A stretch of 64,000 nucleotides of DNA from Ecytonucleospora hepatopenaei (taxonomy: Eukaryota; Microsporidia; Enterocytozoonidae): positions 62,001 through 126,000 of the forward strand of contig JAPMUG010000007.1 in assembly GCA_026692725.1 (NCBI GenBank), written 5' to 3'. Of this stretch, positions 1 to 64,000 are shown in pieces (position 1 is the first letter of the stretch; every line of letters starts with the position of its first letter). Below the pieces are notes generated by a model, which worked only from the letters and a program-made list of their open reading frames with translations, had not been told where the DNA came from and searched no databases. A program made the translations under genes and the position numbers.

Positions 1-853
1 CACCTGTGTTTTTGTTTAGTTCTTGCTCATATTCTTTTTTAAATTCTGTTTTATACTTTAATATGGTTTCTAAATAGACTTGTATAACTCTACAGCCAAA
101 CATATTTAAAGATAGCGCAAGAAAACTTTTGTTTATTCTTTCATGTATCAGTAGCAATTGATCAAATGTTAATTTTGAAAATATTTTTTGTATCACATAA
201 TTTCCAAATACACTGGTACTCAGCTCAAAAAAATATTCCGAAATTATTTTCAAAAAAAGTGTTGTTTTTCTTTCATTCCACTCTGTAATTTTCTCTTGTA
301 CAAATCTACTTCCTTCTTGGTCCTTGCACAGTTCAATGCATTTTGTTTTTATTTCAAAAATATTTTTATCTTCCTTTAAATTGCTTAATGCTTCACAACC
401 TATGATTTCAGAATGTTTATGTAAAATATCAGTCAAAAGACCACTTTTAAGTAAGTCCTCTTCTGAAATATTTCTCTGTGTATTTTCACTAAAATTATAA
501 ACCTTTTTTTCATCTAAATTTTTGATGTTTTTAATTTTTAAATTACCTGATTCAAGACATGCATAACCTATGGGTGCTAAAAATTTTTGTCGTTTTTCCT
601 CATTGAAGTTTAAATTTGAAATATTTTTTGAGTTTTTTAATAAAAATTCGTTATTTTTTTCAATTTCACTTTTAGTCCCTGGATGTTCTAGATCAATTAA
701 ATCAACCGTGTTTCTGTTTTCAAATGCATTTCCTTCTGTTTGACTGTACAAGCTAATTGAACTATCTGTATTTAGATTTTTATTAAATTTGTTTATAAAA
801 AAGAAATCTTTCTTTTTTTCTTTAAACAGTTCATTGATTTTTTTACAACTCAT
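1..853 (-). CDS. Pumilio (PUF) family RNA-binding protein, N-terminal part, cut by the window edge
   Basis: An open frame starts with ATG at 853 and runs without a stop to the left edge (284 codons). The first ~170 residues are Lys/Asn-rich without a recognisable domain. Then come three spaced helical repeats typical of Pumilio-homology domains: DQEGSRFVQEKI (about 178-189), SVFGNYVIQKIF (about 214-225) and NMFGCRVIQVYLE (about 250-262). These match the family repeat cores HGSRFIQ, FGNYVVQK and YGCRVIQ. PUF proteins bind 3' UTR motifs of mRNAs and repress or localise them, usually in the cytoplasm. A full domain has eight repeats, so about five more should lie beyond position 1. I see no CCC signal before the start. 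Family is secure; which PUF paralogue is not. Confidence 0.9.
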   Translation of the reverse strand, partial: MSCKKINELFKEKKKDFFFINKFNKNLNTDSSISLYSQTEGNAFENRNTVDLIDLEHPGTKSEIEKNNEFLLKNSKNISNLNFNEEKRQKFLAPIGYACLESGNLKIKNIKNLDEKKVYNFSENTQRNISEEDLLKSGLLTDILHKHSEIIGCEALSNLKEDKNIFEIKTKCIELCKDQEGSRFVQEKITEWNERKTTLFLKIISEYFFELSTSVFGNYVIQKIFSKLTFDQLLLIHERINKSFLALSLNMFGCRVIQVYLETILKYKTEFKKEYEQELNKNTG

Positions 854-1133
854 AAAAAAATAAAATAGTAAAGTATTAAAGTATTAAAGTATTAAATTAT
901 TAAATTATTTAAATAGTAAAGTATTAAATTAATATTGATTATATAAAATAAAAATATGCTATTTTTTAAATAAAGGAGAATAAAAATATTGATTAACATT
1001 TAAGGAGAGTAACTATAATTGTATGCATTTTATTTGATTTAAAGTTTTTTAATATAAAATAAATACTTTTAACAGTATCAGATAAATAAATTAAAAAACT
1101 TTAAATATAAATTTAATGAAAATAAATTAAATA

Positions 1134-1601
1134 TCACTTATTGCTGCTATCAAAATCAATATCTTTATGCGCATGAATAATGTGATATTTTAGGCCGTTA
1201 TTATTTTTGTACCTTTTGGTGCATCCTGCTACCTGGCAAATGTACGGCCTACGCTCAAACGTTTTGTGTTCAAAATGTCCGTGCTTCTTGTGATATTCAA
1301 GACCGTGTGTGCTGGTAAATGACTTAGTGCATCCTTCATGGTCACAGGTATAGCTGCGCATGGAATACACGCGGTTGCTGTTGGTGGAAAGCTCTGTAAA
1401 TGTGCTTGACGCAAAATCAATTGCATTTGTTTTCTCTTGGCCCATGCTTATGACTTCAAAGGCACTTCCTCTTGCCTGTGTTTTTTGTAGATTTCCTATG
1501 TCCAAATCCAAATTTATGCCTATATTTTCCCTAAGCAAATAATCTTGCACTTCAAAAAGTTGTGACTCATTGTTTTTATTAGCAATAAAATCAATTTTCA
1601 T
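1134..1601 (-). CDS. C2H2 zinc-finger protein, SFP1/JAZF1-like
   Basis: This 155-residue protein has two C-terminal zinc fingers. The first is CDHEGC...HKKHGH and the second CQVAGC...HIIHAH. The second contains KRYKNNNGLKYH, close to the conserved KxYKNxNGLKYH core of the SFP1/JAZF1 type of zinc finger, whose yeast member controls ribosome-biogenesis genes. The N-terminal ~85 residues are unremarkable. On the coding strand the sequence before the ATG reads AACCCTCTTGCATG, so a CCC start signal lies 8 bases upstream. A role as a nuclear transcription factor is inferred from the fingers; the SFP1 relationship is plausible but rests on this short motif. Confidence 0.8.
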   Translation of the reverse strand: MKIDFIANKNNESQLFEVQDYLLRENIGINLDLDIGNLQKTQARGSAFEVISMGQEKTNAIDFASSTFTELSTNSNRVYSMRSYTCDHEGCTKSFTSTHGLEYHKKHGHFEHKTFERRPYICQVAGCTKRYKNNNGLKYHIIHAHKDIDFDSSNK

Positions 1602-2030
1602 GCAAGAGGGTTAAAAAAGTTGTCAAAATTTATTTTAAATGATATTTTTGACTGTTTTTTAAGATTGTGTTAAAATATTGTGTATTCACTTGGTAAATTT
1701 AAAATTTGATTTTTTGTTTGTGATTAAAAAGATAAAATTTTTTGATTAAACTTTTTTAAAAAAGATTGTTTTTGTGATAAAACTAGAAAATAAATAAAAA
1801 TAAGTTTAATAGTTTTTTTAATAAAATGCCTTAATGAAATGTTTAATAAACATGCAAAAATTAAAACATATAAAAAGGAGGGGAAAATTTTTGCCTATCA
1901 AACTTTATATGACAGGCGTGTGTAATTTCAGTTAAAAATGTTTTTTAACCTTATAAAAATATCTTAAATATAAATAAGTATAATTAGTTATTATAATTTT
2001 ATTAGAAAACAATTAAAAAATAATAAATAA
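1602..2030. other. intergenic, no gene seen
   Basis: AT-rich spacer between the zinc-finger gene's 5' end and the 3' end of the GPI transferase. It carries the CCC signal of the zinc-finger gene at its left end; apart from a short G-rich run (aaggaggggaaaa, near 1876) I see nothing in it. Confidence 0.6.
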
Positions 2031-4298
2031 TTATATTCTTAAGCTTAATAATAGTGTTTCAATAAGTGTCATTGCTATAACTATAATGTATCTATCACCA
2101 AAAAACTTTAACCATACAAATTCACCATGCATTACAAATGCTGAAAAACTGCTTATCAATAACCAAAAACTGTTCATCAGAATTAACTTGTTAGAAATTT
2201 CTGTTCTTTCAATTTGTTTGTTTGTTTTAGTTTTATGCATTTGTATCGAGAAGGAATTGAAATGAACAATGGATAAAGCAGGTAAGAAAATGTGGCATGC
2301 GATACAAAATGCTGCAACTGGTATGTCTACATGTTTAACTAACTTAAAAGCACATTGTAAATTTAACTTATTTAGCTGATAATCAAAATTATAGCAGTTG
2401 AGTGTATATTGAATCATAAAAAATAATATCCAGTGCAATGTTTTTGTGATTTTAAGTTGTTTGACTGATAAATAAAGCATATTTAGTAAAATTGCTTGTT
2501 TTTTGCTGTAAAACACAAAAAATAAAGAAAATACATTAGAAAAGGTTGATATTTTCTCAATATTGTTGTCTATAAAAACAGGTGCAAACATTTCATAGAA
2601 TAAAATAAACTCTTCAAAAAGAAAAGAGCATATTTTCTGTTTTTTATCTGTGTGATTAATGAAAGATAAGAGTTTTTCATTATTTTTTGTGTTTTTGTTA
2701 TCTTGTGATTCTTCATCTTTTAAGTTTCCTTTGAAAAATACAACAATGTTGTTGGTCAAAATATTCTTTTTTACTGCCTGTTTATATAAATAATTAGCAA
2801 AAAATAAAATGATTAACATTTCCTCTTTTATAGGAATCTTCTCATTAATAAACATGGCTGCTCTTAATACTTCCCAGTGCAAATTCTTTGGTTGTTTTAG
2901 GTAGTAAATTATACACAAAAAGATACCAACATCCATGGAATACAAAATTAGAAGTACACAGAGATAGAGATCACGATATGCAAATGTCCAGAAAGAACAG
3001 CTGTCGTATGCAAGAAAAACCAATGCAGGGATGTCGTACCACGCTATGCTTATTTTTTTCATAAATAAAAAAACTGCTATTATTTGCATAAAAATTGATA
3101 TTCCTGCTATAAAATAATTGCATTTAAAAAGTTCATGTTTAAGTTTTAAACTTACCCAAGCAGAAAAATTAAGCTTATTACTTTCTTCCTTAGGAATTTC
3201 CTTTAAAAAAGTTTCTTCTGTTAAATTGTAAATGCTATTTTCTTTAGCAACCCTCTTTTTTATTTTTAAAATTTCATTTACTGTTTCACCTGTGTCAAAT
3301 TTCTCAATTACAGATCCACATGCATTGGATGGAACTGAAAGACCCATAAGATAACACACTGTTGCTAAAATATCATCTTGGTGTATTACGTCATCATTAT
3401 TTACATAAAATTCATCTATGTATTTGCTGCTATAAAATTTTCTTTTTTTAGATTTTTCTTTTGATAATATAATTTTGCTTTTTGAAAGGAAAAGACAGAA
3501 AGACGCAAGCTCATCATCCGTCATTCCAACGTGTTCTCCCTGATTGGTCACCCCGTGATCGGATGTTACCACCAATAAAGTGTCTTTATCCATTTTATTG
3601 TAAATTTCCTTAATCCACGTATTGTAAAGAACTGCTCTTTCACGTATTTCCCCTCTGTTTAAATCGCAAAGTTCATGTCCGAGAGAATCTACAGAAATCA
3701 TGTGGAGCAAGTTAATTTCGTGTCTTGGCCAACTGCCTTTTTTGCCTGAAATAAACAAATCATACGTTTCCTTTTCTTTTTCAAAAATCCTTTCTTTTCC
3801 ATAAGAACAAAAATTACATGTGCATTTTCTTACGCCGGTAAACAAATCACTCCACATTTTGTCACCGTAATGGAAAAGCGTCTTTTTCTTAGCTATTGCC
3901 TGTTCTATCAAGGAATCTCCATCATGTTCAAAGTGAAAAAACGTAAAAAGATAGTCCATTTGATTTGAAGGTTTTCCCGTCATCATGCTTAGAATCCTAC
4001 ACGTTGTTGCGGTTGGAATACCTGCGACTGCAAAAAATAAATGCTTTTCTTTTACGTAATCAAAATTAAAATTATTATGATATAAATTTTTAGATTCTTT
4101 TATGTCTATTACCCCATCAAATCTCAACCCATCAATTACAAAATAAATCAATTTTTTAAATTTTGGATTTTTATTTATGCAATTGCTGTTTATTACCTTG
4201 GAGTACTTTGGTGCATAAAACATTGATTTCATAAATAAAAAAACTGCACAAAAAACCAACAAAATGTGTTTTTTGTTTGTTAATTTCAATGTTAGCAT
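2031..4298 (-). CDS. GPI13: GPI ethanolamine-phosphate transferase, PIG-O/GPI13 type
   Basis: The 755-residue protein adds phosphoethanolamine to mannose of the GPI anchor precursor in the ER lumen. It has an N-terminal signal anchor (about 11-28), then an alkaline-phosphatase-fold catalytic domain: VIDGLRFD (54-61, metal Asp), PTATTC with the presumed nucleophile Thr (95-100), HMISVDSLGHE (199-209) and TSDHG (245-249) followed by GEHVGMTDDEL. The spacing and the D-E-L stretch after SDHG resemble PIG-O (GDHGGDSELE) more than MCD4. The C-terminal half is a series of hydrophobic segments, as in the family, but shorter than in yeast. The start is fixed by ACCCATG directly at the ATG. GPI-anchored proteins are needed for the spore wall. 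The PIG-O versus PIG-G assignment is less sure than the family. Confidence 0.85.
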   Translation of the reverse strand: MLTLKLTNKKHILLVFCAVFLFMKSMFYAPKYSKVINSNCINKNPKFKKLIYFVIDGLRFDGVIDIKESKNLYHNNFNFDYVKEKHLFFAVAGIPTATTCRILSMMTGKPSNQMDYLFTFFHFEHDGDSLIEQAIAKKKTLFHYGDKMWSDLFTGVRKCTCNFCSYGKERIFEKEKETYDLFISGKKGSWPRHEINLLHMISVDSLGHELCDLNRGEIRERAVLYNTWIKEIYNKMDKDTLLVVTSDHGVTNQGEHVGMTDDELASFCLFLSKSKIILSKEKSKKRKFYSSKYIDEFYVNNDDVIHQDDILATVCYLMGLSVPSNACGSVIEKFDTGETVNEILKIKKRVAKENSIYNLTEETFLKEIPKEESNKLNFSAWVSLKLKHELFKCNYFIAGISIFMQIIAVFLFMKKISIAWYDIPALVFLAYDSCSFWTFAYRDLYLCVLLILYSMDVGIFLCIIYYLKQPKNLHWEVLRAAMFINEKIPIKEEMLIILFFANYLYKQAVKKNILTNNIVVFFKGNLKDEESQDNKNTKNNEKLLSFINHTDKKQKICSFLFEEFILFYEMFAPVFIDNNIEKISTFSNVFSLFFVFYSKKQAILLNMLYLSVKQLKITKTLHWILFFMIQYTLNCYNFDYQLNKLNLQCAFKLVKHVDIPVAAFCIACHIFLPALSIVHFNSFSIQMHKTKTNKQIERTEISNKLILMNSFWLLISSFSAFVMHGEFVWLKFFGDRYIIVIAMTLIETLLLSLRI

Positions 4299-4482
4299 GG
4301 GTAATTTTTTTGATATATTTTATTTATTTTTGTTTTTATATATGGACTATATATTTAGGAGATGTTAAATACAAAATTATATGATACAAATAAATACATT
4401 TAATATATTAAAAGTTATTCTTATATTTAAACTAAAACATAGATAATTTAAAAATAAATTTTAAACTTATTTTTAAGCCTCT

Positions 4483-6399
4483 ATGACTGATTTTGGCAAA
4501 AATATTGAAAATCATAAAGATGTTAAATTTACTTGTATTGATGTACAAGAAGATAGCAAAACACAAAAAAGAGAAAATATTAAACAAAATCATACTGAAA
4601 TAAATAAAATAAAAGAAAATCCTAAAAATAATGAGCAAAAATCAGATGAAGATGAATTTAAAACACACCAAGGACTAAAACATAAGGCATTTTCAGCTAG
4701 CTTTTTGTCAATTTGTAAAACATCCATAAAATATTTTTCAGTAGGTAAATACAAAAAACTTAAACTTTTTATACTGTTTACAATGATAGCCATAAAAACC
4801 ATAGGAAATTCTTTGTGTAAATATTTTATTAGCACTTCAGATGGAGAATCTAAAAAACAAATGGTAGCTGTGATTATAGGCTCTATTCTTTTAGGTACGT
4901 CTCACTCATTTAATTTTTTTGTAGATTGGCTTTTTGAAAAGTATTTATGTCGGTATAAAGAGAAGATTTCTATAAATTGTTTAAGAAAAATTTTCAATTC
5001 TGATGATTTGAAAATAAATGATATTTCACCTAATAAAACTGCACATATCATTGAGGATGGTGGTGAAGCAATGGCAGAAGTTTCAAAAAGTTTGCTGCTG
5101 GATCTTCCTAATGTAATTTTAAAATTTTTATGCGATACCATAATAATTTTCTTTACTGATGATTCTGGCAGTAAAAAAATATGCACAATATTTTTTGTTG
5201 GTGGTCTTTTGCTTTTAGCTCTAAAATTATATATCATTACGTATTCTGTAAAATATGTTAAACCACTTGTTTTAGAAGGACTGGAAAGAGATAAAATATT
5301 TCATGAAATTATGGATAGAGACAAAATAATCAGGTCTTTTTGTGTGGATGAAGAATATCTGAAAAAGTTAAGGGATAATTGCAGGCGCTGGGCAAATATG
5401 AGGAAAAAACATAATTTTGCTCTTATGGCAGGTGAATACATATACAGAATGGTTTCTGTTTTATATCAAATTTTAGTCTGTCTCATTTTTCTGTATGCCT
5501 CTAAGGAAAGCACAAAAATGACCGTAGGGTGTCTTTTTTTGTTTTTATTAGAAATTATTGAAAATAATGAGGATGTTGCAAAGCTTTTTGAAGGGGTAAC
5601 CAAGGCAATATCAGAAGCAGAAATGATAATGGTGTATCTGTACCTTACACAGGAGGATACTGAAAATCTTTTAAGCTTAAATTCATCTTGCTTAAAAAAT
5701 GAAATTGTTTTTAAAAATGTTAGTTATGCCATAAAGGATGAAATAAACGAAAAAGAATGTATTGAAATTGAAGAAAATCCAAATGTAATTTTTAAGGATG
5801 TTAATTTTAAGCTTAAAAAAGGAGAAAAAGTAGCATTAACTGGTAAAAATGGATCTGGTAAGTCTACTATAATGAAATCTCTGTTAAATATAGTAGATTT
5901 TCAAGGAAGCATAGAAATAGATGGAATAAGCAACAAAACAATAACCAGAAGGTCTCTATACAAAATGATAACGTATGTGCCTCAAAACACAATTCTTATG
6001 AATGATACCATTTTATTTAATATAATGTTTTTTAATAAAGAAGCAACATATGAAGAAGTAGAAAGTGTCTGTAAGGAATTGGATATCCACCACATTATAA
6101 TGAGATTTCCTAAGGGTTACCATTCAGAGGTAGGACCAGACGGTAAGAATTTAAACGGAAGTTTAAGACAGAAAATTTTTTATGCCAGGGCTTTTCTAAG
6201 AAATTCTCCTGTTTATTTGTTTGATGAACCAGACAATAATTTGGATGCAGGGCAAGGGATAGATTTTATAAAATACGTTTTAAAAAGTGAAAGATTTAGA
6301 GAAAAGTTGGTGTTTGTGATAACCCATGAAATGAATTTAGTTAATCTTTTTGATAAAAAATTATTTTTAGAGAATAAAAAAATAGTATTATTGAATTAA
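4483..6399 (+). CDS. half-size ABC transporter, ABCB/ATM1-like
   Basis: The 638-residue protein has a Lys/Asn-rich N-terminus (about 65 residues), a membrane domain with hydrophobic segments to about 350, and one C-terminal ATPase domain: Walker A GKNGSGKST (454-462), Q-loop in YVPQNT, signature LNGSLRQ (557-563), Walker B YLFDEPD (578-584) and an H-loop THE (about 614). The signature departs from LSGGQ (Gly4 to Leu) and the residue after the Walker B Glu is Pro. Fusing one membrane domain with one ATPase means it must dimerise. The layout fits ATM1/ABCB7-type exporters, which in microsporidia include the mitosomal iron-sulphur exporter, but I see no clear targeting peptide, so the location is open. 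A second member lies at 20828-22585. Confidence 0.85.
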   Translation: MTDFGKNIENHKDVKFTCIDVQEDSKTQKRENIKQNHTEINKIKENPKNNEQKSDEDEFKTHQGLKHKAFSASFLSICKTSIKYFSVGKYKKLKLFILFTMIAIKTIGNSLCKYFISTSDGESKKQMVAVIIGSILLGTSHSFNFFVDWLFEKYLCRYKEKISINCLRKIFNSDDLKINDISPNKTAHIIEDGGEAMAEVSKSLLLDLPNVILKFLCDTIIIFFTDDSGSKKICTIFFVGGLLLLALKLYIITYSVKYVKPLVLEGLERDKIFHEIMDRDKIIRSFCVDEEYLKKLRDNCRRWANMRKKHNFALMAGEYIYRMVSVLYQILVCLIFLYASKESTKMTVGCLFLFLLEIIENNEDVAKLFEGVTKAISEAEMIMVYLYLTQEDTENLLSLNSSCLKNEIVFKNVSYAIKDEINEKECIEIEENPNVIFKDVNFKLKKGEKVALTGKNGSGKSTIMKSLLNIVDFQGSIEIDGISNKTITRRSLYKMITYVPQNTILMNDTILFNIMFFNKEATYEEVESVCKELDIHHIIMRFPKGYHSEVGPDGKNLNGSLRQKIFYARAFLRNSPVYLFDEPDNNLDAGQGIDFIKYVLKSERFREKLVFVITHEMNLVNLFDKKLFLENKKIVLLN

Positions 6400-6450
6400 T
6401 TTAAAAGAAATAATTAAATTTTTCAACTATTTATTTACAACATATCAACA

Positions 6451-6951
6451 TTATTCTAAAATAAACGTATTTTTTCTGTCATGGTTTGATCTGTCATTTT
6501 TAATTTTTTCAACTAATTTGCTTATTTTTTCCATGTAATTTTTTTGTTGAACATAAAGTTCTGCATAATCACGCAAATTTCCTTTTTGTGGAAAGATATA
6601 AATCAACTGATTTAAAAGATAAATAAGTATCTGTTCTGGTGTTTTGCATTCCTCAAGTGTATTTTTTTCTAAAATATCTCTACATTCTTTAATAGCATCT
6701 TTAAATGTTTCAAAAGCAACTACATAATAAAAATAAACCTTGGACAAATATCTGTTGTTTTTATTGTGTGAAATTGTGTTATTAAATAAATTTAAATGTT
6801 CTAAATATTTTCTGATTTCACATAAATCTAAACAGTTGTCATATATTGTTGTTGAGTGTCTAATTTGTTTAGAAACATTTTTAATTTCATTAAAATTTGA
6901 ATAAATCCTTTCATCTAACAAATTTGCTATATTTTTACAATCTTCTCCCAT
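6451..6951 (-). CDS. unknown protein, mostly helical
   Basis: A 166-residue basic protein that I do not recognise. It is rich in Lys, Asn and Glu, with long predicted-helical stretches and no signal peptide or membrane segment. Heptad-like Leu/Ile spacing in the last 60 residues would suit a coiled coil. It lies 51 bases after the ABC gene and converges with it, and starts 29 bases after the presumed stop of the next gene on the same strand. No CCC signal is visible before its ATG, so the start is less certain. It could be a microsporidia-specific protein. Confidence 0.55.
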   Translation of the reverse strand: MGEDCKNIANLLDERIYSNFNEIKNVSKQIRHSTTIYDNCLDLCEIRKYLEHLNLFNNTISHNKNNRYLSKVYFYYVVAFETFKDAIKECRDILEKNTLEECKTPEQILIYLLNQLIYIFPQKGNLRDYAELYVQQKNYMEKISKLVEKIKNDRSNHDRKNTFILE

Positions 6952-6980
6952 TGCAAATACACTTTTATATGGAGATGGAT

Positions 6981-7455
6981 TTAAAAAAGTTTCTCTTTGT
7001 TACAACCACTAAGTAAATTGTAGAAATAATCTTTTTCTTTAGATGTAAGATCTTCATTTGTAAAATTATTCTTTAAAAATTTTTTATGTGTTGTTTTTTA
7101 GTAAAAAAGTCACATTTTTCTAAAAACTCCTTTCTCTGTGAGTCAACACATAACTAACCATTTTTTCTAAAATTAAACAATTTTCGTTAGTCAAATCAAA
7201 TTCAAGTACTTTTGATTCAGGTAGCTTTATGTCATTTTTTTGAAGTAAATTCAATGATTTTAAATGATTCAATGTTTTTTGATTTTCAATGCATCTTTCT
7301 TTTGAAAAAAGACAATCTACAAATTGTTCTGCACTTTTTAAAGAATTTATTTCTTTTGCTTCTGCTACATAATCTATTTTTTTGCCTTTTTTATATTTTT
7401 TTAATGCACAATAACATATAATGCTATATATTATACTGCTTAAATGAACTAACAT
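6981..7455 (-). pseudogene. unknown membrane-anchored protein, reading frame broken twice by one-base shifts
   Basis: From the ATG at 7455 (GGG six bases upstream on the coding strand) an open frame gives 111 residues, beginning with a hydrophobic segment (about 5-17) and ending at a TAG near 7120. Coding potential does not stop there: another frame continues with EFLEKCDFFTKKQHIKNF, meets a TAA, and a third frame continues with NNFTNEDLTSKEKDYFYNLL and ends at the TAA at 6981-6983. Both junctions lie in or beside A/T runs and each would need one extra base. The simplest reading is one gene of about 157 codons with two missing homopolymer bases (sequencing error or real decay). No family recognised. 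Confidence 0.5.
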
Positions 7456-7665
7456 TTGTATACCCTTATTTTAATTGATTTTTTTATTTGCTAAGAATTA
7501 AAAATTAATCAAAAAATCAATACAATAAAATTTAAGGTATTTTTTATATAAATTGTTTTTAAATAAATTAATAGAAAATTTAAAAATATCAAAAAAGATG
7601 TCAATCATATAAAATGTATTGTTTTTTTAATTTGTTAATAATTTGTAATAAAAAATATTAATAAT

Positions 7666-8694
7666 TTATTCATCCACCATACTATATTCTTCATCTGAAT
7701 ATTCTATTGTTTTTGGCTCAAACATACTTATACCATCTTCTGCTGTTGTAAATGCTATGGTATTTAAAAAATCGATATCTTTATATTGTCTAAAACCTTG
7801 GTGGACAAAAAGCAAAAAACTTTCATTGTTTTTTACTTCCACAGTTTCTGTTACTGCATCTGAAATTTTTATATCCGTGTTAAAAATTATTTTTTCCTCG
7901 TTTTCTAGTGATAAATCCCACATACTTACTTGCTCTTCTGAACATGCAAAAAGGACTTCCTCTCCCTCCACATTTTTGTTAAATTTTATGCATTCAATTG
8001 AACTTTTATGCCAGTCATTTATTTTATAGCAAACATTTCCATTTATTATGCCTATTGATCCTTCTTCATCACCAAATACAAGCAAATTGCTTTTTATATC
8101 TAAAGAATTTACATCCGTAGTATTTTCAAAAATTAATTTTTTGTTTTTATAAATACCTCCTTTGCTACTAGAACTATACATTTCTTTATCATAAAATACT
8201 ATTGAATCTATTTGACTCTTATGCATTTCAATAATTTCATCTATTTCCATCTTTTCCGTTAAAACCAAAATTTTTCCATCTGAAGTACCTGCATAAATTT
8301 TTCTTTCAAAAACACACAGGCCAAAACCAAATTTAAAATTTTGAGTGTTTGGAAATTTCCAAAATTTTTTATTTTCAAAAATAGCAAGATCGCTGTCCCC
8401 TAATAAAATTAAGGAATTGTTAAAGTTTCTAATTCTATTTACATAAAAATCAATGTCAAACTCTTCGATTGCTTCTACATTTTGACTTTCAAAATCATCT
8501 GCGTGGATTATGCATAATTTACTTGTTTTAAAAGAATTATCAGCCATTTTGCAGTAAACAATATAATTGTTGTGAATGCAAATGGATTGAGAAGGCAAGT
8601 CTAACTTTAGACAATTTAAAATATTGTATGCATCTTCATCACATTCTAATTCTTCATGCTCAAAAGTTGGTTTATACGTATTTTTGCTATCCAT
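7666..8694 (-). CDS. RRB1: WD40 protein, RRB1/GRWD1-like ribosome assembly factor
   Basis: The 342-residue protein is built of degenerate WD repeats. The best preserved unit ends in SEEQVSMWDLSLE, which matches the DDQVTLWDLSVE unit of RRB1/GRWD1, and it is followed by LLFVHQG and ISMF, corresponding to the family's LLFVHxGQ and FNxF near the C-terminus. RRB1 is a nuclear chaperone of newly made ribosomal protein uL3 and is needed for 60S assembly. The N-terminus is short compared with yeast (511 residues), usual for microsporidia, and the C-terminus is acidic. On the coding strand TTCCCTAAA lies roughly 30 bases before the ATG. The WD fold is clear; the RRB1 assignment rests mainly on the last two repeats. 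Confidence 0.75.
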   Translation of the reverse strand: MDSKNTYKPTFEHEELECDEDAYNILNCLKLDLPSQSICIHNNYIVYCKMADNSFKTSKLCIIHADDFESQNVEAIEEFDIDFYVNRIRNFNNSLILLGDSDLAIFENKKFWKFPNTQNFKFGFGLCVFERKIYAGTSDGKILVLTEKMEIDEIIEMHKSQIDSIVFYDKEMYSSSSKGGIYKNKKLIFENTTDVNSLDIKSNLLVFGDEEGSIGIINGNVCYKINDWHKSSIECIKFNKNVEGEEVLFACSEEQVSMWDLSLENEEKIIFNTDIKISDAVTETVEVKNNESFLLFVHQGFRQYKDIDFLNTIAFTTAEDGISMFEPKTIEYSDEEYSMVDE

Positions 8695-9326
8695 AAAAAT
8701 AAAAAATAAAAAATAAAATTTTTAGGGAATAAATTGATTGCATTTATTTTAATTTATTTAAAAATCTGTATATATTATTTATAAAATGTTCTTTGTATTT
8801 AAAAATTCTTAGTGTAGCTAATTTTGAAAGTTTTATGTTTTCTATAAATTTTAAAAATACAGGCTTAATGTATGCAGTAACTAAAATTAAAATAAATAAT
8901 CACTATTAAACCATATTTAATAAATATTTAAAAACTGTTATATTTATAAATTGATTAATAAATGTTTTTAAAGGTTTCCATATAAGGAATTTGTTAGTAA
9001 AATAGACCGTCTATAAGACCATTTTTAAATATTTGTTTGTTTTTTACGGTTAATTGCAAAAAAATAATTTAATTTATTTACCCCTAGAAAAACTTCTAAG
9101 AGAAGCAACTTGAGTATAAACAAAAATTACAAATATTACATAAATATACCAGTCAGTTATACATATTACTATGTATACAATCAAACATAAGTATAAATTA
9201 AAACAAAATTAATTTATAATGTAAAAATCCAACAAATTATTTGTTTGGTAAATAAGCTTAAAATGATGTTGTGTTTGTTTCGTCTGTTTCAAAAAATATG
9301 TCAAGAAAATAAAACATGAAAAAGAA
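8695..9326. other. divergent intergenic region
   Basis: 632 bases between the divergently transcribed RRB1-like gene and STE24, very AT-rich. It holds the CCC signal of the RRB1-like gene at its left end and a four-codon upstream reading frame at its right end. A weak inverted repeat (aacttctaagagaag, near 9091) is visible. I see no gene. Confidence 0.5.
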
Positions 9327-9330
9327 ATGA
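9316..9330 (+). promoter_or_regulatory. four-codon upstream ORF overlapping the STE24 start
   Basis: ATG AAA AAG AAA TGA ends at 9330; its stop shares the bases ATGA with the start codon of the STE24 frame at 9327. Stop-start overlaps of this type allow reinitiation. If transcription starts downstream of 9316 it is irrelevant, so its role is only a possibility. Confidence 0.3.
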
Positions 9331-10568
9331 AAAACAATTATTTAAAAATAGCTTTAGGAGGATGCATTTTTTCCATAGTGGTGTTAATAATTGAATGTGC
9401 ATCTAGCCTTATGTTTTATGTGGATTTGAATCAAGAAAAAATGTCGTATTACGATGGATACCAAATTCAGAACCTAATTGTCAATACAAATGGATTTAGA
9501 GAAAGTCAATTTATTGCTTTAAAAAATAAGTTGACCAGGCTTTTTATTGAAATGTTTACGTGGATGATTTTTACATTGCTTCTTTTGCTCTTTATGAATT
9601 CTAAAGCACAAAAATCAATGATAAATTTTTGCGACAGAAGAATTAACATTCTTGGAAATGGTGGAATGAACTGCAAAAGGATGGAGGTTAACTTTATAGT
9701 TGTTTTTTTGACCATACTGTTATTTACAGCATATGGAAATGCTTTTATGAGACTGTTTGGTAAAGAATTTGATACTTACGTATCTGAATTTGTTTTTTAT
9801 CTTTTGACGTTTATGGTTGTTTTACCATTTTTAATCGCACTTTTGTATAATTTATTTAATTTATTTGGAGAGAAGTTGATATATGCATTTTTTATCACAT
9901 TTTACATTAAAGCAACTGCTGAATTTTTTACACAGGAAGATGTTGATCGTAAAGAATTTAGCAAGGTTAATATTTCAGAATATTCTAAAGAAGTACAGAA
10001 TTATTTGAAAGAAAGGCACTTACAGGATAAAGTGTTTCAAGAGAAAATCAAGGCAGACTCGATCAATGCTGCTCTCGTTGGCTGGGGGAAGCACGAGCAC
10101 ATTGAGATTTACGGAAATCACGGATCATTTAGCGATGCTGAATTTGAGTCTGTATTAATGCACGAAATTGGTCACTCACAGGATTATTCTTTGCATAAGA
10201 AAATATTTGCACTGTACGTAATAAAAGCAGTTGAATTTGTGATAATTTTGCATTTGTGGAAAAATGTGTCAAAAGAAGAGGAAAATGAAAATTTAACTCG
10301 GGTTGGCATGTTCCTTATGTTTTTGATTGTTTATGAGATGTATTTAAACAAATATTTGATGGTATTTCACAAGTTAACGAGTCAAAATGCAGAAATAAAT
10401 GCTGATTTGATAGCTAAAAAACACGGATTTGGCAATGATTTAGGAAATGTGTTGTATAAAATAACAGTACAGGCTAATGAGTCAATAGATTATACATTTT
10501 TATATAATGCATTTAAAAGTTTCCATCCAACGATAGTTAGAAGGGTTGAATATTTAAATAGTGAATGA
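9327..10568 (+). CDS. STE24: CAAX prenyl protease STE24 (M48 metalloprotease)
   Basis: The 413-residue integral membrane protease removes the -AAX tripeptide from prenylated CAAX proteins at the ER/nuclear envelope. Hydrophobic segments lie at about 8-28, 75-95, 120-145, 155-180 and after the active site. The zinc site HEIGH is at 279-283, preceded by ALVGWGKHEHIEIYG (the family's substrate-strand region) and followed by the third ligand region AEINADLIAKKHGFG (about 355-369), matching the STE24 EFxADxFAxxLG pattern. Length is close to the usual 420-475. No CCC motif is obvious directly before the ATG, but a four-codon upstream frame overlaps it. The gene runs in the same direction as TS and SHMT downstream. 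Confidence 0.92.
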   Translation: MKNNYLKIALGGCIFSIVVLIIECASSLMFYVDLNQEKMSYYDGYQIQNLIVNTNGFRESQFIALKNKLTRLFIEMFTWMIFTLLLLLFMNSKAQKSMINFCDRRINILGNGGMNCKRMEVNFIVVFLTILLFTAYGNAFMRLFGKEFDTYVSEFVFYLLTFMVVLPFLIALLYNLFNLFGEKLIYAFFITFYIKATAEFFTQEDVDRKEFSKVNISEYSKEVQNYLKERHLQDKVFQEKIKADSINAALVGWGKHEHIEIYGNHGSFSDAEFESVLMHEIGHSQDYSLHKKIFALYVIKAVEFVIILHLWKNVSKEEENENLTRVGMFLMFLIVYEMYLNKYLMVFHKLTSQNAEINADLIAKKHGFGNDLGNVLYKITVQANESIDYTFLYNAFKSFHPTIVRRVEYLNSE

Positions 10569-10716
10569 TTTTAGTGATATATTCATTATTGATAAATTGT
10601 TTCGTAAAATTTTTATTATTATTTTAAATGTTATTAAATTTAATATTTATACTTTTGACATATAAAAATAAAATGATATGAAATGAAGGATCAAATAAAA
10701 AATTGACAGGTTATTT

Positions 10717-10725
10717 GCCCTTATG
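10717..10725 (+). promoter_or_regulatory. GCCCTTATG start signal of thymidylate synthase
   Basis: CCC at 10718-10720, two bases before the ATG. The same nine bases occur at 11738-11746 before SHMT. CCC-type signals beside the start codon are known in microsporidia and mark very short 5' leaders. Confidence 0.7.
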
Positions 10726-11595
10726 GTTAATAATGAAGAAAAGCAATATTTACAGCTAATTAAAAGATGTATTGAGGAAGGTGAATATCAAGATGATAGG
10801 ACTGGAACAGGAACATATGGTATATTTGGCACACAAATGAGATATTCTCTGGAAAATAACGCATTTCCGCTCTTAACTACCAAAAAGACAGCATATAAAT
10901 CAATATTAGAGGAATTGCTGTTTTTCATTAGAGGACAGACCGACAATAAGATTTTGATGGAGAAAGGCGTTAAAATTTGGAATGGAAACAGCACCAAGGA
11001 ATATTTTGAAAAAGTGGGGATTAACAGGGAAGCAAATGACCTGGGACCTGTTTATGGCTTTCAGTGGAGACATTATGGTGCACCATATGAAACGTGCAAG
11101 ACAAATTACGAAGGAAAGGGAATTGATCAGCTTAGGGATGTTATTGAGCAAATTAAGACAAATCCAACCAGCAGAAGACTGATTGTGTGTGCGTGGAATC
11201 CTTTACAGCTTAAGGAAATGGCACTTCCACCGTGTCATACTTTATTTCACTTTAAGGTGTATGGTAACAAGTTAAGCTGCATTCTGTACCAAAGATCAGG
11301 TGATGTTGGTTTGGGTGTTCCTTTTAACATTGCAAGTTATGCTTTGCTTACGATAATTGTGGCAAAATTAACAAATCTAGAACCTAGTGAATTTATTCAT
11401 TTTATAGGAGACACGCACGTTTACAAGGATCACGTTGAACCATTGAAAGAGCAACTGGACAGAGAACCTTTTGATTTCCCTAAGATGCGTTTAAAAGAAA
11501 AAACATATGAAAAGTTGGAAGATTTTGAATTTGAAGATTTTATTTTGGAGGATTACAAGTCGCATGGTCCCATCAAAATGAACATGTCAGTATAA
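10723..11595 (+). CDS. CDC21: thymidylate synthase
   Basis: The 290-residue enzyme methylates dUMP to dTMP, using methylene-tetrahydrofolate and producing dihydrofolate. All family blocks are present: DRTGTGTYGIFG near the N-terminus, FPLLTTKK, GPVYGFQWRHYGA, the catalytic loop ALPPCHTLFHF with nucleophile Cys171, YQRSGDVGLGVPFNIASYA (dUMP binding) and GDTHVYKDHV. Length and domain order are normal; no insertion or bifunctional DHFR fusion as in protozoa. It is followed 148 bases later by SHMT in the same direction, which regenerates the folate cofactor, and DHFR lies at 23820. The start is supported by the CCC signal. Confidence 0.98.
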   Translation: MVNNEEKQYLQLIKRCIEEGEYQDDRTGTGTYGIFGTQMRYSLENNAFPLLTTKKTAYKSILEELLFFIRGQTDNKILMEKGVKIWNGNSTKEYFEKVGINREANDLGPVYGFQWRHYGAPYETCKTNYEGKGIDQLRDVIEQIKTNPTSRRLIVCAWNPLQLKEMALPPCHTLFHFKVYGNKLSCILYQRSGDVGLGVPFNIASYALLTIIVAKLTNLEPSEFIHFIGDTHVYKDHVEPLKEQLDREPFDFPKMRLKEKTYEKLEDFEFEDFILEDYKSHGPIKMNMSV

Positions 11596-11737
11596 AATGA
11601 TAATTTCATAAAAATTTTTAAACTTTTTATTAAACTATTTTAATTATTATCTGTTTTTTAAAAAAGTTTTATTTTATGATTAAATTTTAATAATGACATT
11701 TTTGATCAATTTATATGTTTTAAAAATTTTTATTTCT

Positions 11738-11746
11738 GCCCTTATG
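11738..11746 (+). promoter_or_regulatory. GCCCTTATG start signal of SHMT
   Basis: Identical to the TS signal at 10717. It decides the SHMT start: the longer frame beginning at 11693 would place this motif inside the coding sequence. Confidence 0.65.
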
Positions 11747-13090
11747 CTGTTTGATAGAGTTGAAGTTTATGACAAGGAAGTAGACGACATTATAAAACAG
11801 GAAGAGGAAAGACAAAGAACCAGTCTGGAGCTGATTGCAAGTGAAAACTTTGCCAGTGTTTCTGTGCTTCAGGTTGCGTCTTCTGTGCTCTGTAATAAAT
11901 ACAGCGAGGGACAGGTAGGACAGAGATATTATGGAGGAACAGAATGTGTGGATCAGATTGAAGAATTGTGCAAGAAAAGAGCATTGGAATTGTATGGACT
12001 GGATCCAGAGGTGTGGGACTGCAATGTTCAAGTGTTAAGCGGATCAAATGCAAATTTAGCTGTTTATCTGGGATTGATAGGTAAGGACGGAAAGCTAATG
12101 GGACTGGATTTGCCATCCGGTGGGCACTTAACCCACGGGTTTAAAACACCGACCAGGAAAATTTCTGCCAGTAGCATTTTCTTTGAGTCAAAATCATACA
12201 AGACAAACAAGAATGGAGAAATCGATTATGATGAGTTAGAAAAAGAATTTAATGAATTTAGACCAGGTTTGCTTATTTGTGGTGCAAGTGCATATTCTCT
12301 TGATTTTGATTATGAAAGATTACGGTCAATAGCTAAAGATTGCTATTTGATGTGCGACATGGCGCATATTTCTGGATTTGTTGCAACAGGATTGCTTAAA
12401 AATTGTTTTGAACACTGTGATGTGGTAACGACAACAACCCATAAGATATTAAGAGGGCCAAGGTCAGCTATAATTTTTTACAGAAAAATCAAGATGGTAA
12501 ACAATAAAAAGATAGACGTAAAAAGTGCAATTGATAAGTCTGTTTTTCCAGGGTTAAATGGAGGACCACACAACCAGAAAATAGCAGCATTAGCCGTTGC
12601 TCTTAAACAGGCAAAAAGTGAAGAGTATAAGGAATATTGCTTACAGGTTAAAAAGAATGCTAAAATAATGTCTGAACATTTGATAAAATTGGGGTGTGTG
12701 GTGGAATGTGGAAGAACAGAAAATCACCTCTTTTTGCTTAAACATGAAGGTGTTGGTGGTTCTGAAATTGAAAGAGCGTGTGAATTGGCTAATATAAGCT
12801 TAAATAAAAATTCAATTAGCACGGATAAAAGTCCATTAAAACCATCTGCTGTAAGAATTGGTCTTCCCGCAATGACAACAAGGGGATTTAAGGAAAGTGA
12901 TGCTATTAAGGCTGCTGAATTTGTTTATAAGGCAATTTGCATAGCAAAAAGCATAACTGAAAAAAGCAATAATTTTGAAGATTTTAATGAGAAAATTACA
13001 GAAAGTAAGGATATTAAGGAATTAAAGAAGGAAGTGATTGATTTTGTTGAACAATTTCCAATTCCAAAGTTTAATTATAGGCAAGAATAA
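11744..13090 (+). CDS. SHM2: serine hydroxymethyltransferase
   Basis: The PLP enzyme converts serine and tetrahydrofolate to glycine and methylene-tetrahydrofolate, feeding thymidylate synthase upstream. Visible family blocks: ELIASENFAS, NKYSEGQVGQRYYGG, SGSNANLAVY, LMGLDLPSGGHLTHG, CDMAHISGF, TTTTHKILRGPRSAII with the PLP lysine at about 234, and FPGLNGGPHN. I chose the ATG at 11744 (448 residues) over the in-frame ATG at 11693 because GCCCTTATG sits exactly there and the protein then starts like cytosolic SHMTs. The extra 17 codons of the longer form would encode a hydrophobic leader, so an organelle-targeted form cannot be fully excluded. Confidence 0.97.
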   Translation: MLFDRVEVYDKEVDDIIKQEEERQRTSLELIASENFASVSVLQVASSVLCNKYSEGQVGQRYYGGTECVDQIEELCKKRALELYGLDPEVWDCNVQVLSGSNANLAVYLGLIGKDGKLMGLDLPSGGHLTHGFKTPTRKISASSIFFESKSYKTNKNGEIDYDELEKEFNEFRPGLLICGASAYSLDFDYERLRSIAKDCYLMCDMAHISGFVATGLLKNCFEHCDVVTTTTHKILRGPRSAIIFYRKIKMVNNKKIDVKSAIDKSVFPGLNGGPHNQKIAALAVALKQAKSEEYKEYCLQVKKNAKIMSEHLIKLGCVVECGRTENHLFLLKHEGVGGSEIERACELANISLNKNSISTDKSPLKPSAVRIGLPAMTTRGFKESDAIKAAEFVYKAICIAKSITEKSNNFEDFNEKITESKDIKELKKEVIDFVEQFPIPKFNYRQE

Positions 13091-13184
13091 TTAAATTTTT
13101 ATTATTTTTTATATATACAAATTTATTCATAAATAATAAGAACATGTAAATACATGATTAATCTTTATTTTAAATACAATAAAT

Positions 13185-13375
13185 CAAGCCATAAGAAAAT
13201 TAAAAAAACGCAGTATTTGACCAAGACTTTTCTATTTACAAATTCGAAAAACAACCTGCGACTCACATCCCGTCTTAAGATCACCCTACACAAAATCATA
13301 GCAATCTATACAAAATATCTTAATGCCGAGGTGCTTCGATCAAAACCTTAATTTCAAATTCGTGTGCATAGAATT
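13185..13375 (+). repeat. diverged direct repeat A, copy 1
   Basis: Pairs with 16130-16330. Shared blocks include ctatttacaaatt, aaaaac, agatcacc, tatacaaaa, the segment gccgaggtgcttcgatcaaaa (gctgaagtgttaaaagcaaaa in copy 2), and the end tttaatttmaaa..gtgtg. A 65-codon frame runs through copy 1 (ending NAEVLRSKP; copy 2 reads AEVLKAKI), but copy 2 is broken by stops. It is probably the remains of a duplicated gene or element; I cannot identify it. Confidence 0.5.
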
Positions 13376-13989
13376 ACTTTTTTTGTAATTTGGAAATTTA
13401 CAAGTAAAAAATAAAAATGTTAAAAGCTTTTTGTATATTTATTTTATTTAAAATTATTTTATTATGATTTACATACTTTATCTATTTTAAACATTATTTT
13501 TTAGACTGTTAGCTATTGAATCAGGAATAAAAATTTCATATTTAATTTTTATAAGGAAAAAATTTTCATATCTTATCCACTTTATTTTAAAAATACTCCT
13601 TGTGAGTTTTTTGTGTAAGGAGTATTATAATTTTTTACAGTTCAGTTTTAATTCTACTATTCCTTTAATTTATCATAAACTTTTGTAAAAATGAGCTAAT
13701 GAAATTTTTTAAGCTGAAAGGGGTTTTAAAAACAATTTAAAAACCTTTAAAAACAAACAATAAATTTTGTTGATTTATAATTAATTTATACGCAAATTTA
13801 AATTTTACTTGATTGAAAATATACAAAGTCTTTTAATCAAAAACGAAAGAAAAAAAGGTATATACAAACTAAATAAAGTTAGATAAATTTTTGTTTAAAG
13901 TTCTTTTTTATAAAAAAGTTTTTTCTTTTTTATAACATTTAGTCTATAAATTAAGTGTTTTTAAAGAAAAAAATTGCATATGAAATTTT

Positions 13990-14175
13990 TTTACAACTAA
14001 AAATTTGTTTACTACTTCTTATAATTAAATATTTCACCACACGCTGGACACTTTTCCTCGACTGCTTTTTCTTAAACCAGCCGTGTTTGTATATGGGCCC
14101 TAGCCTACCAAAACCTGACCAGCTTTGTATCTCGTCTCCTTCGGATTCTTCTGGGGGCCTTGGTTTTAATCTTTG
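13990..14175 (-). pseudogene. decayed element B, copy 1 (inverted relative to copy 2)
   Basis: Read on the minus strand it shares about 70% of its bases with 19640-19835 on the plus strand. Shared blocks include ggagacga, ttttggtagg, acccatatacaa.cac, gtccagcgtgtggtgaaatattta and agaagtagtaaa. One frame reads GPIYKHGWF; a neighbouring frame reads EEKCPACGEIF, a CxxCG zinc-knuckle-like segment, so the ancestor probably encoded a small zinc-binding module and one or more frameshifts separate its parts. Unidentified. Confidence 0.5.
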
Positions 14176-15189
14176 CATCTAAAATAAATATAATTAACTA
14201 TAAAAGGAAATGTTTAAAGTATTGGTATAAAAAATTTATAAAATATTTGTATTTAAAAAATAGTTAAAAAATAAAAAACATAAAAAATTTATCTTTTGAA
14301 ATTAAAAACTAAAAAATCAACAAAACATAAATTAGACTTTTTGTTTTTAAATTTTTTAGGTAATAACAATTTTTTACTAAAATCATTTTGTGTTTATAAT
14401 TTATTTTTAAAAAAAATTTTAACACTTGCAAAGAAAATGCTAGACTAAAAATTTTGTAAAAAAACATTATAAAAAAATGCAAATAGTTACAAAAATATTT
14501 TTAAAACGCTAAAAATAATATTTTAAATATGATAGAAAAGCAGTATTCACTGGTGAAAAAAATATTTTAAAGTGTTAACAAATTTGTTTTTAAACTTTAA
14601 ATACTGTTTTGTTTTTTATATATTAAAAATCTTTTACTACTTTTTTACATAAAATTAATAAATATGTATAATTTTTTTACAAATTCTTTTAAAATTTGAT
14701 AAGTTTAAATTTTACATAAATATATCTTAAGATTAAATTTCATTATTGTTTGTAAACTACTTCATAAATTTTAAAAAATGAGAACTTAAAAACACTTTTA
14801 AAAAACTATTTTTAAATATATTTAAAATATATTAAAATTTTTAATATCTTAAACATAAAAAATTTTTAATACTATTTTATAGATCTCTATTTGTTTATTT
14901 TTAGTGATTTTTTAAAATACAATTTTTTTAATAAAATTTTATTACATAAAAAATTAATAAAAAATACTTTTAATTGTAAAAATAATTATAATTCTAAATA
15001 TGAAAAATAGTTTTTCTTAAAATTAAAACTAAAACACAAAAAATAAACACAAATGCATAAAAATCCGCATTATTAGAAAACAAAAAAACAAAAACAATTT
15101 AAAAAAAATTAAATTTAGGAAAAAATATACTAAACTTTAAAAAAGTGTATAAAGATTGATTTTTTATAAAATTGTTCTTTTAAAAATTA

Positions 15190-15345
15190 TGTTGTAATGG
15201 CTTATAGTTGAAGCCTTTGATAAAAGCAACTCAACATTATTGTATTATCTAAAAAATTGAGAGTTTGTGTATGATGATTCCAAAGCGGTACAAAAGCTGC
15301 AAGTTTTTTCTTTCAGTTCTTTCCTAAGGACTCGTTTATTGCAAA
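15190..15345 (+). repeat. diverged direct repeat C, copy 1 (possible structured RNA remnant)
   Basis: Aligns with 15755-15925: agcctttgataaaagca / agcctttaactgaagca, then gtgtatgatgattccaaagcgg / tttatggtgatcccaaagcgg, then cctaaggactcgtttattgca / cctaaaggattggtttattgca. A small hairpin GCGG...CTGC in this copy corresponds to GCGG...CCGC in the other, so pairing survives as a G-U pair. No coding frame is shared. Confidence 0.45.
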
Positions 15346-15674
15346 AACTAGATTGATGTTTGTTATAAAAATTTCTGTAAGTAATTTTATAAAGAAAATT
15401 ATAAATATAAAAGTTTTATGTTTTAAACTTTTTATAAAACGTAACAAAAAAACAAATTTTAAATTTTTTTATGACAAATGTAAAAAAAATTTTTTTAATA
15501 AATACACATATAAAAAAATTTTTATATTGTTTTTTGCATTTTTAAGTTTTTTTACGTATTTTTAAACAATAAACTGAATTTTAACAAATTTTGGATAAAA
15601 AAATAAAAAATAAAAAAATTTATTAAATGTAGAATTTTTTTGCCAAAAAATAAAAATTTGTTGAAAACTGTATA

Positions 15675-15925
15675 CCAAGGGGTTATATTCTGTTGCGTAA
15701 ATAGTTCAGATCCCCAAAAGAGCGCCCCTTTATATACAACTTAAAATTAAAGCCTTTAACTGAAGCACTTTGGCATTAGTGTATTTTGTATAGATTGATG
15801 TGAGTTTGTTTATGGTGATCCCAAAGCGGGATGAAAACCGCAAATTGTTTTTGTATATTGTAAATAGAGTAGTTTTAGTCGCATAGTGAGTTTTTTAATT
15901 TCCTAAAGGATTGGTTTATTGCATA
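15675..15925 (+). repeat. diverged direct repeat C, copy 2
   Basis: Second copy of repeat C, with an upstream addition in which AAGGGG (near 15677) can pair with CCCCTT (near 15724) around a 40-base interior. GC is higher than in the surroundings. It may be a small RNA gene with a decayed duplicate; I matched it to no known RNA. Confidence 0.4.
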
Positions 15926-16129
15926 AATAAATATATATTAGAATTTTTTAGTTAATTTTTACAGAAAAAAATTTTGAAGTTGAACAATTAGTTTGACAAA
16001 ATAGTTTAAAGTATTAATAAAATGTTTTGAATGTATTTGTTTTAAATTTTAATTTTTCTTAAACACAATAATCGACAAATTTATTTATAAAAAAAACTCA
16101 AAAATACATGCTTAACCTTATATATTTTT

Positions 16130-16330
16130 TGTAACAAACCAAGCCCTTATGAATTTGAAAAAGCACAATATCTAATTACAACTAGTCTATTTACAAATTT
16201 TAAAAACTACCCACAATTTTTATCCTTCTTTTTTAGATCACCGTGTTAAACTTACATCACTTTATACAAAAAACAGCTGGCTGAAGTGTTAAAAGCAAAA
16301 ATTTAATTTAAAACTGCGTGTGAAAGAAGC
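16130..16330 (+). repeat. diverged direct repeat A, copy 2
   Basis: Second copy of repeat A. It begins at aagcccttatgaatttg, which contains a CCCTTATG start-type signal, followed by a frame that soon breaks. This suggests the ancestor was a protein gene with a normal microsporidian start signal. Confidence 0.45.
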
Positions 16331-18941
16331 ACTGCTTATAGGACTCTGAAACCATCCAAGTTACAACCTAAACTTCTTTAAATAGTTTTTTACATTTTTA
16401 AAAATTTTTATCTTTTATATTAATTTTAAACATTTTTTTTCTTATACCTATTAATATAATTTATATTAAAAATTTTGCAAAAACTTTAATAAAAATTAAC
16501 AACATTTTTTAAAGCAAACACATTTGCGTATACTTTAATCAAAAAGCATGTGTAATAAAAAATAAACTGTTTTGCAAATGTAGTATACTGCACAATGCAA
16601 AATTTTGTTGCCAGTATTTTAACGAAAGTGATACCATCCCGTTTAGACTAAACTTGACGTAAATATGTAGTTCTTGTCTTCCACACATTTTAATTGTTAT
16701 TACAATTTTTAAAAAATTTTTTGCTCATGGAAGGGATAAATTTAAAAATTATATTAAACCTAGTTAGTTATACAAAAATTTTTTTAAAGTTTATTTTTTA
16801 AAAAATTTAAAAAGATAAAAAAATTAAATTTTTAAACTACAAAAGTTCTTTGGCTACTATTTGAAAAACTAAATTGTTTAAAATTTTTAATAACCAAAAG
16901 TAAAAAAACAAATAAATTTTGTAGTTTTATAAATAAAAAAAATTAACAAACACTCTTTCTTTTTATGTTTCATATTATCTTTTGATTAAAAAAAAAGCTT
17001 AAAGTGCTGTAAAATTTAAAAAATGAAGAGAAATCAAAAAAGTAAATGCAAATTCTATTTTTATGATTTTTTTTACAAAAAAAATAAAAAAAAAATTTTT
17101 TTCTAATTATTAATATGTTTACTTATACATACAAAAATTTACTGAACGTTTTTCAATAAACACAACAAATTTATTGCACATACAAAATTAAAAGGTTTTT
17201 TACTAAAAAACTATTTATTAATACGAACTTGTTTTTATATATATTTTTAAAAATATTGTTTTTTAATAAAAAAGATTTTTGTAAATATTTAAAAATAAGC
17301 ATATTAAAAATTTAAACCACTAGGTAAAAAAATATTTTAACAAAATTTTAAAAACTTTTAAAAATGTTTTTTAAAGCCAAAAAACAAAAAATTTGAAAAT
17401 TTAAAAATTTTTAAAAGTTCATATTTATAGTTACAATATATTTGTTTTTTTAAATATGAATAAATACAAATAGTTTTTAAAAAAAATTTTTATTGGTTAA
17501 AAATAACAGTTAAAACAATTTTTAAAATAAAAGTTTACAATTTTTTTACGAAACATTAAAATGAGATTTTAAATACAAACGTTTAAAATTTTTAATGGTA
17601 TTTTAAAACAGATTGTTTAAATTTCTGTAAAAAAGGTCTTTTTTTATTAGTTTTTAATGCAAATTTAAAAGTTTTGCTATGCAACTCAAACACTTTTTTA
17701 CAATTAAAAACTCGACCTAAACTTTTTGATTTGTTTTTGTTTTTGCTTACAAATGTACATAATTTTTACAAGAAATTGCAATATTAATGTTTTTTAGCTA
17801 GCTAAAATGTTTTTTAAAAATGCTGATTATTTTTAATTTTAAAAATTTTACAAGAATCAACAAACTTTTTTAGATCAAAAATATTTTTTAGTTTTTGTTT
17901 TTAACCACTTTTTTAAAATTGTTTTATTATTTTTTTTAAGTTAGAATAAAAAAGTTGCATTGTATACAATTATACAAAATTTTTATACAATAATTTTAAA
18001 AAACAAATCATTTTTTAAAGTTGTGAAATTTTTAATATTATGTCGTATAACATCTTATTGTAAAGTTTGAAAATCTTTTTATTTAAAACGTTTTTTTTAT
18101 TTAAACTTTCAACTAACCACTAACAAAAAGTTTTTCAAAAAAAATCTGTTAACTTTTAGTACAAAATATTTTAAATGCACTAAATAAGATTCAATTTTTA
18201 AAAAATTTTGTTATATTTTTTCATTTTTTATAGTTTTTTTTATACAAAACATGGTTTTTTAAAAAATCACAAAAAATGTAGATTCAATGTTAATTTTTTA
18301 AATAAATTTTGACATTACAGTTTAATTTTAACATATAATTGTTTTTTACATTATTTTTTAAAATTTAAAATTTACTTAAAAAAGAAAAACAACAATAATA
18401 TTTTCTTTCATTATAAAAATTTGATTTATTTAAATGCCAACATTTGCCCTCATATTTTATCAAATACTAAAAGTTTAGTCTTTTTTTGTTCTTAGCAAAA
18501 GCCAAAATTTTTTCTTTGACAACTCTTTAATTACTATTTTATTGCAAATTTTTTTAATTTTTATTTTATTAATTTATAACAAATTGCAAATCATTTGTAT
18601 GTTAAAATACTTCTACCTCTTTTTTTCAAAGAAAATTTTGTAACTTGCACTTATAATTCGTCATCAAAACAATACTAAAAATAAATTGAAATAAGAAAAC
18701 GCCTGTTATTTATCAGATATTACTTTCAAAAATTTTTTTGTAAAATTTTGAACTCTAACATTTACGTACAAAATTTTTTATTTTTTGAAAACTTTTTTTC
18801 TAGTTCAAATGCAATACTTTATATTAAAAATGTTTTTTAATTTTTTTAAACTTTTTAAAATACATTAATTAATTTTTTCTGGTTTTTTATTTTAAAACAA
18901 TTTTGAATTTATTGTTTTTTTTTATGAAAGTTAAAATTAAA

Positions 18942-18975
18942 TGTATCAAGAAACAACGTGTTGTTTCTTGATACA
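18942..18975. repeat. perfect 16-bp inverted repeat (palindrome)
   Basis: TGTATCAAGAAACAAC, two bases (GT), then its exact reverse complement. It lies at the end of dispersed repeat D; in the other D copies the corresponding end reads AACAACGTGTTgGGATGT or AACAACGTGTTaGGATGT, so only this copy has the long palindrome. It could form a hairpin or be a fused element end. Confidence 0.7.
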
Positions 18976-19382
18976 AAATTTTCTTTAAATATTAAAAGAT
19001 TTTTTTATTTTACAAATTTAATATAATAAGTAAGAACCATGATTATACTACATTTTATACATCGGAGCTGACATTAGAATAGTTTCTCAGGGAATTTAAT
19101 TTAATTTTTTTTTATTTTTTAAAACTATTTAGTTCATGTCCAAAAATTTCCCTATTGAAAAAAAATACTAAAATTCTTAAAAATTTAATTATTCTATATT
19201 AATCAAAAATACATCCAAATGGTTTTGTAGCACCATTTTTCTTTTAAAACAAAAAACTTTGAGACTTTTCAACGGATGTAGAGTATAATAGTTAAACAAT
19301 GTTTTTAAAATAACCTAAAATAAAAGGTAAAATTTTTAAATAAAATTTTATTTATGAATTATCTTAGATGTGACAAAATGCT
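18956..19382 (+). repeat. dispersed repeat D, copy 1
   Basis: Inverted relative to 29585-29850. The stretch ttacaaatttaatataataagtaagaaccatgattatact...acatcgg.gctgacattagaatagttt...tctca is nearly the same in both, and both later contain gaatyaycttagatgtgac. The spacer between these two blocks is about 240 bases here and about 80 in the other copy. No coding frame. A MITE or solo terminal repeat is possible. Confidence 0.6.
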
Positions 19383-19639
19383 TTACTAAAAAATGACATT
19401 TTTTAAATTTAGATGTAACAAATTTTTTAGTTTTATTTTAAGTTTTTAAAAAAATGTCTGTATCATAAAAAAGTTATATTAATTTTTTCTAACAGTTTAC
19501 TATGTAATTTTTTATCAATAATAAATTTTATTTTTACTTTTCTTTGAAAATTTTTTAAATAAATTAAAAATGTTCCTTAATACTAACAAAAGGTTATTTT
19601 CATACAACAAATCCTATGGTTTCCGGTTTTACAAACCCA

Positions 19640-19835
19640 AGTTAGATTTTTTTGGATTAAGCTCCAAAGGCCAAAGGAGACGACGGGAGGCAAGGTTGGC
19701 CAATTTTGGTAGGGTAGGGCAAGGACCCATATACAAGCACGACTGGCTCAGGAAAATAACAGTCAAGGAAAAAGTATCCAGCGTGCGGTAAAATATTTAA
19801 ATATTAGAAGTAGTAAAAAAATTATGAATAAGAGT
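19640..19835 (+). pseudogene. decayed element B, copy 2
   Basis: Plus-strand partner of 13990-14175. It lies in a 73-codon frame (19570-19791) that reads GPIYKHDWLRK, and a shifted frame reads PACGKIFKY, in which the first Cys codon of the partner (TGT) has become Tyr (TAT). Breaks in both copies show that neither is intact. Together the copies bracket 5.4 kb of gene-free sequence in opposite orientation. Confidence 0.5.
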
Positions 19836-19874
19836 TTAAATTTTAGTAAGTAAATAGATTTCTCTCTGTTGTAT

Positions 19875-20558
19875 CTATAACATTGCCAATAATTCGTTTT
19901 TTATTTTTGTGGTTATATTTATTTTAAAAGAAAAATCCTTTTGTCTTTTTATTATTCCTTTTGCATTAAAATACATTTTAATGCATTTTTCATTATCATA
20001 ATTGCTCATTTCCTCTTCATTAAACTTTTTTAATATTTTAAATAGTCTATAAATGTCTGGAAATATATTTTTATCATTCATAAACTCTAATATAAAATAA
20101 ATCAATAGTTTTTTCCTCTGTATATCTGTTATTTCACCCACCCAATTTTTTAAGCCTTATGCATTTCCTCTTCTTAATTTATTTTCAACAGTCACATTTT
20201 CTAAATATTTTCTAATTTGTTTCTTTTCTTCATTTGTTAATCCTTTTATACCATTTATATTATTAAAACTATCATCAAACGTTGTTATGGTACAATTTGA
20301 AATACTATCGCTGCTTGTTTCCAAAGTTGAAATACTAAAACTATCAGAATTTAAACTGTCATTAGTATTTAAATAATTATCATGGTTTAAATCATCTGTT
20401 AATAAACTATAAACAAAATTCTCAATGTATTTTACTAATTTAGTATTTAAAGATCTTTCTACATAACTTTCTATATATGTTTTTATATCTTTATCTAATT
20501 TAATTAAATTTTCTTGTAATATTTTCTTTGTCATATGTAAAATGATAAATAAAAACAA
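19875..20558 (-). pseudogene. unknown gene interrupted by an in-frame TAA
   Basis: A 133-codon frame starts at 20558 (or, more likely, at the internal ATG eight codons later, MTKKIL) and ends at TAA 20157-20159. The same frame is open again directly after the stop: five codons (GLKNW), then VGEITDIQRKKLLIYFILEF and on to a TAA at 19875, with no ATG near its beginning. So the two parts are one frame split by a single stop codon. The product would be a helical, Lys/Asn-rich protein with a Ser-rich middle; no family recognised. It may be a pseudogene with a nonsense mutation, a strain polymorphism, or stop-codon readthrough. It lies between decayed elements and repeat E, which favours decay. Confidence 0.5.
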
Positions 20559-20569
20559 TTTTTATAATA

Positions 20570-20800
20570 TAAAACAACATGTTACAACACAAATTGTTAC
20601 ATGTTATTTATAAATATAAACATAAACATAAATAAGTAAAACAATATAAATATTTAATAAATAAAATGATCAAATAAAATATATGTGTTTTTTACTTATT
20701 AACATATAAATAGAATTTATAAAAACAAAATTTTATATCTATAAATATATAAGAGATAATATAAACCACACTAATATTTACCTTATATTTTTTAATTTCT
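20570..20800 (+). repeat. dispersed repeat E, copy 1
   Basis: Shares with 29960-30115, in the same orientation, the blocks gttacatgttattt, tgatc..., a gttttttAcTT-like stretch and agagataatataaaccaca (agagataataaagaccaca in the other). Strongly diverged, without a coding frame. Repeats D and E are adjacent in both regions of the window. Confidence 0.4.
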
Positions 20801-20827
20801 TATATAAATATATATTTTATTATTAAT

Positions 20828-22585
20828 TTATTTTAATTCATCCACTCCAATTCTTTTAATCTTTTTATCTTCTATTTTATAAATAAAATCAAAATGTTTT
20901 ATTTTTTCTAAATTATGCATAATAGCAACTACTGTTAAATTTTTTTCGTTAAGAATTCTCTCCCATATTTTTTCCTCGTCTGCTTTTTCTATACTTGCCG
21001 TTGCTTCATCTAGCAATAAAATTGGTCTTTCCTTTAGCCACTCCCTTAAAATAACTATTTTCTGTTTAGTTCCTCTACTCAACATGTTTCCATTTTCACC
21101 ACAAGTCGTTTCATATCCGTTTTTAAGATTTTTTATGGTCTCGTGGATATTTAACTCCTTTGCCTTCTGATATATTTCATTAGAATCCACTACATTATTT
21201 CCATATTTCAAGTTATAAAGTACTGTTTCATTAAATAATGTACTTGACTGCTGTACATATCCATAAGAATCTTTAATTTCGTCAAAACTTTCAATTGGTT
21301 CACCATCAAATTTCAAATCTGTCTCTGTCTTTATATGTCTTAACATACATCGCAAGAGTGTGGTTTTACCTACCCCATTTTTTCCTATTATTGCTATTTT
21401 ATCACCTTTTTTAATGGTTAAAGATGCATTTCTAAATAAATCCAAATAGCACAGATTAATCATACTCCACTCATTTTTAAACTCTTCCTTCTTATGTACC
21501 CTTTTCACCAAGCTTTTAACATTTTCCTTTTTTACCGAAACCACTTTATTCTCATGGTCTCTCATGTCCATTTTAAGCCTGGTCATTATAAGGTTGGTGG
21601 ATAAAATCCTTAGGACTCTGGAAATGCTTTTAAGCTTCAAGTGTAATTTCCCCAAAATAGAACCCAAAAACAAAAACTGACCTGAAGTTAAGGTTTTCTT
21701 AACCAATAGCAAATAAATTAAAATTTGCATTTCACACAAATAAAAAAATACACCCAAAAGCAAGGCCAATTTTGTGTTATTTCCCATAAAATCAGTCTCT
21801 TTATTTTGCGTATATTCCATATACTTGAAATACTTCTCAACTTCAATTTTATTTGTGTCATTCATGTAAATTATCTCCTGGTTATCCAAAATATTTTTAA
21901 GCATCTCTTCACATTTATCCTGTCTTATGCTGTTTTTTATCCTTTGCTCCAATCTTATACTGTGTATAAAATAAACTAAAAAAATATAAATTGCACATAC
22001 ACCCAGCAACAGTAAACCTGTAACCACACTTACCACCTTTGCAGTTGCTATTGAATACGTCACAATTGCAGCCGTAACAGGAACAATATCACCCTGTATC
22101 GTGTCAAAAACTTTTGTTATCGATTCTCCGTATATTTTTACGTTTGCCATCACATTTGCAGTTGGAAACCTGTCAAAAAGATAAGGCATTTGAGAAAGAA
22201 TCTTTTGACACTGATTGGCACATGCCAAGGCATATGTTCTACATGAAGCATTGAAGGCCAACATTTTTCCTATCTCGTCCATAAACAAAATTGAAATTTT
22301 CAAGATTGCCACTATTGTAAATTTAAAGACCATTTCTTTGTCTTTTTTTGCAACTGCTTTTGCTAACTCTCCATTTTTTAAACTCACCTTTGAATTTAAA
22401 AATTCCTTAATAAAATGGAGTGCGGTACAAAAAATAAATGAAATCCTATTCCACTTTATTTTCAACATGTAATTTATAAATATTTTATAAAACAGCATTG
22501 GGTATGAGAACTTGTCTTCCTTAAGTAAGTAAGTTGCATATTTTTGTAAATTATTGTTTTTAGCATCTTTAATCTTGGTATTCAT
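20828..22585 (-). CDS. half-size ABC transporter, ABCB/ATM1-like (second copy)
   Basis: The 585-residue protein has an N-terminal membrane domain (hydrophobic segments from about 45 to 320, including a strong one near 188-212) and a C-terminal ATPase domain: Walker A GKNGVGKTT (about 400-408), Q-loop YVQQS, signature LSRGTKQ (about 501-507), Walker B ILLLDEATAS (about 520-529) and H-loop MHN. The D-loop region is normal, but the signature has Arg-Gly in place of Gly-Gly. Both it and the protein at 4483 resemble ATM1-type half transporters; they are clearly different genes, not recent duplicates. Substrate and membrane cannot be told from the sequence. It converges with no neighbour and has repeat E after its 3' end. 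Confidence 0.85.
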   Translation of the reverse strand: MNTKIKDAKNNNLQKYATYLLKEDKFSYPMLFYKIFINYMLKIKWNRISFIFCTALHFIKEFLNSKVSLKNGELAKAVAKKDKEMVFKFTIVAILKISILFMDEIGKMLAFNASCRTYALACANQCQKILSQMPYLFDRFPTANVMANVKIYGESITKVFDTIQGDIVPVTAAIVTYSIATAKVVSVVTGLLLLGVCAIYIFLVYFIHSIRLEQRIKNSIRQDKCEEMLKNILDNQEIIYMNDTNKIEVEKYFKYMEYTQNKETDFMGNNTKLALLLGVFFYLCEMQILIYLLLVKKTLTSGQFLFLGSILGKLHLKLKSISRVLRILSTNLIMTRLKMDMRDHENKVVSVKKENVKSLVKRVHKKEEFKNEWSMINLCYLDLFRNASLTIKKGDKIAIIGKNGVGKTTLLRCMLRHIKTETDLKFDGEPIESFDEIKDSYGYVQQSSTLFNETVLYNLKYGNNVVDSNEIYQKAKELNIHETIKNLKNGYETTCGENGNMLSRGTKQKIVILREWLKERPILLLDEATASIEKADEEKIWERILNEKNLTVVAIMHNLEKIKHFDFIYKIEDKKIKRIGVDELK

Positions 22586-23151
22586 GGTATTATAAAATAT
22601 TAAATTATTTTATTATGCTATAATTCTATAATATAATTGTATTTAAAGTGTAATATGCTTTATATGGTATTAAAAAATGAAAATTTTATTTTACAACTAA
22701 ATGATATATCAAAATAAAAAAAACATAGAAAATTGTTTAGAATAATTAGCACACATTTTTAAGTTAAATTTATTTAAATATAAAAAAGATTTACATTGCT
22801 TTTTTTAATATCAAAGTGATATTTTCTGAATACATGTCAAACTATTTACAATATTTTTCAATAATTAATTTTACAATATTTTGTAGTTTACGCATTTTAG
22901 AACAAACAAAACTTAAATTTGTTTGTAAAATGTTTAAAAACACCAATATTTTATGATAAGCATAAAATTATAAATTAAAATATTATTTTTAATTTGTTTT
23001 TCAAAACAATAGAAAATCAATAAGCTGAAATACAAAACAGTATTTGCAACCAATAATCATTTATCTGCAAGTAAATGCATTTTTAATTTGGTTATAAAAT
23101 GTTATGTTTGTTTATTGTTTTTAAATTAAAAAATCAATCTAGGGTTTACCC
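22586..23151. other. divergent intergenic region
   Basis: 566 bases between the ABC transporter and the GNA1-like gene, AT-rich, no gene seen. The right end holds TTTACCCATG at the GNA1 start. Confidence 0.5.
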
Positions 23152-23154
23152 ATG
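23145..23154 (+). promoter_or_regulatory. ACCCATG start signal of the GNA1-like gene
   Basis: CCC directly abuts the ATG at 23152, as for DHFR (23817) and GPI13. It supports this start and hence the hydrophobic N-terminus of the product. Confidence 0.6.
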
Positions 23155-23694
23155 CTTTTACTTTCAATTTTATGTGTTACATGTGCTTCAAGTTCAGTTG
23201 CAGTAGATGAGACCTTTAATATCAGAGAACTAACTGTAACTGATGTCCAAAGACCTGAATTTTTAGAGCTGTTCAACGAATTAACAACAACGGAAAAACC
23301 TTCAAATGAAAAAATAAAAGAAGCTTTTGAAAAAAAGCAATCTTCAAATTTGCATCATCAGCTTGGTGTCTTTACTATGGATGGTTCAGTAATTGGAACA
23401 CTTACAGTTTTTCTTGATCCAAAATATGCAAAAAATGGAAGACCAGCAGCATTTATTGAGGATGTTATTGTGAATAAAAATTACCAAGGAAAAGGTTTAG
23501 CAAAACGTCTTTTAAGAGAAGCAGAAGAATTTTCTATAAAACACAATAGCTATAAAATGATTTTAAGCTGTAGCAAAAGCCTGGCTAAAAATGAAAACTC
23601 ACCCTATGTAAAATTAGGTTTTGAAAAAGATTGTATAACCATGAGAAAAAATTTAAATACAGAGGAAGATTCTGAGATGGAAATTTTATCTTAA
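23152..23694 (+). CDS. GNA1: glucosamine-6-phosphate N-acetyltransferase-like GNAT protein with a signal-peptide-like N-terminus
   Basis: The 180-residue protein is a GNAT acetyltransferase. IEDVIVNKNYQGKGLAKRLL (about 103-122) is the acetyl-CoA-binding block and matches GNA1 (HIEDIAVNSKYQGQGLGKLL). It is followed by YKMILSCSKS and the C-terminal VKLGFEKDCITMRKNL, again like GNA1 (YEKCGFxxxGVEMQIR). GNA1 makes N-acetylglucosamine-6-phosphate for UDP-GlcNAc, used for chitin of the spore wall and for GPI anchors. The first ~18 residues (MLLLSILCVTCASSSVAV) look like a cleavable signal peptide, which is odd because GNA1 is normally cytosolic; no other in-frame ATG precedes the domain, and the CCC signal fixes this start. 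If it is secreted, a different acceptor is possible. Confidence 0.8.
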   Translation: MLLLSILCVTCASSSVAVDETFNIRELTVTDVQRPEFLELFNELTTTEKPSNEKIKEAFEKKQSSNLHHQLGVFTMDGSVIGTLTVFLDPKYAKNGRPAAFIEDVIVNKNYQGKGLAKRLLREAEEFSIKHNSYKMILSCSKSLAKNENSPYVKLGFEKDCITMRKNLNTEEDSEMEILS

Positions 23695-23819
23695 AAATAA
23701 AATTTTAGTGTGATTTTTTACTTATTTCTGTTTAAAAGGTTACTTTTTAAAAATCACACCCTACTTTTTTGAGATATATCAACTATTTTTTATTTTGAAA
23801 GTCGATCACGTTTTTACCC

Positions 23820-24425
23820 ATGTCAGGGTTTAATGAAAATGTTTTAGATCTTAAAGGTAGGAATGAAATTTCCCTTTCTAAAAATAAGCTTAATATTCTT
23901 GTTGCTTTTACGGAAAAAAACAAATTTATTTCCAATGGTGAAAAAATGCCGTGGAAAAGACTTTCTGTTGATTTTGCATTTATGAAATACATCATGAACA
24001 TGGAAAAAGATGCTGTTGTTATTTTAGGCAGAAAAACACTTGAAGTTGCAAAATACACAAATTACAATAAAATTGTACTTAGTAGGGCAGAATATAAAGA
24101 TACAGAAAAAACAAAGTATGTAAAATCATTTGCAGAAGCATTAGAACTTGCAAAGGGCAAAACAATAATTATAGCAGGAGGACAGGAAATTTACAGAGAA
24201 GCTTTAACTCATCCTTATAAATTATTTTTTACGCTGATTGAAGAAAAAGAAGAAACGCACGGAGATAGGGTTTTCCCCATCGAAAACAAGGTTATTCTGC
24301 ATAAAAAGGATATAACAGAAAATTTTTTGAAAGTTTGTGATATATCCAAAGATAAATACAGTGTAGAAGAGGGAAGTATTATTGAAAATGGCCATAAATT
24401 TAAGTTTTTTGTCACAGAAAATTAA
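23820..24425 (+). CDS. DFR1: dihydrofolate reductase
   Basis: The 201-residue enzyme reduces dihydrofolate to tetrahydrofolate with NADPH, closing the cycle with TS and SHMT of this window. Family blocks: LNILVAFTEKNKFISNGEKMPW (substrate and Met20-type loop, ending in PW), DFAFMKYIM with the active-site acidic residue, VVILGRKTLE (NADPH binding), NKIVLSRAE and IIIAGGQEIYREAL (the conserved Gly-Gly). The N-terminal ~26 residues precede the normal start of the fold. Start fixed by ACCCATG. The gene lies 10.7 kb from SHMT on the same strand. Confidence 0.96.
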   Translation: MSGFNENVLDLKGRNEISLSKNKLNILVAFTEKNKFISNGEKMPWKRLSVDFAFMKYIMNMEKDAVVILGRKTLEVAKYTNYNKIVLSRAEYKDTEKTKYVKSFAEALELAKGKTIIIAGGQEIYREALTHPYKLFFTLIEEKEETHGDRVFPIENKVILHKKDITENFLKVCDISKDKYSVEEGSIIENGHKFKFFVTEN

Positions 24426-24758
24426 AATACAGTTATTTTTATTATTAAGAATTTTACATCTTTTATGAAATATAGTAAACTTTATGTTTAAACAAATACA
24501 ATATTATGTTTAAATAAATAATTTACTAGATTTAAACATGTTTTTAATTATATAGAAAAGTTTATATATGTTTATATTGCATAAAACAACAACAAAATTA
24601 ACAAAAATACTAAATAAAACAAAATTTTTCGACGGATTATTTTTAAAATTATTGTGATAATCTATCAGTATTTTATTATTACCTAATTAAGTAAATTTTT
24701 TTGAAAAAGACAAACAAAATAAAATTTTGTTTGTTTTAAATATATAAACAAAAAAATC

Positions 24759-25085
24759 ATGCATAAACAATGGTCCCCAATTGCCATAGGTCCCCGAAAT
24801 CCAGGAGGCAATTCAGTAATACGCCTGGTGAAGGATGGGTCTTCTATATCTTCTTACAATTACGCGTCTTGTCTGAAGCAATGTGCTGATCCGCCTTTTG
24901 AGATAGGTTTTTAGTACAAAGCATGGTCTGAGTTGTTATCTGAATGGGTGTTAGAGGTTGGTTGGGTATCGTGTTTGGTCTCATTTTCTGTTGAATTAGG
25001 GAGGATGGTTGGGTTGCGTGCGCTGTGAAAGGAATTATATAGGCCATGTGGCCGGATAAACAACTCTTCAGTGCTTTGTGACTTT
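24759..25085. other. GC-richer island of unknown nature
   Basis: About 330 bases stand out sharply from AT-rich flanks: tggtccccaattgcc, aggtccccgaaatccaggagg, gatccgcc and ggccatgtggcc (a hairpin). Open frames exist on both strands, for example 51 codons from ATG 24759 to TAG 24914 (ending CADPPFEIGF) and 67 codons on the minus strand (24844-25047), but none resembles a known protein. It could be a small structured RNA, a short gene of foreign composition or an element remnant. Flanks 24426-24758 and 25086-25358 show nothing. Confidence 0.4.
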
Positions 25086-25358
25086 CCTATCTTAGCTTTT
25101 TTTCTCTTTTTTAAGTAAAAGTTTTTTTGTTATCCTTTTTATTTTATAAAAAAGTAAATAAAACCCTGCTTTTTTTAAATTTATTTTTTGCATAAATATT
25201 TAAATTATAAATTTTCATTTTGAAATACATAAATATTTATTTTATTTTATACTCCATATTTAATAAATACTTTGATTTAATATCTAAACAAATTACATTA
25301 CTATTTTATTATTCATAAAATATGTATAATTTTATTTTATCCCTGAATTTCTCTTTTT

Positions 25359-26486
25359 ATGTCAGATAAAAAATTTAGACACAAAACCAGTACACATTTT
25401 TCAGATAGCAACGAAAACGTCAAAAAGCGCAAAAAATTAAAATCCATAGATACCATCGATTTCTATGAAAAACCAGAACATTTTTTAGAAGAAAAAGAAG
25501 TAATTTTAGAAAAAGAAGACATAAACACCAGACTAAACAAAATAAACGACTTTGCAGGCATAGAAAAGCCAGATATTTGCAGCATAGCACCTACAATTTA
25601 CCTCCACCCCCAATTTAAAAAGCTGTCAATGCTATATAAAACCATTCTAAATGTGTATAATTACAGCACACATAGGAAATTAAGCTTAATTTATGAGTAT
25701 CATAAAATTTCTCTAGAAAGAATTTATAAACATACAATAGAAGTATGTGACTTACAAAAATTAAAGTTTTTATGTGGAGAAACTTTAATTTTTAGGAAAT
25801 GCATTTATAGGGAAAAAGAAACATTTAACATAATTGTGAAGGAGGAAATAAACATAGAAAGCAGGATATTGGCACATATAAAGCAGAAGCACAGCATGTG
25901 GTTGTTGGAAAAAGGGATTACCAGCAAGTTAAATCATTTCCACAAAGAATTTATGGTTTCAGAGGTAGAAATAGAAGAGTCAGACCTGTTTGATGGTATT
26001 CTGATATCAAAGCCATCAGTAACTGATAAGGCAGAAAGTATAAAAGATAAAGTTACAAAGGAATATGAGGAAATACTACAAAAGAACAAAAGAAAGGAAG
26101 AGGAAAGAAGATTACAATATATTACAAACAGTAGTAATATAAATAATAACACTAATAACACCAATAACACCAATAACAGTAACAACACCAATAACACTAA
26201 TAACAGTAATATAAATGTTAAAGAAGAATATAATAAAATTATTGATAAAATAAATAAAAAAGAAGAAGCAAGAAGAATGGCATTTATAGAAAGAGAAAAA
26301 GAAAGTTATAAAATACTATCAAAAATAAACGAAATATTCCAAGTAGAAAATAAAAAGGCAATAAAATTGAGTGATTTACTCTTTAGACTAAACAACACAT
26401 TTACAGAGGAAAGACTGATGCAGATGCTAAGTGAAAAATATACAAAAAAGCAAATAAATGGAACAATATATGTAATTATCAAATAA
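25359..26486 (+). CDS. probable Cdt1-like replication licensing factor
   Basis: The 375-residue protein has a basic N-terminus, a predicted helical domain at about 85-175 (PQFKKLSMLYKTILNVYNY ... LKFLCGETLIFRKCIY) and a C-terminal winged-helix-like segment at about 320-375 (KKAIKLSDLLFRL ... EERLMQMLSEKYTK ... GTIYVIIK). The middle domain resembles the geminin-binding region of Cdt1 (F..L...+.....R....+...+ ... I..+ ... LK), and the end resembles its MCM-binding winged helix. Cdt1 loads MCM2-7 onto DNA with ORC and CDC6; MCM2 and a CDC6-like gene are also in this window. An Asn/Thr run (about 259-287) separates the domains. The assignment is tentative, by domain order and pattern only. TATCCC lies 18 bases before the ATG. 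Confidence 0.5.
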   Translation: MSDKKFRHKTSTHFSDSNENVKKRKKLKSIDTIDFYEKPEHFLEEKEVILEKEDINTRLNKINDFAGIEKPDICSIAPTIYLHPQFKKLSMLYKTILNVYNYSTHRKLSLIYEYHKISLERIYKHTIEVCDLQKLKFLCGETLIFRKCIYREKETFNIIVKEEINIESRILAHIKQKHSMWLLEKGITSKLNHFHKEFMVSEVEIEESDLFDGILISKPSVTDKAESIKDKVTKEYEEILQKNKRKEEERRLQYITNSSNINNNTNNTNNTNNSNNTNNTNNSNINVKEEYNKIIDKINKKEEARRMAFIEREKESYKILSKINEIFQVENKKAIKLSDLLFRLNNTFTEERLMQMLSEKYTKKQINGTIYVIIK

Positions 26487-26753
26487 ATATAACAATATCA
26501 AATAATTATAAATTTTATTAAAATTTTTATCCTTCTAACATTTTATATATTTATTACATAATATTTAACATAATATTATATATATTTATTACATAATATT
26601 TATTATATATATTTATTACATAATATTTAACATAATATTATATAAATATTTATTATAAGTTATTACATAATATTTTATATATATTTTATTACATAATAGT
26701 TATTATATTTTATTACATAATATTTATTATATTTTTAAACAATTAATATATCA

Positions 26754-27608
26754 ATGAATAATATCAATTTTTATAAATATATTAAAATCATAACCAGTGA
26801 TAACACACCAATTCAAATTAAAAACAGAACAATTTTTTTCTTAAGAAATTTAGAGAGTGATGAAGCAGCTGATGCTCTTTCCCGATGCATCTGTAAAAAA
26901 TCAGTTCTGTTGGACCATGAAATTGCATATGTCCTTGGACAGATGAGAAGAAGGTGCAGCATTTCCTTTTTATTTCAGCTGGCAGGTGATCCATCCCACA
27001 GTCCCATCGTCAGACACGAGGCAATAGAAGCACTTGGAAACTACCAAGACAAAAACTTGATAAACGACCTACAGGTCTTTTTAAAAAGTGAAACAGACCT
27101 GGTTAGGGAGTCAGCAATACTGGCCATAGACAAGCTTAAGTTGACAGGGGAAGGAAATGTGTCAAAGTACGGGTCACATGATCCAGCATACCCATATGCA
27201 TCAAATGACATAAATATACTTAAAGATATGTTTATGGAAGGGACACTCACCGAGAAGTACCAAGCACTCTTTAAGTTAAGAGACATAAACACGAAGGAAA
27301 GCATAATGGTGCTAGCAGAGGGATTTAAGGACCCATCCGCGCTGCTGCGTCACGAGGTGGCCTACGTATTTGGACAGATGGAAAATCCAGATGCAATTTT
27401 TATATTAGAGAAGGTGCTGAAAGATGAGGCAGAGGAGGAAGTGGTGAGACACGAAGCAGCAGAAGCACTCGGTGCAATAGGAACAGACAGGTGCAAGGAT
27501 ATTCTTAAAGAGTATAAAAATACAAAAATACAAATAATAAGGGAAAGTATAGAGGTGGGAATAGAAATAGCAGAAAAGGATATAGAAGAATATTTAACAA
27601 TAGAATAA
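26754..27608 (+). CDS. LIA1: deoxyhypusine hydroxylase
   Basis: The 284-residue HEAT-repeat di-iron enzyme hydroxylates deoxyhypusine in eIF5A, the last step of hypusine formation. Its four metal-binding His-Glu pairs are intact and in the right contexts: DHEIAYVLGQ (HE 55-56), RHEAIEALG (88-89), RHEVAYVFGQ (200-201) and RHEAAEALG (233-234), forming two symmetrical halves joined by a linker with DPAYPY. Length is a little under the usual 290-325. The central coding part (about 26930-27480) is much richer in G and C than the ends and the flanks. No CCC motif close to the ATG. Confidence 0.96.
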   Translation: MNNINFYKYIKIITSDNTPIQIKNRTIFFLRNLESDEAADALSRCICKKSVLLDHEIAYVLGQMRRRCSISFLFQLAGDPSHSPIVRHEAIEALGNYQDKNLINDLQVFLKSETDLVRESAILAIDKLKLTGEGNVSKYGSHDPAYPYASNDINILKDMFMEGTLTEKYQALFKLRDINTKESIMVLAEGFKDPSALLRHEVAYVFGQMENPDAIFILEKVLKDEAEEEVVRHEAAEALGAIGTDRCKDILKEYKNTKIQIIRESIEVGIEIAEKDIEEYLTIE

Positions 27609-27694
27609 AATATAAATTAAAAAATATAAATTAAAATATTTTGACATATATTGTTTATTTAATAAATTTTATAACCTTATTAAAAATATTTAAT

Positions 27695-27740
27695 ATAATA
27701 ATATAATAATATAATAATATAATATAATAATATAATATAT
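27695..27740 (+). repeat. short AATAATAT-type array before secreted-family gene 1
   Basis: About five copies of the octamer, slightly irregular, end a few bases before the ATG at 27744. The same unit forms the long array before gene 3. Confidence 0.6.
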
Positions 27741-27743
27741 TGT

Positions 27744-28337
27744 ATGTTATATTATATTTTAATATATTCTTTATATATTGAATATATTTCACAATATGAT
27801 AGTGATTATACTGGTATAGAACAAATTATACTTAAAAGTCCATATGCCTTTTCATATAGGAGAGAAGATGAGGATGAATTTACAATTGGTACAGAATATA
27901 TATTAAACAGTAATACATATAATACACATATATTAAACAGTAATACATATAATACACATAATAATTTAACCATAAAAGAATATTTAAGAGATAATTATGA
28001 ATATATAAATAATTTTTGTTTTTACATTATTATACATAGTATTACATCTAATAATTGTATATTAAAACATAATAATAAATCACTTAAATGTATAACCAAT
28101 ACTGATGTTAATTCATGTATAAGTGTATGTATAAAAATAGAATTATATATAAAACAAGTATTTATACAGCAAAGTACCATTGAAAATGCAACTGAAAGTG
28201 CAGAGAATCTATTACGTGCAGGATTATACTGTAAGATATTTAAGGTAGAAGATGCATATGTAAATATAGAAAATAAAGAGGAACCAAAGGATATGAGAGG
28301 AATATATGGATTACTATTAGAGGAAGCAGAAGAGTAA
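27744..28337 (+). CDS. putative secreted protein, small lineage-specific family, member 1
   Basis: The 197-residue protein starts with a hydrophobic signal-like segment (MLYYILIYSLYIEYI) and belongs with 29008-29568 and 30450-31046. Shared features: FSYR near residue 35; FYIIIHS...CIL in the middle; two Cys then a C.K.E segment; VFIQ; and near the end GLYCKIFKVEDAYVN, the best conserved block (FKV[ED]D[AP][YF].N). The tail is acidic and not membrane-spanning. It contains a perfect tandem duplication of 30 bases (27900-27959), giving ILNSNTYNTH twice, a recent in-frame expansion. No known family recognised; the signal and conserved Cys suggest an extracellular or wall protein. Confidence 0.7.
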   Translation: MLYYILIYSLYIEYISQYDSDYTGIEQIILKSPYAFSYRREDEDEFTIGTEYILNSNTYNTHILNSNTYNTHNNLTIKEYLRDNYEYINNFCFYIIIHSITSNNCILKHNNKSLKCITNTDVNSCISVCIKIELYIKQVFIQQSTIENATESAENLLRAGLYCKIFKVEDAYVNIENKEEPKDMRGIYGLLLEEAEE

Positions 28338-29007
28338 AAATATATAATTATATAAATATACTAACTAATTATTATATAATTTATAAATAAATACTAATTA
28401 TTATATAATTTATAATCTATTTTATATATTTATATAATTTATAATCTATTTTATATAATTATATAATTAACCTTACTTATTTATAAAAGAATAAAATATT
28501 ATACAGTTATATATATTTATATATATATTTATATATATATTTATAAAATATTATACAGTTATATAACATTATATTTATTTATACAGTAATATATTTATAT
28601 ATAAAATATTGTTTATTAGCTGTCAAACATTTTAAAATATAAAAATTTATTTTATTTGTACATTATACACTAATTATAATAATATTACTAATATTACTAA
28701 TATTACTAATATTTAGGTATAATAAAATTTTATTTATAAATATTAGCATATAATATTTTATATAGGATTGTTTATATTAAATTTTAATATATTTTTAATA
28801 TCATATAAATACATTAAAAATATAATAAAATATACTTATAGTATGATATTATACATTATATACAAAATTTATATAAAATTTATATAAATTTTAATATAAA
28901 TAGGATTATATAAGATTAAAACAAATTAAACCCTACCTTAATATAAAATATAAAATATAAAATATAAAATATAATATATTATATAATATATATTAAATAC
29001 ATTTAAT
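28338..29007. other. AT-rich spacer
   Basis: 670 bases of almost pure A/T with short tandem stretches (ttatataattta near 28368-28450; atatatttatatat near 28507-28545; attactaat near 28680-28710; aaaatat near 28940-28975). A CCC run (aaaccctacc, 28931) lies 77 bases before the next ATG and may be its transcription signal. No gene seen. Confidence 0.55.
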
Positions 29008-29568
29008 ATGCTATCATTTCTATACTATTCTCTAATACATTCTATACGTGTGTTATGGTGGCCAAAAGATTCACATAATGAAACTGCAAAGGTTATACTA
29101 CGTGGTTATCATACATTTTCACATAGATTTGGATGGGATGATCAATTTCACCATACAAGAGAAATGACACTATTAGAACATCCTCAGTCTATACAACAGT
29201 GTTTACAGTTTAGTCCTGATTATTATAATAATATGTGTGTATATTTTATACAGCATAAAGAGGGAAATCATCAGTGTATTTTAAATGGATCAGAGAGGTG
29301 TGATGGTAGAAGATGTCAGTTTATGTGTTTAAAGTTTGAATATCAGCATCAATTTGTATTTATTGAAAATGGCACTTTTGATGATGGTCTTCAACAAAAC
29401 AGTGCATTTCAACTTCATCAGTCAGGTGTACGTGGGGTAGTTTTTAAAGTTGATGATCCATTTACAAATAGTGTATCAGAGGGTCCATTTAATTTTGCTG
29501 GTAGAATAGGATATTATTATGCAGGATATACAGGACCAGTAAATGATGATTTAGAGACGGATGGATAA
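29008..29568 (+). CDS. putative secreted protein, small lineage-specific family, member 2
   Basis: A 186-residue relative of the genes at 27744 and 30450. It starts MLSFLYYSLIHSIRVLWW, then FSHR, MCVYFIQHKEGNHQCIL, RCQFMCLKFE, FVFIENGTF and GVRGVVFKVDDPFTN. It is closest to member 3: CQFMCLKFE versus CSFMCLKFD, VFIENGTF versus VFIENELF, and GVVFKVDDPFTN versus CVVFKVDDPFIN. Unlike member 3 it has a Gly/Tyr-rich tail. Two Asn-linked glycosylation-type sites (NET, NGT) are consistent with secretion. Function unknown. Confidence 0.7.
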   Translation: MLSFLYYSLIHSIRVLWWPKDSHNETAKVILRGYHTFSHRFGWDDQFHHTREMTLLEHPQSIQQCLQFSPDYYNNMCVYFIQHKEGNHQCILNGSERCDGRRCQFMCLKFEYQHQFVFIENGTFDDGLQQNSAFQLHQSGVRGVVFKVDDPFTNSVSEGPFNFAGRIGYYYAGYTGPVNDDLETDG

Positions 29569-29584
29569 AAAATAAAATATATTT

Positions 29585-29860
29585 GTCACATCTAAGGTGA
29601 TTCATAATTAAAATAGTTTAGTAAAATTCAAAAATAATATATTAATAATAAGGATGGGTTTATTTATTCTTAAAATTTTTAAACAGCAAAAATTAATTTT
29701 GAAATAAATTTCATGAGAAAACTATTCTAATGTCAGTTCCGATGTATATAATGTAAAGTATAATCATGGTTCTTACTTATTATATTAAATTTGTAAATTA
29801 AAAAAATCTGTTAAAATTTAAGTTAAAATTTGTATCACGGAACAACGTGTTGGGATGTGA
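29585..29860 (-). repeat. dispersed repeat D, copy 2
   Basis: Inverted relative to 18956-19382 and without an ORF. It begins 16 bases after secreted-family gene 2. Its end aacaacgtgttgggatgt recurs at 30224-30241. Confidence 0.6.
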
Positions 29861-29904
29861 TAATAGGTAATAAATTATTAATAATAAAAAAAATTAAATT
29901 TGAA

Positions 29905-29995
29905 ATTAGTTATTCATTAAAATTATTTTATAATCAGTTTAGATGTATAAAATATTACGTATTGTAACAACGTGAACTGTTACATGTTATTTGTT
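29905..29995 (-). repeat. dispersed repeat D, partial copy 3, joined to repeat E
   Basis: gaaattagttattcattaaaattattttataatcagtttagatgtata matches the corresponding part of copy 2 (gaaataaatttcatgag...gtcagttccgatgtata). It runs into gtaacaacgtgaactgttacatgttattt, the left end of repeat E. Confidence 0.45.
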
Positions 29996-30115
29996 TATTT
30001 TGATCCATTTGTTATTTGTTTTGTTTTTTAAGTATAAATAAAATTAGGTCCTCTCACCCATCCATAAACATAACAGAGATAATAAAGACCACAATGAAAT
30101 TTAATTCTTATTTTA
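29960..30115 (+). repeat. dispersed repeat E, copy 2
   Basis: Same orientation as 20570-20800 (see there). Together with the flanking D copies it fills the space between secreted-family genes 2 and 3. Confidence 0.4.
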
Positions 30116-30245
30116 ATAATAACAATCGCCTGAGTTCTGGCACGTATACTTATGCTTTCTACTTATTATATTAAATTTTTAATTAAAAAGAATGTTAAAA
30201 TTTAATGTAAAAACAGCAGTACAGAACAACGTGTTAGGATGTAAT
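30090..30245 (-). repeat. dispersed repeat D, copy 4
   Basis: Diverged copy sharing acttattatattaaattttt, gttaaaattta and the terminal aacaacgtgttaggatgt with copy 2. It lies in the same orientation as copies 2 and 3, so the region is a decayed tandem cluster. Confidence 0.5.
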
Positions 30246-30296
30246 TAAAAATATTAAAAAATAAATTAAAAACTATTAAAATATTTTTATAAACCC

Positions 30297-30449
30297 TAAT
30301 ATAATAATATAATAATATAATAATATAATAATATAATAATATAATAATATAATAATATAATAATATAATAATATAATAATATAATAATATAATAATATAA
30401 TAATATAATAATATAATAATATAATAATATAATAATATAATAATATAAT
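30297..30449 (+). repeat. octanucleotide array (AATAATAT)n before secreted-family gene 3
   Basis: About 19 almost perfect copies of an 8-bp unit. The array starts directly after a CCC run (aaaccct, 30294-30296) and ends at the ATG at 30450. If CCC marks the transcription start, the whole array is in the 5' leader. Confidence 0.9.
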
Positions 30450-31046
30450 ATGTTAAATATTCTTATTTTTATATTTAATTGTTTAGTTTATACAATGTAC
30501 ATTGAATATATAAAAGAATCTCCTTCATTGACAACAACACCCACACAATTTAAACTATTTAGTGATACAAAATTTTCATATAGGCAAACTACTTGCTATG
30601 ATTTTACCCACGTAAATGCGTTAATCTTAAAACTTGGAGAAATAAGAGGATTCTTAGAAAGATCTCATATGCCGCTTTGTTTTTTTATAATTAAACACTC
30701 AGAAGAAAGTGCACAGTGTATTTTAAAAGGAAAAAATAGACGTGATGGAAATCATTGCAGCTTTATGTGTTTAAAGTTTGATAACTCTCTACCTTATGTT
30801 TTTATTGAAAATGAACTTTTTAAACATACCATAGAATGCACATATAAATTATACCATTTGGGATTGAGGTGCGTAGTGTTTAAAGTAGATGATCCATTTA
30901 TAAATACGGAGGCTGAAGGTCATGTTGATATTACACAGAGACAGGGACAAATAAAAAATTATCCATTACCATCTGAACAGCAACAACAGGAACAGCAAGA
31001 TGTTACACAATCTGAAGCAGCAACTTCTATGGATAATGATGATTAA
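30450..31046 (+). CDS. putative secreted protein, small lineage-specific family, member 3
   Basis: A 198-residue member of the family (see 27744). Signal-like start MLNILIFIFNCLVYTMYIEYI, which aligns with member 1 (ILIYSLYIEYI). Then FSYR, LCFFIIKHS, CILKGKNRRDGNHC, FMCLKFD, VFIENELF and LRCVVFKVDDPFINTEAEG. The tail is Gln-rich (about 170-185) and acidic, differing from both relatives, so the tails evolve fastest. The gene directly follows the octamer array. Function unknown. Confidence 0.7.
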   Translation: MLNILIFIFNCLVYTMYIEYIKESPSLTTTPTQFKLFSDTKFSYRQTTCYDFTHVNALILKLGEIRGFLERSHMPLCFFIIKHSEESAQCILKGKNRRDGNHCSFMCLKFDNSLPYVFIENELFKHTIECTYKLYHLGLRCVVFKVDDPFINTEAEGHVDITQRQGQIKNYPLPSEQQQQEQQDVTQSEAATSMDNDD

Positions 31047-31216
31047 ACGAATACTATTAAATATTAGAATATATTAATTTTATTATAATAAAATATATCA
31101 ATATGTTATATATTTACTAATAATTAAAATATATTAATTTTATATATTTACTAATAATTAAAATATATTAATTTTATTATATTTACTAATAATTAAAATA
31201 TATTAATTTTATATTT

Positions 31217-32041
31217 TTACTGATTAATCATATAATACTTTATAAAATATGATTTAAGTATTGCTATACCAAAACACCCATTCCCTAATAATGTACACAC
31301 ATGAAATATTTCATGAAATCCAAATACATGTGGATATGGATTTGGCTTTTCTATTCCGTATATAATTGCACCTACGCAGTAAAATGCACCGCCCAAAAAC
31401 AACAGCACCAGGTCAAAAAGGTAAAAGCTAAGGAAAATATTTTTAAATAGCAAAATACACAGTCCCTGGCACAGATATATGCACAGGTCCAAGATGCAAT
31501 ATAAATCGAGTTCCTTTAGGAGGAACACCCTCAGGGTGCCGATGGCACAGAGTGCCCACGTCAGGGACAGAAACACAGAGGTCTTTACGCCCTCCACCTT
31601 CCTGGGCAGCATCTGCACGCAGCAGGTCTGCGTCCCGCTGATGAGGAAGAAAATCGCCATGTGGTCGAAGTTCCGCAGTGTCTTCTTTACGTCGTTGTTT
31701 ACCGGGTAGAGGTGGTACATGGCGCTGCATCCGAACTGCATGATCTGCACCGAGCAGTAGAGCATGACCGACCATTCGAAATACCTCAGTACACTCATAA
31801 CTATGATGGTTGCCAGTGTTACGATGCATGCAATAAAAAATGCAATTTTGTGTATGATTCCTCTGTATATTGTTTTATCATTAGGATTATAAATAAAATT
31901 GTTGCTAATATTCTTATTGGATTTGATATTTTTAGTTTTATTATTATTGTTGTTTTTAATATCAGTATAAGTAACATTACTAGTATTTGTGTTGTTAGTA
32001 ACATTTCTATTATTTACATGTTTTATTTCAGTTATTTTCAT
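31217..32041 (-). CDS. PAQR / hemolysin-III family seven-helix membrane protein
   Basis: The 274-residue protein has an Asn/Thr-rich cytosolic N-terminus (about 50 residues) and then seven hydrophobic segments. Family motifs are clear: SAMYHLY (first conserved His), the pair FDHMAIFFLISGTQT (Asp-His), and FGFHEIFHVCTLLGN (two His near the C-terminus), which together form the zinc site of adiponectin-receptor-like (PAQR) proteins. In fungi, relatives (Izh proteins) act in zinc and lipid metabolism; some PAQR proteins are ceramidases. The family name does not imply a toxin here. The start is supported by ACCCCTTAATG. Codons in the middle (about 31480-31800) are strikingly GC-rich, whereas both ends are AT-rich. 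Confidence 0.92.
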   Translation of the reverse strand: MKITEIKHVNNRNVTNNTNTSNVTYTDIKNNNNNKTKNIKSNKNISNNFIYNPNDKTIYRGIIHKIAFFIACIVTLATIIVMSVLRYFEWSVMLYCSVQIMQFGCSAMYHLYPVNNDVKKTLRNFDHMAIFFLISGTQTCCVQMLPRKVEGVKTSVFLSLTWALCAIGTLRVFLLKELDLYCILDLCIYLCQGLCILLFKNIFLSFYLFDLVLLFLGGAFYCVGAIIYGIEKPNPYPHVFGFHEIFHVCTLLGNGCFGIAILKSYFIKYYMINQ

Positions 32042-32256
32042 TAAGGGGTAAATTTATGTAATATTATAAAATATTTATATATTTATATATTTATATATTT
32101 ATATATTTATATATGTTACAGGTATATAATATAATATAAATATTTATTATAACACAATATAAAAAATATTATAATAAAATTTTATACCCTAATATAATAA
32201 TATTTTACATTATATTTTTATATACATTAGAATTTAAAGTTTATAAAGTATATTTC

Positions 32257-33396
32257 ATGAACAACACTTTAATTAGACATGCTATTACATGTATGATATT
32301 TACTGATTATAAACATGCTAATAATGATGAATTATTACAGATATTACATGCTAAAACAGGATTAGTTAGTTATACGTTATCAGATTTTATGGAAATATAC
32401 AACAAATATAAAGAAGAATATAATAATCATAATAATCATAAAGAAGAATATAATAGCCATAAAGAAGATTATAATAATCAAAACAATCATTATGATGAAG
32501 GAAAGGATTTACTTGATTTTTTAAGTAAAAAATATTTTAATAATAAAAAAATAGAATCATTAAAATGTTCATATGTTGAAAGTTCAAAAAGTTATATATC
32601 AACATTAGATGATAATATAAATAATAACATAATCAGTAATAGTGATAGTACAAAAAACAATATAAATATAAATAATAATATAAACAATATAAATAATAAC
32701 AGTAATACAGACAATACTAATAATAAAGAAAACACTAATCAAATTTTAAACAATATTTCAACAAAAGAAACAAACAATTCTATAAACACTAATAAAATAT
32801 CAGGAAGTAAAATCAAGTCAAATGCTTCTCCAGAACAATATGAAAACATCCAAAAGAAAAAGAAAAACAAAAAGTTTTTTAGGGAAATGTCACCGAGACA
32901 GAGGGAAATAGACAATGACCTGGACATTCTGGTAGAAAATTTCTATGTCAACGAGGACTTGATTTTTGAGGAAAAGAAAGGGGCATGGGGATCACCAATT
33001 ATTGCGTATTATTCAGAAATAGACATTCAATTTATGGAAATTATGAAGAATGTTTTAAAGATATGTAGGATACCTATAACGACAAATTTAACACATAATA
33101 ATCATAATAATCATAATATTATACACAATAATCATAACACACATTTTAATGAAGAAAAAATGGAAGAAAATTTAGAAAAAGACTTAAATTTTATTGAAAA
33201 ATATTTTACTGAGTATTTTGGAATTGAAACTGATCCATCTGTTAAGGGAAAACTAGCAAATTCTATTTCTAACATTATGAGACACCTACAAAAAAGAATG
33301 TTTGATTTAATTGAGAAAAGAGAGTATAAGGAATTAAACTTGCTCAATTTTTATAAAAACAGATTATTTAATTTATATAATTATTATAAGAAATGA
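32257..33396 (+). CDS. unknown Asn-rich protein
   Basis: A 379-residue protein that I do not recognise. The first ~50 residues (AITCMIFTDYKHANNDELLQ) look folded and helical. Then come His/Asn repeats (NNHKEEYNSH), a long Asn-rich run (about 122-175), and a better conserved part at about 205-265 (MSPRQREIDNDLDILVENF ... EEKKGAWGSPIIAYYSEID). A second His/Asn run (about 278-293) precedes a helical C-terminus. The GC-richer patch at 32880-33010 coincides with the best conserved part. TATACCCT (32187) lies about 68 bases before the ATG. No signal peptide; probably intracellular. Confidence 0.65.
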   Translation: MNNTLIRHAITCMIFTDYKHANNDELLQILHAKTGLVSYTLSDFMEIYNKYKEEYNNHNNHKEEYNSHKEDYNNQNNHYDEGKDLLDFLSKKYFNNKKIESLKCSYVESSKSYISTLDDNINNNIISNSDSTKNNININNNINNINNNSNTDNTNNKENTNQILNNISTKETNNSINTNKISGSKIKSNASPEQYENIQKKKKNKKFFREMSPRQREIDNDLDILVENFYVNEDLIFEEKKGAWGSPIIAYYSEIDIQFMEIMKNVLKICRIPITTNLTHNNHNNHNIIHNNHNTHFNEEKMEENLEKDLNFIEKYFTEYFGIETDPSVKGKLANSISNIMRHLQKRMFDLIEKREYKELNLLNFYKNRLFNLYNYYKK

Positions 33397-33570
33397 TTAA
33401 TATTAAATATAAACTGTTTTAAATTTAATTAAATTATAAGTTATATATATTTTTTATTATTTTAATATATTGTTTTATTTTAATAGATTATATGTATTTT
33501 TAACTCTTTTAGTAGAATGTGTTTATTTAAGTTTTATTTTTGTGCCCTTTATTATAAATATTATAAAAAT

Positions 33571-34242
33571 ATGGACAAAAAAGAAAAAGAAAATGGTGAA
33601 ATATCTTCTGTTGATTTGTGGAAACAAGTAACCAAACAACTTTCTCATAAAAAATCAGAAGAAACGTCAAAAACAAGCTCTGAAGCTCTTAATTTGGACG
33701 GCATAAAAAACAAAATAGAAAAAATATCTATGGGGAGAATAGAAGAAATCAGAGAAGACGAAATTGCAGATGGAAACGCACAGTATTTTTTACACAATAA
33801 GAACATAAGCAAAAGAGACAAATTTATGTTTTTGGAAACAGACAACAGCTATAGAAACAAACCTATATTCCCTATTTTAAACACAAAAGTGAACTTGAAA
33901 CATGCTAAAATACCTGCTTTTTTTCCAAAAACACAGCCTTTTATGTTTAGCGATCCGAGTTTTTTCAAGAAATTCGATCTGGACACTCTGTTTTTTATAT
34001 TTTATTTTTCAAAAGGGACAATTCAGCAAACATACGCAGCAATACGCTTGAAAAGCTTTGGATGGCGTTTCCACCTGAGATACCGCATATGGTTTCAAAG
34101 ATTGGATGAGCCAAAGCTAATTACGCCGGAATATGAAAAGGGAGAGTTTTTGTTTTTTGATTACGAATCATCGTGGAATTTTATGAAAAAGAATGATTTT
34201 GTATTTGAATATTGTTTTTTAGAGCATAACGATCACTACTAA
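33571..34242 (+). CDS. NOT5: CCR4-NOT complex subunit NOT3/NOT5
   Basis: The 223-residue protein is almost only the C-terminal NOT box with a short linker. LDTLFFIFYFSKGTIQQ, LKSFGWRFHLRYRIWFQR and FFDYESSWNFMKKNDFVFEY match the family pattern (LDTLFFxFYxQxGTxQQ, SWRFHKKYxTWFQR, YFDYExxWxxRxKxxFxFEY). NOT3/NOT5 is part of the major cytoplasmic mRNA deadenylase complex. The coiled-coil N-terminal half of yeast Not5 is missing, as expected for reduced microsporidian proteins. I chose ATG 33571 rather than the in-frame ATG 33517 because the CCC signal (GTGCCCTTTA, near 33545) lies between them. Confidence 0.92.
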   Translation: MDKKEKENGEISSVDLWKQVTKQLSHKKSEETSKTSSEALNLDGIKNKIEKISMGRIEEIREDEIADGNAQYFLHNKNISKRDKFMFLETDNSYRNKPIFPILNTKVNLKHAKIPAFFPKTQPFMFSDPSFFKKFDLDTLFFIFYFSKGTIQQTYAAIRLKSFGWRFHLRYRIWFQRLDEPKLITPEYEKGEFLFFDYESSWNFMKKNDFVFEYCFLEHNDHY

Positions 34243-34508
34243 TACTAATATTTTGTATTATATTTGTATATTTATAGAATTAATAAATGTTTAAAGATTA
34301 TTTAATTCTTATTGCATATTTTTATTTAGCAATAATTTTAATTTATACACTATTTTTAATATTTCCAAATAATTCTTCTTCTATTTATAATGATAACAAT
34401 ATTTCTAAATAATAATTTATTCAATTTATAATTATAACAATATTTCCAAATAATTGCTTCTTCTTTTTAAAATGATAATAATATTTTTTAAGCCTTATAA
34501 TTTTACAC

Positions 34509-35129
34509 ATGAAAATTAAACCTTCTAAGCATAAAAAGACACACAGCTTTGAAGAGCGTTTTAGAAATTTAGAAAAAGAAATAGAAAACATGTGTTTTAG
34601 TCACATGAATGACTTGCCATTCTTGGTAAATGAAGAAAATAACAGGGAAGCATTTATAAACAACTCACAGTACAAAGATCAAGTTTTTACATATTTTGAC
34701 AAAATTTACAAAAGACTGAGGGAACAAATTCAAGATGGTTCAGATAATGTCAGAATTTTACTGGAACAAATGGAATGCTCATTCAACGAAAATTTTTTAA
34801 ATGACTTAAAAGAGGAAGAAACTTATAAAAAATGTGCAGGCACTTATTTTAACTGTATGAAGCTAGGGAAAATTTTTCACCTTTATTTTTATATTTGCAA
34901 TTACCACACTGTCATTTACGATTTTTATGGAAAAAAATTATTTAAGGTTATTTACAAAACATTCATAAATTTTGACCAGAAAGAGGTAATTTCTTTTTTA
35001 AAGGAAATTTGCACTGATGGAAAAATGCTTAATTTTTACATAGAATTACACAATTTGATACTGGTCGATATTGACGAAAATTTAATGCACGAAATGGTTG
35101 CTTTTGAAAATTTTATGGCAAATAAATGA
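34509..35129 (+). CDS. unknown helical protein
   Basis: A 206-residue protein with a basic first 15 residues, then almost entirely helical, with scattered Cys (positions about 28, 87, 107, 113, 127, 165) and aromatic residues. No signal peptide or membrane segment. AGCCTTATAA lies 20 bases before the ATG, similar to the start signals elsewhere. It sits between NOT5 and the AAA ATPase, all on the plus strand. No family recognised. Confidence 0.6.
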   Translation: MKIKPSKHKKTHSFEERFRNLEKEIENMCFSHMNDLPFLVNEENNREAFINNSQYKDQVFTYFDKIYKRLREQIQDGSDNVRILLEQMECSFNENFLNDLKEEETYKKCAGTYFNCMKLGKIFHLYFYICNYHTVIYDFYGKKLFKVIYKTFINFDQKEVISFLKEICTDGKMLNFYIELHNLILVDIDENLMHEMVAFENFMANK

Positions 35130-35207
35130 ATTTTTTGATTAACAAAAAAACAATTTGTTTATTGATTTTAAGCTTAATTCGCATAAAATACATTATTTTA
35201 TGCATTT

Positions 35208-36347
35208 ATGGGTAAAAAGGACAAAATAAATATAGAGCACACGATGTTTTTACCAGCAACCAAAGAACAACAGTTTGAGGCTGTCTCAGCACTAATAGCA
35301 GAGCGTGTCAAGGAAAAGACTAAACCTGGAAAGCTTGTACAATTTCTAAGGATTGTTGCTTCCCTGGTTTCAATTACATTTATAGGTCTTTTAATTTGGA
35401 AAATGTTTTTAGAGGATAAAATACAGGAACACTTTACATATGAAAATGTAGATAAATTTTCTAACATTAGATCAATTGGAAAAGAAGATTTAATAAATGA
35501 GTTAGTAGACCAGATGATAACCACAACCAAGTGGATTCAAACGGAAAATCCAACAGATTTAAAAAAGATTTTTGATGAAACCAATTTTTCATTTTTATTA
35601 TATGGTCCACCAGGGACAGGAAAAACTATTTTTGCAAAAGAAGTGGCATATAGGTATAATTTGGCACTTAAAAAATTGCACATGCAAAAAACAAACGAAC
35701 AAGATTTTAATAGAGCCAAAAATACACCTGATTTTGAAAAATACGTAAATTCATATGTAAAATCACGTGTAAATTATTTGACCGTATATCCATCAATGAT
35801 TTTAGACAAATATGTTGGAGAATCATCAAAAAATGTAAAAAGACTGTTTTCTTCTTTAAGTAAAAACATTTCTGATGAAAAAGAAGGTTCAATTGCACTC
35901 TTTGATGAAGGAGATGCCTTATTTTATAGCAGAGACCGAGCACTCATGCAAACTTCAGACAATTCCATGGCCATTCAAAGTGAATTTTTATCAAATTTAT
36001 CCCAGCAAAAAAAGACATTTCAGCCATTGTTTGTTTTTGTAACCACAAACTTTGCAAACCGCCTAGATCCGGCATTTCTCAGAAGACTCGGAAAGAAAAT
36101 AAAATTTGAGCTGCCCACCTTAGAAGAAAGAAAAAAGCTTATTAGACACATATGGAATGAGTTAAAAATAAAATACACAGAAAAAAACATAACAGAATTA
36201 GCAGAGGCAACAAAAGGAACATCCCATTCTTTTATATCAAAAACATTAAAGGAATTTACGGTTTTAGACAAAAACAGACCAGTAGCAATTGATTTTTTAT
36301 TTGATGAGTGTATAATACATTGTAAACAAGAAAATATAAAAATATGA
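35208..36347 (+). CDS. membrane-anchored AAA ATPase
   Basis: The 379-residue protein has one N-terminal membrane segment (about 46-66) and a single AAA domain: Walker A GPPGTGKT (133-140), pore-loop region KYVGESSKNV (201-210), Walker B IALFDEGD (229-236) and LDPAFLRRLGKKIKFELP with the arginine-finger region (about 285-300). The stretch between Walker A and the pore loop is about 28 residues longer than usual, mostly charged. A single anchor plus one AAA ring suits Msp1/ATAD1-type extractors of misplaced tail-anchored proteins, but no feature is decisive and other mitochondrial or ER AAA proteins are possible. At least two tail-anchored-type proteins are encoded nearby (36418, 47846). Confidence 0.8.
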   Translation: MGKKDKINIEHTMFLPATKEQQFEAVSALIAERVKEKTKPGKLVQFLRIVASLVSITFIGLLIWKMFLEDKIQEHFTYENVDKFSNIRSIGKEDLINELVDQMITTTKWIQTENPTDLKKIFDETNFSFLLYGPPGTGKTIFAKEVAYRYNLALKKLHMQKTNEQDFNRAKNTPDFEKYVNSYVKSRVNYLTVYPSMILDKYVGESSKNVKRLFSSLSKNISDEKEGSIALFDEGDALFYSRDRALMQTSDNSMAIQSEFLSNLSQQKKTFQPLFVFVTTNFANRLDPAFLRRLGKKIKFELPTLEERKKLIRHIWNELKIKYTEKNITELAEATKGTSHSFISKTLKEFTVLDKNRPVAIDFLFDECIIHCKQENIKI

Positions 36348-36417
36348 AATAATTGTTAAATATCTTAATTTATTCATGATATTTAATTTAAAACAAAATC
36401 AAATATCTATAATGATT

Positions 36418-36903
36418 TTATCTTAATTTATAAACCAAATACATTACACTGCACCCTACAAACATCCCTCCAGAAATGCAAAGAGTAATCAGCCCGTTCT
36501 TCCTTACATTTTCTGCCAAATCAATTTTCTTATGTGGAATAACATAAATTTTATCTTCCACACAGGCAGAATTGAAAGTTTCAGTAAGACGTGGGCGCAT
36601 TTCTTCCAATGGTTTTACAGTGTATTTTTTATGTTCAGTGGGAATTCGATGCAAATTTGCTTTTTTCCTTGTATTTTCTCTCTTTAAAATATTTTTAGCA
36701 ATAAATACATCCATATCAACACTGGAATCACCACTATCTTCATTTACATTTATTTTATCATTATCTTGTTGTATTTCTTCATTATCTTCTTTAATATTTT
36801 CTATTACTTCATATTCACTATTCTCTTCTTTAACATGTTCTAGTACTTCATATTCATTATCTTTTATATGTTGTAACTTATTATCTTTTATCTCGTTATA
36901 CAT
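36418..36903 (-). CDS. acidic protein with a C-terminal membrane anchor
   Basis: A 161-residue protein with an acidic, repetitive first half (EVLEHVKEENSEYEVIENIKEDN), a basic middle (RKKANLHRIPTEHKKYTVK) and one hydrophobic segment at the very end (LITLCISGGMFVGCSVMYLVY) followed by KLR. This is the plan of a tail-anchored protein facing the cytosol. No family recognised. It converges with the AAA ATPase gene. TTATCCCTTAAC lies about 60 bases upstream on the coding strand. Confidence 0.65.
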   Translation of the reverse strand: MYNEIKDNKLQHIKDNEYEVLEHVKEENSEYEVIENIKEDNEEIQQDNDKINVNEDSGDSSVDMDVFIAKNILKRENTRKKANLHRIPTEHKKYTVKPLEEMRPRLTETFNSACVEDKIYVIPHKKIDLAENVRKNGLITLCISGGMFVGCSVMYLVYKLR

Positions 36904-37053
36904 TCTATTAAATAATATAATGGTTATATAATATATAATATAATTGTTAAATAATTTATAAAGTTAAGGGATAAAAATATTTCATTTTATTAAGGAGTAA
37001 ATAATTTGATTAAAATATTTATTATTTAAAATTTACACCAAAACCACCTAATT

Positions 37054-37548
37054 TCATTTTTCTTCTTCTGTCTTTTCTTCTTTACTCTTTTTCTTACATT
37101 CATCTATTAGTTTAGCAAAGTTAAAATCTTTAAATATTTCATATTCCTTCATTACTTCTATAACATTCTCTTTGTATATTTTCTTATGTACCTGCAATTT
37201 ACCTACTACCTCTTCTATAAAAAGTTCGAGTGCTTTTGACAGCGCCACAGGAACAGCGCTGCTTGTCTTTCCAATTTCTTCATCTTCTTGTATAAGCTTT
37301 TTAATTCTGGAAAGGGGAAATCTTGTTTTTTTCATTTCCTGTAAATTTGATGTTTTTTCATTATTTTCCTCTTTTAATGTATTGTTGTCTTTATCATTTT
37401 CTTCTATAAATTCATTTTCTTTTATATTATCACTATTTACTAAATTATCTTTTAAATTAACTTCTGTATTATTAACTGTGCTATTTACTGTATTATCTTC
37501 TTGTTGTATGTTATTATCATTTAAATTATTTTCTGTACTTTTTTCCAT
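37054..37548 (-). CDS. BUR6: NC2-alpha (DRAP1/BUR6) histone-fold protein
   Basis: The 164-residue protein has an acidic Asn-rich N-terminus (about 70 residues) and a histone fold at about 75-145: [38 protein letters not shown]. This follows NC2-alpha (RFPPARIKKIMQxDEEIGKxxxAVPVxISRALELFLE) nearly position by position. NC2-alpha/beta binds TBP on DNA and represses or tunes RNA polymerase II initiation. The fit is much better than to NF-YC or the CHRAC/DNA pol epsilon subunits; NF-YC itself is at 48540. The acidic N-terminal extension is unusual for NC2-alpha. Confidence 0.87.
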
Positions 37549-37916
37549 TTATTTACTTATAAATATTTTTATATTATAAATTTATATTCTAAAATTATAT
37601 TTTATTATATTTTAATATTTAAATATTTCTGTTATATTTTATCTTTAAATATTTTTTTTTTAAAATATTACAAGGGTTAACGATTTTATTGTTTAAATAT
37701 ATTTTAATTTGTAATATTTTAAAAACAATTATTTTTTAGTTTAAATTATATAATCTTAATATATTACACTAAAAAACAATCATTTAAAATTAACTCTTGA
37801 TAATCACTACTTTTTTATAAATTATATAATTTAACAGGTGTATGCTTTTTGACTATTTTCTAATAAATATAAAATACACAAACTTATTTTAACATTTATT
37901 TATACACTAATTTTTG
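37549..37916. other. intergenic, no gene seen
   Basis: 368 bases, AT-rich, between NC2-alpha and the first gene of the five-member secreted family. ACCCTT occurs near 37675 on the minus strand, about 125 bases upstream of NC2-alpha, and might be its signal. Confidence 0.4.
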
Positions 37917-38924
37917 TTAAGCATCACATTTTAAATATTTTTTACAATTTTCTTCATTTTGTGCACATGAACATTTCCTTTTATTCGCATTATTATCACT
38001 CAACATAGATGATGGTTCATATAACAGCAATTCTTCAAAAAATATCAAACGTGTAGTACTAACTAACGAACAGCATATTTCAGCTTTAACCTTAAAATTT
38101 ATTGTCTTTTTGTCACTTCTTAAATTTTCTAGAAATGATCCTTTTAAAGGCAGAGACACATATTCTTTTCTTCTTAGCTGACTAAATTCCCTAAATTCTT
38201 CATCATTTATTTCTTTGTAAGTATATTGTTTTTTACCAGATCCATTTAATTTCCCTTCCAAAAGACTAATGTTTTTATAATTTATTATTTCAGATCTTCC
38301 TTTAGATTGTTTTTCATCATCTGTGCTTTTTGAATCTTCATCAAATGTTGATTTAGTGTTAACAAACCAAAATATTTTATTTTCTTTTTCCACTTCTTCT
38401 GGATTTTTAGTATTTATTCTTTTTAAAAACAATAAATCAGGATATTTCCCATTTTCTTGCAAAAAAGAATATGAACCAAAGGGACATAAGTAATAATCTT
38501 TTTCTTTATGTTTAATAGTATAAAGTCTTTTATCTTTCTTTAAAACAATGTCACAATCTAATATAAATGATTTCTTTATAAGCAATAAATGTTCTATTTT
38601 CGTTTCTGAGTCAAAAAACTTTACATAAAATGCTTCACATACATTTTTTTCTTCTTTTATTGCTTGAGAAGGAGCTTTTAAATCTAACAAATTAACCTTT
38701 TCAATTTCAAAATAAACTTCAATTTCACAATTTTTTTCTAAATCAAAAACCTGATTTTTAGAAATAAACTTTCTGCCATTTTTTTCTTTTATTTTATCGC
38801 ATTTTTTAATGTTTAAAAATGACAAACCAATGCAATCTTTACATTTTGTACAATTAAATTCACTTGGTGTTATAAAACACGATGAAAAACATAATTCAAA
38901 GTTTAAAAAATTTAAAATATTCAT
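37917..38924 (-). CDS. putative secreted protein, five-gene family, member A
   Basis: The 335-residue protein has a hydrophobic start (MNILNFLNFELCFSSCF), then a Cys-rich patch (CTKCKDCI). A common domain of the family at about 45-195 follows: an F-x-F-ISKNQVFDL element, EIEVYFEIEKVNLLD, CEAFYVKFFDSE..HLLLIKKSF, then YYLCPFGSY and YPDLLFLKRINTKNPEE. The C-terminal half (about 205-300) is less conserved; the end is Cys-rich (CSCAQNEENCKKYLKC). It is transcribed in the same direction as four relatives (39064, 40136, 41506, 42870). The start lies in TTGATATTAACCCTAAATG, the family promoter motif. The signal-like N-terminus and Cys pairs suggest a secreted or wall protein; no outside family recognised. 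Confidence 0.72.
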   Translation of the reverse strand: MNILNFLNFELCFSSCFITPSEFNCTKCKDCIGLSFLNIKKCDKIKEKNGRKFISKNQVFDLEKNCEIEVYFEIEKVNLLDLKAPSQAIKEEKNVCEAFYVKFFDSETKIEHLLLIKKSFILDCDIVLKKDKRLYTIKHKEKDYYLCPFGSYSFLQENGKYPDLLFLKRINTKNPEEVEKENKIFWFVNTKSTFDEDSKSTDDEKQSKGRSEIINYKNISLLEGKLNGSGKKQYTYKEINDEEFREFSQLRRKEYVSLPLKGSFLENLRSDKKTINFKVKAEICCSLVSTTRLIFFEELLLYEPSSMLSDNNANKRKCSCAQNEENCKKYLKCDA

Positions 38925-39063
38925 TTAGGGTTAATATCAATAAAGTTAGTTTATATTTATTTTTTATTAAAATTCTAATAAAAATCACTGATTTTTAAAA
39001 AAATGATTTTCTTTTAAATACAGATATTTTTAAAAAAATATAAATGTTTTAAATAAAAAAAAC

Positions 39064-39987
39064 TTATAATCTTAATTTAATTTCTTTTAATGTTTTGAAA
39101 CAACAAAATTTTATTTTTGCACCAATTTCATAACTAAATAATCCATGATCATTTCGTAAAAAATCATTTAAATCATTTTTATCTATATGTATAAAAACAA
39201 AATCATTTCTATATTTTTCAAAAAGTTTCTCACTTACATATCTTTCCAGTGATTCTTTTAAAAAAACAAAAACATTTTTATCAAACTTCATAAAACTGCA
39301 TATATGACTATTTTTTACATTTTCCTCAATAAATGTATATTTTATTACTTCATTGTTTTTCCTAATAATATTTAAATAGAATATCTTACTGTTTAAAAGG
39401 TAAAAAAAATTATTCATAGCAGGTGGGTTATTTATGTCATATCTTCTAAAACAAAAACATTCAGGATAATATCCATTTATATCTGGCATTAATTCATATA
39501 AACCACATGGTATAATATTTCTATTAGAATCCTTACAAATTTTATATTTTTTATTTTTGTAAAATATAAAAAAATCATCTGGTAAATGCACGTATTTCTT
39601 TACTAAAAGATGTACAAATTCTTTATTTTGATCATCAAATAATTTTATATAAGTAGCATCACATAATTTTTTATCTCTTAATAGAATTTTCTCTATATTT
39701 TGTAAAATCATATTATTAACCTTATAAATTTTAAAATGTAACTTTATGTTACAAGATCTTTCAAAATCTTTGAAAATCAGATTTTCTTTTAAAAAAAGAA
39801 AATTATCATTTTCAATAGTTAAAATTTTACTATTATTTTTTAGTATACATTTTTTACATTCATCTTTACCAAATTCTAATGGTGAAGAACTTAACATATT
39901 ATTGTAATTTACAGAATGCTCATTTTCTTTATTTTTGATGTTAGGATTACTGCATATAGTAAAATATAAAAAATAAAAAATTTCCAT
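39064..39987 (-). CDS. putative secreted protein, five-gene family, member B
   Basis: 307 residues, starting MEIFYFLYFTICSNP (signal-like). It has the CKKC pair followed by the common domain: NFLFLKENLIF, CNIKLHFKIYKVNN, LCDATYIKLFDDQN..HLLVKKY, CGLYELMPDINGYYP and FRRYDINNP. Those blocks align with member A (CEAFYVKFFDSE, HLLLIKK, CPFGSY, FLKRINTKNP). The C-terminus lacks A's Cys-rich tail. The upstream sequence ATAGTTCAAAATATCCTTATG is a diverged version of the family promoter, with TCCTT instead of ACCCT. Confidence 0.7.
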   Translation of the reverse strand: MEIFYFLYFTICSNPNIKNKENEHSVNYNNMLSSSPLEFGKDECKKCILKNNSKILTIENDNFLFLKENLIFKDFERSCNIKLHFKIYKVNNMILQNIEKILLRDKKLCDATYIKLFDDQNKEFVHLLVKKYVHLPDDFFIFYKNKKYKICKDSNRNIIPCGLYELMPDINGYYPECFCFRRYDINNPPAMNNFFYLLNSKIFYLNIIRKNNEVIKYTFIEENVKNSHICSFMKFDKNVFVFLKESLERYVSEKLFEKYRNDFVFIHIDKNDLNDFLRNDHGLFSYEIGAKIKFCCFKTLKEIKLRL

Positions 39988-40135
39988 AAGGATATTTTGA
40001 ACTATTGGAAAATTAGTAAAAAATGATCAAAAAATTTTGACATTTTATTTTTAACAAAGTATTTAAATATTTTATTTACCACAACTTTTTCCTTTTTGCT
40101 TAGTATTTTAAATTTTAAAATAATCAAAAATCATT

Positions 40136-41257
40136 TTAGTCTTCTGCATGAATTTCTTTTAAAATAAAATCATTTAATGTAATTAATTCATTTTCATCAT
40201 CAATCTCTTCATCTTTATCATCTTCATCATAATCATATTGACATGGTTTTTTATCTTCTTTTTGAAATAGATTCTTCTTATAATAAGCCATTTTTACAAA
40301 TCTTTTTGTAGTTTCAGGTCCTCTAAGAAATTTTAAAAGTTCTGATTCTTCCTGAAAATCAACTGGAAAACAAATGTATTTTTCCATTTCATTATAAACT
40401 TTTGCTCTTTCTTTTTTATCTTCTACTTCCACCTCTTTAACATAATCTCGTTTATCACAATACTTTTTTATACAAAGACGCATTTTGTCGTCTTTATTAG
40501 CCTTTTCAGACTTTTCTTTATATTTTTGTTTGGCATTCATATCTATATTTGTATTTCTAAATATTAATTTTATTTTATCAATCTTATAATTAGTGATTTT
40601 TTCATCTTCAACTTGCATAGGATCGATTCTTTTAAACAAAAAATAGCTTGGATACCATTTGCCAGATCCATATCCCTCTTTCCCAAAGGTATATCTAAAA
40701 AAAGGACAAAAATAATTATTTAGAGCCTTATCTTGTATAAAATCGTGTGTTTCTACGTCGTATTTTCTACTATTATTTTCTAAAAAATATAAATAACAAA
40801 AATCAAATGATTTCGTTACAAGCAATGTATGTGCTTTATTTTCTTCAGAGTCATGTATTTTTATATAAGCAGCATCACAAATTGTTTCATCTTCTGCCAA
40901 AACATCTTCTATGCTTTTTAAACATGTGTCATTTACTTTTATAAAGTCAGTACAAACACCAAATCTAGTTTTTTGTGGCAGAAAAAGCTTTTGATTTTTG
41001 GGCATTACAATTTTATCAAATTGAGTTTGTAAATAACAAAATTCATGGCTTTTTATTGTTGATATATAACTTTCATTTTTACCTTCATTTTCATTTTCAT
41101 TTTCATTTTCATTTTCACTTTCAATTTCACTCTCACTCTTACTATCATATCCCCACCTATCATCTTCACTGGAATAATAATCATTATTTAAACAATTGTT
41201 TAAAGCAGTTGCACCTTTAACAACATTATTTAGTAAAAATATCAATAAAATAAACAT
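40136..41257 (-). CDS. putative secreted protein, five-gene family, member C
   Basis: 373 residues with a strong signal-like start (MFILLIFLLNNVVKGATA), then an acidic region with an Asn-Glu repeat (about 48-58, from tandem 6-bp units near 41080-41120), then the common domain: KNQKLFLPQKTRF, DFIKVNDTCLKSIEDVL, CDAAYIKIHDSEEN..TLLVTKSF, YFCPFFRYTF and YPSYFLFKRIDPMQ. The C-terminal half is Lys-rich and ends in an acidic stretch. Start context TTTCACCCTATG. It is the longest acidic member and shows the same order of blocks as A and B. Confidence 0.7.
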   Translation of the reverse strand: MFILLIFLLNNVVKGATALNNCLNNDYYSSEDDRWGYDSKSESEIESENENENENENEGKNESYISTIKSHEFCYLQTQFDKIVMPKNQKLFLPQKTRFGVCTDFIKVNDTCLKSIEDVLAEDETICDAAYIKIHDSEENKAHTLLVTKSFDFCYLYFLENNSRKYDVETHDFIQDKALNNYFCPFFRYTFGKEGYGSGKWYPSYFLFKRIDPMQVEDEKITNYKIDKIKLIFRNTNIDMNAKQKYKEKSEKANKDDKMRLCIKKYCDKRDYVKEVEVEDKKERAKVYNEMEKYICFPVDFQEESELLKFLRGPETTKRFVKMAYYKKNLFQKEDKKPCQYDYDEDDKDEEIDDENELITLNDFILKEIHAED

Positions 41258-41505
41258 AGGGTGAAATTATCATTTTTATTTATCCTTAAAATATAATAAT
41301 TGATATTTAATAGTTTATAAATATATTGATATTTTATTGAATTAATTAATAAAATAATTATTTAACAATATAATTATTTAACTAATTAAATAATAAAATA
41401 TTTTATAATTTATTAGTTAAAAATAATTTAAGCTTAATATATTTTTGCATAAACAAGTAAAAAATTATAAAAATAAATTATATATAAATAACACAAAATA
41501 TTTTA

Positions 41506-42504
41506 TTATATTTCTATTAAATCTATGTCTTCTAAAGTATAAAAACAAGCATTTCCATCAAAATATAAATCATACGATTTAGCAAATGTTTCTTTTGTTG
41601 CACTTTGATAAAAAAATCTAATAATTTCTTCAAAATCAAATAAACATGCATATCTATTATTTTGTTGTCTTGTAAAACTTTTAATAATTTCATAATCTAC
41701 ATCCTCATCTAATTTTTTCCATTCCTTTTTTAAACAATTTATATTTGCACCATATTTTACAATACTATTGTAATTTAAAATACGAAAAGATTCATTTAAC
41801 CTTAAAAATGCATATGTTTTATCTAAATCATCACCCTTGTTTTTTAGTTTATCAATTGTATTATCAAACAATACATAAGCATGATAAAAAATATATGATA
41901 TATGATCATTTTCAAAATCATCTCTATCAAATGGATCTATTTTTTTATGAAATGCTATGCTATTTACATATGATTTAGTTTGTATTTTACCATATGGATA
42001 AATATTGCAGTCATTTTCAAATTTGCTTCTATAAAATTTATCATCGTATTTAACCTGAAAAGCATCATTAAGCTTAAAACTTTTTGTGGTTATATAAGTT
42101 TGAGACTCTAATTTTTTTATTCCAAACTTAACATAATCAGCTGAAAATATTTTATTATCATTCATTAAAATAAATTCAATGAGCACACAATCTTTTCTAG
42201 GAATTTTTCCTACAGAAAAATGCATTTGAAGATCTACAGAATTATTTAGCTTTATTACTTGATTTTTACGAATATAAAGAGTGCCATCTTCTCTCTTTCC
42301 TATTATAGGATTATTTGTACATATTTTATTTTTATAACATTCACAATTATTTAAATAGTTACATTCTTCATTAAAATTATTTTCATCATAACCCTGAAAA
42401 TAATTTAAAACAGAATCTTCATTACTGCTATTACTATTTATTTCATTGTTTTTGTCAGAACAACCTATTTCTACTGATAAAAATAAAATATCAAAAACAA
42501 ACAT
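41506..42504 (-). CDS. putative secreted protein, five-gene family, member D
   Basis: 332 residues, start MFVFDILFLSVEIGCSD (signal-like), then a Ser/Asn/Glu-rich stretch, a Cys-rich patch (CNYLNNCECYKNKIC), and the common domain: DGTLYIRKNQVIKL, DLQMHFSVGKI, SADYVKFGI, YITTKSFKL, NIYPYGKI and FHKKIDPFDRDD. The end is acidic (FYTLEDIDLIEI), like member E (FDDIELSEL). The ATG directly follows the 41-bp promoter block shared almost exactly with member E. Confidence 0.72.
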   Translation of the reverse strand: MFVFDILFLSVEIGCSDKNNEINSNSSNEDSVLNYFQGYDENNFNEECNYLNNCECYKNKICTNNPIIGKREDGTLYIRKNQVIKLNNSVDLQMHFSVGKIPRKDCVLIEFILMNDNKIFSADYVKFGIKKLESQTYITTKSFKLNDAFQVKYDDKFYRSKFENDCNIYPYGKIQTKSYVNSIAFHKKIDPFDRDDFENDHISYIFYHAYVLFDNTIDKLKNKGDDLDKTYAFLRLNESFRILNYNSIVKYGANINCLKKEWKKLDEDVDYEIIKSFTRQQNNRYACLFDFEEIIRFFYQSATKETFAKSYDLYFDGNACFYTLEDIDLIEI

Positions 42505-42545
42505 AGGGTTATATCAACTATTTGTTTTTAATCAAAAAATATCAA
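42505..42545 (-). promoter_or_regulatory. 41-bp family promoter block of member D
   Basis: On the coding strand it reads TTGATATTTTTTGATTAAAA then ACAAATAGTTGATATAACCCT, directly before ATG. It matches the block before member E at 40 of 41 positions. Shorter versions lie before A, B and C. Confidence 0.75.
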
Positions 42546-42869
42546 AAATGACATTTTTGAATTATTTTTAAAATTTAAATTTTTTTACATTTTTTTAGCA
42601 TTTTTAAATACAATAATAAAATATTTTAAATTTATAAAAAATGATAAAAAACAAATAATTATCTCAAACATTATAATTTTATAATACATTACTTTTTATT
42701 CTGTTATATTCAAATAGTTTAAATGTGTGTGTAATAAATTTATTAGGTAAAATTTCATATGATAGCCTTAAAATTATAAATTCTTTGTTTTTTATATTTT
42801 ACCAATAAGTATTATTAAACAAATAGTTAATTTAAATTAATATTTTTTACAAATTTATTTATTATACTA
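42546..42869. other. intergenic, no gene seen
   Basis: Spacer between members D and E; AT-rich. I looked for a broken family member and found none. Confidence 0.4.
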
Positions 42870-44009
42870 TTATAGTTCTGATAATTCTATATCATCAAAA
42901 TTATTAAATGACTCTATATATGCAGTAGCATCATTTTCTGTTTTAAATTTTCCACTGTATTTTAAATCATTTAAAAGATTATCTGCGTCAGTTATACAAC
43001 AATACTCATAATTATGATCGTGTCTAACCATTTCAATTTCTTCTTTATCACAATATTGTTCTTTTATTAAAAATTTTTTCTTCCTTAAAAAATTCATAAA
43101 ATACGAATATTCAAACTTTTGATAGTATAAAAATTTAACTATTTCATATTTATGTGTGTCATTTTTTTCATATAAATCATTGTTTGTTACGTAATTTACA
43201 CAAGCTTTTTTAAAAAAATAAATCACATGCTTTTGATTTAACACACCTGAGCAGTTTAGGTCCACCGTTTTCATACATGCTATGCATTTGGATGGCTCTT
43301 TTTGTATAATTTGTCCATTAAATTTTATACGAGACAATTTAACCTTAGCTAAATAATGCGTAAAATTATGTCTTACACTAAAATTATCATTAAGCTTAAT
43401 GTATTTTTTTATTAGGTAAATTACAGGCCCAGCTATAGAATTAGATATTTGAACATAAGCAGCGTAAAAAAGTGATTTATCCTGTTCTAAAATTTCATCA
43501 ATACTTTTATATTTAGTTTGATTTACTGAAGTTATTTCTGTAACAACTTTAACATTTAAATTTTTATGTATACTAATTTGTTGTCCTTTTGGAATATAAA
43601 GCACCCCTTTTTCTTTTTCTCTTATTTTACTGACATAATCAGCATTGTTATATTTATTACACACACAAGAATAACATTGTTTGTCACAGCGTTTGCAAAG
43701 GATTTCATCAATATCTCTTTGGTACCAAAAACGATCTGTATTGTATTTTTTATTTAATTCATTTGTTCTTCTTCTACCCTCCATATTAGTAACCTTTGTT
43801 TCACATTTTTCTAATCCAGATTCAATACAATTAGTCGTGTTGTAACATGTTCTTTCATCACAAATTTTTAGATCACTATTGCTACTATTTGTATAATTAT
43901 ATTTATCAATACTGTCTATAGAATTTTTATCATCGCTAATATTACTGTCTACACCATTATCACTATCTGAACAACTTATGTATTTCAATAAAAATAGAAT
44001 ATTACTCAT
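42870..44009 (-). CDS. putative secreted protein, five-gene family, member E
   Basis: From ATG 44009 the protein has 379 residues: a signal-like start (MSNILFLLKYISCSDSD), a Ser/Asp/Asn-rich stretch, Cys-rich parts (ILCKRCDKQCYSCVC), then the common domain: KGVLYIPKGQQISIH, LNVKVVTEITSVNQ, FYAAYVQISNS, YLIKKYIKLNDNFSV. The frame is open upstream to a GTG at 44024, which sits exactly where member D has its ATG (CCCTGTG versus CCCTATG). So the ancestral start seems to have been lost, and the next ATG, five codons downstream, is used. Initiation at GTG is the less likely alternative. Confidence 0.7.
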   Translation of the reverse strand: MSNILFLLKYISCSDSDNGVDSNISDDKNSIDSIDKYNYTNSSNSDLKICDERTCYNTTNCIESGLEKCETKVTNMEGRRRTNELNKKYNTDRFWYQRDIDEILCKRCDKQCYSCVCNKYNNADYVSKIREKEKGVLYIPKGQQISIHKNLNVKVVTEITSVNQTKYKSIDEILEQDKSLFYAAYVQISNSIAGPVIYLIKKYIKLNDNFSVRHNFTHYLAKVKLSRIKFNGQIIQKEPSKCIACMKTVDLNCSGVLNQKHVIYFFKKACVNYVTNNDLYEKNDTHKYEIVKFLYYQKFEYSYFMNFLRKKKFLIKEQYCDKEEIEMVRHDHNYEYCCITDADNLLNDLKYSGKFKTENDATAYIESFNNFDDIELSEL

Positions 44010-44024
44010 ATCAATAAAAAACAC

Positions 44025-44065
44025 AGGGTTATATCAACTATTTGTTTTTAATGAAAAAATATCAA
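44025..44065 (-). promoter_or_regulatory. 41-bp family promoter block of member E
   Basis: Same as the block before member D with one base changed (position of G/C in TTTTTT[G/C]ATTAAAA). It ends in AACCCT. Confidence 0.75.
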
Positions 44066-44267
44066 TTTATATACTTTTTGATTTATTTAAATTATATTTT
44101 AAATTATTGATAACATTTATATAAACAAAAAAATAAAATGATAAAAACATTTTAAAATTTAAATAGTGATATAGAAACAAATAAACAAAAAAAATAAAAA
44201 TTTTGATTTAAAACAAATAATAATATTGAATAAAAACAAAAAACAATTTTTAATAAATAAAATTTAA

Positions 44268-46445
44268 TTATAATTGCTGTCTTAAAATATATTCTCCATC
44301 CACTATAAATCCTTCCTTTGTAAACTTCTCCCCTTTAAATAAATTCTCTGTTGATGTGCTAATATTTAATTTTTTAAGCTTTTTTATAAAATCTTCGACT
44401 CTTACTGTTGCCCATTTTTTATTAATCCGTGCATTAACAATTTCACTCTCTGATACCATCCTTTTTAACAGGTAAATCATCAATTCCTCATCATTATCCA
44501 AATATTTAGCAAACTTCTTTCTTAAGTTTTGATTTACTGAATATTTCTGTGCATTTAGGAAGGAATCAAGAGCTACTTTTATTGCCTCGTCAATGTCTTC
44601 CTTTATAACCACATTCCTTAACCTTAACTTTGCAAATCCTTCTGCCATTCTTATCACTGACTCTATGTGACGAACAGTAATTGGAATTCCAGAGTGTATT
44701 GAATGTCTTCTCAGATCTGAGTAAAGTTGACTTAGCTTTTCAATGTTCATTTTTGACACACTTGGAAATATGTTTGATTTAGCATAATTAATATAATTGG
44801 AAAGCATTCCCATAGGAATGATATTTTTATTGTTATCTTCATTTTCAGTTTTTTCACCACTATGGTTGCCAATGATTTTCTTAGCAAGACTTCTATCCTC
44901 TTTTTCATCAATTTCATCTTTTACCACACATAAAATATCAAATCTGCTTATAATAGGATCACTAAGATTTACATTCTGACTAAAACTGAGACTCGAATTG
45001 TAATTTCCTCTGACCGGATTGGCTGCTGCTACCACCGAACATCTTGCGTGTAATGAAGCAACTATTCCTGCCTTGCTTATTGAAATGCTTTGTTGTTCCA
45101 TGGCTTCGTGAATTGCAACACGGTCAACCTCGTTAATTTTGTCAAACTCGTCAATACAACACATTCCACGATCTGCCAAAACCAACGCACCTCCTTCTAG
45201 CACCCATTCCCCTGTTGCCGAGTCTCTGTGAACGGAAGCAGTTAAACCAACTCCGGATGCACCCTGTCCAGTTGCTATTACCCCTCTGTTCGACACTTTC
45301 TGAACGAATCTCAAAAACTGTGATTTTGCCGTACTTGGATCTCCCAACATCAAGCAATTTATGTCACCTCTCAGATACATTCCCTCCTTTTGTTTTGGAA
45401 CACCGCCAACCAAACAAAGCAGCAATGCCTTTTTAATATTTTTATGGCCGTGAATACTTGGTGCCACTGAATTTACCAACTTGTCTAATATTCCTTCCTC
45501 CTGTGACATTTTCTTTATTTCCCTTACATCCTCTTCTGTAATTGTACTGTCTATTTCCTTTGTAACCAACCCACAACATATGATCTGAGTGTTAAAAACA
45601 GGATATACGGTCTTTTTATTTGTGTGGATACTTACATTTTTATACACACCCGTCACATCAACTTCATCTCCAGGCTTGCACATATCAATCAATTCATTTG
45701 TTAGGAAAACTTCCTTTGCCCTGGGAAGTGAACCAGGTGGAACCGTTCCAGGTGTTTCCTGCACTGTAATTTTCTGTGTGTCTTTATATACCGAGCGTAT
45801 GTTGTCCAAAATCACCTTGCTTTGCTGACACTCAAAACACATCTTTACATTTACGTTGCTTTCAAATGGTCCTGTCGTAGTTTTACACATTGCACACTTG
45901 TAGTATGCAATTTCAACTACACTTTGGACCATACTGCGCCTGGTTACGACTCCTTTTATTCTTACAATCTTATTAAGGTGGCTGTTTCTTAAACTCCTTA
46001 TTTCTTCAATTACAGGCACATTGCTTATTCTTCCGTATACCCTTGGCTTTATCATGTTATAATTTGGAAAATATTTTTTAGTTACTCTTTGAATTGCAGT
46101 GTTTAACGTGTCTAGAAATACATCAGCAGATGTTTCCAAATATTCCACGAGTTCTTTTGTCAGGTCTGTATATTTTATGGTAATGGATTCTAAATTTGAT
46201 GCACACATCATCCTAATGTCTTTTACATACGTGTCATTGATAAAAACCATAAGTAAATTACACAATTCATTGTCTTTTAAATTTTCTTCTTCTTTTTTAT
46301 TTTCTCTTATTACATTATATTTGTTTTCGTTTTCATCATCTAAAGAATATGCTTCACTTTGTGTATTTGTGTATAACTGACCTAGACTTACCTCTTCTAT
46401 TTCAGTTTGAGAAGATTCAAAATCACTTGAAAAAGTTTCTGTCAT
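44268..46445 (-). CDS. MCM2: DNA replication licensing helicase subunit MCM2
   Basis: The 725-residue AAA+ subunit of the MCM2-7 replicative helicase. After an acidic N-terminus come SLRNSHLNKIVRIKGVVTRR, a CxxC...CxxC zinc finger (about 183-205), QKITVQETPGTVPPGSLPR, then the ATPase core: Walker A GDPSTAKSQ (about 367), TGQGASGVGLTASV, Walker B CCIDEFDKI (about 428), AANPVRG and the arginine finger SRFDI (about 500). The run RDSATGEWVLEGGALVLADR and the phrase ISRFDILCVV identify MCM2 among the six paralogues. It lacks most of the long N-terminal tail of yeast Mcm2 (868 residues). The CDC6/ORC1-like gene follows upstream on the same strand. Confidence 0.95.
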   Translation of the reverse strand: MTETFSSDFESSQTEIEEVSLGQLYTNTQSEAYSLDDENENKYNVIRENKKEEENLKDNELCNLLMVFINDTYVKDIRMMCASNLESITIKYTDLTKELVEYLETSADVFLDTLNTAIQRVTKKYFPNYNMIKPRVYGRISNVPVIEEIRSLRNSHLNKIVRIKGVVTRRSMVQSVVEIAYYKCAMCKTTTGPFESNVNVKMCFECQQSKVILDNIRSVYKDTQKITVQETPGTVPPGSLPRAKEVFLTNELIDMCKPGDEVDVTGVYKNVSIHTNKKTVYPVFNTQIICCGLVTKEIDSTITEEDVREIKKMSQEEGILDKLVNSVAPSIHGHKNIKKALLLCLVGGVPKQKEGMYLRGDINCLMLGDPSTAKSQFLRFVQKVSNRGVIATGQGASGVGLTASVHRDSATGEWVLEGGALVLADRGMCCIDEFDKINEVDRVAIHEAMEQQSISISKAGIVASLHARCSVVAAANPVRGNYNSSLSFSQNVNLSDPIISRFDILCVVKDEIDEKEDRSLAKKIIGNHSGEKTENEDNNKNIIPMGMLSNYINYAKSNIFPSVSKMNIEKLSQLYSDLRRHSIHSGIPITVRHIESVIRMAEGFAKLRLRNVVIKEDIDEAIKVALDSFLNAQKYSVNQNLRKKFAKYLDNDEELMIYLLKRMVSESEIVNARINKKWATVRVEDFIKKLKKLNISTSTENLFKGEKFTKEGFIVDGEYILRQQL

Positions 46446-46710
46446 ATAAATTATATATTCTGTAATATTTTATACTAAACTTTTTTAGATAAATTAACAC
46501 TACAATATTTATAATATATTAAATAATTATGTAATAAAATAGTTATAATGTATAATACAATTATGTATGTATAAAATATATTTTTCTTTACTAAATTAAC
46601 TTAAAATAAAAATGAAGGGTGTCAAAATGTAAATTTAAAAGAAAATTTTAACCTTAAAATATTTTAAATAAAAAAACTTAAAACAATTTTATTTTAGACA
46701 TGAAATAAAC

Positions 46711-47646
46711 TTATTTAAGGCTGTCATAAATAATTTCAAATTCTTTTCTATCGTAATGTGCTATTTTGTAATTTTTACAATCTTCTAAATATTTTTTATA
46801 AACTTGATTTTTTGTATTTTCTTTTTCCTTATGCTCTAATATAATTTTATGGTGCATGGAACTAGAAAAAGAATTCTCTGTGTTTTTTATATGATTTGAA
46901 AAACACAAATTTATACTTTCGTAGGTTATTTGCTTTTCTAAGAGAAGCAGGCTCATAAGTTTGAAAGCACTTCTTAAGTCTCCTGTTTTCTCTAATTTTG
47001 CGCTTATAAATTGCAGTAAACAATTTTCTATTTTATTTCCACATATTTCTTGTAAAATTTCAAATATCTCATTTTTTGTATAAGGCTGAAAAGAAATTAC
47101 AGCAATATTTTTGTTTGTAGCAAAAGCTTCTTTTTTAAGGTTACGACAACTGGAAGATTTTGTGTTTCCTGTGTTGCTGTAAAAAGCCAAATTATTACCG
47201 ATTGCAATTAACTTAATGTTTCTTTTTCTTAGGGCAACCAAAATAGAAATGCATTTGTTTTTATTTTCTTCATAGAACTTATCAAATTCGTCAATTATAA
47301 CGAGAGTTATTTTATTATTTACTTTCCTATTTTTTACTTTTTTACAATTTTTTATGTTTTCTTTATTTTCACTTTCTTTTTCTTCTTCACATATTTTCAG
47401 AACTTCATTAAGTGTTATTGTCTCCTGAAAATAATTAAAATATCTATAAAAAATCTTTTTATTGCGTAATACGTGCATAACCGTGCACGTTTTACCAGTA
47501 CCTGGTTTTCCTGAAATGTGACAAATCGACCTATTGTCATTAAGAAAAGCTTCTATATGCTCTATTTCATTTTTTCTTCCGTATATTTTGCTACCGTCAT
47601 GTCTATTAAATTCTATTTGTAGATGTTTTCTATCTTTTTCTTTCAT
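46711..47646 (-). CDS. CDC6: CDC6/ORC1-like AAA+ ATPase
   Basis: The 311-residue protein has GRKNEIEHIEAFL (23-35), Walker A GKPGTGKT (46-53), Walker B IIDEFDKF (117-124), a sensor-1 strand LIAIGNN, the element ISFQPYTKNEIFEIL and a sensor-2 GDLRSAFKLMS. This order is that of CDC6/ORC1, which with ORC and Cdt1 load MCM2-7 at origins. The lack of a BAH domain and the short length favour CDC6 over ORC1, though microsporidian ORC1 can be short. A Lys/Asn/Glu insert (about 88-112) separates the Walker motifs. CTTTTACCTT lies just upstream of the ATG. Confidence 0.85.
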   Translation of the reverse strand: MKEKDRKHLQIEFNRHDGSKIYGRKNEIEHIEAFLNDNRSICHISGKPGTGKTCTVMHVLRNKKIFYRYFNYFQETITLNEVLKICEEEKESENKENIKNCKKVKNRKVNNKITLVIIDEFDKFYEENKNKCISILVALRKRNIKLIAIGNNLAFYSNTGNTKSSSCRNLKKEAFATNKNIAVISFQPYTKNEIFEILQEICGNKIENCLLQFISAKLEKTGDLRSAFKLMSLLLLEKQITYESINLCFSNHIKNTENSFSSSMHHKIILEHKEKENTKNQVYKKYLEDCKNYKIAHYDRKEFEIIYDSLK

Positions 47647-47845
47647 AATAATTTTAAGGTAAAAAATATTTTAAAAATAAATTTATTCTTTCCTTGCTAT
47701 TTATTTTATGTATTACACATATTGTATTCATTTATTAATAGTATGTTATTAATACAAAATACCAATATATTTTACATTAATAAAAAAACAGTAATATTTT
47801 TAAAAAATAGTAAATAATTTCAAACATTTATTTTGTTAAATATTT

Positions 47846-48196
47846 TTATTTTCTTAACTTATAATATGTTATTCCCCCTATTGTGGTTACTAAACAAACT
47901 ATTCCAATACCTATAAAAGTATAAGTATATTTACCTTTATGTTTATTTTCTTTCTCATTTTGTCCTGATAAAGAATTTACCTTTGTTTGACTGCTAATAT
48001 TTTTGTTATCTAACGAATATACTGAGTTACCAAAAACATCTTTATCTTCATTTTGATTTTTATTCTCTTTAATATTTGTGTTTGTTTTTGTTTTTTGCTC
48101 TTTAATCTGATTCTTTTGAATCTTATTCTTTTTACTTTTAGTAGGTTGCTTTGAAGATTTTTCACTACCAAATAACCATTCCCATAAACTTCCCAT
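47846..48196 (-). CDS. small tail-anchored-type protein
   Basis: A 116-residue, Lys/Gln/Asn-rich protein starting MGSLWEWLFGSEKSS. It has one hydrophobic segment near the end (YTFIGIGIVCLVTTIGGITYY) followed by KLRK. The plan resembles the protein at 36418, which ends in VYKLR. N-terminal Met-Gly could be myristoylated. No known family. Confidence 0.65.
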   Translation of the reverse strand: MGSLWEWLFGSEKSSKQPTKSKKNKIQKNQIKEQKTKTNTNIKENKNQNEDKDVFGNSVYSLDNKNISSQTKVNSLSGQNEKENKHKGKYTYTFIGIGIVCLVTTIGGITYYKLRK

Positions 48197-48539
48197 TTTA
48201 TATTATTATATTATCTTAAAGTTTTATATTATGACTTTATATTATTATTTTTTAATATTATTTTATATTTCTGTATATTTCTTATTTAAAATTCAATAAT
48301 ATTTCAATAAACTTGTAAAGTAACAAAAATATAAATAATTTATATACAATCTCCTTAATATTTTAAAATCATTTTTTAAGATCAATTTATTTAAATGAAA
48401 TTTTATATTTGTGTGTATTAAAATACTATTCATTTCTCATTTATTAATGTTTTTAATTAAATAATATAAAATATTTATAATACAAAGAGTGTTTTAAATA
48501 TGTTTCAATAACTTTTAAATTTATGATTTTTTTATATTT
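48197..48539. other. divergent intergenic region
   Basis: 343 bases of AT-rich sequence between the tail-anchored protein gene and HAP5. No gene or strong signal seen. Confidence 0.4.
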
Positions 48540-49055
48540 ATGAAGAAAAACTTTATTAAAGAAGTAAATAAAGATTTTTTCTTAAATGACAAAAATGACT
48601 TAGAAAAAAGCATTTTTGGTAAACCTAAACAAAATGTTTACAGTCATCTTAAAAATCAATTTAACGAAAATGTAAATTTTGAAAGTTCAGGTATAAAAGA
48701 AAACCAAAAAGAAATGGTTAAGAAATACTGGGCTAAAGAATTTAGAAAAGCTCAAAATATGCCCATTAACTTTAAAAACGTAAAATTACCTTTAGCAAGG
48801 ATAAAAAGACTAATGAAGGTTGAAGAAGACGTAAAGGTGATAGCACAGGAAGTTCCCGTTCTTTTTGCTTTTGTAACAGAAAAATTTATAGAAGAGTTGA
48901 CACTCCGTGCCTGGCTTTTTACAATGGAAGGAAAAAGGAAGATTCTTCAGGGCAGTGACATTTTTAAAGCAGTAAAAACATCAAAATCATTTGATTTTTT
49001 ACATCAGATAATTATGGAGACAGAGGCAGCAGAATTAAAAAAGCAAACAGAATAA
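48540..49055 (+). CDS. HAP5: NF-YC/HAP5 CCAAT-binding subunit
   Basis: The 171-residue protein has KKYWAKEFRKAQNM (the helix before the histone fold in NF-YC) and then LPLARIKRLMKVEEDVKVIAQEVPVLFAFVTEKFIEELTLRAW (histone-fold core), closely following NF-YC (LPLARIKKIMKxDEDVKMISAEAPVLFAKAxxxFIxELTLRAW). Next come KRKILQGSDIFKAV and FDFL, also family features. With NF-YB and NF-YA it binds CCAAT boxes in the nucleus. The N-terminal 60 residues are lineage-specific. Confidence 0.94.
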   Translation: MKKNFIKEVNKDFFLNDKNDLEKSIFGKPKQNVYSHLKNQFNENVNFESSGIKENQKEMVKKYWAKEFRKAQNMPINFKNVKLPLARIKRLMKVEEDVKVIAQEVPVLFAFVTEKFIEELTLRAWLFTMEGKRKILQGSDIFKAVKTSKSFDFLHQIIMETEAAELKKQTE

Positions 49056-49204
49056 AATATAATCATTAATTAATTTAAACACATATTTATATTATTAAAA
49101 TACTATAATTTAAATTAAATTTAAAAAAGTAAAACATAAAATTAACTAAGATGCTATAATATATTAATTAAAAATATAATTAATAAATTTAAAATATATT
49201 TTAT

Positions 49205-50520
49205 TTATTTAATATAATCACTTGAATCGTCACTAGAAGTATTTTCCTGCTGAATTACAGTTTTTTTCTCTCTTTTGAGTTCTTTCTGTAATTCATGCAC
49301 TGAAATTCCCTCTTTAAGTCTTTTTTCTTTTTCCTCTTCTCTTTTTTTCATATTTTTATAAAATCTGTTGATTGTTTCAATTACAATAGGCATCATAACC
49401 TTCCTAGACTTTTTTACATCAATTTCATAATAATGCAATCCTTTATATTCAATTGGTTTAAAATTATTTTCTTTGGCTAATACACTCTCAAATGAACAAT
49501 TATTTATAATCAAATATCTTTTATCCCCTTTTTCCTGTTTATAAACAAAAAATCTAGTCCAAAATTTCTTCTAAATGTGTTAAAATATGCTTCAAGGTAA
49601 ACACCAGCATCTTTTCCTCTTCCTTCTCTATCTACCCATTCCTCCGCTGGGTATTTAACAGTTGCACATCCAAAAGTTAATCCCCTGTGGTGATAAATCT
49701 TAAAATCTTTTTGCATAATTATATCATTAGGCTGATCTGCATCATTTAATCTGTGTTTTCTTATACCTTTTCTAATTTGCTTCATTTCTTTCCTGGTAAC
49801 GTTACTTTGTCTCAATAACTTTTCAAATTCTCCCACGTCGAAGTGTGACGCTCTTCTTTTGAAATTGCTTGTGTCTAAAATTATAGGCACCAGCAGTAAT
49901 TTAGCAATGTTTTGGGTTATCTCTGAATCTTCAAAATCATCTGTTTTATTTGCTGTGTTCATAATTAGGGAATGTCCTATATATTTGCTTATAAGCGTAG
50001 AACAGGATCCTACATCCAAATCTATGTAAATACGCCTCGCCTTAACAGATCCTTTGCTTAGGGCGTGGTGGTCAATTATCAGGTCTAATTTTGCATCTTG
50101 CAGTTCTATAATCGGCTCATTATGGTCAACAATGCAAAGATCCACATTTTTTTCTTTAAGTGGATAAGACTCTACCAGTTTGTCTTTTTTATATATGCTA
50201 AATTTTGTGCCTAATTTTCTTGCTTCTGTTGAAAAATCACCTATAGGCTTTTCTAAGTATATTAAATCATCAGGATCAATGTTAAAATGTTTAAGAACAT
50301 ATCCAACATCTCCTTTTGCCATAAAAACTTCCCTACTCATGCATATTACGTGTATGAGTGAATCATGGAATGCAGTTACCAAGGAACTAATAAAGGAATC
50401 AACGTCACATGCTTCATTACCTATGCAAATGGATATATCTTTCTCTCTTATTCTTTTTTTATTTTCGTCAAAAAATTCTTTCATGCGCTTTAAGAAATTC
50501 ATATTGTTTACGTAAATCAA
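49205..50520 (-). pseudogene. PPX1: exopolyphosphatase PPX1 (DHH/prune family), split by a one-base frameshift
   Basis: The first 336 codons (from 50520; the ATG six codons on is equally possible) carry the DHH phosphatase motifs: GNEACDVDSF (34-43), IVDHNE (130-135), IDHHALSKG (149-157) and GSCSTLI, followed by the start of a DHHA2 domain (FGLDFLFINRKKG). The frame then ends at TGA 49510-49512. In the next frame the sequence continues without an ATG: YLIINNCSFESVLAKENNF, then KKSRKVMMPIVI, which is the SRKxxxxP end of DHHA2 domains, to a stop at 49205. So one gene of about 445 codons is out of frame by one base at AAAAAGGGG (near 49533). PPX1 cleaves phosphate from polyphosphate. I favour a missing homopolymer base over true loss. 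Confidence 0.8.
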
Positions 50521-50856
50521 TTGATTATTAATAAGTTATGAAACAAAAAATAAACAATCTAAATTAAATTAAAAAAATTATTATATAGACTACAATTAAC
50601 TAGATTGTTAATTTATTTTAAAAAGTAAAATTTAAATTTTGAAATGTTTTTTTAAACCATAAAAATAAAAAATATTTTTATAAACACAAATATTCAAATT
50701 AATATATTACAATATTATATAGATATTCAATTAATTATAATATTATATTGCATTTATATATTTATAGACTTTATTATTTTATTTTTATACTATATAAAGC
50801 TGTTAATTATATTTAAAAAACTATAATATTAATAAAAAGTTAGGTATTTTTATATA
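50521..50856. other. divergent intergenic region
   Basis: 336 bases, AT-rich, between PPX1 and the small plus-strand gene. TTAGG (near 50843) lies close to the next ATG. Otherwise nothing seen. Confidence 0.4.
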
Positions 50857-51219
50857 ATGCATAGTTTTTTAACCTTAAAACATTTTAAAGGTCTTTTTAC
50901 CAAAATAAATAAAAGTAGAAAGCTTAAAGCTTATTTTGACAATATTACATGTGAAATAAAGTGGGAAAATAAAAAAATTTCTACATTATATGGATGTACT
51001 TTTTATATAACAGAAAAAGAAATTATTATAAACAATAAGGAATTAGAGGAAGAATATGGTGTAAACTATTTAAGAATAAAATATAAAGACATTACACATA
51101 CAGATCATGATTATTTAACTTTATGGATTTATTTTATTTACAAAACAGAAAATGAAATGGAACTTAAAATACAAAACTGTCCATTGGTTTTACGTTGTCA
51201 CATACACAATTTATTATAA
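50857..51219 (+). CDS. small unknown protein, mostly beta-strand
   Basis: A 120-residue protein: a basic helical start (MHSFLTLKHFKGLFTKINK), then alternating hydrophobic residues suggesting beta strands (STLYGCTFYITEKEIIINN, LRIKYKDITHTDHDYLTLWIYFIY, MELKIQNC). The strand pattern and a final short helical part (RCHIHNLL) would suit a PH/GRAM-like fold, but that is only a guess. No signal peptide. Confidence 0.45.
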   Translation: MHSFLTLKHFKGLFTKINKSRKLKAYFDNITCEIKWENKKISTLYGCTFYITEKEIIINNKELEEEYGVNYLRIKYKDITHTDHDYLTLWIYFIYKTENEMELKIQNCPLVLRCHIHNLL

Positions 51220-51337
51220 CTAAAACATATTATGTCATTTATTAAAACTAAAAAATAGATTATTTTATTTCTTTTATATAATTAAATAATTATAATATTA
51301 TACAATTTTAAAAAACAATATATAAAGAAAAATTATT

Positions 51338-53277
51338 TTATTTCTTTACTATTCCTATGGTTGTTTTTGTTTGTTTCTGTAAAATAAATGACCCTAACAA
51401 ACCTATCAAAAACCCTATAACTAACACCATTACTATGCATATACCATAATTTAAGCTTTCTAATCCAAATGCTTTAAGCAACTCATCTCCATCTATACTA
51501 CTCATTCCTTCTGAAAATTCTCTTCCCTTTGCCTGAGACTGTAGTAACCCTCTAAATGCATATTGCACAGGTGAAATGTAAATTATCCATCTCAACCAAC
51601 CTGGAAATTCGCTTGGATTGTTAAATGCACCGCTAAATAAAATAAACAAAATTGCTATTGTTGAACCAAGTGCCTGTGCTGAATTTGAGGTGGGTGCAGC
51701 ACATGAAACCGTTAAACCCATTGTAACCCCTAGCATGACTTCTGCAAACATTATAAAAATAAACTGAAGATACATCCAAAATGTAAAATAAAAACCAGTC
51801 GCCAAGTAAATTACTGTTAGGTATGGAAATTCAAATAAAAACAAAAATGTCATTTCACTTAAAAACTTAGCTATATAAACAGTATAACCACTGTACAATC
51901 CACTCTGTCTTTCTCTTAAAATTACTTTTTGTTCCTGTTTGAATAAATTGAAAATAGGTCCACAAATACCAAAAGCTCGTTCATAACAAAAAATGTAAAA
52001 ATTCCTCTAAATGAAAATATTTCAACAGGATCTTTTGCACCCAGTTGCCAATAAACAGCAGAAAGTAAAAATGCAGTTGTAATTCTTTGAATGGTCTTAA
52101 CAAAAAGTAAAGGTTTATTTTTCAAATTATCCTTTAAATTTCTTGTAAAAACATCATAAAGAACAGTGTTAAACTTACAACATCTTGTATCCTTATCAAA
52201 TTCATTAACTAAATTATTATCAATGGTAGGTTCAAAAGTTATATTTTTATTTTTTACATATTCACTAAAACTTTTTTTCATATTTTCTACCTTTCTTTCA
52301 CTTTCTTCATCATAAACAGCAATTTCATCTAAGAAAAAGTCAGTAGGATTTGTATTTTCAGGTAAATTTAAATTTATAGACTTAAAAAAATCTACACAAT
52401 CTTCACAGGTACCGTCAAAAACAACACCACCCTTTGCCATTAAATAAATTTTATCAAAAAACTGTACCATTTTGTAGCTAGGCTGGTGTATGGTAACAAT
52501 CAAAGTCTTTCTCTGCTCATGTGCCAAATCCCTTAAAAATTTTAAAATTTTAACAGCATTAAAACTGTCTAATCCTGAAATTGGTTCATCTAAAAATAAA
52601 ATACTTGGATTACCAACAAGTTCGATTCCCACAGATAGTCTAATTCTTTCACCACCAGATAATTCTTTAACTTTATTTTCTTTAGCATGTTCTAAACCTA
52701 AAATTTTCAATAAATCATTTATTTTATTATCAACTACATTAGTAGTATTATTTAATATATTGTTGTTAGTATTAGTATTATTATGTAATATATTTTCATT
52801 ATTATTTTCATTAGTATTACTAATAGTTTTATTTTCTACTTCTAATCCTTTTTTTATTAATATTTTTATAATAAATCCTAATGTTTCTTTTACTGTTAAA
52901 TTTTCATAAGCATGGAAAGTTTGACTGACATACGCACTGATTTTAGGCCATGTTTCAGGCACTCTCCTCCTGTTATTTACCAAAATTTCACCGGTAAGTG
53001 TTAAAGAACTGTCTAATCTCCCTGTTAGTGAATTTAGCAAAGTTGTTTTACCAGCCCCAGAAGATCCCATCAAAGCCACCATTTTACCAGGTTTTATTTC
53101 CCCACTGATTCCATTAAGTAGTACCTTACCATCCTTAGTCTTTAATTTTAAGTTTTTAAAAATCAATTCAGCATCTTTATTAATATTTTCATTAGGAATA
53201 TCACATCTACTATTATTTACATTATCAATAGTATTAATGTTATCATCAATGTTTATAATTGTATCATTGTTACTCAT
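51338..53277 (-). pseudogene. ABCG (White-type) half transporter, split by a one-base frameshift
   Basis: The first frame (451 codons from 53277) has an ATPase domain: Walker A GSSGAGKTT, Q-loop, an Asn-rich insert, signature LSGGERIRL, Walker B ILFLDEP and H-loop TIHQPS. Then comes the first membrane helices' region, and it stops at TAA 51922-51924. The second frame (from about 51950 to 51338) carries on exactly where the family should: EQKVILRERQSGLYSGYTVY, followed by further membrane segments and a normal C-terminus. Restoring phase needs one more T in the TTTT run near 51954. Members export lipids or drugs. The nucleotide-binding domain precedes the membrane domain, as in ABCG. An artefact is more likely than loss because both halves are otherwise intact. 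TAACCCTTTA lies about 120 bases before the ATG. Confidence 0.82.
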
Positions 53278-53734
53278 TTGATTTATAAAATAAGTTATTT
53301 ATATATTTATTTTATGTTATAATCTATTTATATTTATATTATAATCTATTTATATTGTATTATAATCTATTTATATATTTATATAATCAATAAAGGGTTA
53401 AAATATACTAAAAATATTTATAAAATCAAAACATAAAAAATTGATTAAAAATATTTCCTACTATAAATAACATTTATAAAATTTAAACGGATTAAAAAAA
53501 TACTTACAACATTAATAATTAATAATTAAAATATCTTATAAATATATTCCTTATCAAATAATAAAATCATAATAAAATTATACCCCTAATAAAAAAGTAA
53601 AAGAAATAATTTATAATAAAAAATAAAAAGTAAAAGAAATAATTTATAATATAATATAATATAATTTAATACAATATAAATATAAATTTAATACAATATA
53701 GTTATAAATTTAATTTAATACTTTATATTTTATT
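53278..53734. other. divergent intergenic region
   Basis: 457 bases between ABCG and BRF1. A CCC run on the minus strand (complement of 53395-53397) lies about 120 bases before ABCG, and one on the plus strand (53583) about 150 bases before BRF1. Short tandem stretches ttataatctattta (53316-53385) and aaagtaaaagaaataattta (53598-53650, twice). No gene. Confidence 0.55.
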
Positions 53735-55231
53735 ATGTCTAAAGTATGTATAAATTGTAATTCTAATGAACTTACCACTGATACTTCTAGAGGTATAATA
53801 TGCTGTGAAGAGTGTGGTATGATACAAGAAGAGAATCTAATTGTTAACACCATACAGTTTGAGTCAACCAACAACAAAAGCACAATGCATGGGAAAGTGG
53901 TGAATGTGGAAAACAAAAATGTAGGCACCCAATACGTGGACAGCTGCTACTACATCAAAAACACAATAAAAAACATCACCATTAAGCTGTCACTAACTAA
54001 CACCCATGCAGACATAGCATTCAGGTGGTACAAGCTGTGTCTGGCCAATAACCTGACCAAGGGCAAAAGCATACTCCATACCCTATCAGCATGCATATAC
54101 ATAGCATGTCGTCAAACCAACTCCCCCCACCTGCTAATAGACTTTTCCAATGTGTTACAAATAGACATGTATCAGATAGGCAAGATATATTTGAGGATAA
54201 GAAATACATTTAAGATAGAGAATCAGGTGGAAGATACATATTTATTATATTTACATAGATTTGTAGATCAATTAAAATTTAATACTAATACCAATAATAG
54301 TTTAAATAATAATATATTAAATAACAATATATTAAATAACAATAATTTAAATAATAACAATATATTAAATAATAATAACAATATATTAAATAATAATAAG
54401 TGTACACCTAAAGATGTTATTTTACTCAGCACTAGAATATTAAATAGAATGAAAAAAGATTGGATCATAGAGGGAAGAAAGCCTAACAATGCGTGTGGTG
54501 CTGCCATACTCCTGGCATCAAGGATACTTGGTGATCCAAGGGAAGTACATGAGGTGGCAAGGGTGGTCCATGCAGCACCAGCCACGCTCACCAAGAGACT
54601 AAAAGAGTTTGCAAGTACACAAACAGCCAAAATGGATATAAATGAGTTTAATACAGAGTGGTTAGATGAGGAAGCAGCACCACCAGTATTAAGACAGTTT
54701 AAAACAATAAGAAGTAATAATAATAATATAAAAGATAATAATAATATTTTATATTCTAATAATATAAAAGAAAACAATATTAAAGATATAGAGAATAACA
54801 CTAATTTATATAATACTAATACTAATAATACTAATAATACTAAAGATATTTTTATTAATGAATTAAATAATACATTAAATAATAAAAATATAATAAATAA
54901 TGATAATAATAAAAATATAATAAATAATGATAATATAATAAATAATAACATTTTAGATGGTGATAATGACAGTTCTTTTATTAATGACATGATTTTACCC
55001 AGTGATGAAGTTGCCACTAAAACTGCCATATGGGAAGAAATGTATGGCACATATGTGAAGGAAGCAGAAAACAAGAGAAAGAGCAAGGCATCCACTGCAA
55101 CAGGAGTGACCAGAAAAAAGACAAAAAAGAAGCATAACTTTGCTACGGTGGAAGAGGCATACAAGTCATTAGATAAAAAAGTATCAAGTAAGTTAAATTA
55201 TACAGCATTATCAGGGTTATTTCAGAAATAA
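53735..55231 (+). CDS. BRF1: BRF1, TFIIB-related subunit of RNA polymerase III factor TFIIIB
   Basis: The 498-residue protein has a TFIIB-type zinc ribbon (CINC at 5-8, CCEEC at 23-27) and two cyclin folds. In the first, KGKSILHTLSACIYIACRQT and PHLLIDFSNVLQIDMYQIG are typical of BRF1 (TFIIB has no PHLLIDFS). In the second are LNRMKKDWIIEGRKPNNACG and VHAAPATLTKRLKEF. The C-terminal part contains the BRF1-type TBP-binding stretch and ends in a basic region. Long Asn-rich runs split the first and second cyclin folds (about 190-225) and fill about 330-410. BRF1 recruits polymerase III to tRNA and 5S genes. The conserved parts use GC-richer codons than the Asn runs. Confidence 0.93.
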   Translation: MSKVCINCNSNELTTDTSRGIICCEECGMIQEENLIVNTIQFESTNNKSTMHGKVVNVENKNVGTQYVDSCYYIKNTIKNITIKLSLTNTHADIAFRWYKLCLANNLTKGKSILHTLSACIYIACRQTNSPHLLIDFSNVLQIDMYQIGKIYLRIRNTFKIENQVEDTYLLYLHRFVDQLKFNTNTNNSLNNNILNNNILNNNNLNNNNILNNNNNILNNNKCTPKDVILLSTRILNRMKKDWIIEGRKPNNACGAAILLASRILGDPREVHEVARVVHAAPATLTKRLKEFASTQTAKMDINEFNTEWLDEEAAPPVLRQFKTIRSNNNNIKDNNNILYSNNIKENNIKDIENNTNLYNTNTNNTNNTKDIFINELNNTLNNKNIINNDNNKNIINNDNIINNNILDGDNDSSFINDMILPSDEVATKTAIWEEMYGTYVKEAENKRKSKASTATGVTRKKTKKKHNFATVEEAYKSLDKKVSSKLNYTALSGLFQK

Positions 55232-55601
55232 CATTTAATAAATATAAAATAAAATATATTATAAATAAATAAAATATAATTAATAAATTATTATATTTTT
55301 ACTAATTAACCAATAATATTTATTTATATATTTATTTATTTATATTTTTTTTACTAATTAAATTAACAAATAAAAATACATTTACTATAAAATAGACTAT
55401 TACTAACTATTATATAATATAAATTAAATATATCACTATATAAACATATAATATAACATAATATTTATAAATAATATACTACAAACAATAAAATATAAAT
55501 ATAATATACTACAAATAATAAAATATATTAATATACTTCAAACAATAAAATAATACTATACTACAAATAATATTATTATACTACAAATAATAAAATATAT
55601 T
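55232..55601. other. AT-rich spacer
   Basis: 370 bases with a loose tandem repeat of atactacaaataataaaatata (about 55475-55590, four to five degenerate copies) reaching up to the SNARE-like gene. No gene. Confidence 0.5.
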
Positions 55602-56021
55602 ATGACTGATAAAATAGATGAAGTTGATCAACAAGTTAATTTGCTACAAAACAAATTAAAAGATAGACTCAAACAAACACAAGATTTATCTGACCTGAAC
55701 AATGATGTGTTTAAGTCAACCATGAAAATAGAAAAGTCAACAGCAAGACTAAAAGAAACAGCAGTAAAGACCAAGTGGTACTGGTTCTGGGAGTGGTTTA
55801 AGTGGGCATGCATAGCATTTGCAATAGCAACAGTAATAATATTGATATTACTAAATAAGATGGGATTTATAGGAAAAGGAAGTACAACAACAATAAATGA
55901 AAATAATACAGAAAACAATAATACTGAAAATAATAATACAGATAATACTGAAAATACAGAAAATACAGAAAATAACAATAATACAGAAAACAATACTGAT
56001 AACAATAATGATAATGGATAA
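55602..56021 (+). CDS. SNARE-like protein, synaptobrevin/VAMP type
   Basis: The 139-residue protein has one coiled-coil motif (about 5-57: DEVDQQVNLL ... QTQDLSDLNNDVFKSTMKIEKS ... ARLKETAV), a juxtamembrane Trp-rich stretch (KWYWFWEWFKW) and a membrane anchor (about 68-90). The pattern L.xL...A/S..F....x+.+..WW is that of R-SNAREs, which drive vesicle fusion. Anchoring the alignment on the C-terminal half puts Gln25 in the central 0-layer; on the N-terminal half, Arg22. After the anchor comes a luminal tail of about 48 residues rich in Asn, Thr and Glu, absent from normal synaptobrevins, which end after the membrane helix. Confidence 0.75.
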   Translation: MTDKIDEVDQQVNLLQNKLKDRLKQTQDLSDLNNDVFKSTMKIEKSTARLKETAVKTKWYWFWEWFKWACIAFAIATVIILILLNKMGFIGKGSTTTINENNTENNNTENNNTDNTENTENTENNNNTENNTDNNNDNG

Positions 56022-56174
56022 AATATAATTATAAATAAATTATGTATATATAATATATAATATATTTATATATAAACTATGTATATATAATATATTTAAA
56101 TATAAACTATGTATATATAATATATTTATAAATAAACTATATATAAACTATGTATATAACATGTTATATTATTG

Positions 56175-56417
56175 TTATATATATTTAGTAGTTATTCTCT
56201 TTTCTAATATTTTCTTATATATTTCTTTTTTGTCTCTTATGCTTATATCCACATAAAATATTCTCTTATATATTTTACATTTATTACATATACAATCTAT
56301 ATGTCTATATAGAAACATAATAGTAGGTCTACATATAATATCATATTGATTATACTTATTATGTATATTATGTCTATTATTAAGTAATATATTATAAATA
56401 TAATAATTAGTATACAT
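56175..56417 (-). CDS. possible small Cys-containing protein
   Basis: An 80-codon frame with DIICRPTIMFLYRHIDCICNKCK, that is CxxC-type spacing (CNKC and the preceding C.C), followed by a basic helical end. It could be a small zinc-binding protein, but at this base composition such frames also arise by chance. No CCC signal and no relative recognised. Confidence 0.35.
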   Translation of the reverse strand: MYTNYYIYNILLNNRHNIHNKYNQYDIICRPTIMFLYRHIDCICNKCKIYKRIFYVDISIRDKKEIYKKILEKRITTKYI

Positions 56418-56758
56418 AATATAAATATATTATAAAATATAATATAATATAATATAATATAATATATATTATATTATATGTTTTATATTTAAATAAATTG
56501 TATCATATACTAATAAATAATTTGTTATAATATAAAATAATATAATATAATATTATATTTTATTATGTTACATTTTATAATATAATGTTTTTATTTATAA
56601 TATTTTTATACCCTTATTATTTTTATATAAAATTTTACACATATATAAATACATAATATTATATATTATATATTAATTATATATTGTTATATTCTATTAT
56701 ATAAATACATAATATTATATAAATATTATTATATTAATTATATAAATATATTACTAAC
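56418..56758. other. AT-rich spacer
   Basis: 341 bases of near-pure A/T between the small protein and the large Asn-rich gene. A TATACCCTTA run at about 56608-56617 lies about 148 bases before ATG 56759 and may be its promoter. No gene. Confidence 0.5.
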
Positions 56759-59700
56759 ATGCATATATTAACATTAATTAACAAAATACATAAAGATACA
56801 TTAGCAATAAAAGAAGTAGAAGAAGAAGTAAATAGAATAGCAAATGGAGATATAAGTGAGATATATACATTAATAAAGATAATAATAGATAGCAGTAATA
56901 CTAACACTAATATTAATATATGTAATAATACTAATATAAACAGTAATACTAATATATCTAATAATAATATTTCTACTGTTATATTTTATTTATTTAAAAT
57001 AATTGAAATTAAAATAAGAAATATAAAGAATACTAATATATGTAATGATACTAATAATACTAATACTAATGTATATACTAACAATAACAATGTATATACT
57101 GATATAATATCATTAGTAGAATCATATATATCACATGGTATGACTAATGACATTAGTATAATAAAGCCATGTGTATTAGATACATATGTGTTATTAGCAT
57201 TATATTGTTGGCCAACATATATGCCTAATTTTATATCATATATAAATAATACTAATAATACAATATATAATGATAATACTAATACTAATAATAGTTTATA
57301 TAATGATACAGTATATAATGATACTAATAATACAGTATATAATGATAACAATAGTTTATATAATAATATTTTAATCAAATATGATCTATTATATTTATTC
57401 CTAACTGAAACCAACTATAATATGGAAATAGATAATAAAAGAAGAGGTGAAATCAAGAAGTGCATCAACACCATATTATCAGATATCAACAATAACAGTA
57501 ACATATTAAATAATAGTTTTATACACAATATATTGAATAATATAAATAATGATAATATCAAATATAGTGTAATTGACATACTTATCAAAATATATAAAGA
57601 ACTATTGAAAATAAACCATACACTCATTGATTATGATGTGGTATATGGTGCAGCACCCACCCACCCACACAGAGTAGCAGAGTTCTATACAGAGTGTGAC
57701 ATAGCATACATGGATATGGATAAGTTTTATAAGTCACTGGATGGGTTATATCCAGATATAGGGATAATAGAAGAATATATATTAAATACTAATACTACTA
57801 AAACAGTATGTAATAATACTACTAAAACTAATAATACTGATAATATATGTAATACTACTAATACTACTACTAATAAAGTTATATTAACTAATAATCATAT
57901 ACTTAATTATATGTATAAATCTATTAGTGATAGTGATACATATAATAGCAGTATAATATATTTTACAAGGATATATAGTAAAGTATATGATAGTAATAAT
58001 ACTAATACATGTAATATTAGTAATTATATAGAAATGATATTAAAAGAAATATTTAATAATACAGTATATAATGATACATATAATACTGTTTTATATAATA
58101 ATACTAATATATTATATAATAATACTATTAATATATATAATGATAGTGATTCATTATTATTTAACCTTATTATCACACTTAGTAAAACATATCCTACTCA
58201 ACTATTTATGTATTATATCAATAATGAGAATATAACAGATAGTAGGTATATTACTACATCAATAAGTAAGTATAATACATATATAAATAGTAATATAAAT
58301 AATACTAATATATTATATAATATATCATTTAGTAATATATATAATGATACATATAGAATGTATATAATAAATGATAATGAATGTATACATAGAATAAATA
58401 ATATGTTAGACAGTATAATAAATACATATAATAACACTAACAATATAAATAACAATAATATAAATAACAGTAACAATATAAGTAACAATACTAATACATA
58501 CAATAAGAATGTATGTAAATTAATTATATATATCATATCTAAATATAAACATAATATTGATAGTAATATATTACATAATGTATATAATAAGTTATATATA
58601 TTACATACTAATATACTTAATAATACATATACTAATATAATACATATATATAGTATATTAGTATATGGATATGAAATATTATCAATGATAGATAATATAT
58701 TAGATAGATATATAGATTTTACTAATATATTAAATAATACTAATAATAATACTAATATATCAAATAATAGTAATACAAATACTAATATATCAAATAATAC
58801 AAATATTACTGATATTGATTATATGTCTAATCTATATTCTATTATGTATTATTATTATATTAAGTCTAATTATGCTTATTATAGTAAATATGCTAATATA
58901 TATTTAGAGTATTATATAAATTATAAGTCATATAGGCCATTAGATAGGTGTTATACAATTATATATAAGATATATAGTAATATAAGTAATACTAATATAA
59001 GTAATACTAATAATATAAACAGTAATATCAAATATTCTTTTAATGATATACTTAAATATATATATGATAATATACATACATATGATATCAATACTATATT
59101 ATATATTAACAATGATATATTATATAAGCTAATAAGTGATAATACATATGATAACATAATACTACTATATATTGATAAAGAATATAAAATACTATTAGAC
59201 ATATATGATAATATTAGTGATTATAAAATATATTATACATGTATAAATAATATATTACAATTAATAGAGAATATATTACGTAATATTATAACAGATAATA
59301 CTAATAATACATTATATAATAATACTACTAATACTAATATATTATATAATAATACAAATAATACAAATAATACATTATATAATAATACTACTAATACATT
59401 ATATAATAAGTTAATATGGGATTATATTAATATATTGATTAATTTATTATATATTGATTATAGTAATATTACTAATAAGATATTACATATATTTATTAAT
59501 ACTATTAAACATATAAGTAATACTGATATATCTGATAATATACATAATACTATACGTACTACCATATATAATCTATTAATGTGTTATAATATGCCACACC
59601 TAATGGTAGCACAGTCTAATATAATATATAGTATAACATTACTAATAATAAAATATACATATGCATGTGATATATTAAATGAAATATTATATGGTAATAC

Positions 59701-59974
59701 TAATATAAGTAACAGTAATATAAGTAATACTAACACTAATATAAGTAATAATATAAGTAATGTTGCTAATCATATTAGAAATATGGATAAAAAGAGTGCA
59801 TGTAATGTTATTAAGAATGTATTAAAAGATTATAAAGGTAAGTCAATTAATAGAATGTATGAAGGTAATAAAGTAAAAGAATATAAAGTATTTGATAGTA
59901 ATATAAATAGTAATATAAATAATAGTAATACTAACATATATAGTAGTAAAGATTTTAAAGATACATTAGGATAA
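56759..59974 (+). CDS. large Asn/Tyr-rich alpha-solenoid-like protein, possibly an exportin
   Basis: 1071 residues with no stop, although Asn runs (NNTNTN-type, over 20 insertions) split it throughout. Between the runs are helical segments. The first ~160 residues (VEEEVNRIANGDISEIYTLI ... STVIFYLFKIIEIKIRN ... LDTYVLLALYCWPTYMPNFI) resemble the N-terminal HEAT repeats of CRM1-type karyopherins (NTxFFAxxILxxxI, and xWPxxWPxF). A GC-richer piece at 57640-57740 encodes THPHRVAEFYTECDIAYMDM. I treat the exportin idea as a hypothesis only; no cargo or Ran-binding feature can be read. The Asn-rich codons are almost all AAT/AAC next to ACT, as in BRF1 and MTQ2. Confidence 0.7.
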   Translation: MHILTLINKIHKDTLAIKEVEEEVNRIANGDISEIYTLIKIIIDSSNTNTNINICNNTNINSNTNISNNNISTVIFYLFKIIEIKIRNIKNTNICNDTNNTNTNVYTNNNNVYTDIISLVESYISHGMTNDISIIKPCVLDTYVLLALYCWPTYMPNFISYINNTNNTIYNDNTNTNNSLYNDTVYNDTNNTVYNDNNSLYNNILIKYDLLYLFLTETNYNMEIDNKRRGEIKKCINTILSDINNNSNILNNSFIHNILNNINNDNIKYSVIDILIKIYKELLKINHTLIDYDVVYGAAPTHPHRVAEFYTECDIAYMDMDKFYKSLDGLYPDIGIIEEYILNTNTTKTVCNNTTKTNNTDNICNTTNTTTNKVILTNNHILNYMYKSISDSDTYNSSIIYFTRIYSKVYDSNNTNTCNISNYIEMILKEIFNNTVYNDTYNTVLYNNTNILYNNTINIYNDSDSLLFNLIITLSKTYPTQLFMYYINNENITDSRYITTSISKYNTYINSNINNTNILYNISFSNIYNDTYRMYIINDNECIHRINNMLDSIINTYNNTNNINNNNINNSNNISNNTNTYNKNVCKLIIYIISKYKHNIDSNILHNVYNKLYILHTNILNNTYTNIIHIYSILVYGYEILSMIDNILDRYIDFTNILNNTNNNTNISNNSNTNTNISNNTNITDIDYMSNLYSIMYYYYIKSNYAYYSKYANIYLEYYINYKSYRPLDRCYTIIYKIYSNISNTNISNTNNINSNIKYSFNDILKYIYDNIHTYDINTILYINNDILYKLISDNTYDNIILLYIDKEYKILLDIYDNISDYKIYYTCINNILQLIENILRNIITDNTNNTLYNNTTNTNILYNNTNNTNNTLYNNTTNTLYNKLIWDYINILINLLYIDYSNITNKILHIFINTIKHISNTDISDNIHNTIRTTIYNLLMCYNMPHLMVAQSNIIYSITLLIIKYTYACDILNEILYGNTNISNSNISNTNTNISNNISNVANHIRNMDKKSACNVIKNVLKDYKGKSINRMYEGNKVKEYKVFDSNINSNINNSNTNIYSSKDFKDTLG

Positions 59975-60264
59975 TATAATAGTATAATATAATAGTATAA
60001 TATTACTAATAATATAATAGTATAATAGTATATTTTATATAATAATATATTTTATATAATAGTATAATATTACTAATAAATATTTTTAAATAAATTTTTA
60101 TTATACCCTTTATAACATAACATAACAGATTTATTTAACTATATTATATATATAATACATATAATAATATAAACTATAACAATACATATAATAATATAAT
60201 AATATAATATAACAATACATATAATAATATAAACTATTTTTAATATATAATAATATATTTTAAT

Positions 60265-60924
60265 ATGAGCACTAATAAACCTATTAAAAAACATAAATCT
60301 AATATTATTAAATCTATTGATAAGTTTGATAGTTACTTACATAAGTATAAATATATGTTACTTATTGATAAACATAATATTAGTACACCTACTATACAGC
60401 ATATTAGAGATACATATAAAGATAGTATGGTATTGATATCAATAAAAGGAAGTATATTAAGAAAGTTATATGATATAAATACTAATAATAATATATGTAA
60501 CAATACTGATATAAATATATGTAATAATACTAATATTAAACATAATTTTATTATATGTCTTACTAATGATATTGATATTATTAAATCATATACATATTAT
60601 GATTATTTATTAGAAGGTGAAAAGAATGAAAAAGAATTATATATAAATATGTTAGAATGTAAGAATAGGAAAGTATTAGAATATATCAATATTACTACTA
60701 ATAGTATAAATGATAATAGTATAAATGATATTATATGTAATAATACTAATATATGTAATAATACTAATATATGTAATAATGATAATGTTATTAAGTTATT
60801 TTCTATTGGTCAAATAGTTAATAAAAAAGATATTGAAATTATGAAAATATTACAGTTTAAAGGTATATTACGTAAGTTACATATTATAGGAGAATATAAT
60901 ACTGATAATATACATAAGAAATAA
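60265..60924 (+). CDS. uL10-family protein (P0 or MRT4-like)
   Basis: The 219-residue protein starts with a basic tail, then YKYMLLIDKHNISTPTIQHI followed by RDTYKDSMVLISIKGSILRK, the pattern of uL10 (P0) and MRT4: y(k/p)yxxxxxxxNxxxxxlqxiRxxxkxs....gKxxxxrxa. MRT4 holds the P0 site during 60S assembly; P0 forms the ribosomal stalk. The C-terminal FSIGQIVNKKDIEIMKILQF would be the part containing eGxxLsxxqxxiLKxF. The absence of P0's acidic DDDMGFGLFD-type tail and the length favour MRT4, but uL10 with a lost tail is possible. Asn/Ile-rich insertions (about 75-90, 150-170). A TATACCCTT run lies about 160 bases upstream of the ATG. Confidence 0.6.
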   Translation: MSTNKPIKKHKSNIIKSIDKFDSYLHKYKYMLLIDKHNISTPTIQHIRDTYKDSMVLISIKGSILRKLYDINTNNNICNNTDINICNNTNIKHNFIICLTNDIDIIKSYTYYDYLLEGEKNEKELYINMLECKNRKVLEYINITTNSINDNSINDIICNNTNICNNTNICNNDNVIKLFSIGQIVNKKDIEIMKILQFKGILRKLHIIGEYNTDNIHKK

Positions 60925-61086
60925 TAAAATATTATACTAATATACTATATATTAATAAAGTATTATACTATTATACTAATATATTATTGTTTATTTATAT
61001 GTTTTATATGTTTTATATTTTATTATAAATAAATAATATATATTTATATATTAATTTATTATATATTAATTTATTATATTATATTT

Positions 61087-61941
61087 ATGTATACTATTGA
61101 TGATTATACTAAATACTATTTAAATATTAAAACATCTTATAATAATTTTATATCATTACATAATCATATATTTATTAATCATAAGAAATATAATATTACA
61201 TATAATAATATAATAGTACATAAATATATATTAAATAATAATATAAATAGTAATAGTAATAGTAATATAAATAGTAATAATAATATAAATAGTAATATTC
61301 ATTTATATAATGATATAATTGTATATAATAATTATATTGCTCTATTTAACCACAATCAATTTAATTATATACACATATATACCATTACCAATAGTGTTAT
61401 TAAGCTATATAAGTCTATAGATGTGTCATGTATGTTTTACCACTGCTATGCTAATAAGAAAGTACGAAGGACATGCATACGAATATACATGAGTATAATG
61501 CATATGCATAGGAGTGACTGTTATATGGAGGGAATACTATCATATATAAATATAGAGGATATAAAGAATATAAAGGAATATAAGGAAGGGATGGTAGTAG
61601 AATATAACAGTAATATAAACAATATAAATAGTAATAATATAAACAATATAAATAGTAATATAAACAGTTATACTATTATATATGATAAATATTTAAATAT
61701 AATAAATACATCTAATACAACTGTCAATGATAATAGTAGTGATATTAAGTTAAATAGTATTCCTAATAACTTAATACAGGATACTTTTATGATTAAAATA
61801 TATAAAGATAATATATCTATTATTAAGGATGATAGTACATATATAAATAAAAAGAAAATAAAGATAAGAAAGTATGAAGTATATGAAAATAAAATATATA
61901 ATTTATATAAGGATACATTACAAATAATAGAGATAATATAA
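61087..61941 (+). CDS. unknown Asn/Ile/Tyr-rich protein
   Basis: A 284-residue protein with Asn/Ser runs (about 50-75, 175-200). Between them lies a better conserved part, GC-richer at about 61400-61580: [32 protein letters not shown], with four Cys and several His residues that might bind metal. No signal peptide or membrane helix. The long octamer array begins at its stop codon. No family recognised. Confidence 0.5.
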
Positions 61942-62187
61942 ATATATAAATATATAAATATATAAATATATAAATATATAAATATATAAATATATAAATA
62001 TATAAATATATAAATATATAAATATATAAATATATAAATATATAAATATATAAATATATAAATATATAAATATATAAATATATAAATATATAAATATATA
62101 AATATATAAATATATAAATATATAAATATATAAATATATAAATATATAAATATATAAATATATAAATATATAAATATATAAATATAT
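61936..62187 (+). repeat. octanucleotide array (AAATATAT)n
   Basis: About 31 nearly perfect 8-bp units occupy the whole gap between two converging genes, from the stop codon of the gene before it almost to the stop codon of MTQ2. A second octamer array is at 30297. Confidence 0.95.
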
Positions 62188-62194
62188 TTTAAGC

Positions 62195-62893
62195 TTATAA
62201 TTTTATTTTATAAATTTCTATTGTTTCTCCTAATATCTTTTTTGTTTTTACTAATGATATATTTATATTATTTATATTATGTATATTATGTATATTATGT
62301 ATATTATGTATATTATTTATATTATTAGCTTTAATTACTAATAAATATACTATAAGATTATTATTTATTATATTATTTTCATTAGTAATGTTTATTTTAT
62401 TATAATATTCTACTATATTATTCATAAACTTATTTATTACTTCACTTCCTTCTTTCCCTCCTTCTAATATTGTCCCTCCCATATTTGTGTCTTTATATTC
62501 TTCTATTTCTTCACTTGGTACATATGGTGCATTAAATAATATAATATCAAAATATGATAGATTAATATAATCAAACATATTGGTTAATATTAAATTATAA
62601 TCAGTATTGGTATTATCGGTATTATTATTGGTATTATTGGTATTATTAGTGCTATTGCTTACTGCTTCTAATGCTTTTATATTTATATCTGTACTTATCA
62701 CTATATTGTTCTTTTTTACCTGGTTAGTTAGTATACATGTTGAACAACCTAAATCTAATATTACTTTGTTAGTTAGTGACAATTCATTTAGTAGATCTAC
62801 AAATAGATAGCTATCTTCTTGAGGTTCATAATAATCAAAGTTATATCCATATTTATTAATATAAGAAGAATTAAATATATTGTTGTTATTCAT
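62195..62893 (-). CDS. MTQ2: eRF1 methyltransferase MTQ2 (HemK/N6AMT1 family)
   Basis: The 232-residue protein methylates the Gln of the GGQ motif of release factor eRF1. It has [14 protein letters not shown] (the YEPAEDTFLLLD block), the SAM-binding motif [13 protein letters not shown] and [10 protein letters not shown], then [13 protein letters not shown] at the place of the usual NPPYVP, and GGKEGSEVI (GGxxGxxV block). The catalytic tetrapeptide reads NAPY instead of NPPY, an uncommon substitution. Two runs of N-T-D / N-N repeats (after the SAM motif, and near the C-terminus, where a 9-bp repeat codes NIH several times) were inserted outside conserved blocks. TRM112 is the usual partner. 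A GGG/CCC run (complement of 63029-63031) lies about 137 bases upstream. Confidence 0.92.
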
Positions 62894-63452
62894 ATGTGTT
62901 TATAATATATTTTACAATATTTTTATAATATATTTTATAATAATAAAATAATATAAATTACAATATTTTGTTAATAATACAATAATATATTTTATAATAT
63001 TTTTATAATAATATTATATAATTTTATAGGGTTATTATTTTAGTATTTTATTACATTTACATAAAAACATACTAATTTATATTATAATTACAAATATATT
63101 TATATATTATTTATTTAAATAGAAAAAACAATATTTTTGTTTATATTTATATAAGTTTATTTTATACTTTGACATTTTATCATATAATTGTTTATTGATT
63201 AAAATATACAAACATTTTATATTTATGAAATAATTTATTTATTGTTATGAATTAGCATATATAAAATATAATCACACCTTTTTAAGGATAAAAAACTAAT
63301 TATATTTTTTGTTTTTTAATATCAAAATCAATAATATTTATTTATAAATAAAATGTTATTGTTTTTATAATATATAATATAAAATATAATAATATAAAAT
63401 ATAATATAAAATATTAATATATAATAATATACTATATTTATAAGTAATATAT
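62894..63452. other. divergent intergenic region
   Basis: 559 bases, AT-rich. CCC (complement of 63029) serves MTQ2; tatcaaaatcaataa (near 63318) and a (ata)-rich stretch precede the gene at 63453. I see no gene. Confidence 0.45.
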
Positions 63453-64000
63453 ATGTATAAAATGTATTTTTGTTTTTTTATATTTAGAATTATATTTTGT
63501 TCAGGTGAAAATATAAATAATATAAATAATACAGATGGTATAAAAAATATAACTAATAGTAATTTTCTTTTTAGTGATTTATCAAAGTATACAAGTATAG
63601 AAAGAATTTCTAATCTAGTAAAAAATACAAAATATTCACACTCATTTGAAAATATTGTAAGACATTCAATATTATTAAAGAATGAAATAAATAAAATAAA
63701 AATAGATGGTAATCCTTTTGAATTTAATTTGCAAGATACAGAAGAACAGTGTATTAAAAGAACAGTAGATTTTATAAATAACTTTTATATGGATGATTTA
63801 AAAATAAAAATTAAACACATAAGTGAACAACTAACTCTTAAAGATGTTGTAAAATTACATGTTAATGATATTGAATTCAATGAAAATGAATTAGAATCAT
63901 TTAAAGCATATACAGAGTATGAAACATCTGATAGAATATTATTAGCACTTGGAAAAATAAAAAATAAGGTTGATTTATGTGACTATTTTAACCTTTTTAT
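63453..64000 (+). CDS. putative secreted protein, N-terminal part, cut by the right edge
   Basis: From ATG 63453 the frame is open to the end of the window (182 codons). It starts with a strongly hydrophobic signal-like segment (MYKMYFCFFIFRIIFCSG) and continues with an Asn/Ile-rich stretch and helical parts (SKYTSIERISNLVKNTKY ... FNLQDTEEQCIKRTVDFINN). There is one Cys in the middle and one near the end. It does not obviously belong to either secreted family in this window. No CCC signal is visible in the 100 bases before it. The start could also be the ATG three codons later. Confidence 0.6.
   Translation, partial: MYKMYFCFFIFRIIFCSGENINNINNTDGIKNITNSNFLFSDLSKYTSIERISNLVKNTKYSHSFENIVRHSILLKNEINKIKIDGNPFEFNLQDTEEQCIKRTVDFINNFYMDDLKIKIKHISEQLTLKDVVKLHVNDIEFNENELESFKAYTEYETSDRILLALGKIKNKVDLCDYFNLF

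Follow-up and report, generated by a model that had tools for sequence, protein, structure and literature searches.

Five tandem genes (A to E) of the microsporidian Ecytonucleospora hepatopenaei are, on the evidence of their sequences, real genes that form one homologous family, and they are best read as a small, possibly lineage-restricted family of putative exported proteins of the class that microsporidia expose to their hosts. This parasite slows the growth of farmed shrimp; a primer diagnostic for it has one exact match in the genome. We consider it rather probable that A-E make up a tandem array of paralogues from a single family, perhaps confined to the E. hepatopenaei lineage, whose products would be exported, soluble and host-facing, and would have diverged toward different partners. 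Within the 64,000-nucleotide stretch that was analysed (hereafter the window), the five ATG-started open reading frames (ORFs) run head to tail on the minus strand (37917-44009; Table 1). They are flanked by an NC2-alpha-like histone-fold gene (37054-37548), which matches the Pfam family CBFD_NFYB_HMF at 5.5e-9, and by MCM2 (44268-46445), as a preliminary description of the locus, which had reported five tandem genes of one direction between these neighbours, proposed.

Table 1. Members of the array and associated upstream regions (window coordinates).
Feature	Positions	Strand	Description
Gene A	37917..38924	-	335 aa; all six blocks; 16 Cys; CCC begins 6 nt before ATG
Gene B	39064..39987	-	307 aa; degenerate start signal; weakest hydrophobic start among A-E
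Gene C	40136..41257	-	373 aa; acidic repeat and acidic C-terminus; CCC begins 4 nt before ATG
Gene C N-terminus			clearest signal-peptide-like start of the five: MFILLIFLLNNVVKGATA|L
Gene D	41506..42504	-	332 aa; CCC begins 4 nt before ATG
Gene E	42870..44009	-	379 aa; longest Cys-rich N-terminal region
Upstream region of D	42505..42622	-	alignable with the upstream region of E
Upstream region of E	44025..44139	-	counterpart of the D upstream region

The homology of the five genes was recovered by two kinds of comparison. Profiles built from four members found the omitted one in all five cases (A 1.2e-18, B 8.2e-21, C 2.1e-13, D 4.5e-16, E 3.5e-15), rather than in a single case, and the remaining 180 of the 185 window ORFs (at least 60 aa, stop to stop) gave no listed match at E<=10. 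Similarly, all ten pairs among A-E exceed chance in Smith-Waterman comparisons against 150 shuffles (p from 9e-11 to 6e-4). The low overall identity previously noted is confirmed, as the paralogues share 18-27% of the residues over their core and no two of them have a 5-residue word in common. Three tandem secreted-like paralogues on the plus strand (t1-t3, 27744-31046) display a similar motif style and were considered as further members; they were rejected, the profile-profile probability being about 0.1%, and in the shuffle test no pair between A-E and seven other proteins (t1-t3 and four neighbours) was found at p<1e-3.

The preliminary description also proposed a common order of blocks following a Cys-rich patch, and both points hold only in part. 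Using strict patterns, the six blocks are complete only in A (6/6) and decrease through C (4/6), B (3/6) and D (1/6) to E (0/6), where the CPxG and RI[DN] blocks are unrecognisable. The block order therefore holds as a set of alignment columns, among which A98, Y100 and K118 (gene A numbering) are invariant across A-E, and not as literal motifs. The positions of the cysteines show the patch clearly behind the start of A, D and E, and only slightly in B and C.

Regarding their expression, a CCC lies within 30 nt of the ATG in four of the five members, compared with 7 of 36 other ORFs; signals of this type just upstream of microsporidian coding starts are described in PMC2803860. Gene B has no CCC within this distance and carries ATCCTT before its ATG, while the first ATG of gene E is located 15 nt downstream of the shared CCCT signal. 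The N-termini of all five proteins fall within the top 15 of the 42 window ORFs of at least 150 aa for hydropathy. By hydropathy, the hydrophobic start is strong in C, fair in D and weak in A, B and E; of the signal-like starts initially described, only that of C is strong. Together, the hydrophobic starts and the CCC signals of four genes suggest that A-E are expressed, secreted proteins, and the putative secretion of the preliminary description can be graded as probable on the basis of the hydrophobic starts.

Other readings of these N-termini have to be considered. Short N-terminal stretches are able to serve as anchors, and the hydrophobic starts of A, B and E would make short, weak signal peptides. 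A-E could then be membrane-anchored proteins or residents of the secretory pathway, with the hydrophobic start as an uncleaved anchor and a housekeeping or surface-adhesion task. Nevertheless, polar or charged residues break up the hydrophobic stretches, and the strong divergence of the paralogues, together with the lack of a recognised family, fits a housekeeping role poorly; we regard this reading as quite unlikely. The genome is also AT-rich and many of its ORFs begin with stretches rich in Ile, Phe or Leu; indeed, ORFs outside the family account for 10 of the 15 window starts with the highest hydropathy. A-E could then be a cytoplasmic or nuclear paralogue array devoid of secretion signals, with hydrophobic starts due to chance, but such a start is common to all five members, and alignable starts ending in CSD are retained in D, E and P0003 (a relative of E, see below), making this explanation highly improbable.

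In the favoured reading of A-E as exported proteins, a short N-terminal signal would likely take each protein into the secretory pathway, and would be followed by a variable spacer, in many cases Cys-rich or charged, and, after it, by one folded domain with a β-α-β-β ... α-β core. Because no further clearly anchoring segment is seen by hydropathy after the N-terminus, the proteins are probably soluble outside the parasite cell, which they would leave in a disulfide-bonded or glycosylated form. It is moderately likely that they have a soluble, host-facing role, with the host cytoplasm or the space surrounding the intracellular stages as their site of action, and, more speculatively, that each copy has diverged toward a different partner. 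Host contact is a reasonable candidate role, as suggested by the class of proteins to which they are likened.

Secretion during spore formation, in keeping with the spore-wall role suggested in the preliminary description, would instead make A-E structural proteins associated with the spore wall or polar tube and bound to the coat through their cysteines, for which the secreted-like starts and the Cys-rich patches of A, D and E can be invoked. Table 2 of PMC8874471 presents 15 high-abundance spore-surface proteins out of the 130 in that study, and two of these 15 have a length and pI close to those of C and E: OQS53969 (374 aa, pI 4.88, 42.6 kDa) against C (373 aa, 4.94, 44.6 kDa), and OQS55748 (387 aa, 7.59, 45.0 kDa) against E (379 aa, 7.98, 44.7 kDa). 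However, these rows differ from C by 2.0 kDa and from E by 8 residues, and no protein among the 15 listed equals an ATG-started member in length, or in length and mass. The stop-to-stop frame of E has 387 aa, a pI of 7.80 and 45.7 kDa. Differences in strain and gene models could shift the lengths of A-E in relation to those of the table. The Cys patches are, in addition, poorly conserved between members, and no named Pfam or NCBIfam family is found in A-E. The spore wall proteins EhSWP1, EhSWP3 and EhSWP7 resemble A-E in organism and putative export, but they are shorter (228, 249 and 250 aa), and PMC5848443 describes heparin-binding motifs and a BAR2 domain for EhSWP1, whereas no BAR family appears among the Pfam matches of A-E at E<=1. 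A spore-wall or polar-tube function is considered unlikely, with the evidence deciding neither for it nor against it.

Searches of Pfam, NCBIfam, PDB and folds retrieved no recognised family for A-E, in line with the initial impression from the sequence. Of the two structural models, that of A has a pLDDT of 51.5 and a pTM of 0.56, and the better one, that of the B core (residues 45-307), reaches 67.8 and 0.71. Both contain a strand-helix-strand-strand ... helix-strand succession; these low-confidence models, built on nearly identical sequence sets, suggest a common β-α-β-β…α-β core. The VIA-align list for the B-core model is headed by Ecp11-1 of Fulvia fulva (PDB 6zuq), a fungal effector by its entry title. 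A bolder proposal, which we regard as very doubtful, is that A-E would be a structurally defined family of effectors, the first of its kind in microsporidia, with shrimp hepatopancreas cells as its destination. Its domain would be a split ferredoxin-like one, in which a long insertion of variable make-up separates the third strand from the second helix. The conserved core, with the A-x-Y-x-K strand and the lysine in the strand that follows, would be kept, and the surface and insertion remodelled in each copy, in parallel with the fold-based effectors of plant-pathogenic fungi.

The closest analogy is with the clade-specific, signal-bearing host-exposed proteins and large gene families of microsporidia (Reinke et al., 2017, PMC5423893; NemLGF, PMC10393165), with which A-E share secretion-like starts, strong paralogue divergence, the lack of a known domain and, as far as tested, of a recognised relative outside a narrow circle. 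This likeness is one of description, and the five members found are below the bar of ten set for a large gene family. Table 1 of PMC5848443 lists as putative virulence factors of E. hepatopenaei polar tube and spore wall proteins, chitin enzymes, ADP/ATP transporters, kinases, transferases and the splicing machinery; an exported-protein family of proliferative stages is absent from that table. A family of candidate exported proteins that is compact and sits at a single locus could be studied in its entirety. Export during the proliferative stage would make A-E useful as markers of an active infection and as the first candidate proteins with a role inside the shrimp cell; otherwise, they would represent an ordinary paralogue array.

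Six-frame searches of the parasite's own genome with single-protein queries (E<=1 for A, B, D and E; E<=0.001 for C) matched only the cluster: A found B and C but missed D and E; B found A but missed C, D and E; C found A and B but missed D and E; D found E and A but missed B and C; and E found D but missed A, B and C. Since each query missed known members, further diverged copies may exist elsewhere. The protein-database search depends on common 5-residue words, and paralogue-level similarity is beyond its reach: the A-E profile retrieved three matches and missed C, although C is in that database, and C alone retrieved only itself. Among the proteins found, P0002 is a 99% identical copy of A, while P0003, a 205-residue piece 66% identical to E over 203 residues, is the only relative from another source. 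The same database holds the MCM2 of Enterospora, Nucleospora and Hepatospora, and the family is perhaps restricted to this lineage. The microsporidian origin of the array is supported. Plasmids scanned with the E/MCM2 intergenic sequence gave no match. Among the papers listed, none showed by its title or abstract start that it deals with this family.

P0003 branches as the sister of E with a support of 100. The family therefore outlived a lineage split, and the D/E split is older than that between the E and P0003 lineages, so that, judging from this tree, the array is not wholly recent, the D/E duplication at least being an old one. As to the putative fast divergence of the preliminary description, the paralogues differ greatly, but E and P0003 are 66% identical, compared with 72% for the nearest other MCM2 in the database; these comparisons may involve different species and, therefore, no rate follows.

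Upstream of the coding starts, the pattern GATAT-N(0-2)-ACCCT is common to A, D and E and has 10 occurrences in the genome, compared with 6 for a reversed control. Of its seven sites outside the cluster, two lie ahead of genes for possible secreted or membrane proteins, at 71 and 121 nt from the ATG, another two stand before housekeeping-like genes and the remaining three have no long frame downstream; the counts and gene contexts are insufficient for a regulon built on this pattern, which was rejected. A 356-aa protein at one outside element was considered, by length, as a listed spore-surface protein and dropped (pI 7.54 against a printed 9.12). The upstream regions of D and E align over about 115 nt with a local score of 106, reached by none of 500 first-order Markov shuffles (largest 58), and for the other pairs the likeness is not clearly above shuffles (best B/D, matched by 17/500). 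The last 41 nt of the D and E regions differ by one base and end in ...TTGATATAACCCT; allowing up to three mismatches, the window shows no enrichment of this sequence (41 matches against 46 expected), and its two exact matches there are those of D and E.

The five genes A–E lie head to tail in the same direction between an NC2-alpha-like histone fold gene (on the side of A) and MCM2 (on the side of E), as the preliminary description had it, and all are on the minus strand. The start that it gave to the array also holds, whereas its end, at 44065, takes in some sequence upstream of E. The reading frames of A–E comprise 335, 307, 373, 332 and 379 codons, with 139, 148, 248 and 365 bases between successive frames. 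This gene structure and the homology of the five members are both established. Judged from their sequences, A–E are clearly homologous despite their low identity (18–27% over the core), which had been correctly claimed: no 5-residue word is common to any two members, and the five-member alignment has seven invariant columns (M1, L7, A98, Y100, K118, Y135 and F296, in the numbering of A). Nevertheless, profiles built from four members recovered the omitted fifth in 5/5 trials (E-values 8e-21 to 2e-13), while none of the other 180 of the 185 window ORFs was listed at an E-value ≤10. This leave-one-out test is non-circular, in contrast to a profile built from all five. Similarly, all ten pairwise comparisons were above their shuffled controls (p from 9e-11 to 6e-4; 150 shuffles each). 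The blocks of the preliminary description hold up when read as columns of the alignment; taken as literal motifs they do not, the strict patterns being matched for 6/6 blocks in A, 4/6 in C, 3/6 in B, 1/6 in D and 0/6 in E.

In Encephalitozoon cuniculi, a CCC-like motif stands directly ahead of the coding start in most genes and the 5' UTRs are very short; according to the same source, this signal also extends to other microsporidia, including Enterocytozoon bieneusi (PMC2803860). A CCC within 30 bases of the ATG is present in four of the five members (A at -6, C at -4, D at -4 and E at -19), compared with 7/36 other ORFs; in B, its place is taken by ATCCTT, a near form of it. The signal of E aligns with that of D, yet the first ATG of E lies 15 bases further on, with the frame intact. 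The sequences upstream of D and E can be aligned with gaps over ~115 bases (score 106 versus a shuffle maximum of 58, n=500) and their last 41 bases are identical except for one, a similarity far exceeding that of the D and E proteins, which could be due to shared regulation or gene conversion. The GATAT-ACCCT element common to the upstream regions of A, D and E also lies upstream of possible secreted or membrane proteins at two other loci of the genome (L020, 356 aa with a C-terminal hydrophobic segment; L015, at least 476 aa and open at the locus end); in a genome pattern count, this link to the cluster was not above control. The window control for the element shared by D and E was unfavourable too: with up to three mismatches, it had 41 matches against 46 expected.

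Export of A–E is likely. N-terminal hydropathy was scored as the highest mean over any 8 consecutive residues among the first 22. On this measure, C ranks 1st, D 7th, E 9th, A 11th and B 15th of the 42 ORFs that are 150 aa or longer, and 10 of the top 15 hydrophobic starts belong to ORFs outside the family. The start of C is textbook and that of D fair, those of A, B and E being short and weak. By eye, what we take to be acceptable cleavage sites under the (-3,-1) rule come after the hydrophobic stretch in each protein (ATA|L in C, GCS|D in D, SCS|D in E, ICS|N in B and CFS|S in A). Past residue 30, the mean hydropathy over 19 residues never exceeds 1.5 in any of the five, which makes a second membrane anchor unlikely. 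Each protein has 10 to 17 cysteines and 1 to 9 N-glycosylation sequons.

The AlphaFold2 model of full-length A, from seven sequences, was poor (pLDDT 51.5, pTM 0.56), and that of residues 45–307 of B, from six sequences, was moderate (pLDDT 67.8, pTM 0.71; mean pLDDT 36–54 in the other four models of the run). Both models, built from small and almost identical sets of sequences, display strand-helix-strand-strand, a long variable section that includes additional elements, then helix-strand, where IxKV ends strand 1, C[DE]AxYxK is strand 2, LLxKK is strand 3 and the late FLR-like stretch forms the last helix. This order of elements is that of a split ferredoxin-like fold, a lead from models whose matches in the fold library were all non-significant.

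Six-frame searches of the genome (3,094,744 bases, 13 contigs) with each of A–E as a single-protein query retrieved only cluster members; each query missed some known members, so that a copy elsewhere that has diverged further may have escaped. A 23-base primer for the spore-wall protein gene of E. hepatopenaei has a single match without mismatch in this genome, and its reversed control has none; the primer sequence occurs in at least 12 papers that mention this parasite, at least 8 of them in the title. The organism is accordingly Ecytonucleospora (Enterocytozoon) hepatopenaei or a very close relative. In the protein database, the A–E profile had three matches. Two were E itself and a copy of A (99% identity); the third was P0003, a relative of E (205 residues, encoded on a 757-base contig) with 66% identity to it over 203 residues. 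P0003 has two 5-residue words in common with D, at the very start; A, B and C share none with it. In the tree, based on its last 81 residues (63% identity to E, 22–26% to the other members), P0003 groups with E with a support of 100, the remaining nodes having supports of only 50 and 60. On this tree, the D/E duplication is older than the split from the lineage of P0003.

Matches to MCM2 in the same database include Enterospora canceri (59%), Nucleospora cyclopteri (57%) and Hepatospora eriocheir (55%), showing that proteins of these genera are present; the closest relative is 72% identical, and the closest with a named organism is Enterospora canceri. Neither the A–E profile nor C alone matched any protein from these three genera in this word-based search, which is seeded by shared 5-residue words, so that a relative at paralogue-level similarity would escape; the profile even failed to find C, which the database contains. 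The putative lineage restriction of the family is thereby weakly tested. Likewise, the label of fast-diverging proteins is not established, as the identity between E and P0003 is close to that between MCM2 and its nearest relative, a comparison that may mix different organisms.

The preliminary description was right in spotting a real, unnamed family. Families of this kind are known from microsporidia, and this one sits in an economically important parasite. The five members found by the single-protein genome searches are fewer than the number that defines a large gene family in microsporidia. We propose that A–E would be expressed from the microsporidian start signal, enter the secretory pathway, fold with disulfides and be released from intracellular stages as soluble proteins meeting host molecules, the copies having diverged, each for different partners. 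We lean toward a small set of exported, soluble, host-meeting proteins, the host-facing role, argued from the protein class, being moderately likely. For the spore-wall placement suggested initially, a less likely reading, the evidence points neither way: among the 15 abundant spore-surface proteins (of 130) listed in Table 2 of PMC8874471, none equals an ATG-started member, but C and E each have one row close to them in both length and pI.

Coordinates of the A–E array and of other features of the window
Feature	Position	Strand
A–E array	37917–44009	-
Second array, first paralogue	27744–28337	+
Second array, second paralogue	29008–29568	+
Second array, third paralogue	30450–31046	+
CBF/NF-Y type histone fold gene	37054–37548	-
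CBF/NF-Y type histone fold gene	48540–49055	+
ABC-like ORF pair	51338–51853, 51922–53277	-
GNAT acetyltransferase (PF00583, 4.9e-13)	23152–23694	+
Thymidylate synthase-, serine hydroxymethyltransferase- and dihydrofolate reductase-like genes (by eye)	10723–13090, 23820–24425	+
Window end	54000–64000	

The window contains a second tandem array of three secreted-like paralogues (186–198 aa), of which two are 29 and 34% identical to the first. They have a C-x(3)-C-x-K motif and invariant Cys. A Pfam search gave no family for them at E≤0.01, and a genome search with the third protein matched these three paralogues only. AT-rich repeats lie upstream and the CCC signal is absent; a profile comparison gave no link to the A–E family. 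The GNAT acetyltransferase looks as though it were secreted, its start being strongly hydrophobic and its gene bearing a CCC signal. The two histone fold genes, ~11 kb apart, flank the A–E array and MCM2. By eye, the adjacent ABC-like ORFs resemble parts of one half-transporter, the nucleotide-binding part followed by the membrane part, which may mean either that the gene is split or that the sequence contains an error. Toward the window end, GC is down to 15–17% from ~56 kb onward, and Asn and Asn-Thr repeats abound in several of the proteins there.
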